A DNA stretch of 41,873 nt, from contig CALRGE010000001.1 in the NCBI GenBank assembly GCA_943357175.1, positions 129,232-171,104 of the forward strand, in the 5' to 3' direction. Position 1 is the first letter of the stretch; the number at the start of each line of letters is the position of its first letter. Made by a program: the position numbers and the translations under genes. This document shows positions 1 to 41,873 of this stretch, in pieces. The notes beneath the pieces are model-generated. The model was not told the origin of the DNA. It ran no database searches and saw nothing but the letters and a program-made list of their open reading frames with translations. The DNA comes from Candidatus Peribacteria bacterium (GTDB lineage Bacteria; Patescibacteriota; Gracilibacteria; UBA1369; 2-02-FULL-48-14).

Positions 1-1209
1 ACTTCGCTAAAGAATGATTTGGCGCTTGCCTTGGCGGCGCAGGCAGTTCGTATTGAGGCGCCGATTCCGGGAAAGTCGCTAGTGGGAATTGAAATTCCAA
101 GTGATCATAGATCTAACGTTTTCATGCGGGAGATGATGGAAACAGAAGAATATAAAAAAACAGATTCGAAGCTGAAATTTGCCTTGGGCCGAGATGTTTC
201 AGGTAACTCGATTGTTGCCGATTTGGCGAAGATGCCGCACCTTTTGATTGCGGGAGCGACTGGTGCCGGAAAGTCAGTTGGAATGAACAGTTTCTTGATT
301 TCGCTACTTTATAATAATTCGCCGAAAGAATTGAAGTTTATTATGATTGATCCAAAGCAGGTTGAACTTTCAACTTATAACGGGATTCCTCATTTGCTTA
401 CCCCGGTCATTACTGAGCCTGAAAAAGCGGCTACTGCATTGCGATGGGCAGTTGCGGAGATGAATCGTAGATATAAAGTTTGTGCTGAGGCGGGTCATAG
501 AAATATTGCCGATTATAATAAGGATAAAAAAACTGCAGAGAAAATGCCGAAAATTGTTATTGTGATTGATGAGTTGGCTGATTTAATGATGACAGCACAG
601 AAAGAAGTTGAGGCGTCGATTTGTCGAATTGCACAGATGGCGCGAGCTGTTGGAATGCATTTAATTATTGCGACTCAAAGGCCAACAGTTGATGTAATAA
701 CAGGTTTGATTAAAGCTAATATCCCAACCAGAATTGCTTTTACTGTAGTGTCTTCAATTGATTCACGCACAATTTTAGATTCAAGCGGAGCTGAGGATTT
801 GCTTGGTATGGGAGATATGTTGTTTTTGAATGGAACTATGGGGAAGCCACTCAGAGTTCAGGGAATTTATATCTCATCTAAGGAAATTGAAAATGTAACT
901 AACAGGTTGAAATTGAGTAGAGATGTGCATTACCGCGACGATATTACTGCGAAGGAAACTGCTAAGCAAAGCGTGCACGGTGTGCCAGATGTTGTTGGTG
1001 ATAATCAAACCGACGATGATTTGATTTCTTCTGCAATTGAATGTTTGAAGAAAAATAGAAAGGCCGCTTCCACGTCTTCAATGCAGAGATATTTAAGAAT
1101 TGGTTACTCGCGTGCAGCGCGTATTATCGATATGCTCGAAGAGCAAGGTTACGTTGGTCCGGCGCAGGGAAGCAAGCCACGAGATGTCTTTTTATCTGAC
1201 GATGAATGA
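1..1209 (+). CDS. ftsK: DNA translocase FtsK/SpoIIIE, C-terminal part (5' truncated by window edge)
   Basis: FtsK pumps chromosomal DNA through the closing division septum using ATP. The frame is open to base 1, so the N-terminal membrane part and part of the linker lie outside the window. The visible protein starts in the alpha/beta motor with the family stretch RIEAPIPGKSLVGIEIP. It then has Walker A (GATGAGKS, about residue 80 of the visible ORF) and Walker B (IVIVIDELADLMM, about residue 178). It ends in the winged-helix gamma domain (SMQRYLRIGYSRAARIIDMLEEQGYV), which reads KOPS-type polarity sequences in known family members. The TGA stop overlaps the next gene's ATG by 4 bases (ATGA), so the two are probably translationally coupled. 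Identification is firm; only the 5' end is missing. Confidence 0.97.
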   Translation, partial: TSLKNDLALALAAQAVRIEAPIPGKSLVGIEIPSDHRSNVFMREMMETEEYKKTDSKLKFALGRDVSGNSIVADLAKMPHLLIAGATGAGKSVGMNSFLISLLYNNSPKELKFIMIDPKQVELSTYNGIPHLLTPVITEPEKAATALRWAVAEMNRRYKVCAEAGHRNIADYNKDKKTAEKMPKIVIVIDELADLMMTAQKEVEASICRIAQMARAVGMHLIIATQRPTVDVITGLIKANIPTRIAFTVVSSIDSRTILDSSGAEDLLGMGDMLFLNGTMGKPLRVQGIYISSKEIENVTNRLKLSRDVHYRDDITAKETAKQSVHGVPDVVGDNQTDDDLISSAIECLKKNRKAASTSSMQRYLRIGYSRAARIIDMLEEQGYVGPAQGSKPRDVFLSDDE

Positions 1210-3284
1210 GCTGGCTTTTAAGTCTACCTTTTTCGCTCAATTCAGATCACTTTGCTAATTTTTTTGCGAAGTTTTGGAATTTTGAACTTTGGGCAACTTT
1301 GATTTTGGCAAATCTAGGATTTTTCTTGCTGATTTTGATTCCTGGAATTGGATTGAGTTATTTCTTGCGTCCAAAGTTGTCGGCTTCGCTACGAGTGTCA
1401 TTTGGACTTTCAATTGGCTTTATTTTCCCGGTTTTTCTGTTTTATGTTTTGGGATTTTCACATTTATATTACAAGATGGCCTGGGCGATTTGTGGAATTT
1501 TACTTAGCGGATTTTCTATTTGGCGATTCGGTGCTGATTTTTTGCGTGAATGGAAATCTTCAGAAATTAGAAAAAGCGCTGTGATCTTTTATGGCATTTT
1601 GACTGCGTTTTTTCTTGCTATGTATCTGGCTTTTTTCAATGAAGGCATAATGGATTATGACATTTTATTTGGCCAAGTTGCTCCTGCTGTACATCTTTTT
1701 TTTGAGCATGTTTATAATCCTTTTGATATGGGCGCAATTCCAATTGTGCGGCATGAGCTTTTTCCTGGACCAATTTCTTTCCATTCGGTTTTCATGAGCT
1801 TTGGTTCAAGCCCTTGGGTTGCCGCGACGGCAGTCATGGTTATTTTGGCGCCATTGATGCTTAGGATGTTTGGTCAATTTTCTGAATTTTTAATTCCAAG
1901 GAGTGAATTTTTTACTGTGTTTATGATGCTGAATACTTTTTTGGGATTCAGAATAAAAAATGCTCGTGGAACAGTGCTTGCACTGGTTTTCTTATTTGGA
2001 TTTTTGCTTCTGCCACGAATTTTTGAGGAGCTGAATGATAGGCGAGATGCGCACTTTCGTGATCTTCTGAAGCCGATTATTTCCACAAGTATTTTGGTGG
2101 CGCTTTCGCTCTATACAAACATTGAAATCGGCGCGATTTTGCTTGGAATATTGGCGATTGCAGTTATTGGATCTTGGCTTACGGGAAGGCGCGCGATGAT
2201 GAAAACTCTGCTTTTTGGAGTGGCTGGAGGCTTCGCGCTCTATGCACCTTGGTTTTTGACTGTTGCTCTTTTGGCGTTCGGAGATAGTTTAGTTTCAATA
2301 CTTATTTTGTATCTCTCTCTCGCTCTGCTCGCGCTTGCTTTAACTTTCTTGCCGAAGCTGAAAGTAGATTCTAATTTTCTTGAGAAAATTATGCTGCTAC
2401 TTTTGATGATTGGCACAGCGATTGCAGTTTATATTGGTTCAGGATCAAGTTTATTTAGACTACCTGACTCATTGCGATATCTTGCTATTTTTTCTGTATT
2501 TCCAATTATATTTTTTGCATGGAAAAAACCTGATTTTGATCGACACTCATTCTTTATTTACTCATGGTTTTTTGCAATTCTATTCATAGATATTTTTCCA
2601 CTACTTAAGCCTGCTGCTTTGGCTATTGGACTTCCGGAAAGATTGCAATTTTTCCTTTTTGATAAGCCTCTTGGCTCTGTTTTTCCAGAGTTGGCAACAA
2701 AGGTTCAGGAATATTTCTTGCCTTCGTTCGCGCTTATTTTTTTGAGCGGATTAATTGTTTGGATTGTTAAAAATTGGCTGTGGCAAAAGTGGACACTTGT
2801 TGTTTCAATGATAATTTTTTTCTTTTTTGTATCTGTTAGATTTCAGCCTTCCGATTATGAAGAATATCCGCGTGGTCAAACAATTTCTGCAATAACTTAC
2901 TTTATTTTAAGTTCAGAAATTGCTTTTCATGAGCAGCCGGTTTGGCTCAGTCCACAGGCGCTGGATATTATGAATGTGCTTGATGATGTGAAAAAACCTG
3001 GTGATAAAATCTTTAATTTTTATGCGGTTTACAACCCTTATTTTCCTGAATATATTTACTCTTATTTGATGACTGGTGTTGGTGGAGTCGGGCTTGATAA
3101 AGATGATTTGAAGTCTGATCAATATGATTTGCCACTTCTTGAACAGGTGATTTCTGCAGGTGCAAATTATGCGATTTTTATGCCTGGACCGGTTTCTCCT
3201 GAGATTTGGTTAAATGACCCGCGAATGGAGCTTGTTGCTTCAAGTGAGGATGGAACTTATATTTTGGCGAGTATTAAGCGTTAA
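1206..3284 (+). CDS. Large polytopic membrane protein, possible GT-C-type glycosyltransferase
   Basis: A 692-residue protein with about 13 or more hydrophobic segments spread over residues 30-560, followed by a soluble C-terminal domain of about 110 residues (from about 580). This layout, many helices plus a C-terminal globular tail, resembles GT-C lipid-linked glycosyltransferases and related membrane proteins. The acidic first large loop (NEGIMDYDILFGQ, about residues 145-157) is compatible with such an active site, but I see no diagnostic motif. The gene overlaps ftsK by ATGA. Its tail overlaps the convergent secA gene by 11 bases. GT-C is an inference; a flippase- or polymerase-like envelope protein is an alternative. 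Confidence 0.6.
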   Translation: MSWLLSLPFSLNSDHFANFFAKFWNFELWATLILANLGFFLLILIPGIGLSYFLRPKLSASLRVSFGLSIGFIFPVFLFYVLGFSHLYYKMAWAICGILLSGFSIWRFGADFLREWKSSEIRKSAVIFYGILTAFFLAMYLAFFNEGIMDYDILFGQVAPAVHLFFEHVYNPFDMGAIPIVRHELFPGPISFHSVFMSFGSSPWVAATAVMVILAPLMLRMFGQFSEFLIPRSEFFTVFMMLNTFLGFRIKNARGTVLALVFLFGFLLLPRIFEELNDRRDAHFRDLLKPIISTSILVALSLYTNIEIGAILLGILAIAVIGSWLTGRRAMMKTLLFGVAGGFALYAPWFLTVALLAFGDSLVSILILYLSLALLALALTFLPKLKVDSNFLEKIMLLLLMIGTAIAVYIGSGSSLFRLPDSLRYLAIFSVFPIIFFAWKKPDFDRHSFFIYSWFFAILFIDIFPLLKPAALAIGLPERLQFFLFDKPLGSVFPELATKVQEYFLPSFALIFLSGLIVWIVKNWLWQKWTLVVSMIIFFFFVSVRFQPSDYEEYPRGQTISAITYFILSSEIAFHEQPVWLSPQALDIMNVLDDVKKPGDKIFNFYAVYNPYFPEYIYSYLMTGVGGVGLDKDDLKSDQYDLPLLEQVISAGANYAIFMPGPVSPEIWLNDPRMELVASSEDGTYILASIKR

Positions 3285-5799
3285 TACCGTGGCATTTTTT
3301 ATATTTTTTACCGCTCTTACAAGGACATTGATCATTCGGCCCCATCTTTTCAGGAGCTAAATTTTCTTCAACTTTATCCTCATTTGTTCGCATAAGCGGC
3401 ATTGGAGCAGGTTTAACAATTTGAACATTTATTTTAACTCTCATTAAAGTCGCCAAAGTTTCATAGTCAATTTTTGCAACCATTTCTTCGAAGATTTGGA
3501 ATGCTTGATTCTTATATTCGATTAATGGATCACGCTGACCGTATCCGCTCAATGCAACAGCTTCACGGAGGTATCTAAGTTCGTCGATATGCTCCATCCA
3601 AATTCTGTCGATTACTCGAAGCATTATGCTTCTTTCTGCACCACGCATTAGTTTTGGATCAGGTAGATTTTTTTCTTTCTCTGAATACTCGGCTTCAAGA
3701 TATTTCTTTAAAATATCCATAAGTTCTTCTTGAGATTTTCCTTCTAAAGTCTCGTATGCGATTGGGTTAACAGGATCGCGATGAAGTGCCATCACGTTTT
3801 CCCAAGTTTCTTTTTGGTTTCCTGCATTTCGAAGTACCATTTCTTCAATTTGATTTTCAATAAGCAAAATTACATCATTTTTCAGATTTTCGTTGTCGAT
3901 AATTTTTCTGCGCTGTCTGTAAATAATTTCTCTGTGTTTGTTCATGACATCATCATATTCCACGAGGTGTTTACGAATATCAAAGTTATGACCTTCAACT
4001 TTTCTTTGCGCGCCTTCAATCGAATTGCTAATAAGCCGGTTTTCGATTGGCATATCTTCCGGAAGTCCGAGTCTATCCATCAGTGATTTCATTTGTGAAC
4101 CTCCGAAAATTCGCATCAAATCGTCGTCCATTGAAACGTAGAACTGAGTTGTTCCTGGATCACCCTGACGACCAGAACGCCCTCGAAGCTGGTTGTCGAT
4201 ACGTCGCGCCTCGTGCCTTTCACTACCGATAACGCAAAGTCCTCCGAGTTCGGTAACACCTTCACCGAGTTTAATATCTGTTCCACGACCGGCCATGTTT
4301 GTTGCAATTGTAACGGCGTTTTTTTGGCCTGCACCTGCCACAATTTCCGCTTCTTTCTCATGAAATTTTGCATTCAAAACTGTGTGTTGAATTCCTTTTG
4401 CTGTTAGCAATTTTGAAAGTGCCTCAGATTTTTCAACGGAAATTGTACCAATCAAAACCGGTTGACCATTTGCATGTAATTCTTTTGTTCTATCTGCGAT
4501 TGCAATAAATTTCCCCTGAATATTTTTGTAAATTGCATCTGGTTTATCAGCACGAGAAATGTTTTTGTTGGTCGGAATTTCGAGTACGCTAAGCCCGTAA
4601 ATGCTGATAAATTCTTCTTCTTCTGTCACAGCTGTACCTGTCATTCCACCTAGTTTTTTGAAAAGTCGGAAGTAGTTTTGCAGAGTAATTGTCGCAAGTG
4701 TTTTACTTTCACGTTTGATTTCCACACCTTCTTTAGCCTCGATTGCCTGGTGAAGACCTTGGCCATAGCGGCGGCCAGGCATTAAACGGCCTGTAAATTC
4801 ATCCACAATCAGGATTTCACCGTCTTTAATTACGTAATCCACGTCGTTTTTGTAAACGGCCTGAGCGCGCAATGCTTGCTCAATATGATGAACTTCATCG
4901 AAACCTTTTTCAGTGTAAATATTATCTACGCCGAGTAGTTCCTCCATTTTTTTAATTCCAACTTCATTTAATGTTGCGACTTTCTGTTTTTCGTCGATGT
5001 CGTAATGAGTGTTTTCTTCGAGAGATTTCACCAATCGAGAATAGATCATGTATTTCTCTGTTGATTCTTCAGCCGGTGCAGAAATAATCAACGGAGTTCT
5101 TGCTTCATCAACCAAAATTGAATCCACTTCATCAATGATTGCGTAGTGCAAATCGCGTTGAGTGAGATCTTCTTTGCGTTGAGCCATGTTGTCTCGCAAG
5201 TAATCAAAACCGAATTCGTTGTTTGTTCCATAAGTTATATCTGAGTTGTAAGCTGCACGTTTTTCTTCAGGATTCTGGCCGTGCAAGCTGATGCCTACCG
5301 TGAGTCCTAGAAATCTGAAAAGTCCCCCGTTCCATTCCGCATCACGTTGAGCGAGATAGTCATTAACAGTTACAACGTGCACTCCCTTTCCTTCGAGTGC
5401 GTTTAGGTAAATAGGGAAGGTTGAAACTAGAGTTTTACCTTCACCAGTTTTCATTTCGGCGATACGGCCTTCGTGCAACACGATTCCACCAATCATTTGA
5501 ACGTCGTATGGAACCATGTCCCAGGTGTACTGATGTCCACGTACATCCCAACTTTTTCCAACTAAGCGGCGTGCGGCATTTTTCACAAGTGCAAAAGCTT
5601 CAGGTAAAATCGCATCGAGTTTTTCTCCATTCGCGATTCGTTCTTTAAATTCGGCAGTTTTTTTCGCTACATCTTCATCTGTTAATTCGGTCTGGTAAGT
5701 CGTTTCGATTTCGTTGATTTTTGTGACTAAAAGCGCGAGGCGTTTCAGATCTTTCTTCTTCGGATCACCGACAATTTTCTCAAGGAGTTTTAAAAGCAT
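3274..5799 (-). CDS. secA: Protein translocase subunit SecA
   Basis: SecA is the ATPase motor that pushes unfolded preproteins through SecYEG. The 841-residue protein is close to the usual family length. It has Walker A MKTGEGKT (residues 116-123), the DEVDS DEAD-type motif (223-227), the helicase-2 stretch TNMAGRGTDIKLG, and a C-terminal zinc site CPCKSGKKYKKCH that normally binds SecB or the ribosome. The zinc tail is intact, which many reduced genomes lose. The ATG is preceded by A-rich sequence without a Shine-Dalgarno motif. The last codons overlap the convergent upstream gene by 11 bases, leaving no room for a separate terminator. Confidence 0.98.
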   Translation of the reverse strand: MLLKLLEKIVGDPKKKDLKRLALLVTKINEIETTYQTELTDEDVAKKTAEFKERIANGEKLDAILPEAFALVKNAARRLVGKSWDVRGHQYTWDMVPYDVQMIGGIVLHEGRIAEMKTGEGKTLVSTFPIYLNALEGKGVHVVTVNDYLAQRDAEWNGGLFRFLGLTVGISLHGQNPEEKRAAYNSDITYGTNNEFGFDYLRDNMAQRKEDLTQRDLHYAIIDEVDSILVDEARTPLIISAPAEESTEKYMIYSRLVKSLEENTHYDIDEKQKVATLNEVGIKKMEELLGVDNIYTEKGFDEVHHIEQALRAQAVYKNDVDYVIKDGEILIVDEFTGRLMPGRRYGQGLHQAIEAKEGVEIKRESKTLATITLQNYFRLFKKLGGMTGTAVTEEEEFISIYGLSVLEIPTNKNISRADKPDAIYKNIQGKFIAIADRTKELHANGQPVLIGTISVEKSEALSKLLTAKGIQHTVLNAKFHEKEAEIVAGAGQKNAVTIATNMAGRGTDIKLGEGVTELGGLCVIGSERHEARRIDNQLRGRSGRQGDPGTTQFYVSMDDDLMRIFGGSQMKSLMDRLGLPEDMPIENRLISNSIEGAQRKVEGHNFDIRKHLVEYDDVMNKHREIIYRQRRKIIDNENLKNDVILLIENQIEEMVLRNAGNQKETWENVMALHRDPVNPIAYETLEGKSQEELMDILKKYLEAEYSEKEKNLPDPKLMRGAERSIMLRVIDRIWMEHIDELRYLREAVALSGYGQRDPLIEYKNQAFQIFEEMVAKIDYETLATLMRVKINVQIVKPAPMPLMRTNEDKVEENLAPEKMGPNDQCPCKSGKKYKKCHGINA

Positions 5800-5853
5800 T
5801 TTGTTTAAATAGGTAGCTGAGGTATTTAAGCATACAGTGGGGGGATTTGCTAT

Positions 5854-6858
5854 TTATTTATGGTTTTTCTTTCCAAGATTAATAGCATGTAAGGCCGCTT
5901 CATCGAAATCGTTATCTACGTTTTTTGCCTCGATTTTCTTATATTCGGTAAAGTTCCTTTCGGCTATTTCTACTGCTAGTTCGTGAGATATTTTGCCTGC
6001 ATCTTCCAGAATGTTTTTATTATTAATCTCTAAAAAACTGTGGAGTTTGACTATCCAATCTTTCATGTACATTGGGACTCTTTGCAGGGCTTGTCCTTCT
6101 GCAAATATGAGATATTGTTCAACGATATTATTTAAAACGAGAAGTTCCTGCTCGGTTAAATAATTTTTGGCGATTGTTATTTCTTCCTTTGTGGGTTTGC
6201 TACCTCTAAAGTTCGTAAGGCCAACATTCGGTTTTTTGCTATCTACTCTATTTGCAATAATTTCCGCGGCGGTGTTCCCGGTAATTGCATGATGAACTTT
6301 GTTTTGTACTGTTTTGAAAAAAAGAATGCTCTCCTTGGTCATAGGGTCATAATCGATACTGGTGCTAAAGATCTCGGTGATTTTTCGGTAGAATCTTTTT
6401 TCAGAAGTTCTAATATCTGAAATTCTGCGAGATAATTCTTCAAAATAATCAAATGGTAGATCTGGGTTTTTCAGTCGTTCATCATTCATCACAAAACCCT
6501 TAACAATGTATTCGCGTAGTCTTTGTGTAGCCCAAATACGGAATGATGTAGCTATAGAACTTTTTACACGGTATCCGACAGAAATAATCATGTCGAGATT
6601 GTAGTACTCTAATTCCCTTTTTACTTCACGCACACCCTCTTTTTGAACTGTAAAGAATTTCTTTACAGTTGAATTTTCTGATAGTTCAACTTCTTCTATG
6701 ATATTTTTAATATGTTGACCAATATTTTGCTTTGTTGTTTGGAATAGTTCTGCCAAGGCATTTTGTGTCAACCATACCGTCTCGCCATCAAAACGCACGT
6801 CGATTTTTGTCTCGCCGGTTTCTGACTTATAGATTATGAATTGTGATTTATTTTCCAT
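5854..6858 (-). CDS. RhuM family protein
   Basis: A 334-residue protein matching the RhuM (virulence RhuM) family along its full length. Conserved stretches are IDVRFDGETVWLTQNALAELF and the repeated-helix region around YYNLDMIISVGYRVKS. The central segment also matches: RIWATQRLREYIVKGFVMND. The family was named from a Salmonella pathogenicity island gene, but its biochemical function is not known. Members are scattered and often sit in accessory or defence-type neighbourhoods. Here it is a single gene between secA and an envelope gene, with no mobile genes beside it. The upstream region has an AT-rich run (TATATA about 20 bases before the ATG) that could serve as a promoter. Family assignment is solid; role is unknown. 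Confidence 0.88.
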   Translation of the reverse strand: MENKSQFIIYKSETGETKIDVRFDGETVWLTQNALAELFQTTKQNIGQHIKNIIEEVELSENSTVKKFFTVQKEGVREVKRELEYYNLDMIISVGYRVKSSIATSFRIWATQRLREYIVKGFVMNDERLKNPDLPFDYFEELSRRISDIRTSEKRFYRKITEIFSTSIDYDPMTKESILFFKTVQNKVHHAITGNTAAEIIANRVDSKKPNVGLTNFRGSKPTKEEITIAKNYLTEQELLVLNNIVEQYLIFAEGQALQRVPMYMKDWIVKLHSFLEINNKNILEDAGKISHELAVEIAERNFTEYKKIEAKNVDNDFDEAALHAINLGKKNHK

Positions 6859-6920
6859 CGTTTGATTGTAGTTTATATATTACTATCACCAATTCTAAAT
6901 GGAAGACCTGAAAAAGTCCT

Positions 6921-6941
6921 GAATTATTCCTGTAATAATTC
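6921..6941 (-). terminator. Perfect 8-bp hairpin downstream of the 104-aa gene
   Basis: GAATTATT / AATAATTC with a 5-base loop. On the minus strand it follows the 104-residue gene and is followed within a few bases by CTTTTT. It could end that transcript or act as an operator for the RhuM gene. The stem is all A/T except one G-C pair, so termination strength is doubtful. Confidence 0.4.
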
Positions 6942-6964
6942 GCTCAGCTTATAACGAATCATAA

Positions 6965-7279
6965 CTAATTCACAAAGCCTAGATCTTCAGGTGGTAAGTG
7001 ATGATCAAGTATTTGGCTTGGGTCGAATTTGTAAAGTGAGCCGCTTTCAGTCGTGATTAAATAAATTTCATTTTCCTGAGAAATTGTTTCCACGATTGTT
7101 GTGTTTCCTCTGCTAAGTTTTATGGCTTTTCCAACTTCAATTGGTGGATTTTCAAGTACTCCACAAATTTCTAAATTACGCCCGTTATCTTCAGTTTTTT
7201 TCATAAAAATTACTTTCCCGGATGTTATTTCCAGTGGAATTTCTTGAATTTCAGATTGATTGTCTGGTGAGCTATGCAT
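6965..7279 (-). CDS. Hypothetical protein, 104 aa
   Basis: Not recognised. The protein has no membrane segment or signal peptide. Its alternating hydrophobic pattern (GKVIFMKK, AIKLSRGNTTIVET, EIYLITTESGSLYKF) suggests a small all-beta fold. It begins 15 bases after the stop of the sugar transferase gene and may be co-transcribed with it. A candidate -10 element (TATATT, 7286-7291) lies 6 bases before the ATG, which would give a leaderless transcript of its own. The best -35 candidate (TGGAAA, 7308-7313, 16-base spacing) is only moderate. Confidence 0.65.
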   Translation of the reverse strand: MHSSPDNQSEIQEIPLEITSGKVIFMKKTEDNGRNLEICGVLENPPIEVGKAIKLSRGNTTIVETISQENEIYLITTESGSLYKFDPSQILDHHLPPEDLGFVN

Positions 7280-7294
7280 GCTTAAAATATACTA

Positions 7295-8737
7295 TTAATC
7301 TGCGGCTTTTCCACCCCAAACAACAAAAAAAGTTCTGATTATTATTTTGAGGTCGCGGAAGATTGTCCAGTGTTTTATGTAGAAAGTATCGAGGCGAACT
7401 TCTTCTTCAAAATCGAGATCACTGCGGCCGGAAATTTGTGAAAGCCCGGTGATTCCGGGTTTGATTGTGAGCAGGAATTTATGATGTTTTTCGTAGTCTG
7501 CCACTTCTTCAGGAATGTGTGGGCGAGGGCCAACCATGCTCATGTCACCTTTGAGGACGTTCCAAAGTTGAGGAAGCTCGTCGATTGAAGTTCTGCGGAG
7601 CAGACGACCGAAGGGAGTCACACGCGGATCATCCTTGATTTTCAGTACCGGTCCTTTGCGATTGTTTCGTTCTGCTAGTTCAGTGAAGCGTAAGTTGTGT
7701 GTGCCGGGGCGCATTGTTCTGAACTTGTAGAATTTGAAGAGTTTACCATTTTGGCCTACTCGGCAGGCAGGGGAGCCATCGTCGAGTTTTGTGAAAAGAA
7801 CAGGTCCGGTAGAATCGAGTTTAATTAAAATTGCTACTAACGCGAAAAGAGGAGAAAGAAGAATTAGTCCGAAAAAACTTGCTAGAGTATCGAAGACGCG
7901 TTTTACAATTTTCCCCCAACCTTCAAGTGGAGTAGGTTTAAGGTGAATTAGCGGGAGCCCGGCGACTGTAACAATTTCAACATTGCTTCTTTCCATTTCG
8001 AGAATGTCTGGAACAAAAGAATATTCAACGTGGTTCTCTTTGCAGAAATCCAAAACGTCGCGCTCTTGATCTTTGTCGAGATCATGGCCGGTTTGAATAA
8101 TTCGATCGACAGAAAATTTCCGAACCATGCGAGCGAGTTCATTTAGTGAGCCTAAGCGGCGAAGTCCGCTGATCTCCGTATTTTTCACAGAAATATATCC
8201 AACAATTCTGTAATGTGGATCAGCTTTTAAATTCTTAACAATTTTTTCAGTTATTTTATTAGAGCCAATTACTAAAAGTTTAATTGTACCGATGTCTGAC
8301 CGCAAAAGTTGACGTTCTATAAGATGTAAAATCAAACGTGCAGTAATCAGAAGTGCCAGAGTAATAATGAAACTCATTCCCAACACGAGTCGAGAGAAGA
8401 AAACTTGTCTGACTGCAAAAAAGTATGCGGTTACAAGTAAAATCCAGACTATTGAAAAAGTTATAACTTTTCTCTGTTCTTGAAGTGGGCCATCAGTATT
8501 TTTCATACTGTAAAGACCGAAAAAGAAAAAGACCGCGATTAGAAGTGCAGCGAAGTATAAAACCAGTTGGAAGTAGTCGTTAACAGGTGGAAAAGTCGAA
8601 GCATCGAGCGGAAACTGCATTCCCGGAATGAAATCTCCGTTAAGGCGAATCTTGTATCCGAGCATAAAGCCGAGCACAACCATGGTGAAGTCTGTTGGAA
8701 TTCTGAGGACGCCGAATGCTATTTCTGATTTTTTCAT
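7295..8737 (-). CDS. Undecaprenyl-phosphate sugar phosphotransferase (WbaP/WcaJ-type, polyprenyl glycosylphosphotransferase)
   Basis: This enzyme starts surface polysaccharide synthesis by moving a sugar-1-phosphate onto undecaprenyl phosphate at the membrane. The 480 residues follow the standard layout. There are four N-terminal membrane segments (about residues 10-135) and a Rossmann-like CoA_binding_3 domain (about 150-265). A fifth hydrophobic helix (SFFGLILLSPLFALVAILIK) precedes the catalytic bacterial sugar transferase domain, which contains KFYKFRTM and DELPQLWNVLKGDMSMVGPRP. A TATAAT at 8746-8751 ends 8 bases before the ATG, implying a nearly leaderless mRNA. The sugar specificity (glucose, galactose or other) cannot be read from the sequence. 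GalU in this window could supply UDP-glucose to this pathway. Confidence 0.93.
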   Translation of the reverse strand: MKKSEIAFGVLRIPTDFTMVVLGFMLGYKIRLNGDFIPGMQFPLDASTFPPVNDYFQLVLYFAALLIAVFFFFGLYSMKNTDGPLQEQRKVITFSIVWILLVTAYFFAVRQVFFSRLVLGMSFIITLALLITARLILHLIERQLLRSDIGTIKLLVIGSNKITEKIVKNLKADPHYRIVGYISVKNTEISGLRRLGSLNELARMVRKFSVDRIIQTGHDLDKDQERDVLDFCKENHVEYSFVPDILEMERSNVEIVTVAGLPLIHLKPTPLEGWGKIVKRVFDTLASFFGLILLSPLFALVAILIKLDSTGPVLFTKLDDGSPACRVGQNGKLFKFYKFRTMRPGTHNLRFTELAERNNRKGPVLKIKDDPRVTPFGRLLRRTSIDELPQLWNVLKGDMSMVGPRPHIPEEVADYEKHHKFLLTIKPGITGLSQISGRSDLDFEEEVRLDTFYIKHWTIFRDLKIIIRTFFVVWGGKAAD

Positions 8738-8779
8738 CGAGGTGGATTATAGCTCAAAGACTTCAAAAAGGCAGGTGTT

Positions 8780-9181
8780 TTACTCCTCTTTGCTTAATGA
8801 CCATGATTTGAATTCAGGGTGTGCCCGAGTAGTAAAACATGTAATTTCTTCACCCACATCTTCTGGTGATTCAGGGTAAAATGGAGTAATTACCTCTAGT
8901 ATTTTCAATCTGTAAGATTCTTTTACCAAGTCACATTCACTTTTTATAACTTCAACTTTAAATTCCGCTTCCGCTTCTTTGTAATTAGCGATCTCGCCTA
9001 CAAGAAATGTTTGTCTGCATAAATCTCTTAGTTTTTGAAATTGAGCCAAATCCACCTTACTTGTCTGTGCGAGTTGTTCCAGATGTTCGTTTGTTAATCT
9101 TCTCAAAAAATCAATCTGAACCGGAGTAAAATCACTAAATCGTTCTGGAGTGTAAGCATCAATATCTGTAATTTCTGCCAT
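8780..9181 (-). CDS. Hypothetical protein, 133 aa
   Basis: Not recognised. It is a soluble protein that looks mostly helical in the first 75 residues (SDFTPVQIDFLRRLTNEHLEQL). A more mixed C-terminal part follows, with one cysteine in ITCFTTRAHPEF. No signal peptide or membrane segment is visible. It lies between the rnpB 3' end and the sugar transferase gene on the same strand. The leader is A/T rich with no Shine-Dalgarno motif. Coding status is supported by length, codon use like the neighbours, and tight spacing. Confidence 0.6.
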   Translation of the reverse strand: MAEITDIDAYTPERFSDFTPVQIDFLRRLTNEHLEQLAQTSKVDLAQFQKLRDLCRQTFLVGEIANYKEAEAEFKVEVIKSECDLVKESYRLKILEVITPFYPESPEDVGEEITCFTTRAHPEFKSWSLSKEE

Positions 9182-9249
9182 AATGTTAAATTTAATTAGT
9201 CGCTAATATGCATTGCTGTAAGCCACAAGTCAATTAAGCAGAGCAAAAA

Positions 9250-9587
9250 AGCCCCTTTGATAAGCCGAGTTCTGTCAGCCGAAGCTGTGATGATCATCTA
9301 TCTGGGCGTCGCATCACTGCGCCGCTCGAGCGTCGGGCTATTTGGGGTGTAAGGCCACCTGATCCAAATATCCATTCCCGACTTGCAACAGAAAGGGTTT
9401 ACCAACCCGCTTTCGCGAGTCCCCGTGCCTTGCGGTATAGGGGGCGTTTCACACTGGTCGTCTCTGTGGCACTTTCCCTAAAGCGGTTTTATTAGACTCC
9501 GCTCCGGCAGCCGTTAGCTGCTTTCATGCCTTATGTTGCTCGGACTTTCCTCCCCGAAGGGCGATCACCTAAAGGAGCTATTTTTAC
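9250..9587 (-). ncRNA. rnpB: RNase P RNA, bacterial type A
   Basis: The catalytic RNA that trims 5' leaders from pre-tRNAs. The minus strand has the universal 5' core GAGGAAAGTCCGAGC (9538-9552) and the 3' core ACAGAACTCGGCTTAT (9260-9275), about 290 bases apart as expected. The ends close into the P1 stem: AGCTCCTTT (9571-9579) pairs with AAAGGGGCT (9250-9258) with one G-U. A run of six T residues (minus strand, 9245-9250) follows P1 and probably ends transcription. The start is placed from the promoter at 9594-9622. No RNase P protein gene (rnpA) is seen here. Confidence 0.96.
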
Positions 9588-9593
9588 GAACCG

Positions 9594-9622
9594 ATTATTC
9601 GCTATTCTCTGCGGATTGTCAA
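9594..9622 (-). promoter_or_regulatory. Strong sigma-70-type promoter for rnpB
   Basis: TTGACA (9617-9622, perfect -35), a 17-base spacer, then AATAAT (9594-9599, 5/6 match to -10). The predicted start is about 9587, just upstream of the P1 stem. It is the best promoter in the window, which fits an abundant stable RNA. Confidence 0.85.
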
Positions 9623-9696
9623 TTAATTTGACTATCACGAAAAAGATGTTGAAATAACACCCACCGGCGGTGAATTAGAAAATGAATTTACTTACG

Positions 9697-9966
9697 TCAA
9701 TTTAACTCATTTTTATCTACGTCACCGGACAACACTTCTGCGATTCTATGTAGTTCACCACTAATAATCAGATTTACAATCCATTGGTCAGGGTCGATTT
9801 TTGCAGAAATTGCTGCGATTTGTGCGCCTAAAATTTTAATTACTTGAGGATCTTTAGTCTCATTCATGGCAATCATCAAAGCAGCGTAGTTTTGAGCCTC
9901 ATCTTTTGTATATACTCCTGAAAACTCCATTTCTCTAGCCATTTCTTCGATCCTATCTTTCATCAT
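9697..9966 (-). CDS. Hypothetical protein, 89 aa
   Basis: Not recognised. A small acidic protein, mostly helical by its residue pattern (RIEEMAREMEF, AQNYAALMIAMNE), with no membrane segment or cysteine pair. It starts with two methionine codons (ATGATG) behind an A/T-rich leader without a Shine-Dalgarno motif. It is on the same strand as the TPR gene upstream, with about 46 bases between them, and ends about 75 bases before the rnpB promoter. A short palindrome (CACCGGCGGTG, about 9662-9672) lies between its stop and that promoter. Confidence 0.55.
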   Translation of the reverse strand: MMKDRIEEMAREMEFSGVYTKDEAQNYAALMIAMNETKDPQVIKILGAQIAAISAKIDPDQWIVNLIISGELHRIAEVLSGDVDKNELN

Positions 9967-10012
9967 AAATAAAAAATAACAGATGTGAGACTAACACACT
10001 CTATCTATTGGG

Positions 10013-10603
10013 TCAATTGCTTTCCTCCAACTTCATGAACTCTCTTTTGAAAAATTTCGCCGTTTCTAGGCAGTCTTTTGCTTTTTCATTATCAGGTTCA
10101 AGTTTCAAAGCGTACTCGAGTAGTTCGATTGTTCGGTTGAATTCTCGGTCGTTTAAGTAGCAAACTGCAAGATCACAGATCACTAATGTATCTGTTGGAG
10201 CAATTGCGCGCGCTCTTTCAAGCATAATTAGACCTCGTTTTCTATCTCCACCGTGGAAAATTGACCAACCTAAACATCTTAAAATTTCAGGGTGATGCGG
10301 TTGAACTTTGTTAGCAGTTTCAAGAGTTTGTACAGATTTCTCGAAATCACCGATAGATGAATACAAAAAGCCCAATAAATATAGCGCGTTTGCGCTTGTT
10401 GGCTTCAATTTTAGCGCGTAGTTAAGCGCTTTCATTGATTTCTCGTATTCGCGAAGGCTCAAATAGTTGTCGCCGAGTTCCTCGTAAGCTTCCACGTAGT
10501 CTAAGTCGCTGATCAGCATTTTGTTTGCTAAGGCGATAGCTTCCTCATGGTTTCCGGCTAGTTTCAGCGCGTCGGCTTTTTTAAGCAATTCGTCGAGTGA
10601 CAT
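10013..10603 (-). CDS. Tetratricopeptide repeat protein
   Basis: A 196-residue protein made almost entirely of about five 34-residue TPR units. Examples are YVEAYEELGDNYLSLREYEK, SANALYLLGFLYSSIGDFEK and HPEILRCLGWSIFHGGDRKR. Each has the small residues and the aromatic/Gly pattern of TPR helices A and B. TPR proteins are scaffolds that bind partner proteins, so the partner here is unknown. There is no signal peptide, so a cytoplasmic role is expected. The leader reads AAACAAAAACAAAAATG with no ribosome-binding site, a purine-rich style seen at other starts in this window. Confidence 0.85.
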   Translation of the reverse strand: MSLDELLKKADALKLAGNHEEAIALANKMLISDLDYVEAYEELGDNYLSLREYEKSMKALNYALKLKPTSANALYLLGFLYSSIGDFEKSVQTLETANKVQPHHPEILRCLGWSIFHGGDRKRGLIMLERARAIAPTDTLVICDLAVCYLNDREFNRTIELLEYALKLEPDNEKAKDCLETAKFFKREFMKLEESN

Positions 10604-10720
10604 TTTTGTTTTTGTTTTATTTTTCTGTATCTCGTAATTATATCAAAAAAGCGGAGGAATTTCAAGCCCTTTCTTTTGGCTTTTGGAAGGGATTCTTGCT
10701 CATGAGCTGAAAAAAAGAAG

Positions 10721-10736
10721 CTGTTCCCGGGAATAG
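10721..10736. repeat. 16-bp palindrome upstream of the orphan gene promoter
   Basis: CTGTTCCCGGGAATAG is a near-perfect dyad (one G-T pair) that ends 15 bases before the -35 of the promoter at 10752. Its compact, loopless form fits a dimeric repressor or activator site better than a terminator. This is an inference from position only. Confidence 0.35.
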
Positions 10737-10751
10737 TTTTACAGGTGGGGA

Positions 10752-10780
10752 TTGACTTGCCCGGGCGTTTATTGTATATT
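10752..10780 (+). promoter_or_regulatory. Sigma-70-type promoter for the 151-aa gene
   Basis: TTGACT (10752-10757), a 17-base spacer, then TATATT (10775-10780). Transcription would start near 10787, only about 12 bases before the ATG at 10799, with no Shine-Dalgarno motif in that leader. Confidence 0.75.
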
Positions 10781-10798
10781 CCGCTCTCATAATTATTT

Positions 10799-11254
10799 AT
10801 GATTGAAATTGGAGGGATTCAGTTCGAGGAAAAAGAGGAGGGAATTTTATCACCAGTAGGCCCCGAAAGAGTGTCTGCTGAGTTGGTAGGAAATAATTTC
10901 CCTAGAATTACTGAAGTTTTGCAATCAGATAGAGTGATTCTTGCGCCACTTGAACTTGTTCGAAGTCAATTTGATCAGTATCTTTTGAAAATTCCACCTT
11001 ATTTTTTTGATGATTGGCATCAGGATTATCCTACAGGTCTATCTGCGGTTGCACTCTTTAATAGAAGTAGTAACAATCAAAGGGGTTTCACAGAGTGGAG
11101 GTTAATTGGAGGTCCAACTGTGCAAATTGATTGGGCACTTAATCCACTTTCAGTTTTGATTTTTAATAATCTTAGCGGAGAACATAGAGGTGTCTATAAT
11201 CCTGTTGATGAAAAAGCTGAAGAGAATCAATTATATAAATTTAAGATTTTCTAG
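10799..11254 (+). CDS. Hypothetical protein, 151 aa
   Basis: Not recognised. A soluble protein without signal peptide or membrane helix. It has an aromatic-rich middle (YFFDDWHQDYPTG) and a likely beta-rich second half (WRLIGGPTVQIDWALNPLSVL). It has its own clear promoter and is the only plus-strand gene among about 9 kb of minus-strand genes. Its TAG stop shares the palindrome CTAG with the stop of convergent galU (4-base overlap). Neither neighbour suggests a function. Confidence 0.65.
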   Translation: MIEIGGIQFEEKEEGILSPVGPERVSAELVGNNFPRITEVLQSDRVILAPLELVRSQFDQYLLKIPPYFFDDWHQDYPTGLSAVALFNRSSNNQRGFTEWRLIGGPTVQIDWALNPLSVLIFNNLSGEHRGVYNPVDEKAEENQLYKFKIF

Positions 11255-12117
11255 AACCCTTCGCACATACTTTTAACCTTTGCGCGAAGTTCAGGGTCTT
11301 TCATTGCGTAGGCGATGTTGGCTTGGAGTAGGCCCCATTTATTTCCAGTGTCGTAACGGGTTCCTTCAACTTCGAGAGCGTGAATTTTTTGACCAGCGGC
11401 GAGCATGGCCCGGAAACCGTCAATTAATTTGATTTCTCCCTGGCTTGAAGGAGTTGAATTTTCTAGGAATTTGAAAATATCAGGTGTGCAAATATATTTT
11501 CCAACAATTCCGTAATCTGAAGGAGCATCTTCTGCTTTCGGCTTTTCCACGAGTCCGCGAACTTCAATTATGCGGCCGTTTTGCGAAAGTGGGTCAATTA
11601 CACCGTAACTTGAAATATTTTCTTTCGCGACTTTTTCTGTGCAAATTACAGAAGTTCCTGTCTTGTTATAGACTTCAATTAATTGTGCGAGTGCAGGAGT
11701 TTTACTATCAATTATATCGTCGCCGAAAAGAACTGCAAAAGGCTCATCACCAACTATTTCACGGGCGCAGAGAATTGCGTGGCCGTCTCCGAGAGGCTGG
11801 GCCTGGCGAACATAGATAAATTTTGCTAGTTTTTCGATATCTTGAACAAGTTTCAATAGATCATGTTTTTCTTTTTCCACGAGATTGTGCTCGAGTTCGA
11901 AAGAATGATCGAAGTGATCTTCAATTGCACGTTTTCCACGACCTGTAATTATTATGATTTCTTCGATCCCGCTTGCAACCGCTTCCTCAACTAGATATTG
12001 AATAACAGGTTTGTCGAGAATCGGTAGCATTTCTTTCGGCAGTGCTTTTGTTACAGGTAAAAATCGTGTGCCGAAACCTGCGGCAGGGAATACGGCTTTT
12101 CTTATTTTTTGACTCAT
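11251..12117 (-). CDS. galU: UTP-glucose-1-phosphate uridylyltransferase
   Basis: GalU makes UDP-glucose from UTP and glucose-1-phosphate, feeding surface polysaccharide and glycolipid synthesis. The 288 residues match the family length. The nucleotide-binding signature AAGFGTRFLPVTKALPKEML sits at residues 12-31. Further matches are DKPVIQYLVEEA, AVLFGDDIID and the C-terminal KWGLLQANIAYAM. It is the last gene of the ftsH-hsp20-galU operon and starts in an ATGA overlap with hsp20. Regulation together with quality-control genes would be unusual and may only reflect genome packing. It logically supplies the sugar transferase at 7295-8737. Confidence 0.96.
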   Translation of the reverse strand: MSQKIRKAVFPAAGFGTRFLPVTKALPKEMLPILDKPVIQYLVEEAVASGIEEIIIITGRGKRAIEDHFDHSFELEHNLVEKEKHDLLKLVQDIEKLAKFIYVRQAQPLGDGHAILCAREIVGDEPFAVLFGDDIIDSKTPALAQLIEVYNKTGTSVICTEKVAKENISSYGVIDPLSQNGRIIEVRGLVEKPKAEDAPSDYGIVGKYICTPDIFKFLENSTPSSQGEIKLIDGFRAMLAAGQKIHALEVEGTRYDTGNKWGLLQANIAYAMKDPELRAKVKSMCEGF

Positions 12118-12554
12118 TCTTCGTCGTTAATATGAATTATTCTGGTTTTGAAATCTTCCGTTTTTGGAATTGTGATTGTGAGAAGTGAATCTGTAACTTT
12201 CGCTTTAATGTTCTTGCGATCGATGTGATCTGGAAGAACGATTGAGCGAGAAAAAACTCCCCAAAAAAGTTCATTGACCAGCGGGCTTTTTCCCTCAATT
12301 TCACCGATTTTTTTACGTTCACCGCGAATTGTAAGCACGTCGTCTTGGATTGCAACTTTGATTTCGGTTTTTTCTACTCCTGCAATCGGACAAATTATTA
12401 ACATTTTGTCTTCGCTTTGGTAGATGTCGACAGAAAGTTGACCTTCTTTTGCTGCGGGGGCTTCATGTGCAGCTGGATTTCGTCTCACAACTTTAATGCT
12501 CCCGTCTTTGACGGGGCTGGCATGCTTGAGTTGGCCAATTCCAATACTATTCAT
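12114..12554 (-). CDS. Small heat shock protein (Hsp20/alpha-crystallin family)
   Basis: An ATP-independent holdase that keeps unfolding proteins soluble. The 146 residues hold an alpha-crystallin domain at about 38-135: LSVDIYQSEDKMLIICPIAGV at the start, VLTIRGERKK in the middle and SLLTITIPK near the end. A short C-terminal tail contains IIHI, resembling the I-x-I motif used for oligomer assembly. The N-terminal arm is short. The gene is joined by ATGA overlaps to ftsH upstream and galU downstream, so all three are probably translated from one mRNA. Pairing with the FtsH protease makes sense as membrane and protein quality control. Confidence 0.93.
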   Translation of the reverse strand: MNSIGIGQLKHASPVKDGSIKVVRRNPAAHEAPAAKEGQLSVDIYQSEDKMLIICPIAGVEKTEIKVAIQDDVLTIRGERKKIGEIEGKSPLVNELFWGVFSRSIVLPDHIDRKNIKAKVTDSLLTITIPKTEDFKTRIIHINDEE

Positions 12555-14401
12555 GCGTCTTTAGTCTTTAATTTTTTACCGTCGAATAGAGAAATAAAAT
12601 CTTCTCTATTGAGAGTTTCCACCTCTATAAGCTTTTTTGCAACAGTTTCGAGTTCTTTTTTGTGCTTAGTTAGAATCTCTTTGGCTTCTTTATATGCTCG
12701 TTCCACGAAGCCGTTTATCTGTTTATCTATTTCTGCTGCCTTATCTTCAGAGTAATTTTTTGCGTGACCGTAATCGCGGCCAAGGAAAACTTCGTGATTT
12801 TTTTGACCGTAGACAACAGGTCCAAGTGGTGACATTCCAAATTCAGTAACCATTCTTCGCGCCATTCCTGAGGCTCTTTCGAGATCGTTAGAAGGACCTG
12901 TAGAAACCTGACCGTAAATCATTTCCTCAGCAACATAACCTCCCAAAAGGGAAGCCATTTCGTGTTCGAATTTTCGTTTTGTGTAGAGGTGTTTGTCTTC
13001 ATCTGGAACAAACCAAGTCGCACCAAGTGACATTCCACGAGAAACGATTGTGATTTTTCTCACAGGATCGCAATCTTTCAAAACGTGACCAACAATTGCA
13101 TGTCCGCACTCGTGATAAGCAGTGACTTCTTTTTCATCTTTAGATAAAACGTGAGATTTTCTTTCAGGGCCAAGTTGAACTTTTTCTACTGACATCTCAA
13201 TGTCGTGCTGATTTACTTCCTTTTTGTTCTGTTTAGCCGCAAGAATTGCTGCTTCGTTTAGTAGATTTTCAAGATCTGCTCCAGAAAAACCCGGAGTTTG
13301 TTTTGCGATTGCTTTCAAATCGACGTCTTTTGCGAGAGGCTTGTTTCGAGCGTGCACTGCTAAAATTTCTGCACGATCATTCACTCCAGGATTATCAACC
13401 ACAACTCGACGGTCAAAACGACCCGGTCTGAGTAGGGCAGGGTCAAGAACATCTGGCCTGTTAGTTGCAGCCATTACAATTACGTTTGTGTTTGTTTCAA
13501 AGCCATCCATCTCTGTTAAAATCTGGTTTAAAGTTTGTTCTCTTTCATCATGGCCTCCACCAAGGCCGGCTCCTCGCTGCCTACCAACTGCATCAATTTC
13601 ATCAATGAAAATAATACAAGGCGCATTTCGTTTTGCTTTTTTGAAAAGGTCACGCACTCGGCTTGCACCCACACCCACGAACATTTCAACGAATTCTGAA
13701 CCTGAAATGCTGAAGAATGGCACGTTCGCTTCTCCTGCAACTGCTCTAGCAAGTAGAGTTTTACCAGTTCCCGGTCCACCAACTAATACAACACCTTTTG
13801 GAATTTTTGCTCCCATCGCGGTGTATTTTGTTGGATGTTTAAGGAAGTCTACGATTTCTTCTAATTCCTCTTTTGCCTCTTTTACACCTGCAACATCTTT
13901 GAAAGTTGTTTTTTCTTTTTCTTTGTCATGAAGTTTTGCACCTGATTTTCCGAATGACATTGCCTGATTATTTGCTCCACTTGCACCGCGCATCATGAAA
14001 AATAGGAAACCGATAATTAATACGAATGGAATAATTGAAAGTGCAATGTTTATCCAAATGTCTGTTGAAGAAGTATCTTTAACTTCAACTTTTATCGCCG
14101 ATACGATTTTTGGATCGACATCTTTTAAAAGTTCGTTAGTTGTTTCGCCGTACTCTTTATATGTGTAATACTTTGTTCCATCTGAAAGTGTGTAATTAAG
14201 TTTACTATCACTTGTTTCGATTTCAGTTATTTTTCCCGCCTTTGCATCTGCAATCATTTGTGAAACTGCAACTTGTGTTGAAACCGGTTCACTACCTGGG
14301 TTCCAAATTGTGGCAATTGCTGAAATTAGCAACACGCCACAAATAATCGCAATAAGTGGACTCGGTCTTCTTGGTTGAACAGTTTTATCCATATTATCCA
14401 T
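12551..14401 (-). CDS. ftsH: ATP-dependent zinc metalloprotease FtsH
   Basis: FtsH is a hexameric membrane AAA+ protease that removes damaged membrane and some soluble proteins. The 616 residues follow the standard plan. There are two membrane helices (about 15-33 and 115-137) around a small external domain. Walker A GGPGTGKT is at 208-215, Walker [12 protein letters not shown] at about 263-273, and the second region of homology lies near [21 protein letters not shown]. The zinc site HECGH is at 430-434 (usually HEAGH). The third ligand region, [10 protein letters not shown], is also present. The HExxH ligands and catalytic Glu are kept, so it should be active. The leader before the ATG is T/A rich without a Shine-Dalgarno motif. 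Confidence 0.98.
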
Positions 14402-14439
14402 TGGTTTTTTTAAAGCTTGGATATTGTAGTGTTAAATCA

Positions 14440-14478
14440 AAAATGCTTCAAGTGGGATTAGCCGACCAGAAGCATTTT
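14440..14478 (-). terminator. Rho-independent-type terminator after the 70-aa membrane gene
   Basis: Ten-base perfect arms AAAATGCTTC (14440-14449) and GAAGCATTTT (14469-14478) with a 19-base loop. On the minus strand the stem is followed by TTTTTGATTT. It separates the 70-residue gene from ftsH, so ftsH should have its own promoter. Confidence 0.65.
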
Positions 14479-14510
14479 GATGTTTTTATGTAGTTGAAGA
14501 TGACGCGAAT

Positions 14511-14723
14511 TTATTTCCCCTCTTTTTTTAGCCAAGGTGAGATGATCACGGCTAGGGCTATTGCGTCGATCATGAGGAAAACGATTCTAACTGGTGCACC
14601 GCTCTCATCTCTATTCATGTACTGACTTATATAGTCAATGTAGTAATAAAAAAGACTATAGTGCAGGGCTAAAATTACAATTAACAGTAAAAGAGAAACT
14701 ACCTTTCGTGGATTCATTTTCAT
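14511..14723 (-). CDS. Small membrane protein, 70 aa, two helices
   Basis: Not recognised. Two hydrophobic segments (VVSLLLLIVILALHYSLFYY at about 8-27 and IVFLMIDAIALAVIISPWL at about 47-65) flank a short polar loop. Lysines are at both ends, which suggests that both termini face the cytoplasm. An alternative ATG lies two codons downstream. It is closed off by a convincing terminator, which supports it as a real transcription unit. A tract of eight C residues lies about 38 bases upstream of the start (14761-14768). Confidence 0.55.
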   Translation of the reverse strand: MKMNPRKVVSLLLLIVILALHYSLFYYYIDYISQYMNRDESGAPVRIVFLMIDAIALAVIISPWLKKEGK

Positions 14724-14921
14724 GGTGGAGAGTTAGAAAATTTTAAACCAGTTCAGTCTACCCCCCCCATGAAATTTACAACAAGTGATAGTTAAAGGCG
14801 GCGTGAAAGCACGAAATACGAGTGCACACTCACCTCGCAAAATGTCTAGTTGAAGTGGGCGTTTTGATCTGTTAATCGCGCTGGTTTTTGCTATACTTTT
14901 TTTAATTTAACCCCACCTAAA

Positions 14922-15713
14922 ATGAACGATAAAGAACTACTAGAAACCGCAGAATTTTACGGAAAGAAACTCTTGTATTGGAGATATAAATTTACCGGCC
15001 TACTCGCAGAAATTAACAAACGTAAACTGTATGAGAAGAAAAACTGCAGTTCTATTTTCGAGTTTGCTGCAAAGTTCGGCGGATTATCTGAAGAACAAGT
15101 TAGAAGAGTACTAAATTTAGACAAACGATTTGAAGAACTACCAAATCTTCACGCCGCACTTGTAAACGGCGAAGTTAGTATTAATAAGTTGTTGAGAGTT
15201 GCAGCAATTGCGACACCAGAGAATGAAGAAAAACTTGTGACTGCGGCAAAGATTTTAAGTAACCGAGCAATTGAAACTTTCGTACGTGATGAAAAAGAGA
15301 ATGGCTTATTTGAGCCAGAAATCGAAGTAAAATCCGTGCACGTGCACATTAATGAAGAAGTGAAAGTTAGATTAGCTGAGCTTCAAGAAAAAGGAATCGA
15401 CATCAACGAAATCATCAGCGCCGCGCTTAACAAACGTGAGGAAGAGATTGCAGAAGAGAAAGCACAACCTGTTGGATCAGCAAAATCACGTCCGCTTCCA
15501 GTCAAAACAAAGAAATTAAACAAGAAAGAATTTGGCACCAAATGTTCCATTCCAACCTGTAAAAAACCATCTGAAGTTATCCACCATACCCAAACTTTCG
15601 CACTTTCACACAGACACGACCCGAACTACCTCGCTCCACTCTGCAAAGAACAGCACGAAATTGCGCACTCGATTAACTTGAAGGTAAGGGAGAAGAGATT
15701 TGCAAAATCTTGA
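14922..15713 (+). CDS. HNH endonuclease-like protein
   Basis: 263 residues. The C-terminal 60 residues form a probable HNH/treble-clef domain: a Cys pair in CSIPTCKKP, the HH of SEVIHHTQTF, then LAPLCKEQHEIAH. The N-terminal 130 residues are helical and resemble the helical part found in front of HNH domains in DUF222-like proteins. A linker rich in Lys/Glu (about 165-200) joins the two. HNH proteins cut or nick DNA and many are selfish or anti-phage, but nothing here shows the target. It stands alone, in opposite orientation to both neighbours, with a -10-like TATACT at 14892-14897 and no good -35. Nuclease activity is inferred from motif only. Confidence 0.72.
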   Translation: MNDKELLETAEFYGKKLLYWRYKFTGLLAEINKRKLYEKKNCSSIFEFAAKFGGLSEEQVRRVLNLDKRFEELPNLHAALVNGEVSINKLLRVAAIATPENEEKLVTAAKILSNRAIETFVRDEKENGLFEPEIEVKSVHVHINEEVKVRLAELQEKGIDINEIISAALNKREEEIAEEKAQPVGSAKSRPLPVKTKKLNKKEFGTKCSIPTCKKPSEVIHHTQTFALSHRHDPNYLAPLCKEQHEIAHSINLKVREKRFAKS

Positions 15714-15767
15714 TAAATTGAAGATGAAGGATTGGGCCAGCCGGCTTTATATGGAAGCCAGAGGAGC

Positions 15768-16682
15768 CTAAACAATTCCCGCTCGTTCTTTTTTCATCAC
15801 TAAAAACTTTTTCTCGTGCCATTCGGTTTTTTTGCGAGATTCGAAAGTGAGAATTGCGTTGTCCCAGCGGTTTATTGTTTGGGCATCGGGAACCATCGAG
15901 CCTGTTGTGCGACGGTACCAAAGTTCTAAAACTGTCGCGCGAACGGGAAAGGCGAGTTTGGCGTATGCGGCGCGATGGAGGCCTTCTTTTTTGTCGAGGA
16001 ATTCATCCATGAAAACTGCAGCTTGGTTTTCTAGTAGAGCTTGAAGATCGAGCCAATAACTTTTCTGATCTTGCCATCGTTGAGCAAGGCCCGGATATAC
16101 GTGATTTAAAACCGGCACTATTTTGTGTCGGAGAAAATTGCGAGTGAAATTTTCGTCGTTGTTGGAAGGATCGTCGCGATAAGGGATTTCGTTGAAGGCG
16201 ATGTATTCATCGATTTCAGTGCGGCTCGTAAAAAGTAGAGGACGGAAAATATTTTCGCGCAGAACTTGCATGCCGGAAAGGCCTTTTACTCGAGTGCCAC
16301 GGAGAAAGTGAAGCATCATACTTTCAAAATCATCGTCTTGGTGATGGGCTGTCAAAATGTAAATAGCTTTGTTTTTCTTGGCTAGTTTGTTGAAATATTC
16401 GTAGCGTTTTTCACGACCCCATTCTTCAAGATTCCCACCGGCAGGTTTGAGTTTAGTCTTAGCAAATTGAATGTGCCATCTTTGCATCATGCCGTTTACG
16501 AAATCGGCAACTTCACCGGAATCTTCACGAAGTGCGTGATCAACATGAGCAGCGATCACATTTAAATCGAGTCGTTGAGTTGTGAGTGCGTGAATTAGTG
16601 CCATGGAATCTCGGCCACCTGAAACACCAACAATCACTGTGGATTCTTTGGGGATTTGTTTGTGCTCGAGTTTTAATTTCAT
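15768..16682 (-). CDS. tilS: tRNA(Ile)-lysidine synthetase
   Basis: TilS attaches lysine to C34 of tRNA-Ile(CAU), switching it from AUG to AUA decoding. The PP-loop SGGRDSMALIHAL (about residues 20-32) binds ATP. The next family motifs are HVDHALREDSGEVADFV and LTAHHQDDDFESMMLHFLRG, and RPLLFTSRTEI follows. At 304 residues it is the short form, with the catalytic domain plus a helical domain but no full C-terminal tRNA-binding domain. Its ATG overlaps the RNHCP gene stop by one base (TAATG), indicating coupling. Confidence 0.95.
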   Translation of the reverse strand: MKLKLEHKQIPKESTVIVGVSGGRDSMALIHALTTQRLDLNVIAAHVDHALREDSGEVADFVNGMMQRWHIQFAKTKLKPAGGNLEEWGREKRYEYFNKLAKKNKAIYILTAHHQDDDFESMMLHFLRGTRVKGLSGMQVLRENIFRPLLFTSRTEIDEYIAFNEIPYRDDPSNNDENFTRNFLRHKIVPVLNHVYPGLAQRWQDQKSYWLDLQALLENQAAVFMDEFLDKKEGLHRAAYAKLAFPVRATVLELWYRRTTGSMVPDAQTINRWDNAILTFESRKKTEWHEKKFLVMKKERAGIV

Positions 16683-16990
16683 TAGATGGGATTTTTTGAA
16701 ATCTCCGCCGCGAGACTCATATTATCATCATCTGCCATTTTATTGCGAGTAGTTACTCCACATTTGATACATTTGTGCAAGAGAATCCAGCCCTTTTTGC
16801 CGCTCTGTGTTACGTTTGTGGGTTGCATAATACCACCGCAATTTGAGGCTCGGTCACCTGGAAATTCCGCGTCTAGATGCTGTGAATGAAGGCAAGTCGT
16901 GCAGTGGTTTCTGCATGAACTGGGATGGCGCACGTTAGGCGCGCTACAGTTTAGGCATTGAAAAGATTCGTTTAAACTTATAAAATTCAT
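16682..16990 (-). CDS. RNHCP domain protein (zinc-ribbon-like)
   Basis: About 102 residues with the family core SCRNHCTTCLHSQHLD followed by FPGDRASNCGGIMQP, and a third Cys pair in HKCIKCG. The N-terminal pair CLNC is also present, giving a likely two-zinc protein. The function of the family is unknown. I chose the ATG at 16990; a GTG at 17011 would add seven residues (EIYFVL region) but nearly abuts the divergent pilus gene. With ATG 16990, a TATATT at 16998-17003 lies 7 bases upstream, consistent with leaderless translation. It is coupled to tilS through TAATG. Confidence 0.82.
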   Translation of the reverse strand: MNFISLNESFQCLNCSAPNVRHPSSCRNHCTTCLHSQHLDAEFPGDRASNCGGIMQPTNVTQSGKKGWILLHKCIKCGVTTRNKMADDDNMSLAAEISKNPI

Positions 16991-17017
16991 GAGAACAAAA
17001 TATATCTCCACAGCAAA

Positions 17018-17530
17018 ATGGACAAGACATATGAAGCGCCCGGTGGGCGATTGCTTTCAACCTTAGTGGTTTTTGTTTTTGTTATTGGTGCACTTTACAC
17101 CGGTTTTTTGTTTTTCAAACAAAGTAGTTTGAATTCTGAAATTGAAAGAATCGTAGGTGAAAAAACAGATTTGGAAATGCAGATTGCTCAATTGAAGGCT
17201 GAGCAAGTTACAGAAGTTTTGGCAGCGCAGGCGTTGAGTGAAAAAGTTTTGGCTGCATCTATGAAATGGTCAAAAGTAGTGAAAAAATTGCAAGATCTAA
17301 CTCCGGTTGGGGTTTTTTATAAAGCTTATTCAGTATCAAAAGACGGTAGTCTCGGCGTTAGTGCAATTGGCGATTCGTATTCTTCAGTTTCAAGCGTGAT
17401 TTCAACAATTCAAAAGTCGAATGATTTTTCTGAAGTTTTTGTTCCATCGGTTTCTCTTGGTAAAACTACTGAAGGTAATGAATTAGTGACATTTTCTATA
17501 CAGTTAAAAGCCTCACAGAATGAAGAATAA
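17018..17530 (+). CDS. Type IV pilus assembly protein, PilN-like
   Basis: 170 residues: a short cytoplasmic tail, one membrane helix (LLSTLVVFVFVIGALYTGFLFF, about 12-33), a coiled coil (about 36-75) and a small alpha/beta domain. This is the shape of PilN, which links the inner-membrane alignment complex to PilO and the cytoplasmic PilM ring. No PilM gene precedes it. Assignment rests on topology and gene order, since PilN sequences diverge strongly. A possible promoter (TTGAAA at 16958, TATAAA at 16979, 15-base spacing) lies inside the start of the divergent RNHCP gene. Confidence 0.65.
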   Translation: MDKTYEAPGGRLLSTLVVFVFVIGALYTGFLFFKQSSLNSEIERIVGEKTDLEMQIAQLKAEQVTEVLAAQALSEKVLAASMKWSKVVKKLQDLTPVGVFYKAYSVSKDGSLGVSAIGDSYSSVSSVISTIQKSNDFSEVFVPSVSLGKTTEGNELVTFSIQLKASQNEE

Positions 17531-18038
17531 TCAAATTTCACAACTCGTTTCAATTCTTCTACTTTTGTTTATGATTTTGGGAGGTGTTTTTTTTGTGGTA
17601 CCAATGAAAGATAATGTTTCTAGTTTGGTTCTTCAAAGAGATGCGGCATCAGTTGATTTACAAGGTTTACAATCACAATATGAAGAGTTGGCAGCATTGG
17701 CTTCGAAGGTTTCAGAGAGTGAAGCGGCAAAAGCAAAACTCCTTTCAGCAGTGCCAGTTGGAAATTCTCAGGATAAATTACTTGATGAACTTACTGAAAT
17801 TAATGCTGGTCTTGAAATCGACATGAATTCTATAAGTTTTGGAAAGTCTACAGATAAAGATTTTGGAAATTATTTGAGCGTTTCTGCTAGTTTCAAAGGC
17901 TCTTATGATCAGTTGATTTCATTTTTGCAAAAAATTGAAAATGCCGAACGGTTGATGCGAATCACAACTCTCAGTGTTCAGTTAACTAGCACTACTGACG
18001 CTGTGTTTACTCTGACGCTTGAGGCTTACTACCAATGA
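17520..18038 (+). CDS. Type IV pilus assembly protein, PilO-like
   Basis: 172 residues with one N-terminal membrane helix (SILLLLFMILGGVFFVVPM, about 11-29), a coiled coil (about 35-70) and a ferredoxin-like C-terminal domain. The PilO-typical pattern is LSVSASFKGSYDQLISFLQKIENAERLMRI, split here at about residues 118-147. It forms the periplasm-facing partner of PilN; in a cell without a classical outer membrane it would face the wall. It overlaps the PilN-like gene by 11 bases and the PilC gene by ATGA, so the three are coupled. Confidence 0.8.
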   Translation: MKNNQISQLVSILLLLFMILGGVFFVVPMKDNVSSLVLQRDAASVDLQGLQSQYEELAALASKVSESEAAKAKLLSAVPVGNSQDKLLDELTEINAGLEIDMNSISFGKSTDKDFGNYLSVSASFKGSYDQLISFLQKIENAERLMRITTLSVQLTSTTDAVFTLTLEAYYQ

Positions 18039-19192
18039 GTGACGATTTATTGAAACGCCAGTCTGAAATTGAAACCGCGGTGGTTTATGGTGTTTATGAT
18101 TCTTCTTCGCAACCTTTTTCTGTGAGAATGCATGATTTTTTTGTGGATAGAAGAGGTGTGAGCGTTCAAGATAAATCCTATTTTTACCATTTGCTTGCAG
18201 TAATGGTGGATGCGGGAATTCCCATAATGAAAGCGCTAAAAGTACTGTCAAAAAAAAGTTCTAACGAGAGATTTTCGCGAATTATTAATACTCTTGCTTA
18301 CGATGTTGAGCGTGGAAAAAAACTAAGTGAGTCGATGACGAAATTTCCGGAAATATTTAAAGAATCTGAAGTTGGAGTTGTAAAAAGTGGAGAGACAATT
18401 GGTAGTTTGGGCGATCTTCTTTTTAAATTGGCGTATCAAACTGAGCGTAGCCACAACCTGTTAATGAAGGTACGTGGGGCTTTGGTTTATCCAATTACTG
18501 TTTTACTAGCGCTTATGGTTTCCGGTGCGATTGTTGTGACGACCGTGATTCCTAAGTTGCGAGAATTTTTTGTGAATTTGAATTCAGATTTACCACCGCT
18601 AACTTATTTTGTTTTGAATTTCGGAAATTTTGTTTACAGCTTTTTTTGGTTGATTTTGGCTCTGATTATTTTTGTGATTTTATCCGGCTCTTTTTATTTG
18701 AGTACAGAAAACGGCAAGCGAAAGTTCGACATTACTGTTCTTTCAATTTATAAACTCGGCGATGTTGTTAGGAAAGTTAACGTTGCAAATTTCGTACAAC
18801 TTTTGGCAATTTTGGTGACAGCAGGAGTTTCAATAAATGAGGCGATTAGAATTACCGGAGGAGCTATGAATAATCGTTTGTATAGGGAATTTTTGGATGA
18901 ATTGCGGCTCCATGTTGAGAAAGGTGAAAAGATTGCTGATAAGTTGGCAGAGGCTCCATTTCTTTTTCCTGAAACAGTTATTTCTATGGTTTCTGTTGGT
19001 GAGAATACAGGTGCTCTTGGATCAATTGCAGAAAAACTTGCAAAGCATTATGAGCGTGAAGTTGAGCAGGCACTTGAAAATTTTACAACAATTTTAGAGC
19101 CGATTGTGATTGTGTTTGTGGGGCTTGCTGTCGCGGTTCTTGCGTTAGCTTTATTAGGTCCGATCTTCGCGCTTTCTTCGGTAGTTTCTTAA
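18035..19192 (+). CDS. pilC: Type IV pilus inner-membrane platform protein PilC/GspF
   Basis: PilC is the membrane platform turned by the assembly ATPase to add or remove pilins. The 385 residues hold two copies of the GspF domain. The first starts near FYHLLAVMVDAGIPIMKALKVL (helical) with membrane helices at about 160 and 205. The second starts near FVQLLAILVTAGVSINEAIRI and ends in a membrane helix (IVFVGLAVAVLALALLGPIF). Length and duplicated GALGS-type motifs (IGSLGD, TGALGS) are typical. Its cytoplasmic partner ATPases (PilB, PilT) are not in the window in intact form. Confidence 0.93.
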   Translation: MSDDLLKRQSEIETAVVYGVYDSSSQPFSVRMHDFFVDRRGVSVQDKSYFYHLLAVMVDAGIPIMKALKVLSKKSSNERFSRIINTLAYDVERGKKLSESMTKFPEIFKESEVGVVKSGETIGSLGDLLFKLAYQTERSHNLLMKVRGALVYPITVLLALMVSGAIVVTTVIPKLREFFVNLNSDLPPLTYFVLNFGNFVYSFFWLILALIIFVILSGSFYLSTENGKRKFDITVLSIYKLGDVVRKVNVANFVQLLAILVTAGVSINEAIRITGGAMNNRLYREFLDELRLHVEKGEKIADKLAEAPFLFPETVISMVSVGENTGALGSIAEKLAKHYEREVEQALENFTTILEPIVIVFVGLAVAVLALALLGPIFALSSVVS

Positions 19193-19200
19193 GGCAAAAA

Positions 19201-19761
19201 ATGAAAACTAAAGCCTTCACACTTATCGAAATTATAATTGTAATTACGATTATTGGCATAATCACAGCTGTGGCTGTTTTGAGTTATCGCGGAGCTTATG
19301 AGCGCCAGCAAGTTTCAGTTTTCTCTAAGGATTTACTAGCGACTGCCCAACATGCGAAGGCTGAGGTGAAGGCAGGAAAGAAAGATGCAGATGGACTTTT
19401 GTGTGAGGGAATTTATTTTGAAGTTGATGCCGTGCCGCAGAAAGTTAGTATGAGTTATGTTGAGGATCCTGATTCGGCTGGTGTGTGGAAATGTGATTTG
19501 GCTAATCCTAATAATAGTGATCTTGATCAAAGCTCGAAAAATATTTTGGTGGATGCTATTACAGTTGCTGATACTACTGCTGGTCCAATAACTCTTTTGT
19601 TTGTTCCTCCATCAGGAGAGATGAAAGTGTATGACCCTAATGATCTAACGGGAGATTTGCTAGTGATATTCCATCGTGATAATTATGATGATTTGGATTT
19701 TGACTTCGGTGTTGAGAGCGGAGCTGATAGAATTTACGTAAAAAAACATGAAGAAATTTAA
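19201..19761 (+). CDS. Type IV prepilin-like protein (class III signal, 186 aa)
   Basis: Starts with a short leader and pilin helix: MKTKAFTLIEIIIVITIIG, with Glu at mature position 5 needed for assembly. Residue -1 is Ala instead of the usual Gly. After the helix the protein has a variable acidic head of about 140 residues. It could be the major pilin or a minor GspH-like one; which cannot be told from sequence. It sits 8 bases after pilC with an A-rich leader and overlaps the next prepilin gene by 14 bases. Confidence 0.85.
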   Translation: MKTKAFTLIEIIIVITIIGIITAVAVLSYRGAYERQQVSVFSKDLLATAQHAKAEVKAGKKDADGLLCEGIYFEVDAVPQKVSMSYVEDPDSAGVWKCDLANPNNSDLDQSSKNILVDAITVADTTAGPITLLFVPPSGEMKVYDPNDLTGDLLVIFHRDNYDDLDFDFGVESGADRIYVKKHEEI

Positions 19762-20227
19762 AGCATTCACATTGGTGGAAGTTGTAATTGCAATCACGGT
19801 AATAAGCGTGACGATGGTTGCTGTTTACGGCCTTATAATTTCCGTTATGAATGCGAATCAGCGAAATCTTCATAATCTGCAGGCATCTTATTTGGCGGCT
19901 GAGGGGCTTGAGGTTTTCAGGTTTATGCGTGATTCGAATTGGTTGGGAAATTATAGTTGGGATACTGATTTTCATTTAGATGTAAATTCTCAAGATGAAG
20001 CTGATTGGTCAAAAACTGTTTATCTTTATGAAACTGAATTAAATCCATATTGGTCTTTTGGTACGATTGATAATGCTGCAGTAGGTGAGATTTACTTCCG
20101 TGAATTTCTAATTGAAAAAACTGATACTGGAAAAACTATTCAAGTGACTTGTACCGTTTCATGGGATGAGCGAGGTATTCCAAAATCTTACGCACTTTCA
20201 ACTTTTTTAAGCGATTGGAATGATTAA
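19748..20227 (+). CDS. Type IV prepilin-like protein, PilV/GspI-type (159 aa)
   Basis: Leader and helix read MKKFKAFTLVEVVIAITVIS, with Glu5 present and Ala at -1. The rest has the PilV-like pattern ASYLAAEGLEVFRFMRDSNW, where a helix continues into AAEGLE, common in minor pilins at the pilus tip. The C-terminal part is a small beta-rich head ending in VSWDERGIPKSYALSTFLSDW. It is translationally coupled on both sides (14-base overlap before, 8-base overlap after). The order matches the minor pilin priming set. Confidence 0.83.
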   Translation: MKKFKAFTLVEVVIAITVISVTMVAVYGLIISVMNANQRNLHNLQASYLAAEGLEVFRFMRDSNWLGNYSWDTDFHLDVNSQDEADWSKTVYLYETELNPYWSFGTIDNAAVGEIYFREFLIEKTDTGKTIQVTCTVSWDERGIPKSYALSTFLSDWND

Positions 20228-20891
20228 TAAAAATCCAGCATTTACATTGATCGAATTGTTAATCGCCATTACGGTGTTTAGTATTTTTATTGCATTTTCA
20301 ATGACTGCTTTTAGTGTTTTCCATCGAGTGCAGCAAGATTCTGCGACAAGCCGAGATGTGATGTTCCAGATTGATGATGCAATGAATATTATTACCGAAG
20401 CGGTGAAGGAAAATAAGATTTATTATGATGAATATGATTGTAGTAATTCTTTGGGTACCAAGACATTGTTGACCAATTTCGATCTTAATATTAGTTTAAG
20501 AGCTAATATTTTGACGGCGTATTGTCTTGATGATTATATAGATCCAAGTTCTTTAGTTTTAATATCTTTAGATGGATTGGAACGTATTGTTTTTACTTGG
20601 GATTCTGATGAAGAGAGTTTGACTATGCAGAAATTTGCTTTGAATGATTCTGGTGATGATTGGGATGAATTAAGTGATCTTTTAAAACTTCATTCTGATT
20701 CTGTTAATGTGACTAATGTTGATTTTAGAATTTTCCCAAAACTTGATCCTTATGATTTTAGAAATAATGAAGCTGAAGATTTTTACCAGCCAAATGTGAA
20801 AGTTGAAATGACTTTTGAGACTCCTGGTCAGGCAAAACCGTCAATTATTTTAGATTTCGAAACAACAATCACTAGCCGCGTTTACCAATGA
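20220..20891 (+). CDS. Type IV prepilin-like protein, PilW/GspJ-type (223 aa)
   Basis: Leader and helix: MINKNPAFTLIELLIAITVF, with Glu5 kept and Ala at -1. The long acidic head (Asp/Glu rich, for example SDEESLTMQKFALNDSGDDW) carries several aromatic residues. GspJ/PilW proteins sit in the pilus tip with PilV and PilX, and this gene lies in that order. It overlaps the previous gene by 8 bases and the next by ATGA. Confidence 0.82.
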   Translation: MINKNPAFTLIELLIAITVFSIFIAFSMTAFSVFHRVQQDSATSRDVMFQIDDAMNIITEAVKENKIYYDEYDCSNSLGTKTLLTNFDLNISLRANILTAYCLDDYIDPSSLVLISLDGLERIVFTWDSDEESLTMQKFALNDSGDDWDELSDLLKLHSDSVNVTNVDFRIFPKLDPYDFRNNEAEDFYQPNVKVEMTFETPGQAKPSIILDFETTITSRVYQ

Positions 20892-21787
20892 AAAAAAATC
20901 TTACAAGCCGGGCAAGCGCTTTATTAATCTCGTTTTTTTTGATGTCGATTTTAATTTTGGTTGGATTGGGCGTTAGTACAATTGTGTTTCGTGATTTGGC
21001 CAGTGTTCGAACAATTTTGAACGGAAAAATGTCTGCTTATGCTGCGGAAGGAATGAGTGAGTTAGGGCTTGGAATTGTGAAAGAGCATTTGCCTGGGTAT
21101 CAACCAGAGATTAATGAAATTACTTTAAGTAATGCTGCGATTGGAAATCTTGAGATTATCGCTCGTGGGGATTCTGTTCCTTGCAAAATTAATGAAGATG
21201 ATGAGGAATATCGCAGTCTTGCTTTGAATGAGTCAATTCAGATTCCACTTTTTGCGGATATTGACGGTTCAGAACCCGAGGCAATTGATAATTTTTCCGT
21301 AGATTATAAAATGCACGATGTAAGTGCTATTCCTAGTGGTAATATTTTAAGGTGGAAAATTTTGGGTTTGATGGATGGCAAAACTCAAGCGATTTCAGAC
21401 TATATTGCAGCAGATTCAGCTTTAAATAACTTTTCATCAAGTTCAGCAACTGCAAAATTTTATGGTGATGAAGGTGGTAGTCATTATGCTTTTTTTGATG
21501 CGTACCCAGTGTCACAATTTTTAGATGATCATAATTATAATTACTTAGTTTTAAGTAATGTTGTTCAGAATGAGGATTATGAGATCGATTTTAAATTTAC
21601 TGCCGCAGGAGCAGTTTGTGAATACATAACTTTGAATGCAGGTTCCAACTACAGTGATACTCAAAATGGAGTAACAACAAAAGTTAAAGAAGGTGAGAAT
21701 TTACCGGTTTTTGATTTTGCGCTTTATAATGCGAAGGGTAAATCTGTATTGCCAGCAGTTACTGCGAATACCCCGAATCTTCCGTGA
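20888..21787 (+). CDS. PilX/GspK-like minor pilin or pilus-associated membrane protein (299 aa)
   Basis: Begins MKKNLTSRASALLISFFLMS, followed by ILILVGLG: the start of PilX-type pilins (R-x-SALLxxxxxM), which lack a strict FTLIE motif. Residues after the helix contain SAYAAEGMSELGLGIVKEHL, matching the AAEGG-like helix of PilX. The remaining 230 residues are a variable, acidic extracellular part. It closes the pilus operon by ATGA coupling. Assignment is from the N-terminal pattern and position. Confidence 0.72.
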   Translation: MKKNLTSRASALLISFFLMSILILVGLGVSTIVFRDLASVRTILNGKMSAYAAEGMSELGLGIVKEHLPGYQPEINEITLSNAAIGNLEIIARGDSVPCKINEDDEEYRSLALNESIQIPLFADIDGSEPEAIDNFSVDYKMHDVSAIPSGNILRWKILGLMDGKTQAISDYIAADSALNNFSSSSATAKFYGDEGGSHYAFFDAYPVSQFLDDHNYNYLVLSNVVQNEDYEIDFKFTAAGAVCEYITLNAGSNYSDTQNGVTTKVKEGENLPVFDFALYNAKGKSVLPAVTANTPNLP

Positions 21788-21804
21788 TCTGCAATATTGA
21801 TGTG

Positions 21805-21853
21805 ATGTAAATTGGCTTGCCCATAACCCAATTTACATGTAAAATGGGTTATG
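21805..21853 (+). promoter_or_regulatory. Competing hairpins over the start codon of the DUF4143 ATPase gene
   Basis: Hairpin A: ATGTAAATTGG (21805-21815) pairs perfectly with CCAATTTACAT (21828-21838). Hairpin B: 21822-21837 pairs with 21838-21853 (15 of 16 pairs, one A-A mismatch) and includes the first ATG at 21851. The two share bases 21828-21838, so only one can form at a time. B would hide the start codon and A would free it. On DNA the same sequence is a 32-bp palindrome, equally compatible with a repressor site. Confidence 0.6.
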
Positions 21854-23050
21854 ATGAAACCACTTCACAGGCAGTTTAGAACAGTTCAACCGTACTGGAT
21901 TTCCGAAGAATGGCTTTCCGGTAGGATGCTTTTTTTATCTGGTTCCAGGCAGGTTGGTAAGACAACTTTGGTCAAAAATACTATTTGTAAAACTGAAGAT
22001 GCATATTTTAATTGGGATAATAGAGAAGTTCGAAAGTCACATTTAGCAGACTCGAGTTTTTTTGCAAAATCAAAATCCAAGTGGATTTGTTTTGATGAAA
22101 TTCATAAACGTCCGAAGTGGAAAGATATTTTAAAAGGGATTTATGATGTTTATAAAGATGACTTTAATTTTGTTATAACAGGTAGTGCCAGTCTTGATAC
22201 TTTCAAAAAAAGTGGAGATTCTCTGCTTGGAAGATATTTTCATACTCATCTTTTTCCATTAAATCTCCCTGATTTTAAGGAAAATGATTTTGTATTACCT
22301 GAAAATCCAGAGAAATTAATAAAGATGTCTTCTGACTTGAAAGATGCCAAAGAAATGGGCGGACTTTTGAAATTTGGTGGTTTTCCGGAGCCGTATTTCG
22401 CAGCTTCCGAATCTTTTCATAAAAGATGGTCTTTGAATCATAGAGATTTGATTTTAAATGAAGATTTGAGAGATTTAACCAGAGTTAGCGAAATCGATAA
22501 AATTGACTCTCTTTTAAGCATGTTGACACCTTCAATTGGTCAAACTTTAAGTTATAGAAATTTGGCGAATGATTTAGAAACGACTCACGGTAGTGTAAGA
22601 AGATGGCTTAATATTTTAACTACTCTTCAGCTGGTTTTTCCTGTTAGTCCTTATTCAAAAAAGATTAGAAGAGCCTTTAAACAGGAGAAAAAATGGTATT
22701 TTGTAGATTGGTCACAAGCGGGTGAAAATCGATTTGAAAATTATGTTGCTGCATCTTTAATGCGAGCAGTTACTCTTTGGCAAGACAGGTTTGGGGAAAA
22801 AATGACTCTACATTTCGTGAGAACTCATGGAGGTCAGGAAGTAGATTTTTTAATCTGTAAAAATGGGGATCCGTGGCTTTTTATTGAAGCTAAGGAAGGT
22901 GAGCCTGATGTTTCAAAAGCTCTACATAAATTCACGGAGGAATTTGAAATTCCCGGAATTGTTGTGACAGCTCAGGCTGATTGGTATAAAAAAGCCGGCA
23001 AATATATATATCAGATCTCTTGGGCTAAATTTGGCCAGGTATTGGCTTAG
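21851..23050 (+). CDS. AAA ATPase with DUF4143 domain
   Basis: 399 residues. The N-terminal AAA_14 domain has Walker A GSRQVGKTTL (31-40), a Walker B-like WICFDEIHKRPKW and the sensor strand FNFVITGSASLD. The C-terminal DUF4143 domain contains a winged-helix-like part (TLSYRNLANDLETTHGSVRR) and a restriction-fold-like core (EVDFLICKNGDPWLFIEAKEG), including the E-x-K pair of PD-(D/E)xK enzymes. Such ATPases are widespread in archaea, CPR and gut bacteria, and their role is unsettled. Two consecutive ATGs (21851, 21854) sit in a 32-bp palindrome, so translation may be controlled. It is not overlapped with the pilus operon and is likely a separate unit. Confidence 0.9.
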   Translation: MMKPLHRQFRTVQPYWISEEWLSGRMLFLSGSRQVGKTTLVKNTICKTEDAYFNWDNREVRKSHLADSSFFAKSKSKWICFDEIHKRPKWKDILKGIYDVYKDDFNFVITGSASLDTFKKSGDSLLGRYFHTHLFPLNLPDFKENDFVLPENPEKLIKMSSDLKDAKEMGGLLKFGGFPEPYFAASESFHKRWSLNHRDLILNEDLRDLTRVSEIDKIDSLLSMLTPSIGQTLSYRNLANDLETTHGSVRRWLNILTTLQLVFPVSPYSKKIRRAFKQEKKWYFVDWSQAGENRFENYVAASLMRAVTLWQDRFGEKMTLHFVRTHGGQEVDFLICKNGDPWLFIEAKEGEPDVSKALHKFTEEFEIPGIVVTAQADWYKKAGKYIYQISWAKFGQVLA

Positions 23051-23077
23051 TAGAGTTGAATATGTTAAAGTTCGGTC

Positions 23078-24511
23078 ATGGAAAAATTCTACATAACAAC
23101 TGCGATTGCGTACGTTAATGCAGCGCCACATATTGGTTTTGCTTTGGAGCTTTGTCAGGCTGATGCACTTGCGAGGTATCATAAAATTCACGGTAAAGAG
23201 GTTTATTTTCTGACCGGGACAGATGAGCACGGTACGAAAATTCAGCAAACTGCTAAGTTGCAAGGAATTGAGCCGCAAGAGTTAGCAGATAAAAATAGTC
23301 AGCTTTTTAGAGATATTGGCGCAAAATTAAATATTTCGAATGATGATTTTATTCGTACCTCTTCAGAACGGCATAAAGAAGGTGCTGTGAAAATTTGGAA
23401 TAAATTGGTGGAGGCCGGCGATCTTTATGAGAAAGAATATGAAGGGCTTTATTGCGTTGGTTGCGAGGCTTTTGTGCTGGAGAAAGATTTGGTGAATGGC
23501 GAGTGTTCGATCCACAAAAAGGCGCCGGAAAGATTGAAAGAAAAAAACTGGTTTTTTAAGCTTTCAAAATATTCAGAAAAAATTAAGGAATTAATTTTGA
23601 AAGATGAATTGTTGATTCGACCGGCATCTCGTCGGAATGAATTCTTGTCTTTGTTGGATGAAGGTCTACAGGATGTGAGTTTTTCACGACCGAAAAAAAC
23701 ATTGCAGTGGGGAATTGATGTGCCCGGTGATGATTCTCAAGTTATGTATGTATGGTGCGATGCGCTCACGAATTATATTAGCGCGCTTGGTGATAAAGTG
23801 GATAAATTTTGGCCTGCTGATGTCCACTTGATTGGTAAGGATATCTTGCGATTTCATGCGGGAATATGGATTGGTATGTTACTTTCTGCGAAGATTGAAA
23901 TACCTAAATCAATTTTTGTGCATGGTTTTGTTACGAGTGAAGGACAAAAAATGAGCAAATCTTTGGGGAATGTGGTTGATCCTTTTGGATTAGTTGATGA
24001 GTGGGGTGTTGAGCCGGTCCGATATTATTTGTTACGTGAAATTCCAACTGCTGATGATGGTGATTTTTCTCAAGAAAGATTCAAAGTTATTTATGAAGAT
24101 GAACTTGCAAATACAATTGGGAATTTGCTTCGACGAACGGTTGCGATGTGTATTAAATACTTCGATGGAAAGGTTCCTGAATCTGATTTTGCTGAGATTT
24201 CAGAATTTTGTGAGCAGGCTTGGGCGGAATATCATAATAATTTTGCCGACTTTAATATCAAGATGGCTATAGAGTCTATTTTGGTAGTAGCGCGGCATGC
24301 GAACGCTTATGTTGAGCAAAATAAACCTTGGGAATTGGCGAAAACTGATGAGGCTCGACTTCGAATTGTGATAGCGAATTTACTGAAAATGTGCAGGCAA
24401 ATTGGGCACATGCTCGAGCCGATTATTCCAACAATTGCAGATAGTATTTTAAAACAGGCGGGCAAAGAAAAAGTTGAACTTTTAGAGCCACTTTTCCCGA
24501 TGCGAACTTAA
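23078..24511 (+). CDS. metG: Methionyl-tRNA synthetase
   Basis: Charges tRNA-Met. The 477-residue protein has the class I HIGH-type motif PHIG (17-20) and KMSKS (291-295). A zinc knuckle half-site has C126/C129 and C143/H146. The anticodon-binding helical domain includes YVEQNKPWELAK. It lacks the C-terminal tRNA-binding extension of longer MetRS, like many CPR forms. The TAA stop overlaps the stop of the convergent pilin-like gene by four bases (TTAA). Confidence 0.97.
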   Translation: MEKFYITTAIAYVNAAPHIGFALELCQADALARYHKIHGKEVYFLTGTDEHGTKIQQTAKLQGIEPQELADKNSQLFRDIGAKLNISNDDFIRTSSERHKEGAVKIWNKLVEAGDLYEKEYEGLYCVGCEAFVLEKDLVNGECSIHKKAPERLKEKNWFFKLSKYSEKIKELILKDELLIRPASRRNEFLSLLDEGLQDVSFSRPKKTLQWGIDVPGDDSQVMYVWCDALTNYISALGDKVDKFWPADVHLIGKDILRFHAGIWIGMLLSAKIEIPKSIFVHGFVTSEGQKMSKSLGNVVDPFGLVDEWGVEPVRYYLLREIPTADDGDFSQERFKVIYEDELANTIGNLLRRTVAMCIKYFDGKVPESDFAEISEFCEQAWAEYHNNFADFNIKMAIESILVVARHANAYVEQNKPWELAKTDEARLRIVIANLLKMCRQIGHMLEPIIPTIADSILKQAGKEKVELLEPLFPMRT

Positions 24512-24927
24512 GTTGCGTTAACATCTGTGGAGACAAGTATTTTGATTACTCCTCGAACAATTGAGTAGGAAAGAATGATTATAATCAGCCCGAATATAGA
24601 CCAAGTTATTCCTCTTTTTGCTTGCTCAATTCTATCATCTACACCATAAGCAAAGGCATATTTTGCACCTGCAATTATTAGGAAAATCACAGTAAGTGCT
24701 CCACAAAAAACTAAAACTTGTCCAACAAGTTTACCAACGTATAAGATTAAAGTTTGGGTTGCAGCTGCTTCTGGGTGTCCTTCAACTGTAGCGATTTCTG
24801 TTTCTGGCCCTAGTGTTGGCAAATTGCTAGGTCTGAAGTCATCTTCCAATTGAATTGATGCAAAAGCTGTTAGAGTTATGCTCCAGAAAATAATGGCGGC
24901 TAGAAATGTGACGTAGATTTTTTTCAT
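24508..24927 (-). CDS. VirB2/TrbC-like small membrane protein, single module
   Basis: 139 residues: a cleavable-looking signal peptide (KIYVTFLAAIIFWSITLTAF), an acidic linker and a pair of membrane helices (about 66-88 and 103-125). A charged loop with DRIEQAKRG separates the helices. This two-helix layout is that of VirB2/TrbC pilins from type IV secretion systems. The module recurs four more times in the operon. It is the last gene, coupled by ATGA to the two-module protein, and converges on metG. Function as a pilin is an inference from topology; a membrane channel component is also possible. Confidence 0.72.
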   Translation of the reverse strand: MKKIYVTFLAAIIFWSITLTAFASIQLEDDFRPSNLPTLGPETEIATVEGHPEAAATQTLILYVGKLVGQVLVFCGALTVIFLIIAGAKYAFAYGVDDRIEQAKRGITWSIFGLIIIILSYSIVRGVIKILVSTDVNAT

Positions 24928-25790
24928 TCGCTTTCTGTGTTTGAGAATACGTTATCGGTGCTGGAATTTTCATCGTTTCCAAGCGTGAGAGTTGAGATAC
25001 CATAAATAATTGCATAACCCATTGATAAGACCACCATCGCCACTAGGCTGTAAATCAGAATATTTTTTGCTTTAGTATTTGCTTCTTCATTACCTCGTCC
25101 AATAACCATGTAAATTCCACCCACTGTTAGTGAAATGAAAATTAGAAGGCCGGTGAGATAGAAAATATTTGTGATAATGCCAGGCACAACTTCTGTTATT
25201 AGATCACCTCCTGCTAAGGAAACATTGTCTGTTTGATCTTCAATCAGTGCTTTTTCAGTTGGGAAAAGTGTATCAACATCTATTGGCTTGTTAGCCGTGG
25301 TTTCAGCGGCGTATGATCTTGGAATCCATGTAGTTTCTGTGCTTTCACTTGGCAGAGAAATTGAACTGATAATTTGAACAATTGCATAAGAAAGCATAAC
25401 AATCACCATACCCAACAGAGAATATTGAATGATGTCTTTTCCTTTTTTATATTTATCTTCAACTCCGTATGCAGTGAGCATGTGATATGCGCCAATAACA
25501 AGACCGATGAATGCTCCAATTCCAACAAGTCCTATTCCTGTATTTATAATTTTTGGGATGCTAACATTCAGAAAATATTCTTGAGCATCTGCACCTTGTG
25601 TAGTTTCCTTTGGACCCGGTAAATACGATGGTTTAGGAATGGTCGGAGTTGTGACTGTTGGAGGAGCGGCTTCAGTAGCTAATTCCACGTCCTCTTCCGC
25701 AAAAATTACCGGTTCTCCGGCAAATGCTATGTTTGTGAATAGTCCAAGACTTACAATCGCGAATAGAATGGATGAAAATATTTTTTTCAT
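24924..25790 (-). CDS. VirB2/TrbC-like membrane protein with two modules
   Basis: 288 residues with a signal peptide (KKIFSSILFAIVSLGLFTNIAFA), a Pro/Thr-rich linker, and two VirB2-like helix pairs. Module 1 (about 80-144) has YGVEDKYKKGKDIIQYSLLG; module 2 (about 205-270) has GRGNEEANTKAKNILIYSLV. Both end in SYAI/GYAI-type helices. A polar spacer of about 55 residues separates them. Tandem fusion of the module in one chain is uncommon. It is coupled to its neighbours by TAATG and ATGA. Confidence 0.75.
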   Translation of the reverse strand: MKKIFSSILFAIVSLGLFTNIAFAGEPVIFAEEDVELATEAAPPTVTTPTIPKPSYLPGPKETTQGADAQEYFLNVSIPKIINTGIGLVGIGAFIGLVIGAYHMLTAYGVEDKYKKGKDIIQYSLLGMVIVMLSYAIVQIISSISLPSESTETTWIPRSYAAETTANKPIDVDTLFPTEKALIEDQTDNVSLAGGDLITEVVPGIITNIFYLTGLLIFISLTVGGIYMVIGRGNEEANTKAKNILIYSLVAMVVLSMGYAIIYGISTLTLGNDENSSTDNVFSNTESE

Positions 25791-26632
25791 TAGAAGAAGA
25801 AGGTTGGATTTATTGTGTATAAAATAAGTGCCGAAAGGAAAAGTAGCGCAATACCCATTATTGATTGAGTGATTCTATCTTTTGCTTCTGTGATATCTCC
25901 TGTTGCACCTGAAACCGAGATTTGAATTCCGCTCCCTACGATTGTTGCAACCGCAATGAAACCCACAATCCCCGCCCCAAAAACGTATATTTGTTTTACA
26001 TATGTTTTTAGGATTCCTGCTCCTGTTGAGGAGATTAACCATTGGACTTTTTGGCAGGATTGGGCACCGGTTGTACACTCTGTATATGTCTCATAATATA
26101 CATTTCTGGTTGAGTCACAGTAATATGCTTCTGGAATTGCATCTCTTGCTTCGGTAATAACCTTCCCATTCTCGTCTATTTCTTCTTCAACTTCTGCTTG
26201 TTCTGGAATCGTAGCGCCGGCTAAGCAACATATTCCTTTGTATAATTCAATAATTTTATCATCACCTAATTCTATTTCGCCACCTATCGCTTCAGTAATC
26301 TCAGTGACAATTTTCGGATCTTTATTAGTAGTATCATCTTTTGCCGAACAATCACCCATTTCAAACATTCCAGTAGAGTCATGTTTAGTACCACAAGTAC
26401 TATTCAGATATTTAATAGATTTTGCGTAAGTAGAGTATGTTTCTGTCACTGTTGCTAAAACTGCTGTTTCTTCTTCACCACCGTTATATCTTGCTGTTAG
26501 CTCAGGCACACCCAATAAACCAGTACCGCTACTGCATATTTTTTTGATTGGCACTGAACTCGCACCTAAAGCAACAGCACTCAACATTACAGAGAGATAC
26601 ATTCCAAGTGTTAAGAAGGCGAGTTTGCGCAT
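25790..26632 (-). CDS. Cysteine-containing surface domain fused to a VirB2-like module
   Basis: 280 residues: signal peptide (RKLAFLTLGMYLSVMLSAVALG), an extracytoplasmic domain of about 175 residues with about nine cysteines (including a CC pair in KGICCLAG), then a C-terminal VirB2-like helix pair (from about 213). The helices are joined by a polar loop with DITEAKDRITQS. The even spread of cysteines suggests disulfides outside the membrane. The ectodomain is not recognised. It sits 7 bases after the ATPase-pilin fusion gene and overlaps the next gene by TAATG, so it is in the same operon. Confidence 0.7.
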   Translation of the reverse strand: MRKLAFLTLGMYLSVMLSAVALGASSVPIKKICSSGTGLLGVPELTARYNGGEEETAVLATVTETYSTYAKSIKYLNSTCGTKHDSTGMFEMGDCSAKDDTTNKDPKIVTEITEAIGGEIELGDDKIIELYKGICCLAGATIPEQAEVEEEIDENGKVITEARDAIPEAYYCDSTRNVYYETYTECTTGAQSCQKVQWLISSTGAGILKTYVKQIYVFGAGIVGFIAVATIVGSGIQISVSGATGDITEAKDRITQSIMGIALLFLSALILYTINPTFFF

Positions 26633-26639
26633 GGAGGAT

Positions 26640-29120
26640 TTAGTAGAAGAAGGATTGGACGAAGGTTACGATGGTGTACGAGGCGAAACCGAAAATGAGA
26701 CCGATTATTGCTTGGGAAATCATGTTTTTGTAACGGTCGATTTTGGTTTGATCTCCTTGAGAAGTTATCATTAAAATTCCTGCGGCGACAAGTACAACAA
26801 AGGCAAATGTTCCGATTAGTAGAGTCAAAATGTTGATTACTCGAAGGAGAACCTCAGCGACGGTGGAGCGTTCATTATTACCAGCAAGTTCTTTTATATC
26901 TTGCGAAGTTGATTCGCCTGTTTCTTTACCTGTTGTTTGATCTGTTGATTTACTTGAAAGAATTTCGAATACATCGAAATTGGAAGTTGTTGAATTTGCA
27001 GCCGATGCTATTTGTGAAGTAGCTGGTAAAATTAAGACAATGCTGAGGAAGATTGTGGCGAGGAATTTCTTCATGCTTTTACTATAGCGCTCTTCGAGTT
27101 TTTGTTCAACAAAGCTTCTGCGACGGCCGAATCTTTCAGCACAGATTTTAATTGTTTCGTGGAGATTTGTGTTGTGAGGCGGATCGATTTTTTGTGTTTC
27201 GAACCTGAAAGTTGGAAGGCATTCGGAGTTTTTGAGGAGTTTTGCGTATGCTTGAAATGGTGGAAGTTGGCAGAGATCTTCTTCAACAAGTGATAGCTGC
27301 GGCGCGAGTTTTTCTGCGTCAGCAAAATTTGTTCGGAATGCAATTAGAGAGCCGACGTTTCCAAGAACTGCATCTTGATATTCGGGTGGAATTTGGTTTA
27401 TAAATTGGTTCGCCACCGTGAGTGAGAGGCCGTATTTTCTCGATTCAGAAAGCATTGTTAGGAGAGTCGGGCTGCAGAAATTTTGAAATTCATCAATGAA
27501 CATTGCGACGGTTTTTCTTTCGGTTGCAGGAATATTTGCGCGTTTTAGCAGGCAAGTTTGAATCATTGAAATAAAAATCATGCCCAGCATTTTTGAAGCG
27601 TCTTCTCCGAGTTTTCCTTTTGAAAGCGCGATTATTACAATTTTATTTTGATCGAAGAGACTGTCGAAATTGAGTTTGCCGCGAGGTTGTCCAAAGATAT
27701 TTCTGAGAGTTGGGGAGGTGAGGAGTGGCCCAACCTTGTTTAAGATTGGGGCGATGTGCTCTTGGCGAGTTTTTGGATCGAGATTTAGAAATTCGCTTTG
27801 CCAAAAACGTGTAAGCTCGATGTCTTTTATGTCGCTGATTTTTTTAAGACAGAAATCTTTTTCTGTTAGTAGGCGAGGTAAATCTAGCAAACTCGTATTT
27901 TTGTTGAGGAGAAGTGTGAGAATTGCATTCCTCAAAATATACTCAAGGCGTGGGCCCCAACTTCCTTTTGCCAGCATCTGAAAAATTTCAGTTGTAGCAG
28001 ATGCTTTCAGGCTTGGGTTTTCATCCGGCAAAAGTTCTAGCGGATTTACGGCAAGTGGATATTCAAGATTTGAAGGATCGAGAATTACTAGATCTTTAAG
28101 GCGATTCTGCTGGATTGTTTTTATTGCATCTTCAGCGAGATCGCCGTGAGGATCTAAAATTATGACGGCATGATTTTTTTGAAGGTCACGTTTAAGAATC
28201 GCCAAAATTGTGCTCGACTTTCCCATTCCGGTTTTGCCCAAAATGTATAGATGTCGCTTGCGGTCTTCTTCATTCATTTCGAGTGGATCTCCGGGTGGAG
28301 CTCGCAGATAAGCAGTACTTTCGGACTGTAAAATCGCGGCGCAGTTTTTTGTGTCAGGCATTGTTAATAGGCTTGCGAGTTCTTCAGCGCTTAGAATTAT
28401 TTTCGACGGTTTTTTTGTTATTTTTAGACCGTTCAAATATGGAAGTGTGAAGCCGTTTAGAAATTCGGAAAAATTGTGAGTCATTTCAATTTGAACCTCA
28501 AAAAGTGGGCGAGAAAGCTTATCAAGAATTGCAGAAAGTGGATCTTCACGTTCATGAATGCTTTCGGTTTTTTCTTCAGGCCCGTGTTTTTCAGCGGAGA
28601 TTTTTGTGAGAAAAAGTCGCAGTAGAGGGCTGAAAATTTTTCGAAATTTGAAGTGAAACCAGCCACGTGATTCCCATTGATCGAGGTGTCTTTCAGCTTT
28701 GAAGTGAGCTTTTTTGCATTTTTTCAGCGCACGTTCGCGCTTTTTATCTTTTATTGCTTTGAAGGTGATTTTAAAGTGCGAATTTTCTGTGGCGGCAATT
28801 TTTGAAATTAGTGAATCAGCCGGGAAAATTCTTTCTTTATTAATTCTATCTTCAAATTGACTGTAGCGTTTTATGGGAAGTAGAGTGCCTTTGAGTTGGC
28901 GGGCGAAGTAAGTTGGGCTTAGAAGTGAGATGTGGTTTTTTATTGAACGCGATCCGGCAAAAGTTTCTTCTAAATTTTCGCTGCTTGAAATTTGGGTTTT
29001 TTGAGATTCATTTTTGAATGCAATCCACATCTCTCTTTTCGATTTCTGGGCTGTGTGAAGCCAGTGCTCAAAATCACGTGGGTGATATTCTCTGGTTTGT
29101 GCGAGGCGTATTTGGAACAT
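26640..29120 (-). CDS. VirD4/TraG-like ATPase fused in frame to a C-terminal signal peptide and VirB2-like module
   Basis: 826 residues. The motor domain has Walker A GKTGMGKS (295-302), the strand IILDPHGDLAEDAI and Walker B FIDEFQNF (541-548). The NQFINQIPP loop is also typical of type IV coupling proteins and HerA/TraG helicases. The N-terminal 290 residues are basic and not recognised. From Met683 a new signal peptide begins (MKKFLATIFLSIVLILPATS) and leads to a VirB2-like helix pair ending the protein. There is no stop between the two parts. A good promoter lies exactly upstream of Met683, so the second part may also be made as a separate pilin (26640-27074). It heads the pilin-like operon. 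Confidence 0.85.
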   Translation of the reverse strand: MFQIRLAQTREYHPRDFEHWLHTAQKSKREMWIAFKNESQKTQISSSENLEETFAGSRSIKNHISLLSPTYFARQLKGTLLPIKRYSQFEDRINKERIFPADSLISKIAATENSHFKITFKAIKDKKRERALKKCKKAHFKAERHLDQWESRGWFHFKFRKIFSPLLRLFLTKISAEKHGPEEKTESIHEREDPLSAILDKLSRPLFEVQIEMTHNFSEFLNGFTLPYLNGLKITKKPSKIILSAEELASLLTMPDTKNCAAILQSESTAYLRAPPGDPLEMNEEDRKRHLYILGKTGMGKSSTILAILKRDLQKNHAVIILDPHGDLAEDAIKTIQQNRLKDLVILDPSNLEYPLAVNPLELLPDENPSLKASATTEIFQMLAKGSWGPRLEYILRNAILTLLLNKNTSLLDLPRLLTEKDFCLKKISDIKDIELTRFWQSEFLNLDPKTRQEHIAPILNKVGPLLTSPTLRNIFGQPRGKLNFDSLFDQNKIVIIALSKGKLGEDASKMLGMIFISMIQTCLLKRANIPATERKTVAMFIDEFQNFCSPTLLTMLSESRKYGLSLTVANQFINQIPPEYQDAVLGNVGSLIAFRTNFADAEKLAPQLSLVEEDLCQLPPFQAYAKLLKNSECLPTFRFETQKIDPPHNTNLHETIKICAERFGRRRSFVEQKLEERYSKSMKKFLATIFLSIVLILPATSQIASAANSTTSNFDVFEILSSKSTDQTTGKETGESTSQDIKELAGNNERSTVAEVLLRVINILTLLIGTFAFVVLVAAGILMITSQGDQTKIDRYKNMISQAIIGLIFGFASYTIVTFVQSFFY
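27081..27109 (-). promoter_or_regulatory. Candidate internal promoter for the pilin part of the fusion
   Basis: TTGAAC (27104-27109), a 17-base spacer and TATAGT (27081-27086) on the minus strand, inside the ATPase reading frame. The predicted start falls on the ATG at 27074 (Met683), giving a leaderless message for the signal-peptide/VirB2 part. Confidence 0.55.
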
Positions 29121-29170
29121 ACACGCACTTTAGTGCGCTTGTTTGGATCAGGCGAATGCGTTTTTGATTT

Positions 29171-29207
29171 AACAGGTTGAAAACCTGTTGTCAGAGCTAT
29201 GACAACA
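29171..29207. repeat. Two overlapping hairpins at the end of the PilT-like gene
   Basis: AACAGGTT-GAA-AACCTGTT (29171-29189) and TGTTGTCA-GAGCTA-TGACAACA (29186-29207) are perfect inverted repeats that share four bases and cannot both form. The second includes the stop codon of the PilT-like gene. They sit upstream of the ATPase gene start (29120). A further palindrome, CGCACTTTAGTGCG, lies at 29124-29137. They may end one transcript or control the next. Confidence 0.5.
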
Positions 29208-29880
29208 GCTCGTCTGGTAATAGCAAAATTAACTTCTCTGTGGCGATTTTTTGTATAATTTCCGGTCGGCTGATTTTGATTTCGTTAATTGCAATTAGGC
29301 TGGCTTTGATTTTTAGAGCTTCACGTAGACCATCTTCAAGTGTTGTAAAATGTTCGCCAAGTTCTTTTTGTTCTATCAAACCCATGAAAGATTTTGCAGG
29401 ATATTTAATGCTACGTTCGAGAGAAACTGCGCTTTCGCTTCGATTTTGGCTGAAGTATTTCAAAATTGAGGCGTAGAGTGCTTGGTCATGAATTGTGAGA
29501 ATTCCATGATTTGTCTTGAGCCATTTTTCGATAGAAGCAAAGGCTTTGTGACCTGATAAATCGTTCCAAAGTGGCTTTAATCTTTGAACAAGTAATACTT
29601 TACCCACCTGATTTTCTTGCATGCTGAAAATAAAACGCTCCGCATTATATTCATGAGAAATTTCTAGACCGTTTTCTAGATCTTCAAGAGTTTTTTCGCC
29701 TAATAGTTCTTTGATAGCTCCGGTGATGTCGCTACTTTCGCCGTCTTCAATTATTTTCCACTGATTCTTCACTAAAATTCGCGGAAAATTTCCGCTAGGT
29801 AAAATCAATAAATCGGCTTCGTATTGGCCGAGAGTTCTAAGTAATTTAGGCAGATTGGCCGACATGTTCAAGTATTTCAT
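29197..29880 (-). CDS. Degenerate PilT/GspE-like protein lacking ATP-binding motifs
   Basis: About 227 residues from the ATG at 29880 (29865 is an alternative). The N-terminal part follows the PilT N-domain: LLRTLGQYEADLLILPSGNF, then RILVKNQWKII, then the helix and RFIFSMQENQVGKVLLVQRL. Next comes the motor fold: GILTIHDQALYASIL where PilT has the Walker A strand. SIKYPAKSFMGLIEQKELG follows where PilT has IEDPIE...QREVG, and DGLREALKIKASLIAINEI where PilT has ALRAALREDPDVILVGEMRD. The GKS/T lysine, acidic Asp box and Walker B Glu are absent, and the C-terminal domain is missing. It probably cannot hydrolyse ATP. It overlaps dus by 35 bases. Homology is my reading by eye and needs a profile test. 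Confidence 0.6.
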   Translation of the reverse strand: MKYLNMSANLPKLLRTLGQYEADLLILPSGNFPRILVKNQWKIIEDGESSDITGAIKELLGEKTLEDLENGLEISHEYNAERFIFSMQENQVGKVLLVQRLKPLWNDLSGHKAFASIEKWLKTNHGILTIHDQALYASILKYFSQNRSESAVSLERSIKYPAKSFMGLIEQKELGEHFTTLEDGLREALKIKASLIAINEIKISRPEIIQKIATEKLILLLPDELLS

Positions 29881-30826
29881 TAAGTATTCTTTTTGCCTCT
29901 TCCAAGGTTGAAATGTGCACGACGCGAGCTCTATATTCGCTGGCTCCGTCGAAGCCACGAATTGCCTGCACGAAGTTTTTTCGCATCTCCACAATTCCAC
30001 GATTTTCGCCTTTTGTTTGCACTGAAAGTTCGCAGTGTTTCAGTAGATACGGAAGTTTTTCAGCGAAAGTTTTTGGAGCTGTGTATTCACCGCCGTAAAA
30101 AGCTGCCGCGATTTCAGCCATAACCCAAGGGTTGCTCATTGTCGCTCGGCCAACCATTACACCGTCGAGATTCTTTAATTTGCCGACTGCATCTGCTGCG
30201 CTGAGAACATCGCCGTTTCCGATAACCGGTATTTTTAGATTTCTTTTTACTTCATAAATCGGTTCCCAATCAGATTTTCCGAGATACATTTGTTTCGCTG
30301 TTCTGCCGTGAATTGTGATTAATTCTGCGCCAGCCTCCTCAAGTTTTTTGCAAAATGCGATGAACCATTCTATATCTACTTTGTTGATTCCCAGTCGTGT
30401 TTTTACTGATACAGGAAGGGAAGTACCTCTAACTGTTGCGGCCACAATGTCTGCGGCATGACATGGGTTTTTTAGAAGGGAAGAGCCGTGATCACTTGAA
30501 ACAACTTTTTTGGCCGGGCAACCCATGTTTAAATCAATCGCATCTGCTCCCATTTCTTCTATTTTTTTTGCGGCTTCGGTGAAGTGATCAAGTTTTTTTC
30601 CGAAAATCTGAGCGACAATCGGGCGCTCTTCATCAGGATTAAAATCTAGTTGTTTTAGAGTTTTTTTGCTTGAGTAAACAATTCCGTCGACGCTGGTGAA
30701 TTCTGTAAAACAAATCGCGCGAGGTTCTATACTTTTAATTAACTGACGATAAGCGGAGTCGGTATAGCCGGCCATTGGTGCCAATGCAAGAATCGGCTTT
30801 GTGCAATTTTTCCAGGAGAATTTCAT
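29846..30826 (-). CDS. dus: tRNA-dihydrouridine synthase
   Basis: A flavoenzyme that reduces uridines in the tRNA D-loop. The TIM-barrel start reads LALAPMAGYTDSAYRQLI (about 13-30). The active-site Cys lies in NMGCPAKKV (C103). Substrate/FMN motifs are SVKTRLGI, LITIHGRTAKQMYLG and IPVIGNGDVLS, and the phosphate-binding loop is GVMVGRATMSNPW. At 326 residues it is full length, of the DusB-like type. It overlaps the upstream TPR/pseudopilin gene by ATGA and the downstream PilT-like gene by about 35 bases. Confidence 0.96.
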   Translation of the reverse strand: MKFSWKNCTKPILALAPMAGYTDSAYRQLIKSIEPRAICFTEFTSVDGIVYSSKKTLKQLDFNPDEERPIVAQIFGKKLDHFTEAAKKIEEMGADAIDLNMGCPAKKVVSSDHGSSLLKNPCHAADIVAATVRGTSLPVSVKTRLGINKVDIEWFIAFCKKLEEAGAELITIHGRTAKQMYLGKSDWEPIYEVKRNLKIPVIGNGDVLSAADAVGKLKNLDGVMVGRATMSNPWVMAEIAAAFYGGEYTAPKTFAEKLPYLLKHCELSVQTKGENRGIVEMRKNFVQAIRGFDGASEYRARVVHISTLEEAKRILNEILEHVGQSA

Positions 30827-31740
30827 GTGCGCTTAACTTTTACTTTTGGCTTTGTTTCGGTCGGTTCAGTTCCTTTCCCGTCGCCAGAAATTAAATGCAC
30901 ATTCTCAAAACTTAAGTCACGATATTCAGGGTGTTCGCTGATATTTGCGCCTTTGCTCCATGGGTAGGCAAAGCCTTTGCTGTCCTCAAAAATTGCAGAA
31001 ATTATGTATTCCGTGTTTGAGTTGTAAACTGCATAAACGTAGCCGTAGAATTTTCCACTTTTATCATTGTGACCCTGTTTTGGATCAGTTGGAATACTGC
31101 CAAGTGCAGTTTTTAATGCTTCATCAATTTGAGAAACCGCTGGATATCTACCGTTTTCTTCTTTGAATTCTTCTAAAACTTCCGCGATTTGCGTTAGAGT
31201 TTTTACTCGTTCTTCGTTTTGAGTTAAATATTCTTTTGGGCCTTGTGGTTTATTTTGCTCGGCAACATCTTTAATTATATCTGCAGATTGTCTGTTTGAA
31301 ATCGTCCAAATTACTCCACTCCCGATTGCCACAACCAAAATTGCAGGAATTATCATTGCCAAAATGTGTACAAGTTTTTCTTTCTTAAGTGCTTCCACGC
31401 GAGGTGAAGCAGATTCCGCCTGTGGACTTGGAGTTAAGCTGGCAATTAATGGGTCGTTTGAAGGAATTTTTTCTACAGGAGTGATTATTGGGGCCGGTGC
31501 CACAACTGGTTGTTCCGCAGGCGCAACTTCAAGTGGCGCAGCTGCTACAGATTCTGCCGGCATAGCAGGAGCAGCGGCTGCTTCCATCGCTTTTTTCATC
31601 AATGCCAAAGCTCTTTGATTGCTTGGCTCGAGTGATAAAATCTCTCTGCAACCTTGAATAACCATCTCAAAATTACCGGCATTTAGCCAAGATTGAATCT
31701 GATTTAGTGCCTGTGTAATAGTAACCTCTTCGTTGTCCAT
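30823..31740 (-). CDS. TPR-like domain, membrane helix and pseudopilin-like ectodomain protein
   Basis: 305 residues with three parts. Residues 5-52 look like one and a half TPR units (AGNFEMVIQGCREILSLEPS). Residues 53-105 are an Ala/Pro-rich linker. A membrane helix at 123-148 leads to an outer domain. That domain starts KTLTQIAEVLEEFKEENGRYP and has IPTDPKQG, resembling the soluble part of GspG-type pseudopilins (helix, then NGxYP, then a calcium-loop-like region). The prepilin cleavage motif is absent, so it would be an internally anchored pilin-like protein facing out with a cytoplasmic TPR. Function is unknown. It heads a coupled group with dus and the PilT-like gene. Confidence 0.7.
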   Translation of the reverse strand: MDNEEVTITQALNQIQSWLNAGNFEMVIQGCREILSLEPSNQRALALMKKAMEAAAAPAMPAESVAAAPLEVAPAEQPVVAPAPIITPVEKIPSNDPLIASLTPSPQAESASPRVEALKKEKLVHILAMIIPAILVVAIGSGVIWTISNRQSADIIKDVAEQNKPQGPKEYLTQNEERVKTLTQIAEVLEEFKEENGRYPAVSQIDEALKTALGSIPTDPKQGHNDKSGKFYGYVYAVYNSNTEYIISAIFEDSKGFAYPWSKGANISEHPEYRDLSFENVHLISGDGKGTEPTETKPKVKVKRT

Positions 31741-31741
31741 A

Positions 31742-31769
31742 ATAAGCTTAAAACTTGCGCGAAGCTTAT
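31742..31769. repeat. Inverted repeat immediately before the TPR/pseudopilin gene
   Basis: ATAAGCTT (31742-31749) and AAGCTTAT (31762-31769) form an 8-bp perfect stem with a 12-base loop. It ends one base before the ATG on the minus strand and begins 8 bases after the upstream gene's stop. It could be a weak terminator or a hairpin limiting translation. Confidence 0.4.
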
Positions 31770-31777
31770 CTTATTTT

Positions 31778-32329
31778 CTAGAAACTATCAACCTCACTGT
31801 AGTTGCGGCCACCCATATGCGGAATGAGCGCCTCGATAGTTGCCCAAGTTGAATTTGGATCTTCTGATGCGATAACAGAAACTTCGTCGCCAACACCGCC
31901 TTTGAAATAAGTTACGGAAGCAAGTAGAACCTTATATGTTTTTTCTGGAGTCAGTACTTTAAATTGACCGTCTTCTTTGATAAGTGTGCCTTTCACGTTT
32001 TTACGTTTAGCAGGTTCAATTTGTTTGTATAAGAAAGTTCCGTTTGGCATAACGGTCAACTTTAATTTATCGCCCTCAAGTAATTTAGATTTACTCGCAT
32101 AATTCGCCGGCACTGGATACATTTTTCCGTTTGGTCCGTACATGCATTGTCCATCGAAAATTCCCTCAACAATCTGTAAATCGCCTTCTTCGTGAGCGTC
32201 TAGTTCTACCGGAGCTGCACTTGTTCTGTGAGGCACAAGTGTTTCTAAAATCTGTTTTGCTCCCTTCAAATTAGCCTCCGCGGTTTCAACCATTCGTAGT
32301 GCTTTTTCGATCTGTGTGTTGTCAGTCAT
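31778..32329 (-). CDS. Conserved hypothetical protein with coiled coil and beta domains, 183 aa
   Basis: I recognise the pattern as one that recurs in CPR genomes but know no function for it. Residues 5-30 form a coiled-coil-like helix (KALRMVETAEANLKGAKQIL). The rest is beta-rich with two similar halves: VEGIFDGQCMYGPNGKMYPV...LLEGDKLKLTV, then VKGTLIKEDGQFKVLTPEKT...GVGDEVSVIA. The repeated glycine-turn pattern resembles two OB- or barrel-like domains. No membrane segment is present. The family memory is not a database result. The leader is A-rich (AAAAACAAACTATG). Confidence 0.7.
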   Translation of the reverse strand: MTDNTQIEKALRMVETAEANLKGAKQILETLVPHRTSAAPVELDAHEEGDLQIVEGIFDGQCMYGPNGKMYPVPANYASKSKLLEGDKLKLTVMPNGTFLYKQIEPAKRKNVKGTLIKEDGQFKVLTPEKTYKVLLASVTYFKGGVGDEVSVIASEDPNSTWATIEALIPHMGGRNYSEVDSF

Positions 32330-32371
32330 AGTTTGTTTTTATATTGCTTTTGGGATTATAGCACAATGTAA

Positions 32372-33319
32372 TCATTCCTTCAATTTATAAATCACCTTCT
32401 CTCCATCGTGACCGGAAATTCGCAAATCAATATAAAGTATTGGGCTTTCGTAAATATTCAGCTTAGTTAGGGCTTTTTTCATTTTCGACATCTGGAGTTC
32501 GAGGTCCTGAGTCATGTCGAGCCAAACATAGAAATCTAGTTCAGTTAAGAAGTGTAATTCGCGTGCGCGTTTTAAATAATTTACTGATTTAATTTGTAAA
32601 TTAAATTTGCCCTCGAAACTTGTTTTTGCGTCGAGAATTTGTTGGAGATTTTCACCTGGAATGATTTCAGCGTTAATTTTTGGACCATCTGCTGTGTCGC
32701 CTTCTTTAATTTCGAGGTCGGTTCCTGTAACGTCCATAACGATTGTAGGCAAAGTATCGTTGCTTATGCCAATCAGCGCAACGTATCCAAGTTCATTCAC
32801 AATATAAAGTTTACTTGTGCCGTCGGCTTGGTTGATTCGCACGTTCGCTGCAACTGGATAAGTTTCAATTTTTGCAACAATTGTGTGTGGAAGTACTCTG
32901 TAAATCCCAAGAGTTTTTAAATAGCCCAAGTTTTCAGCAAGTTTTGTTTCGTGCTCGCTTGGTCCAAACATAATTATATTTCCACCAAGAAAGGCTTGCA
33001 GATAGTCATTTACGATTTTCTGTTCTTCAACAGTTTCTTCGCCTCCTTGAATCTCGATTTTTTGGATTGTGAAGAAATTCGTGAAAAATATCAGGTAAAT
33101 TCCTCCGCCGAGTATAAAAAATGCCGCGAAGATTTTAAGATAGCGAAGGATTTTTGCCCCGCTTTCTCCTAGTTTGCGATTTTTTGGAGCAGCGCTCTTC
33201 TGGAAAAAACCTGTTTTAGGAACAAATGCCTTTCGCACTGCGACTCTCGGGTTTTTATAATTCTGAAAACCCGGATTTAGAGTTTTTCTGCGACGTTTAA
33301 AATAAGAAAAAAGACCCAT
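32372..33319 (-). CDS. ftsQ: Cell division protein FtsQ-like (POTRA domain)
   Basis: 315 residues: a strongly basic cytoplasmic tail (1-58), one membrane helix (about 59-80, IFAAFFILGGGIYLIFFTNF), then a POTRA domain (about 82-155). That domain starts FTIQKIEIQGGEE and ends LPHTIVAKIETYPVAA, followed by the FtsQ beta domain with LYIVNELGYVALI. FtsQ/DivIB links early and late divisome proteins. No mur or ftsA/ftsZ genes flank it here, which is away from the classical dcw cluster. Family call is by architecture and motif. Confidence 0.87.
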   Translation of the reverse strand: MGLFSYFKRRRKTLNPGFQNYKNPRVAVRKAFVPKTGFFQKSAAPKNRKLGESGAKILRYLKIFAAFFILGGGIYLIFFTNFFTIQKIEIQGGEETVEEQKIVNDYLQAFLGGNIIMFGPSEHETKLAENLGYLKTLGIYRVLPHTIVAKIETYPVAANVRINQADGTSKLYIVNELGYVALIGISNDTLPTIVMDVTGTDLEIKEGDTADGPKINAEIIPGENLQQILDAKTSFEGKFNLQIKSVNYLKRARELHFLTELDFYVWLDMTQDLELQMSKMKKALTKLNIYESPILYIDLRISGHDGEKVIYKLKE

Positions 33320-33369
33320 GGTGGAACTTTAGCGTGTGTGATGAGGTGAGGCAAGAATTAAACAATGCT

Positions 33370-33384
33370 CACACCTTTGGTGTG
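33370..33384. repeat. Small hairpin after the 52-aa ORF
   Basis: CACACC-TTT-GGTGTG, a perfect 6-bp stem four bases after the stop of the 52-residue ORF on the minus strand. There is no T-run directly after it, so termination is only possible. Confidence 0.35.
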
Positions 33385-33388
33385 ACTG

Positions 33389-33547
33389 CTAGTCGTTACC
33401 TTTAGCAAGAGCAGCCTTAAGATTATCCTGTAAAGCAACTGCTGTTGCCTTTAAGTTAGCCTTATTTTTTCTCTTCCATTGTTTTGACTTTGGTCTCCAA
33501 GCTGGAGCGTCTACTAACCCGTGTGTGTGACTATTTGCGTTTACCAT
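33389..33547 (-). CDS. Basic microprotein, 52 aa
   Basis: An ORF too short for most gene callers: it begins MVNANSHTHGLVDAPAWRPK and continues with a Lys/Arg-rich stretch (QWKRKNKANLK). It ends in an alanine-rich helix (ATAVALQDNLKAALAKGND). The net charge is strongly positive, so nucleic-acid binding is possible but unproven. An AT-rich TAATATAAAA lies about 8 bases before the ATG. Hairpins flank it on both sides (33370-33384 and 33564-33578), fitting a small transcription unit. It occupies the otherwise empty gap 33320-33658. Confidence 0.5.
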   Translation of the reverse strand: MVNANSHTHGLVDAPAWRPKSKQWKRKNKANLKATAVALQDNLKAALAKGND

Positions 33548-33563
33548 AAATCTTTTATATTAG

Positions 33564-33578
33564 CGCACTTTCTGTGCG
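33564..33578. repeat. Small hairpin upstream of the 52-aa ORF
   Basis: CGCAC-TTTCT-GTGCG, perfect 5-bp arms. It resembles CGCACTTTAGTGCG at 29124-29137, upstream of the ATPase gene. A second pair, TGATGC (33579-33584) and GCATCA (33608-33613), follows directly. Confidence 0.35.
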
Positions 33579-33658
33579 TGATGCAGGGGCGATTGTAGGG
33601 ATTAAGCGCATCAGAGTCAAGCTAATTACATTGATCTGAATTGCTGCAATCTTAACCA

Positions 33659-34357
33659 CTATTGATATCTACTATCAAGCAAAGTTTGCAACTCAGCCTT
33701 ATATTCAAGCTCATCGGGCAAAAGTTTGGTGTAGAACTCAAGATCCCACCATGCATCAACAGCCTCTAAATTTTCTTTATTAAGCGCACTTATTTCAGCA
33801 TAGCTATCAACAAAAACTTGATTGTAAACTTGAACATTTTCAAGTTTGTAAAAATACAAATATGCATTAACAATTTCCTGCGCAATAAATTCAGCTTCAT
33901 CTTGTGGGCTCAAACCTTCAGGCATTCTCTCTTTGAAGTAAGAAATATCGCCGTCCGTTGCCTCAAGAAAATTGTTGAACACTTCAAGAGTGGCATCGAC
34001 TTTTTCATCACTCTTCATGGCCTGCAAAAGCGCCCTAACGCCATATGTTCCACTCTGCTGTTGAATGTAAGATAATTTTTCATAATCTACTCCTAATTTT
34101 TCTGAAACATAAAAAGATTCCTCCCAGTTTGGATCTCTAACATTATACAAAGTGAAATATTCATCTGGCCCACCATATTGGGCCACCAGTTCATCATATT
34201 TAGTGTTTATTGCCTCTTCCGGAGTCGCATTTTTATTAGCTTCTACAAATTCATTATTTTCCTCTTCGGCTTCTTTCTTAACTTGATCAAGTTTCTGCTC
34301 AACACTGCAAGATGTTAAAAACAACACGAGAGATAGAAGTAGGAATGTTTTTTTCAT
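33659..34357 (-). CDS. Putative lipoprotein, 232 aa
   Basis: From the ATG at 34357 the protein starts MKKTFLLLSLVLFLTSCSVE: a lipoprotein signal with lipobox LTSC. A helical, acidic coiled-coil segment follows (EQKLDQVKKEAEEENNEFVE). The longer reading from 34405 would put a non-signal extension before it, so I prefer 34357. A TATAAT at 34380-34385 supports a short leader. The rest is acidic and mostly helical, not recognised. It would be anchored on the outer face of the membrane. Confidence 0.78.
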   Translation of the reverse strand: MKKTFLLLSLVLFLTSCSVEQKLDQVKKEAEEENNEFVEANKNATPEEAINTKYDELVAQYGGPDEYFTLYNVRDPNWEESFYVSEKLGVDYEKLSYIQQQSGTYGVRALLQAMKSDEKVDATLEVFNNFLEATDGDISYFKERMPEGLSPQDEAEFIAQEIVNAYLYFYKLENVQVYNQVFVDSYAEISALNKENLEAVDAWWDLEFYTKLLPDELEYKAELQTLLDSRYQ

Positions 34358-34385
34358 TTTTAAAATTAAATTCTTACAAATTATA

Positions 34386-34610
34386 TACCACATAAATTGC
34401 TTCAAATAGTGGCTTTTTTTACAGTGGTAAAAATCAGACTTACGCTACGATGTTTACAGGCTTTAGTCAAGCTTCAAATCCTGAGTTCAGTCATAAATAT
34501 GGAATCACATAAAACTCTTATTGTAACACAGTCTCATTTAACAGGTTGAGAATTTTTTGATAGTTGGAACTCTATCAGGTTGTTATTGTAACATTGTTGC
34601 AATAAGGAAA
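34386..34610. other. Non-coding stretch with short direct and inverted repeats
   Basis: Between the lipoprotein promoter and the 35-codon ORF. It holds a direct repeat TTATTGTAACA (34518-34528 and 34583-34593, 65 bases apart). Inverted repeats are TGATAG/CTATCA and TTATTG/CAATAA. A copy of TTTAACAGGTTGA is shared with 29168-29180. No ORF or known RNA fold is recognised. Confidence 0.4.
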
Positions 34611-34718
34611 ATGACATCAAAAGGGCAGTTGAAGTTGGTCGAACTCGCCACTCAAAAATACCCCGGCGTGGAGCGTGGGGTATTTATGTCGGCGACGGGA
34701 GAGAAAGCTAATCTTTGA
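34611..34718 (+). CDS. Possible microprotein, 35 aa
   Basis: ATG at 34611 follows AAGGAAA, one of few Shine-Dalgarno-like sequences here. The peptide starts MTSKGQLKLVELATQKYPGV and ends FMSATGEKANL, a plausible soluble sequence. Its stop abuts the nrdJ stop tail to tail with no gap. Against it, two hairpins that probably terminate nrdJ lie inside it. It may be chance or a short protein; I cannot decide from sequence alone. Confidence 0.3.
   Translation: MTSKGQLKLVELATQKYPGVERGVFMSATGEKANL
34656..34685 (-). terminator. Second hairpin downstream of nrdJ, likely terminator
   Basis: AAATACCCC and GGGGTATTT, perfect 9-bp arms with a 12-base loop; on the minus strand the stem runs into five T residues. 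With the hairpin at 34706-34724 it makes a tandem stop after nrdJ. Confidence 0.6.
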
Positions 34719-34724
34719 TTAGCT
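34706..34724 (-). terminator. Hairpin at the nrdJ stop codon, likely terminator
   Basis: AGCTAATC-TTT-GATTAGCT, a perfect 8-bp stem with a 3-base loop. On the minus strand it is followed by TTTCTCTC. The stem includes the nrdJ TAA stop, so termination would begin as translation ends. Confidence 0.6.
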
Positions 34725-37700
34725 GCAACCCATACTGCTTCCGCAGTTCAAACATTTGTAACAAGATGCGTTTCGGACTGTGATGTGGCCGCAAGTTGTG
34801 CATGCAGGCGCGTCGCCCATCATGCTTGAAAGTTGGTTTGCTGCTGAGCTTGTTACTGATTCTGCAACTTCTGGTTCTGAGGCAAGCGCTTCTTTTGTCA
34901 TTGCTTCTTTGATTTTTCCGCCGAGGGCATTTTCTGCGATTTGAGTTGTTTCAGGTTGAACATGAACAAAATCTGTTCGGCCGAGGTATTCCATTCCAAG
35001 AACTCGGAATATGAAATCGACGATAGATGTGCAAGTTCTGATATTTGGGTGGCTTGTGAATCCGCTTGGGTCGAAGCGAGTGAATGTGAAGGAATCAACG
35101 TATTTTTCTAGAGGTACTCCGTATTGAAGACCGATGGAAACTGCAACCGCGAAGCAGTTTACTAGGCTTCGGTAAGATGCACCTTCTTTGAAAGAATCGA
35201 TGAAGATTTCTCCGAGGGCTCCGTCTTTGTATTCTCCGGTTCGAAGGTAGATTTTTTGACCTCCGATGCTTGTTTCAATCGTTAGACCGTTTCTCTTTGC
35301 TGGTAGGGCAACTTTGTTTCCTCTAAGGATTGCGCCTTCTGGTAGGATTGTTGTTTCGCCAACTTTAGAGCTGCTTTTATTTGAAAGTGGCTGTGAATGT
35401 TTGCTACCGTCACGGTAAAGTGCGATGGCTTTTAGACCAAGCTTCCAAGATTCCAAATAAGTATTTTTGATGTCTTCGTAAGTTGATTCTTTTGGAAGGT
35501 TTACTGTTTTTGAAATTGCGCCTGAAAGGAAAGGCTGAGTTGCGCCCATCATTTTCACATGGCCCATTGGAGCGATGTATCTTGAACCGCTTCCACATTT
35601 ATTTGCACAGTCGAAAATTGGGATGTGTTCTTCTTTCAAATATGGAGCGCCTTCCATTGTTTGTGCGCCTTCAATGTAAAGTTTTGCTTCTGCAATTTGA
35701 CCTGCATTTAATCCTTTAGCGCCTAGATTTTTTGGGTTTAGGTGAGGGGTCCATTCATCTAGAGATTTTGCTTTTTGAATGTGTGCTACAGCTTCTTCAA
35801 TTTGTGTATCTGTAAATCCGAGTTTTCGGAGTTCTGTTGGATTGATGTGCGGAGCTTTTTCAATGCTCACATGTCCGAGAACATAATCAATCATCTCTGT
35901 AATTTGTGCTTCATTGTAGCCAATTCTCTGAAGACATTCAGGAATTGATTTGTTGATAATTTTGAAATGACCGCCACCTGCAAGTTTCTTCCATTTTACG
36001 ATAGAAAATTCTGGCTCGATTCCTGTTGTGTCGCAGTCCATAAGTAGACCGATTGTTCCTGTTGGAGCAAGAACTGTTGCCTGAGCATTTCTGAATCCAT
36101 ATTTCTTTCCGAGTTCTACTGCAAGATCTCCGTCTTCACGAGCTGCCTGAGCAAGTTCTGCAGGGCAAAGTCTCGAATCGATTTTGTAAGCAGCATCTCT
36201 GTGCATTTTCATAACTTTTGACATTGGTTCTTTGTTTGTTTCATAGCCTTCAAAAGCTCCCATAACAGATGCAATTTCTGCTGAAACTCCAAATGCATGA
36301 AGGTGCATGATTGCTGTTAATGCCGCTGCTGTTTCACGTCCTCGATCGCTATCATATGGCACACCCATCATCATCAAAAGTGTTCCTAGGTTTGCGTAAC
36401 CAAGACCAAGTGGCCTGAAATCATGACTGTTTTTTGCGATTGTTGGAGTTGGATAAGAAGAAAGGTCAACCAAGATTTCCTGAGCCAAGAAAAGAATTCT
36501 GGCTGTGTGACGGTAACCGGCAATGTCGAAACTGCCATCTTCTCGCAAGAATTTCATCAAGTTGATTGAAGAAAGATTGCAGGCTGTGTCATCTAAGAAC
36601 ATATATTCGCTGCAAGGGTTTGAACCGTTGATTCGATCTGTGTTTGAAGATGTGTGCCAATTGTTGATTGTTGTGTCGAACTGAAGACCCGGATCAGCGC
36701 AGCTCCAAGCCGCCTTACAAATGTCATCAAAAAGTTCCTGAGCATCCATTTCTTCATATTTCTCTCCGGTAGTTCTGAATGTTGTCCAGAATTTTCCACC
36801 GCTCTCAACTTGCTTCATGAACTCGTCTGTCACTCGAACTGAGTTGTTTGAGTTTTGACCTGAAACTGTTTTGTAAGCTTCACCTCTCCAGTCTCCATCG
36901 TAACCAGCATCAATTAGTGCTTTTGCCTTTTTCTCAGCATCAACTTTCCAGTTAATGAAATCACGAATTTCAGGATGGTCGATATCAAGAGTTACCATTT
37001 TTGCGGCTCGTCTTGTTGTTCCTCCTGATTTGATTGCGCCAGCACCTTTATCTAAAACTTCAAGGAAAGACATAAGTCCTGATGAAATTCCTCCGCCTGA
37101 AAGATTTTCTTGTTTTGCACGGATTTTTGAGAAGTTTGAACCTGTACCTGAACCGTATTTGAAAAGTCTTGCTTCGTTTTTTGCTAGATCGAAAATTCCC
37201 ATCAATGAGTCCTCTACTTTCTGAATGAAACAGGCGCTACACTGAGGTCTGTCGTATGCATTTTCAATTTCTACTATAGTTTTTGTGTCGAAATCCCAAG
37301 CGTAATTTCCGCTGTCTCCTTTGATTCCGTAAAGCGCCAATCCGCAGTTGAACCAAACAGGGGAGTTGAAAGCGCCTCGCTGGGTGATACAAATATATGA
37401 AAGTTCTTCTTCAAAAGTGTCCGCATCTTCTTTGCTTGCGAAGTATCCGTTATCTTCACCGAATGTTCTGATTGTGTGAGCTACTCTATAAACCACTTGT
37501 TTTGCGCTTGTTTCGCTACCACCGTTAACCCCTGCTTTTCTGAAATATTTTTGAGCGATGATGTCTGTTGCCAACTGCGACCAATTCGCAGGTACTTCGA
37601 CATTTTTCATTTCGAAGACGATTTTCCCGTCTGGTTCTGTGATTTTTGAAACACGCTTTTCGTATTTTATGGATTCCAATGCAGGTATTTCCTGAGAAGT

Positions 37701-37832
37701 GAATCGTCTTGTGACTTTTACTCCGCCGGAAGGTGCTTTGGCAGTTTTTGGTCTGCTGATTTTGATTTCCGGTTGGACTGCCTCTTCTTTGAAAGCGGCG
37801 ATTGGCTCCGGAAGTGTGATTGGTTGAGCCAT
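34719..37832 (-). CDS. nrdJ: Adenosylcobalamin-dependent (class II) ribonucleoside-diphosphate reductase
   Basis: Makes deoxyribonucleotides with a B12 radical. The 1037 residues contain the N-terminal catalytic barrel with CSACFIQKVEDSLMGIFD and GSGTGSNFSKIRAKQENLSGG. The NPCSE motif is at 405-409 with redox cysteines around C201 and C418. The C-terminal shuttle cysteines lie in CTTCGH...CYKCLNCGSSMGC. Between about 620 and 720 there are three ~35-residue helical repeats (for example LGFTDTQIEEAVAHIQKA), as in long class II enzymes. It is B12-dependent, yet no cobalamin genes are in view, so the cofactor must be imported or made elsewhere. Upstream lie NrdR boxes; two hairpins end it. Confidence 0.97.
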   Translation of the reverse strand: MAQPITLPEPIAAFKEEAVQPEIKISRPKTAKAPSGGVKVTRRFTSQEIPALESIKYEKRVSKITEPDGKIVFEMKNVEVPANWSQLATDIIAQKYFRKAGVNGGSETSAKQVVYRVAHTIRTFGEDNGYFASKEDADTFEEELSYICITQRGAFNSPVWFNCGLALYGIKGDSGNYAWDFDTKTIVEIENAYDRPQCSACFIQKVEDSLMGIFDLAKNEARLFKYGSGTGSNFSKIRAKQENLSGGGISSGLMSFLEVLDKGAGAIKSGGTTRRAAKMVTLDIDHPEIRDFINWKVDAEKKAKALIDAGYDGDWRGEAYKTVSGQNSNNSVRVTDEFMKQVESGGKFWTTFRTTGEKYEEMDAQELFDDICKAAWSCADPGLQFDTTINNWHTSSNTDRINGSNPCSEYMFLDDTACNLSSINLMKFLREDGSFDIAGYRHTARILFLAQEILVDLSSYPTPTIAKNSHDFRPLGLGYANLGTLLMMMGVPYDSDRGRETAAALTAIMHLHAFGVSAEIASVMGAFEGYETNKEPMSKVMKMHRDAAYKIDSRLCPAELAQAAREDGDLAVELGKKYGFRNAQATVLAPTGTIGLLMDCDTTGIEPEFSIVKWKKLAGGGHFKIINKSIPECLQRIGYNEAQITEMIDYVLGHVSIEKAPHINPTELRKLGFTDTQIEEAVAHIQKAKSLDEWTPHLNPKNLGAKGLNAGQIAEAKLYIEGAQTMEGAPYLKEEHIPIFDCANKCGSGSRYIAPMGHVKMMGATQPFLSGAISKTVNLPKESTYEDIKNTYLESWKLGLKAIALYRDGSKHSQPLSNKSSSKVGETTILPEGAILRGNKVALPAKRNGLTIETSIGGQKIYLRTGEYKDGALGEIFIDSFKEGASYRSLVNCFAVAVSIGLQYGVPLEKYVDSFTFTRFDPSGFTSHPNIRTCTSIVDFIFRVLGMEYLGRTDFVHVQPETTQIAENALGGKIKEAMTKEALASEPEVAESVTSSAANQLSSMMGDAPACTTCGHITVRNASCYKCLNCGSSMGCS

Positions 37833-37863
37833 AAATAAAGCGTGGTAAAATAGTGGATAAGCA

Positions 37864-37917
37864 CACGTTTGAAAACGTGAGTGGTGGTTGTTCCGAATGG
37901 CTCGTCTTTTGAACGAG
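37864..37917 (-). promoter_or_regulatory. Hairpins in the nrdJ leader
   Basis: CACGTTT-GA-AAACGTG (37864-37879) and CTCGT-CTTTTGA-ACGAG (37901-37917) lie in a leader of about 140 bases between the NrdR boxes and the nrdJ ATG. The leader has no clear Shine-Dalgarno motif. It does not match a cobalamin riboswitch by eye. A post-transcriptional role is possible only. Confidence 0.4.
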
Positions 37918-37940
37918 GATAGGGGGAAATCGCAAGTGGC

Positions 37941-37956
37941 ACACTACATATTGTGT
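37941..37956. promoter_or_regulatory. NrdR box 1 upstream of nrdJ
   Basis: ACACTACATATTGTGT matches 15 of 16 positions of the NrdR consensus ACACWATATATWGTGT. NrdR represses ribonucleotide reductase genes when dATP is high. This box lies just downstream of the predicted transcription start. Confidence 0.85.
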
Positions 37957-37972
37957 GTCATGAACTTGTACA

Positions 37973-37988
37973 ACACAAAATATCGAAT
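37973..37988. promoter_or_regulatory. NrdR box 2 upstream of nrdJ
   Basis: ACACAAAATATCGAAT matches 12 of 16 consensus positions and lies exactly 32 bases from box 1, three helical turns, the usual spacing of paired NrdR boxes. It covers the predicted -10 element. Confidence 0.75.
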
Positions 37989-38005
37989 TTTAAGGTCGCG
38001 GTCAA
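37977..38005 (-). promoter_or_regulatory. nrdJ promoter
   Basis: TTGACC (38000-38005), a 17-base spacer and TATTTT (37977-37982) on the minus strand. The -10 sits inside NrdR box 2, a layout that would block RNA polymerase when NrdR binds. Confidence 0.6.
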
Positions 38006-38091
38006 TTGATGTTACAACAATTCATTTGACGTCCGGGCAGTATTTTTTTGTGGTGCTAAATGGCCGAGCAAATTGAGGTTTTCGATCAGTT

Positions 38092-38952
38092 TTATGTCAG
38101 CTTTTTCTCGTTTTTGTAAAGAGGGTGAAAAAGTCTTCTGAATCGTAAAATTGCTTTATCTTTGATTTGGCGGATTCTTTCTCTACTTAAGTTCATTGCC
38201 TTGGCAATTTCTGTCTGGCTAAGTTCTTCTCCTGTAGTATTGAATTCCTCGTGTTTTATGCCAAAAGCCTGAGTCAATATTCTTTGCTGTCTTCTATCAA
38301 GTATTTTTCTAAATAAACTTACTATCATTTCTATCTGAGTTTGAGTCTCCTCAGAATGTATCAGCTCCTCGTCTATTTTCTGTCGTATTGAAATATGATT
38401 TTCCTTCACGATTTCTTCGCCACTTCCTGAGATCAAATTCTCGAGTTGAGAAAGATAGTGATCTCTATCATCACAATCTACAGCTTTATAAATTTGAAGT
38501 TCATCAATTTTCTCTTTTCTACTTAAAGGGCTTTGAGATTTTTCCCAAGTTTGAAGTTTATTAACTTTTACGGTGACGCTTACTTTTGTATCAAGATTAG
38601 AAATTCTTTCATATCTATCCACGAACATTTTCATGTGCTCAATTATACCTTTGATTGCGAAGCGAATCAGTCGTTTTCGCCCCTCCGGTTTATAGCTTCT
38701 GATTGCGTATAATAAATATATTAAGCCTTCTTGAATCAGTTCTTTTTGTCTTTCTTCCGCGTAAGTCATTTTGTCGTCCGGTTTTAAATACTCATTCCAC
38801 TCTTCATTCTCGTCATGTTCACGTCTGGTTAAAACTATTACGTAAACTTTTTTACGATTGAAATCTTGAATTCTGGATATCCTTGTCGCCATCATTTCCG
38901 GAAAAGAGACAAAATCAGGATTTTTATGAAACTCTTCGCTCGGTTTATTCAT
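38092..38952 (-). CDS. Divergent sigma-70 family RNA polymerase sigma factor
   Basis: 286 residues. Region 4 is clear (about 216-275): LDRRQQRILTQAFG and the helix-turn-helix ELSQTEIAKAMNLSRERIRQ, which reads -35 elements. A region 2-like core is visible at 70-108 (KELIQEGLIYLLYAIRSYKP, then RFAIKGIIEHMK). It lacks the usual aromatic melting residues (YATWWIRQAI), so it is remote from the housekeeping factor. The middle (110-210) is not recognised. It lies upstream of nrdJ on the same strand and diverges from the giant gene at 39110; no link to nrdJ regulation can be shown. An anti-sigma partner was not seen. Confidence 0.8.
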   Translation of the reverse strand: MNKPSEEFHKNPDFVSFPEMMATRISRIQDFNRKKVYVIVLTRREHDENEEWNEYLKPDDKMTYAEERQKELIQEGLIYLLYAIRSYKPEGRKRLIRFAIKGIIEHMKMFVDRYERISNLDTKVSVTVKVNKLQTWEKSQSPLSRKEKIDELQIYKAVDCDDRDHYLSQLENLISGSGEEIVKENHISIRQKIDEELIHSEETQTQIEMIVSLFRKILDRRQQRILTQAFGIKHEEFNTTGEELSQTEIAKAMNLSRERIRQIKDKAILRFRRLFHPLYKNEKKLT

Positions 38953-39016
38953 ATTATTTCTTTGAGGATCGAATCATATCATAATGGTGAGTCGGGTCAA
39001 ACTGAACCTGTAAAGT

Positions 39017-39052
39017 TACCGCCAGCGGTAGATTCTACCCTGCAAAATTTGC
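39017..39052. repeat. Run of three small palindromes upstream of the giant gene
   Basis: TACCGC-CA-GCGGTA (39017-39030), GGTAG-ATT-CTACC (39027-39039, overlapping the first) and GCAAA-A-TTTGC (39042-39052). They end just before the promoter at 39060 in the gap between the sigma factor gene and the giant gene. They may be operator sites for one or both divergent genes. Confidence 0.4.
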
Positions 39053-39059
39053 GGTGAGC

Positions 39060-39088
39060 TTGCCTAAACTAGTAAAGAGTGTTATAGT
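39060..39088 (+). promoter_or_regulatory. Promoter of the giant gene
   Basis: TTGCCT (39060-39065), a 17-base spacer and TATAGT (39083-39088). The start would be near 39095, about 15 bases before the ATG at 39110. The leader has no Shine-Dalgarno motif and ends in CCTAAAAAT. Confidence 0.65.
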
Positions 39089-39109
39089 CCGCCGCCTGAA
39101 CCTAAAAAT

Positions 39110-40267
39110 ATGTTAGATAGCGGTATCGATCACGAACAATCGGTAGAGATTGCAATCCTAGTTCATGAGACTTTGAATCTTATTAAGTCAGCTTTGCCGC
39201 ATGTTACAGTTAGCGATCAAGGTATCTTAGCAAAGTTTATAAGAATTCTTGAAAATCCAATTGAAGATCCGAATGATTTTCGACAGATGTTGTTATGTGC
39301 AACGTATCTTGCAAAGGATTTCAATGGACATCCCGCAGTAGATAAACTTTATGAGTTAATTGATGTCTCTTTAAATGCATTTGGGGAAGAAGTAAAATCC
39401 GCTTTTTTGGACACAGTGGCGTCGATTGATTTTCAGTCGGAAATTGGACTGAATGACCCTGCACTTTTAGAGGATACGAAATCATATATGGGTTTAAGTC
39501 TTGGTTTTGGTAGGGATCCTCTTGATAAATTTCCATCTGCAAAGATGAATTTCCCATTCAAAAAAGTTCATGAAGATTGGTTTCGTAATGTATCTCATAT
39601 CACTGATAAAGAAATACATGAATATGCATTTATTAGGGGTGAAATTGATGGTAATGCAGAAAGATTTAAAGATTGGCCACAAGATTTATTTCTTAAGTAT
39701 ACGAACGAATTTGAAAAGTACTGTGCAATGTGTGCAGTTAATCTTGCAGAAATTGCCACTGTAGAAAAAAGTGATGCACATATTGATGATAGTTTTTATA
39801 CCTTGGCAAGTGGAGTATCTAACCTAAATGAAAATCTGCGTTTACTTCAAACGTATTGTAACTTAGAAAGCAATATTGGGCTTTTTAGTGGCATTACGCA
39901 TACTCCTGAGAAGGGACTCTTTGAGATCACAAAGTTCTTTGGTAAAGAGGCAACATTTATTGTTAGTGATAAACTTTATTTGTATCATCTGTATAGGGGG
40001 CTTAATAAGATCGTTGGACATCCGGATAGAAATCCCTTGGATAATCATGATAAGATGGCAACCCTCGATTCTATTAGAGATAGCATTAGTCCAAATTCCC
40101 CAAATTATAAGATTTTAGATGCCTTTCTCTCATGGATTGCTCTTACAACAGATAGGTTGATTATAGAAGAGGCAAGTGATGAAAAAACTGAAAAAGAAGC
40201 ACTTACTTTTGCGGTTGAATCAATTGAGTCGGAATTGAAAAAAACCCACAGGCTCCATATCTTTTAG
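39110..40267 (+). CDS. N-terminal part of a very large unknown protein, frame broken at an A7 run
   Basis: 385 residues, not recognised. Soluble and mostly helical with scattered conserved-looking aromatic and acidic positions (for example FNGHPAVDKLYELIDVSLNAF). No signal peptide or membrane helix. It ends at TAG 40265-40267, shortly after the run of seven A residues at 40238-40244. The next frame (-1) is open from there to the end of the window with the same style of sequence, so this is probably the front part of one gene. Joined, the product would be over 920 residues. Its own promoter and palindromes lie upstream. Confidence 0.65.
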   Translation: MLDSGIDHEQSVEIAILVHETLNLIKSALPHVTVSDQGILAKFIRILENPIEDPNDFRQMLLCATYLAKDFNGHPAVDKLYELIDVSLNAFGEEVKSAFLDTVASIDFQSEIGLNDPALLEDTKSYMGLSLGFGRDPLDKFPSAKMNFPFKKVHEDWFRNVSHITDKEIHEYAFIRGEIDGNAERFKDWPQDLFLKYTNEFEKYCAMCAVNLAEIATVEKSDAHIDDSFYTLASGVSNLNENLRLLQTYCNLESNIGLFSGITHTPEKGLFEITKFFGKEATFIVSDKLYLYHLYRGLNKIVGHPDRNPLDNHDKMATLDSIRDSISPNSPNYKILDAFLSWIALTTDRLIIEEASDEKTEKEALTFAVESIESELKKTHRLHIF

Positions 40268-41873
40268 ATGATAAAACAAAGATAGCTCTTGAATCGTATC
40301 TAAATGAAGCAAAATCTTATCTCGCAGATTTTAGTACATATGATCCTAAAACTGCTTTTGTGAAAAATAGTTTTCTTTTTGATTACATATATAAATTTTC
40401 TGGCAAAAGCGGTCGTGAATCTATGAAATTTAGTACATCATCTATTCAAGGATTCTTTTTCTTTGCAAAAAGAGCGGACGGTCAAGATAGAAAAAATGTG
40501 TGTCAATTTTTGGAAGAATGGCGTTTGGCCATGAATGAAATGGCTATGCCAGGTGTTAGCGGAGAACGTTTTATGGCAAGTTTTTTGTCAACTTTTGGAC
40601 TTTTTAGAATGACTCGAGAAAGTGCTTGTGCATTCAATGGTATAGATGGGAATTTCATATCTAGTTTTCCGTTTGACTTTATAAAGGAAGGCTTTGATGG
40701 CGGCACAATAATAGATTTAGTTATTAAGGATTCTAATAATAATTTTTCTATTAATGGTCCATTATTTTTTCATGAATTATTGTGTTTGATAAGGGGCATC
40801 TTGATTCAAGAAAAAATGCTGCCTGATGAATCGAGGAATTGGGATTTTACTGAAGAATCTAATAGAATAAAAGTTCTTAATATTTTTAGATCAGGAATCC
40901 CAAAATGGATTAATCCTCAAAAACTAAAGACTGTGACTCCATTTTTGAAAGCATTCTTCCTCAAAGCCAACCAAGTTCTTCGAGATGCGGCACCAAAAGT
41001 TGCTTCGGCACCTGCTTCAGTCCCACAAACACCAGCACCTGCACCTGTAGCGCCAGTTCAGCATGGTCCAAATATAATTCAAATGTCATCTGGTGATTTT
41101 TCTAGACTAAGTCAATTTGCAGGAGTGTATTTCACGCCAAAATCAGGACGACTTGAAAAAACTTATCAGAATCAAATGAGAACTGAGATTGAAGAGGCAA
41201 GAGCGGCTTGTGATAATAAAGCATCAACACTTCCTGAACCAATGAGTGCAGATGTGAATTTGGATGCTAAAGATTATTGTAAGGCGATTAAACTAGTACA
41301 TATTGAAAGAAAGGCGGGCGAGGCAGGTGCCACACTTTCAAACTTGATTTGTAGCGGTTCTATTGGAATTTTGCAGGGTAAAAATATCATGCAGTTTGAT
41401 TTTAGAATGGATGAGCATGGTGAATTGATTGTGATTTTAGGTGGAAAAGAAATCCAGAAATCGCAATTTGCTTCTGCTGCGATGAAGAATTTCTACTCTG
41501 AAATGCAAAGAATGATTTTGACCGGTTTGAAAGATAGGCTTGTGCGTGTGAGCACAGGTAGTGAGCAGATTCGATTTGCAGCTCCAGGAACGAGTCCTGG
41601 TCCAAGAGGAATTCCGGTTTTTTCACCTGATGTTGAAGAAATCAATCCTAGAACTATGGACGACATGTTTGTTGTTGAAAACGGAAACAATGCTCCTGGC
41701 GTGCCGATCGGTCCTTTGATACCTAATGAAACTCCGAGAATTGCTGAACTTTTGGCAGGCACTAGCCAAATTATACCTGAAGATATGAAAGATATTAAAA
41801 TTTATCAGGAGGAAATTAGAACAGTTGATAAGAAAGATTTGAAAATTTATGTGCCGGTTCATGAAGATGATAA
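40246..41873 (+). CDS. Continuation of the same unknown protein in the -1 frame (3' end outside window)
   Basis: About 542 codons without a stop, open at the window edge. It carries on directly from the previous ORF if one A is added to the A7 run. The joined sequence reads ...ELKKNPQAPYLLDDKTKI. If translated alone, its first ATG is at 40423. There is an Ala/Pro linker (ASAPASVPQTPAPAPVAPV) at about 265 residues in, then a basic/acidic mixed region with no known domain. The part after the linker contains LVHIERKAGEAGATLSNLI and FDFRMDEHGELIVILGGKEI. Not recognised. The frameshift may be an assembly or sequencing error, a real mutation, or recoding. Confidence 0.6.

Follow-up and report, generated by a model that had tools for sequence, protein, structure and literature searches.

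In the 41,873-nucleotide stretch of DNA analysed here (the window), we identified an array of repeated half-sites at positions 21806–21869 that, with a probability of roughly 0.8, represents an operator laid over the promoter of an AAA_14-DUF4143 ATPase gene, at which the encoded ATPase would bind and block RNA polymerase. The ATPase is probably an autorepressor of its own promoter. The repeat architecture of this element, its position relative to the promoter, its conservation, its subfamily-specific sequence and the association of the operator arm with the recognition helix were all computed directly.

The half-site array and the ATPase gene

The palindrome at 21822–21853 is the strongest in the window; when the whole window was dinucleotide-shuffled 200 times, its score was reached twice. 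The initial annotation of this region had described two mutually exclusive hairpins, and both stems are present as claimed. Stem A pairs 21805–21815 with 21828–21838 over 11 perfectly matched bp, stem B occupies 21822–21853 with 16 positions, one mismatched pair and no loop, and bases 21828–21838 are common to the two. The stems share and compete for one arm because both are built from a single repeated half-site of 14 bp (approximately TGTAAAATGGGTTA), which occurs in four copies in direct, inverted, direct and inverted orientation with fixed geometry (Table 1). Stem A corresponds to H1 with H2, stem B to H2 with H3, and the fourth copy (H4) had been missed by the earlier description. The dyad axis is localised between 21837 and 21838, and the array extends over 64 bp with a direct period of 32 bp; this combination of dyad and direct period is the geometry that a DNA-binding oligomer would be expected to read.

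Table 1. Features of the operator–ATPase locus in window coordinates
Feature	Position	Strand	Remark
Stretch from pil to metG	21788–23077	+	holds only the operator and the ATPase gene; relatives G005 and G001 are without the insert
Half-site H1 (TGTAAATTGGCTTG)	21806–21819	+	direct, 32 bp before H3; 11/14 match to H3; left arm of stem A
Predicted promoter, TTGCCC-17-TAAAAT	21817–21845	+	promoter match
Half-site H2	21824–21837	-	inverted; 13/14 match to H3; left arm of stem B
Half-site H3	21838–21851	+	direct; forms the right arm of stem B; retained by seven close relatives
Half-site H4	21856–21869	-	inverted; 10/14 match to H3; inside the first codons of the ATPase gene
AAA_14-DUF4143 ATPase gene, 399 aa	21851–23050	+	PF13173 E=9e-26; PF13635 E=9.3e-23; PADLOC PDC-S01 E=1.1e-49 (best)
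Walker A, GSRQVGKT	21941–21964	+	from translation; G31, R33, Q34, G36 and K37 invariant
Winged-helix region, residues 229–262	22535–22636	+	model helices 235–242 and 246–258; strand 262–267
PD-(D/E)XK-like motif, E296, D332, E346, K348	22736–22894	+	invariant in 24 aligned homologues
Codon 326 (H)	22826–22828	+	associated with the operator centre in some of the analyses

The palindrome is present as a single copy in the 1.23-Mb genome (at most three mismatches, its own reverse complement aside). We rejected the ends of a mobile element as its identity, given that the genome contains no second copy, and likewise a host-wide regulon, given the one copy only. Next in strength within the window is a palindrome at 6643–6673 (TTGAACTGTAAAGAA/TTCTTTACAGTTGAA), located inside a gene on the reverse strand (5854–6858).

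Both Pfam domains of the encoded protein score above their curated cut-offs (PF13173, 90.8 bits vs 27; PF13635, 81.2 vs 28.1), and the protein matches seven PADLOC models of PDC-S01. A sequence search for solved structures returned none at E<=0.1. The best matches of the structure model are SSO1545 (PDB 2fna; Z 14.1, rmsd 4.4, 252 residues aligned) and PABY2304 (PDB 2qen; Z 13.7, rmsd 5.2, 254 aligned), both covering residues 1–291. The recognition helix of the winged-helix region spans about residues 243–253 (ETTHGSVRRWL), and the structure model features a helix at 246–258. The C-terminal residues E296, D332, E346 and K348 compose a motif that we take to be PD-(D/E)XK-like.

In the relatives G005 and G001, pil lies directly before metG (loci L202 and L204, respectively). 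The stretch seen around metG of G002 contained no pil homologue, the G003 locus is interrupted where its contig ends, and G004 was outside this comparison. No homologue of the ATPase was identified at E<=1e-40 in the other five genomes of the host's family. The best homologues in the phylum and order samples are 33–40% identical, and homologues of 59–67% identity are found in seven genomes of another phylum, two of which are named Deltaproteobacteria MAGs. Because the closest homologues belong to distant kin and the pil–metG junction is empty in relatives, the gene is most likely a horizontal arrival consisting of the operator and the gene and nothing else. In IMG/VR we found neither a tblastn-confirmed viral relative of the protein nor an exact match to the palindrome pattern; a viral profile search returned 17 distant relatives with 19–26% identity.

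Conservation of the array and its position at the promoter

The initial annotation had named compensatory changes in relatives, and the occurrence of the palindrome before homologous genes, as the features by which its proposal could be judged. Both are present: in seven close relatives the palindrome is retained at the corresponding position and its changes are symmetric, and among the close relatives 4 of 14 dyad pairs are doubly changed, with a covariation score of 0.196 compared with at most 0.056 in slid controls. The opposite outcome, relatives lacking both features, was not what we observed.

For the wider family we collected 120 homologues, of which 118 were usable, and analysed the 250 bases before Walker A. 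The 119 listed matches comprised 30 represented as loci, 80 that were fetched and nine left out (including four short pieces); L044 was dropped as a repeat of L032, and L132 and L147 are without a Walker A end. A dyad scoring at least 10 was identified in 81 of the 118 homologues, and 37 have none at that score. The same score was reached in 1.2% of 5,900 shuffles, in 2.5% of 236 gene-body stretches and in none of 40 stretches located farther upstream. In a dyad-independent analysis, 60 of 118 promoters showed a self-match of at least 11 of 14 bases when shifted by exactly 32 bp; the median over shifts of 12–60 was 1, and 100 rounds of shuffling averaged 0.4 and never exceeded 3. We also scanned the flanks of 62 operators for additional half-sites at offsets from the central axis, using the half-sites of other operators as the reference. 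An extra copy of the operator's own half-site was present at -32 in direct orientation (+3.01 matches, t=9.2), the arrangement of H1 and a trait of the family, and another ended at +32 in inverted orientation (+2.00, t=7.3). An inverted copy ending at -32 was weakly indicated (+0.90, t=3.2, with the next offsets at +0.5 to +0.8). As read from these sequence patterns, the family operator is a 64-bp dyad-symmetric array of four half-sites. In the L109 upstream region, two half-sites meet arm to arm in the best dyad, which is what an alternating lattice predicts.

Among more distant DUF4143 genes, dyads scoring at least 10 were found in 8 of 24 from relatives of the host (3.7% of shuffles) and, across ten genomes belonging to the other phylum, in 13 of 27 (2.0% of shuffles); L215, counted among these 27, duplicates L055 of the close clade. 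The 32-bp period and lattice were not convincing in the DUF4143 clades outside the close clade. Of six plasmid homologues surveyed, one on an Azotobacter salinestris plasmid has a 47-bp imperfect palindrome (score 19.5; L238, 850–896) that extends into the start of the DUF4143 gene, one on a Treponema plasmid has a 44-bp palindrome (score 12.0), one on a Sulfitobacter conjugative plasmid (L240) is preceded by repeats, and the remaining three have weak dyads only. A restriction endonuclease gene directly follows the L240 gene. ATPase relatives are also located near integrases on plasmids of the endosymbionts Rhabdochlamydia oedothoracis (L034) and Bandiella numerosa (L035); the Bandiella gene is annotated in two pieces and is additionally near PIN/VapC toxin–antitoxin pairs. 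The genome that contains L032 (G457) has undergone a large expansion, with 44 DUF4143 matches at E<=1e-8 in 2.2 Mb, and four others of the ten genomes of its phylum have 24–26.

Based on promoter prediction, the inverted repeats in the window overlap the ATPase gene's own promoter. The promoter match is by itself unremarkable, with 10 such sites in a 2.4-kb stretch compared with 8.0 expected; the aligned place reads TTGACA..TAAAAT in most of eight close homologues. Since the predicted -10 hexamer ends 5 nt upstream of the first ATG, the ATPase transcript probably begins at or near the start codon and would include neither hairpin. Across the family, 51 of 79 strong dyads are accompanied by a promoter match scoring at least 9, a score reached in 18% of shuffled upstream regions. 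Of these 51 matches, 44 overlap the dyad and 39 have a -10 hexamer ending 5–9 nt before the start codon, a leaderless-like arrangement.

These positions bear on the principal claim of the initial annotation, which was that the competing hairpins form a riboswitch, thermosensor or other RNA switch in the mRNA leader that hides or exposes the ATG. The first ATG (21851–21853) does correspond to the last three bases of stem B, and the paired changes in the central dyad, taken alone, would fit RNA as well as DNA. Mismatched dyad pairs include 20 G.T and 11 A.C, a difference in the direction expected of RNA, although not a clear excess (p=0.15). Against this, the predicted promoter excludes both hairpins from the transcript, so that, judged by promoter prediction, no structure was found in a transcribed leader, and just 8 of 79 family members have the start codon within the dyad. 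The RNA folding of the region is unexceptional (z = -1.04; equalled by 33 of 200 shuffles), stem B has no loop, and Rfam returned no match at E<=1 in 21600–22000. The lower pairing of stem A (71.6% of cells in the eight close relatives, against 89.3% in the central dyad) is in keeping with a degenerate H1. Whereas symmetric change alone does not discriminate DNA from RNA, position, absent loop and period can, and we regard an RNA switch as extremely improbable. The palindrome is real and looks like a DNA element rather than an RNA switch. The earlier interpretation is therefore partly supported: its switch is not supported, and the sequence comparisons do support its alternative, a palindrome bound by the ATPase protein or by a regulator.

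The recognition helix, residue 326 and the operator sequence

Operator sequences differ between subfamilies and paralogues, and operators travel with the gene. Within a genome, the operators of paralogues were no more different than operators between genomes, so this comparison gave no sign of orthogonal, mutually insulated paralogues. To relate protein to operator we used 88 of the 118 homologues (those with a dyad score of at least 9.5 in place) or the subsets indicated. Five-residue windows of the protein were compared as predictors of operator-arm similarity in pairs less than 45% identical. Windows starting at residues 246, 245, 243, 244 and 247 ranked 1, 2, 3, 5 and 6 of 214, all of them on or at the winged-helix recognition helix. 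At 40% identity with the full set, the four testable helix windows ranked 1–4; at 45% identity, helix windows ranked 1, 2, 6, 7 and 75 with dyads of at least 12 only, and 1–4 and 183 with even gaps. Two stricter subsets below 40% identity contained too few pairs to rank these windows. Among pairs less than 45% identical, no other part of the protein follows operator-arm similarity as closely as the recognition helix. The clearest case is the helix VAFETV, which is paired with the arm TTTTTTAGAG at three separate places in the tree and supplies much of the signal. Single-column scans also select positions beyond the winged helix (371, 141 and 92, for instance), and in leave-clade-out, position-specific prediction most columns, 326 among them, improved the result little or not at all.

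Residue 326 was the top of 311 columns for association with the operator centre, first or second in another scan and fourth of 296 columns in a third. The pattern was cleanest among homologues with a CTCNNGAG centre: all seven with T326 have CTCATGAG, all three with I326 have CTCGCGAG and the single one with A326 has CTCATGAG; other homologues with T, I or A at this position (three, five and three, respectively) are without a CTCNNGAG centre. The tests disagree and leave-clade-out prediction gave no clear gain, and we did not retain residue 326 as the reader of the centre. Its association with the operator centre is only suggestive and may serve as a lead.

The palindrome might instead be the operator for another regulator of the host, as our results point to the binding protein only indirectly. 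We consider this very unlikely: the operator travels with the gene across phyla and differs between subfamilies, the palindrome is present as one copy in the host genome and as one in both other genomes tested, and the operator arm follows the recognition helix of the ATPase itself.

Proposed regulation and comparison with known systems

We propose that the AAA+/winged-helix/PD-(D/E)XK-like protein would bind the 64-bp array as an oligomer using several half-sites, and that the bound oligomer would cover the promoter and block RNA polymerase, resulting in negative autoregulation. The ATPase would then be released from the operator when its nucleotide state or the DNA bound to it changes. That the ATPase would assemble on the four half-sites draws good, if indirect, support from the sequence comparisons. 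Repression, rather than activation, we infer because the half-sites overlap the promoter, and from that overlap by itself. The release signal, be it nucleotide state or foreign DNA, and the target of the nuclease are conjecture.

Several AAA+/STAND regulators activate transcription, and the bound oligomer could correspondingly activate the ATPase promoter. For example, IniR is reported to bind and induce its target promoter (PMC5760070). Such positive autoregulation appears unlikely for the ATPase, as the half-sites cover the -35 to -10 region and, in the window, the start codon. It is similarly unlikely that the array serves primarily for nucleation, loading or cleavage by the nuclease, in the manner of an iteron, centromere or homing site, with gene control secondary. 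The invariant PD-(D/E)XK-like residues would be in accordance with this role, four ordered half-sites exceed the need of a simple repressor, and the L240 plasmid homologue has three direct repeats of CTTTCAATTRGTCGG type before the gene (711–870). However, the dyad overlaps the promoter match in most family members and is present as one copy per genome tested.

Returning to autorepression, a more elaborate version would be a one-protein circuit with a private address of four half-sites, in which the winged helix reads the arms while the centre is read by a loop, containing residue 326, within the PD-(D/E)XK-like domain. The protein would be silent when assembled, invading DNA or phage would release the nuclease, and the two readers would diverge independently. 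We consider this version doubtful; if true, it would provide a decodable protein–DNA code across tens of thousands of genes. Should the operator itself prove correct, members of the PDC-S01 family carry their own binding site beside the gene, which would make a substrate for binding, cleavage and structural studies readily available and supply a natural data set from which to derive a recognition code.

A 2026 survey places PDC-S01 fourth in frequency among defence candidates across prokaryotes, counting 29,494 bacterial and 9,986 archaeal systems, describes its architecture as an ATPase fused to PD-(D/E)XK and states that most such candidates still await validation (PMC12988326). The window protein has this same ATPase and PD-(D/E)XK architecture as the PADLOC phage-defence candidate. 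In the passages of that survey covered here an operator or binding site is not mentioned (PMC12988326), and the window gene differs in standing alone between pil and metG rather than in a defence locus. A Thermus thermophilus DUF4143 gene, TT_P0211, is listed in a table of genes changed when plasmid DNA is present (PMC4406477). The culturable T. thermophilus HB27 carries a homologue, TT_RS11170. Within the literature covered, which lies outside subscription papers and preprints, we found no operator of DUF4143 or PDC-S01 genes and no statement of which DNA PDC-S01 touches.

The archaeal AAA+ ATPases SSO1545 (from Sulfolobus solfataricus) and PABY2304 resemble residues 1–291 of the window protein, and their alignments stop short of its C-terminal domain. 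Orc1/Cdc6 initiators bind repeated origin boxes and, much as proposed for the window protein, combine AAA+ and winged-helix domains on ordered DNA repeats; ORC2 from A. pernix (PDB 1w5t) matches the structure model with Z 10.4, rmsd 6.1 and 252 residues aligned, compared with Z 14.1 for SSO1545. In contrast to these initiators, the repeats in the window lie over the gene's own promoter and a nuclease-like domain is fused to the protein. The operators of toxin–antitoxin systems and restriction controllers are autoregulated and palindromic, and these too place a palindrome, private to each system, over the promoter of a mobile gene. The ATPase locus differs from them in having one gene, and its presumed repressor combines an ATPase with a nuclease-like domain instead of being a small DNA-binding partner. 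The operator is therefore of a known kind, whereas its four-part geometry, its family-wide spread and its link to the recognition helix appear to be new.

Follow-up and report, generated by a model that had tools for sequence, protein, structure and literature searches.

A type IV secretion-type ATPase and the first pilin of its array occupy one reading frame in a single Peribacteria genome

T4SS ATPases and arrays of VirB2-like pilins were described across the Patescibacteria in a 2025 study, which counted 441 arrays with 2–11 pilin genes each and 5,713 VirD4-type homologues, mostly distant from virB4 (PMC12102498). The window analyzed here, 41,873 nt of a contig from a Candidatus Peribacteria bacterium with a genome of 1.23 Mb, holds a locus of the kind already described, the first two genes of an operon that in Patescibacteria encodes a T4SS ATPase and a pilin array, and like the published arrays it combines a VirD4/VirB4-type ATPase with tandem, low-identity PF18895 pilins in a small genome. 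Every component of the published arrays is described as a gene of its own, whereas at this locus, in one genome, the first pilin lies within the frame of the ATPase. We found no mention of an ATPase–pilin fusion in the main text of that study, and the fusion is at most a private variant.

The frame itself (26640–29120, minus strand) was confirmed as an uninterrupted ORF of 826 codons, in which a VirD4/VirB4/HerA-superfamily ATPase (residues ~1–682) is followed by a T4SS_pilin (PF18895) prepilin from Met683. Its parts and neighbors are as follows.

29846..30826, minus strand: dus (tRNA dihydrouridine synthase), the upstream neighbor and synteny marker (PF01207, E 9e-77)
27075..29120, minus strand: motor part, residues 1–682 (Pfam, 45–57% identity to the genes of five relatives, fold matches, hydropathy)
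27069..27095, minus strand: junction, where the pilin ATG comes after the conserved motor end ERYSK with no in-frame stop between them (DNA and alignment)
26643..27074, minus strand: prepilin part, residues 683–826, its ATG overlapping an out-of-frame TGA (PF18895, 39–43% identity to the downstream genes of five relatives, start context, modelled helix pair)
25790..26632, minus strand: second pilin-like gene, 280 aa, with a C-terminal helix pair and a start that adjoins the end of the fused frame (PF18895, E 1.6e-5, 25.3 bits against a cut-off of 26.6)
24924..25790, minus strand: third pilin-like gene, 288 aa, with two T4SS_pilin domains (PF18895, two stretches, 36.8 bits)
24508..24927, minus strand: fourth pilin-like gene, 139 aa (PF18895, 28.1 bits)

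Four pilin-like units at 24508–27074, the second just below the cut-off, lie beside a T4SS gene, as in a Patescibacteria pilin array. The second pilin-like gene also comes next in relatives, whose motors have dus upstream and pilin genes downstream wherever the compared DNA extends far enough. The known T4SS inventory of Patescibacteria thereby gains a conserved operon of dus, motor and pilin array. The source genome (G000) has further DUF87-type motors and PF18895 pilins; a paralogous DUF87-type motor that is intact there carries a disrupting frame shift in the relative G004 (C1:216739–218993).

The motor core is like T4CPs, VirB4 and HerA in both sequence and fold. DUF87 (288–501), T4SS-DNA_transf, TrwB_AAD_bind and TraG-D_C all exceed their Pfam gathering scores in the fused frame, as does T4SS_pilin (753–821), with the ATPase families confined to residues 288–600. 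Walker A (GKTGMGKS, 295–302) and Walker B (FIDEFQNF, 541–548) stand where the original prediction placed them, within a RecA-like core of the DUF87/TraG-D type that assigns the protein to the T4CP/VirB4/HerA ATPase superfamily, and all invariant motor residues are intact. Fold matches across residues 276–663 reach Z scores of up to 14.9 with T4CP/VirB4/HerA structures, including 6sz9, 4ag5 and 1gki. Residues 1–654 align to TrwK/VirB4, but with an rmsd of 13–14, and for the N-terminal region 1–270 the VIA-align rows are too loose for naming the fold. The motor had been proposed to be cytoplasmic, which the analysis supports, and VirD4/TraG-like, which holds at the level of the superfamily but not for a T4CP proper: the motor reaches the general Pfam T4SS-DNA_transf score, but its matches to the NCBIfam TraD/VirD4 models are far under the cut-off, and hydropathy finds no transmembrane segment in residues 1–660 and hence no N-terminal membrane anchor. 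The VirB4 Pfam family gave no match in the fused frame. Because the motor misses both the NCBIfam VirD4/TraD cut-offs and an N-terminal anchor, we call it a VirD4/VirB4/HerA-superfamily ATPase and not a proven coupling protein.

The C-terminal part scores as a VirB2-like T4SS_pilin, with 33.3 bits against a gathering score of 26.6 for PF18895 at 753–821. Only three strongly hydrophobic segments are found in the whole frame, at 686–704, 767–785 and 803–821. The first belongs to a signal-peptide-like segment that begins at Met683, MKKFLATIFLSIVLILPATSQIASA↓AN, and closes with an AxA-type cleavage motif (QIASA↓AN), which bears out the internal signal peptide proposed at this position. The other two are the hydrophobic helices of the VirB2-like pair that had been predicted to follow, and AlphaFold2 models them with good local confidence as a helical hairpin of residues ~753–786 and ~791–825 (block pLDDT mostly 82–90); in a model of the whole fusion, confidence is low at 687–763, between the signal peptide and the hairpin. 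In the PDB, neither a Foldseek search with the hairpin nor a sequence search with the pilin profile was informative. In the fused pilin and the five separate ones alike, the signal peptide closes with an AxA-type motif; the conserved pilin positions are intact, and neither half of the frame contains stops or frameshifts.

All five same-family genomes (G001–G005; loci L006–L010) have the same operon order, with motors 45–57% identical to ours over the whole length and pilins 39–43% identical, but each of them encodes motor and pilin in two neighboring genes of one operon, with a stop between them and the pilin in a frame other than the motor's. Each half of the fused frame has a full-length homologue among the relatives' separate genes, which means that neither is an ORF by chance, and what is exceptional about the frame is the absent stop and nothing else. 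The relatives' motor frames are 674–707 codons long, each with its own stop, and the pilin ORF begins at or just past that stop, in the same relative frame to the motor in 5/5. The stop shares an ATGA with the pilin start in L006, L007 and L010; L008 and L009 have a TAA and then a spacer of 11 and 17 bases before the pilin start. In the alignment, conservation of the motor stops at Arg678-Tyr679; beyond this the relatives have a variable tail, and the fused frame has Ser-Lys-Ser and then directly the pilin ATG. Met683 is still written ATGA, now in the motor's frame, and this retained overlap, combined with the relative frame shared by the relatives, points to a net frame-changing length difference in the non-conserved motor tail as what removed the stop. 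The original prediction had named a stop codon between the two parts in close relatives as the observation that would count against it, and its presence in every same-family genome speaks against a designed or recurring motor–pilin arrangement.

Searches for the same fusion in related genomes, which the original prediction had proposed, did not recover it in any of the five same-family genomes, nor in 89 genomes of the order or 353 of the class (best two candidates each, among the matches listed). Specifically, when the whole fusion was searched against the 353 class genomes, with the best two motor candidates scored per genome, only the source genome's match reached the pilin part among the matches listed, and the others were motor-only. 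In a pilin-profile search of the 89 order genomes, no further frame of motor size proved to be a motor, and the long pilin-bearing frames inspected are PKD-repeat proteins. Scanning the compared loci with motor and pilin HMMs together, under tables 11 and 25, returned the source locus alone, and no recurrent fusion was found among 80 contig loci. The fusion is a singleton among the genomes examined and not a stable recurring architecture. Since in-frame TGA is seen in several related members of the class, we also considered an alternative genetic code, but reading through TGA in L006, L007 and L010 misses the pilin frame, L008 and L009 end in TAA, and the table 25 scan gave no further fusion. 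A 774-codon pilin-domain frame in G050, which resembled a second case, is a PKD-repeat protein cut by a contig end.

We consider it fairly likely that a T4SS ATPase and the first pilin of its array have been joined into one frame in the source genome only, and that the cell probably still produces two proteins. In this lineage the ORFs would have been fused by a net frame-changing deletion or insertion in the dispensable motor tail, and the cell would continue to make both proteins by either of two routes. In the first, ribosomes would additionally initiate at Met683. In the second, the internal signal peptide would target the full-length chain from behind a predicted 78-kDa cytoplasmic domain, and signal peptidase I would cut behind Ala707; this would release a mature pilin of 13 kDa, while the motor would retain the old signal peptide as a membrane segment at its C terminus. 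Signal peptidase processes the conjugative pilins both of bacteria (VirB2) and of archaea (TedC) (PMC9905601), and the source genome contains one recognisable signal peptidase I gene (PF10502, E 4.7e-33). The A-rich, G-poor start context of Met683 scores 1.26, where true starts have a median of 2.15 and internal ATGs one of −2.69. By this purely statistical score, 91% of internal ATGs and 40% of the true starts rank below it; the start of the motor itself has a score of 0.0. The kept AxA site, the signal peptidase I and the start-like Met683 together mean that internal initiation, cleavage or both would give a normal pilin. Shine-Dalgarno motifs are nearly absent from the source genome (2–5 of 230 starts, fewer than in shuffles) and from G004, the 16S 3′ end (L233) retains CCTCC despite this near absence, and G is strongly depleted at −13 to −7 before genes genome-wide in both the source genome and G004. 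If real, the fusion is a small natural experiment in which the loss of one stop codon links an ATPase with a secreted pilin, the cell must depend on internal initiation or signal-peptidase cleavage, and the ease with which overlapping T4SS genes could fuse becomes apparent.

If the fusion is not real, the locus is just a usual operon whose stop has been lost. Under a sequencing or assembly artefact, the true genome would have two separate genes with the ancestral stop/start overlap, and a small indel in the assembled sequence would have removed the stop. We give such an artefact a lesser but appreciable chance, given that the fusion is a singleton set against five of five relatives, that the ancestral ATGA is still visible at Met683, and that the genus and species are represented by one genome. 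We measured frame errors by comparing ~0.67 Mb of the source genome with all available contigs of G004 through reciprocal best genes, which covered 374 pairs, 129,308 aa and 180 conserved same-strand neighbors. The motor–pilin frame was the only fusion in the source genome in this comparison, and none of the 374 pairs contained a split protein gene there, the single reported ‘split’ being a 23S-like rRNA sequence as judged by eye. With ~388 kb of alignable coding sequence showing no other frame disruption, we estimate fewer than ~8e-6 events per base, at which an error-made fusion would be expected ~0.02–0.04 times among 180 conserved junctions, and the only homopolymer at the junction is a run of four A. 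As no other disruption appears across the 374 pairs, this assembly seems to contain few frame errors, and a true lineage-specific event is favoured over a one-off sequence error, as judged from one genome of the species.

The internal signal peptide had originally been taken to tether motor and pilin one to one. As a functional tether, a single polypeptide would anchor the ATPase at the membrane beside the pilin and couple its energy to pilin extraction one to one, which we consider improbable even though the frame is uninterrupted, the conserved residues are all kept in both parts and the motor itself lacks a membrane anchor. The fusion is found in no other genome of the order set or, among the matches listed, of the class set, and for an ATPase of a hexamer-forming family and a filament subunit a 1:1 ratio is not expected. 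A lasting one-to-one tether would moreover need the cleavage site to go unused, which is unlikely. Because that site is kept, signal peptidase I is present and Met683 still has a start-like context, a permanent tether is unlikely and the pilin is likely released or made separately. Slightly less probable again is a natural one-polypeptide T4SS motor–pilin whose internal signal peptide is an uncleaved anchor, leaving the ATPase membrane-tethered by a pilin subunit; a literature search on internal signal peptides in fusion proteins gave nothing useful. Least credible is a decaying locus, with the fusion as an early step of degeneration and a motor or pilin that no longer functions, for although the fusion is unique and recent and the genome's other motors and pilins could support such a reading, the invariant motor residues and conserved pilin positions are intact and free of stops and frameshifts.

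A T4SS_pilin domain is covalently joined to another large protein elsewhere in the order as well, at the N terminus of PKD-repeat proteins (G000 C9, G002 C2 and others), which resemble the fused frame in this respect but differ in that the partner is a set of PKD repeats and not a motor, and in that they recur across several families of the order. Proteins of ~1,650 aa with a near-N-terminal T4SS_pilin domain and many PKD repeats are encoded in L230 (G000 C9:20001–40000) at 752–5695 on the minus strand, in L227 at 5118–10097 on the plus strand and in L249 at 2319–4628 on the plus strand, and pilin-domain frames of ~1,520–1,790 aa recur in many genomes of the order, making this a real, recurring pilin fusion. 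These pilin–PKD giants may be pilus-borne adhesins or tips. In L250 (G006 C43) the giant at 2291–6001 is in two frames, of 416 and then at least 813 codons, and the frame of the same-genus G050 runs into the PKD part where that of G006 splits, which points to either a broken frame or an error in the sequence of G006. We also observed two adjacent ORFs with several T4SS_pilin-like helix pairs each (G000 C9:25728–27464, in L230; L249 172–2260; L250 144–2232), with three pairs per protein in G000, and this multi-pilin ORF pair directly precedes the PKD giant both in G000 and in the genomes of another family.
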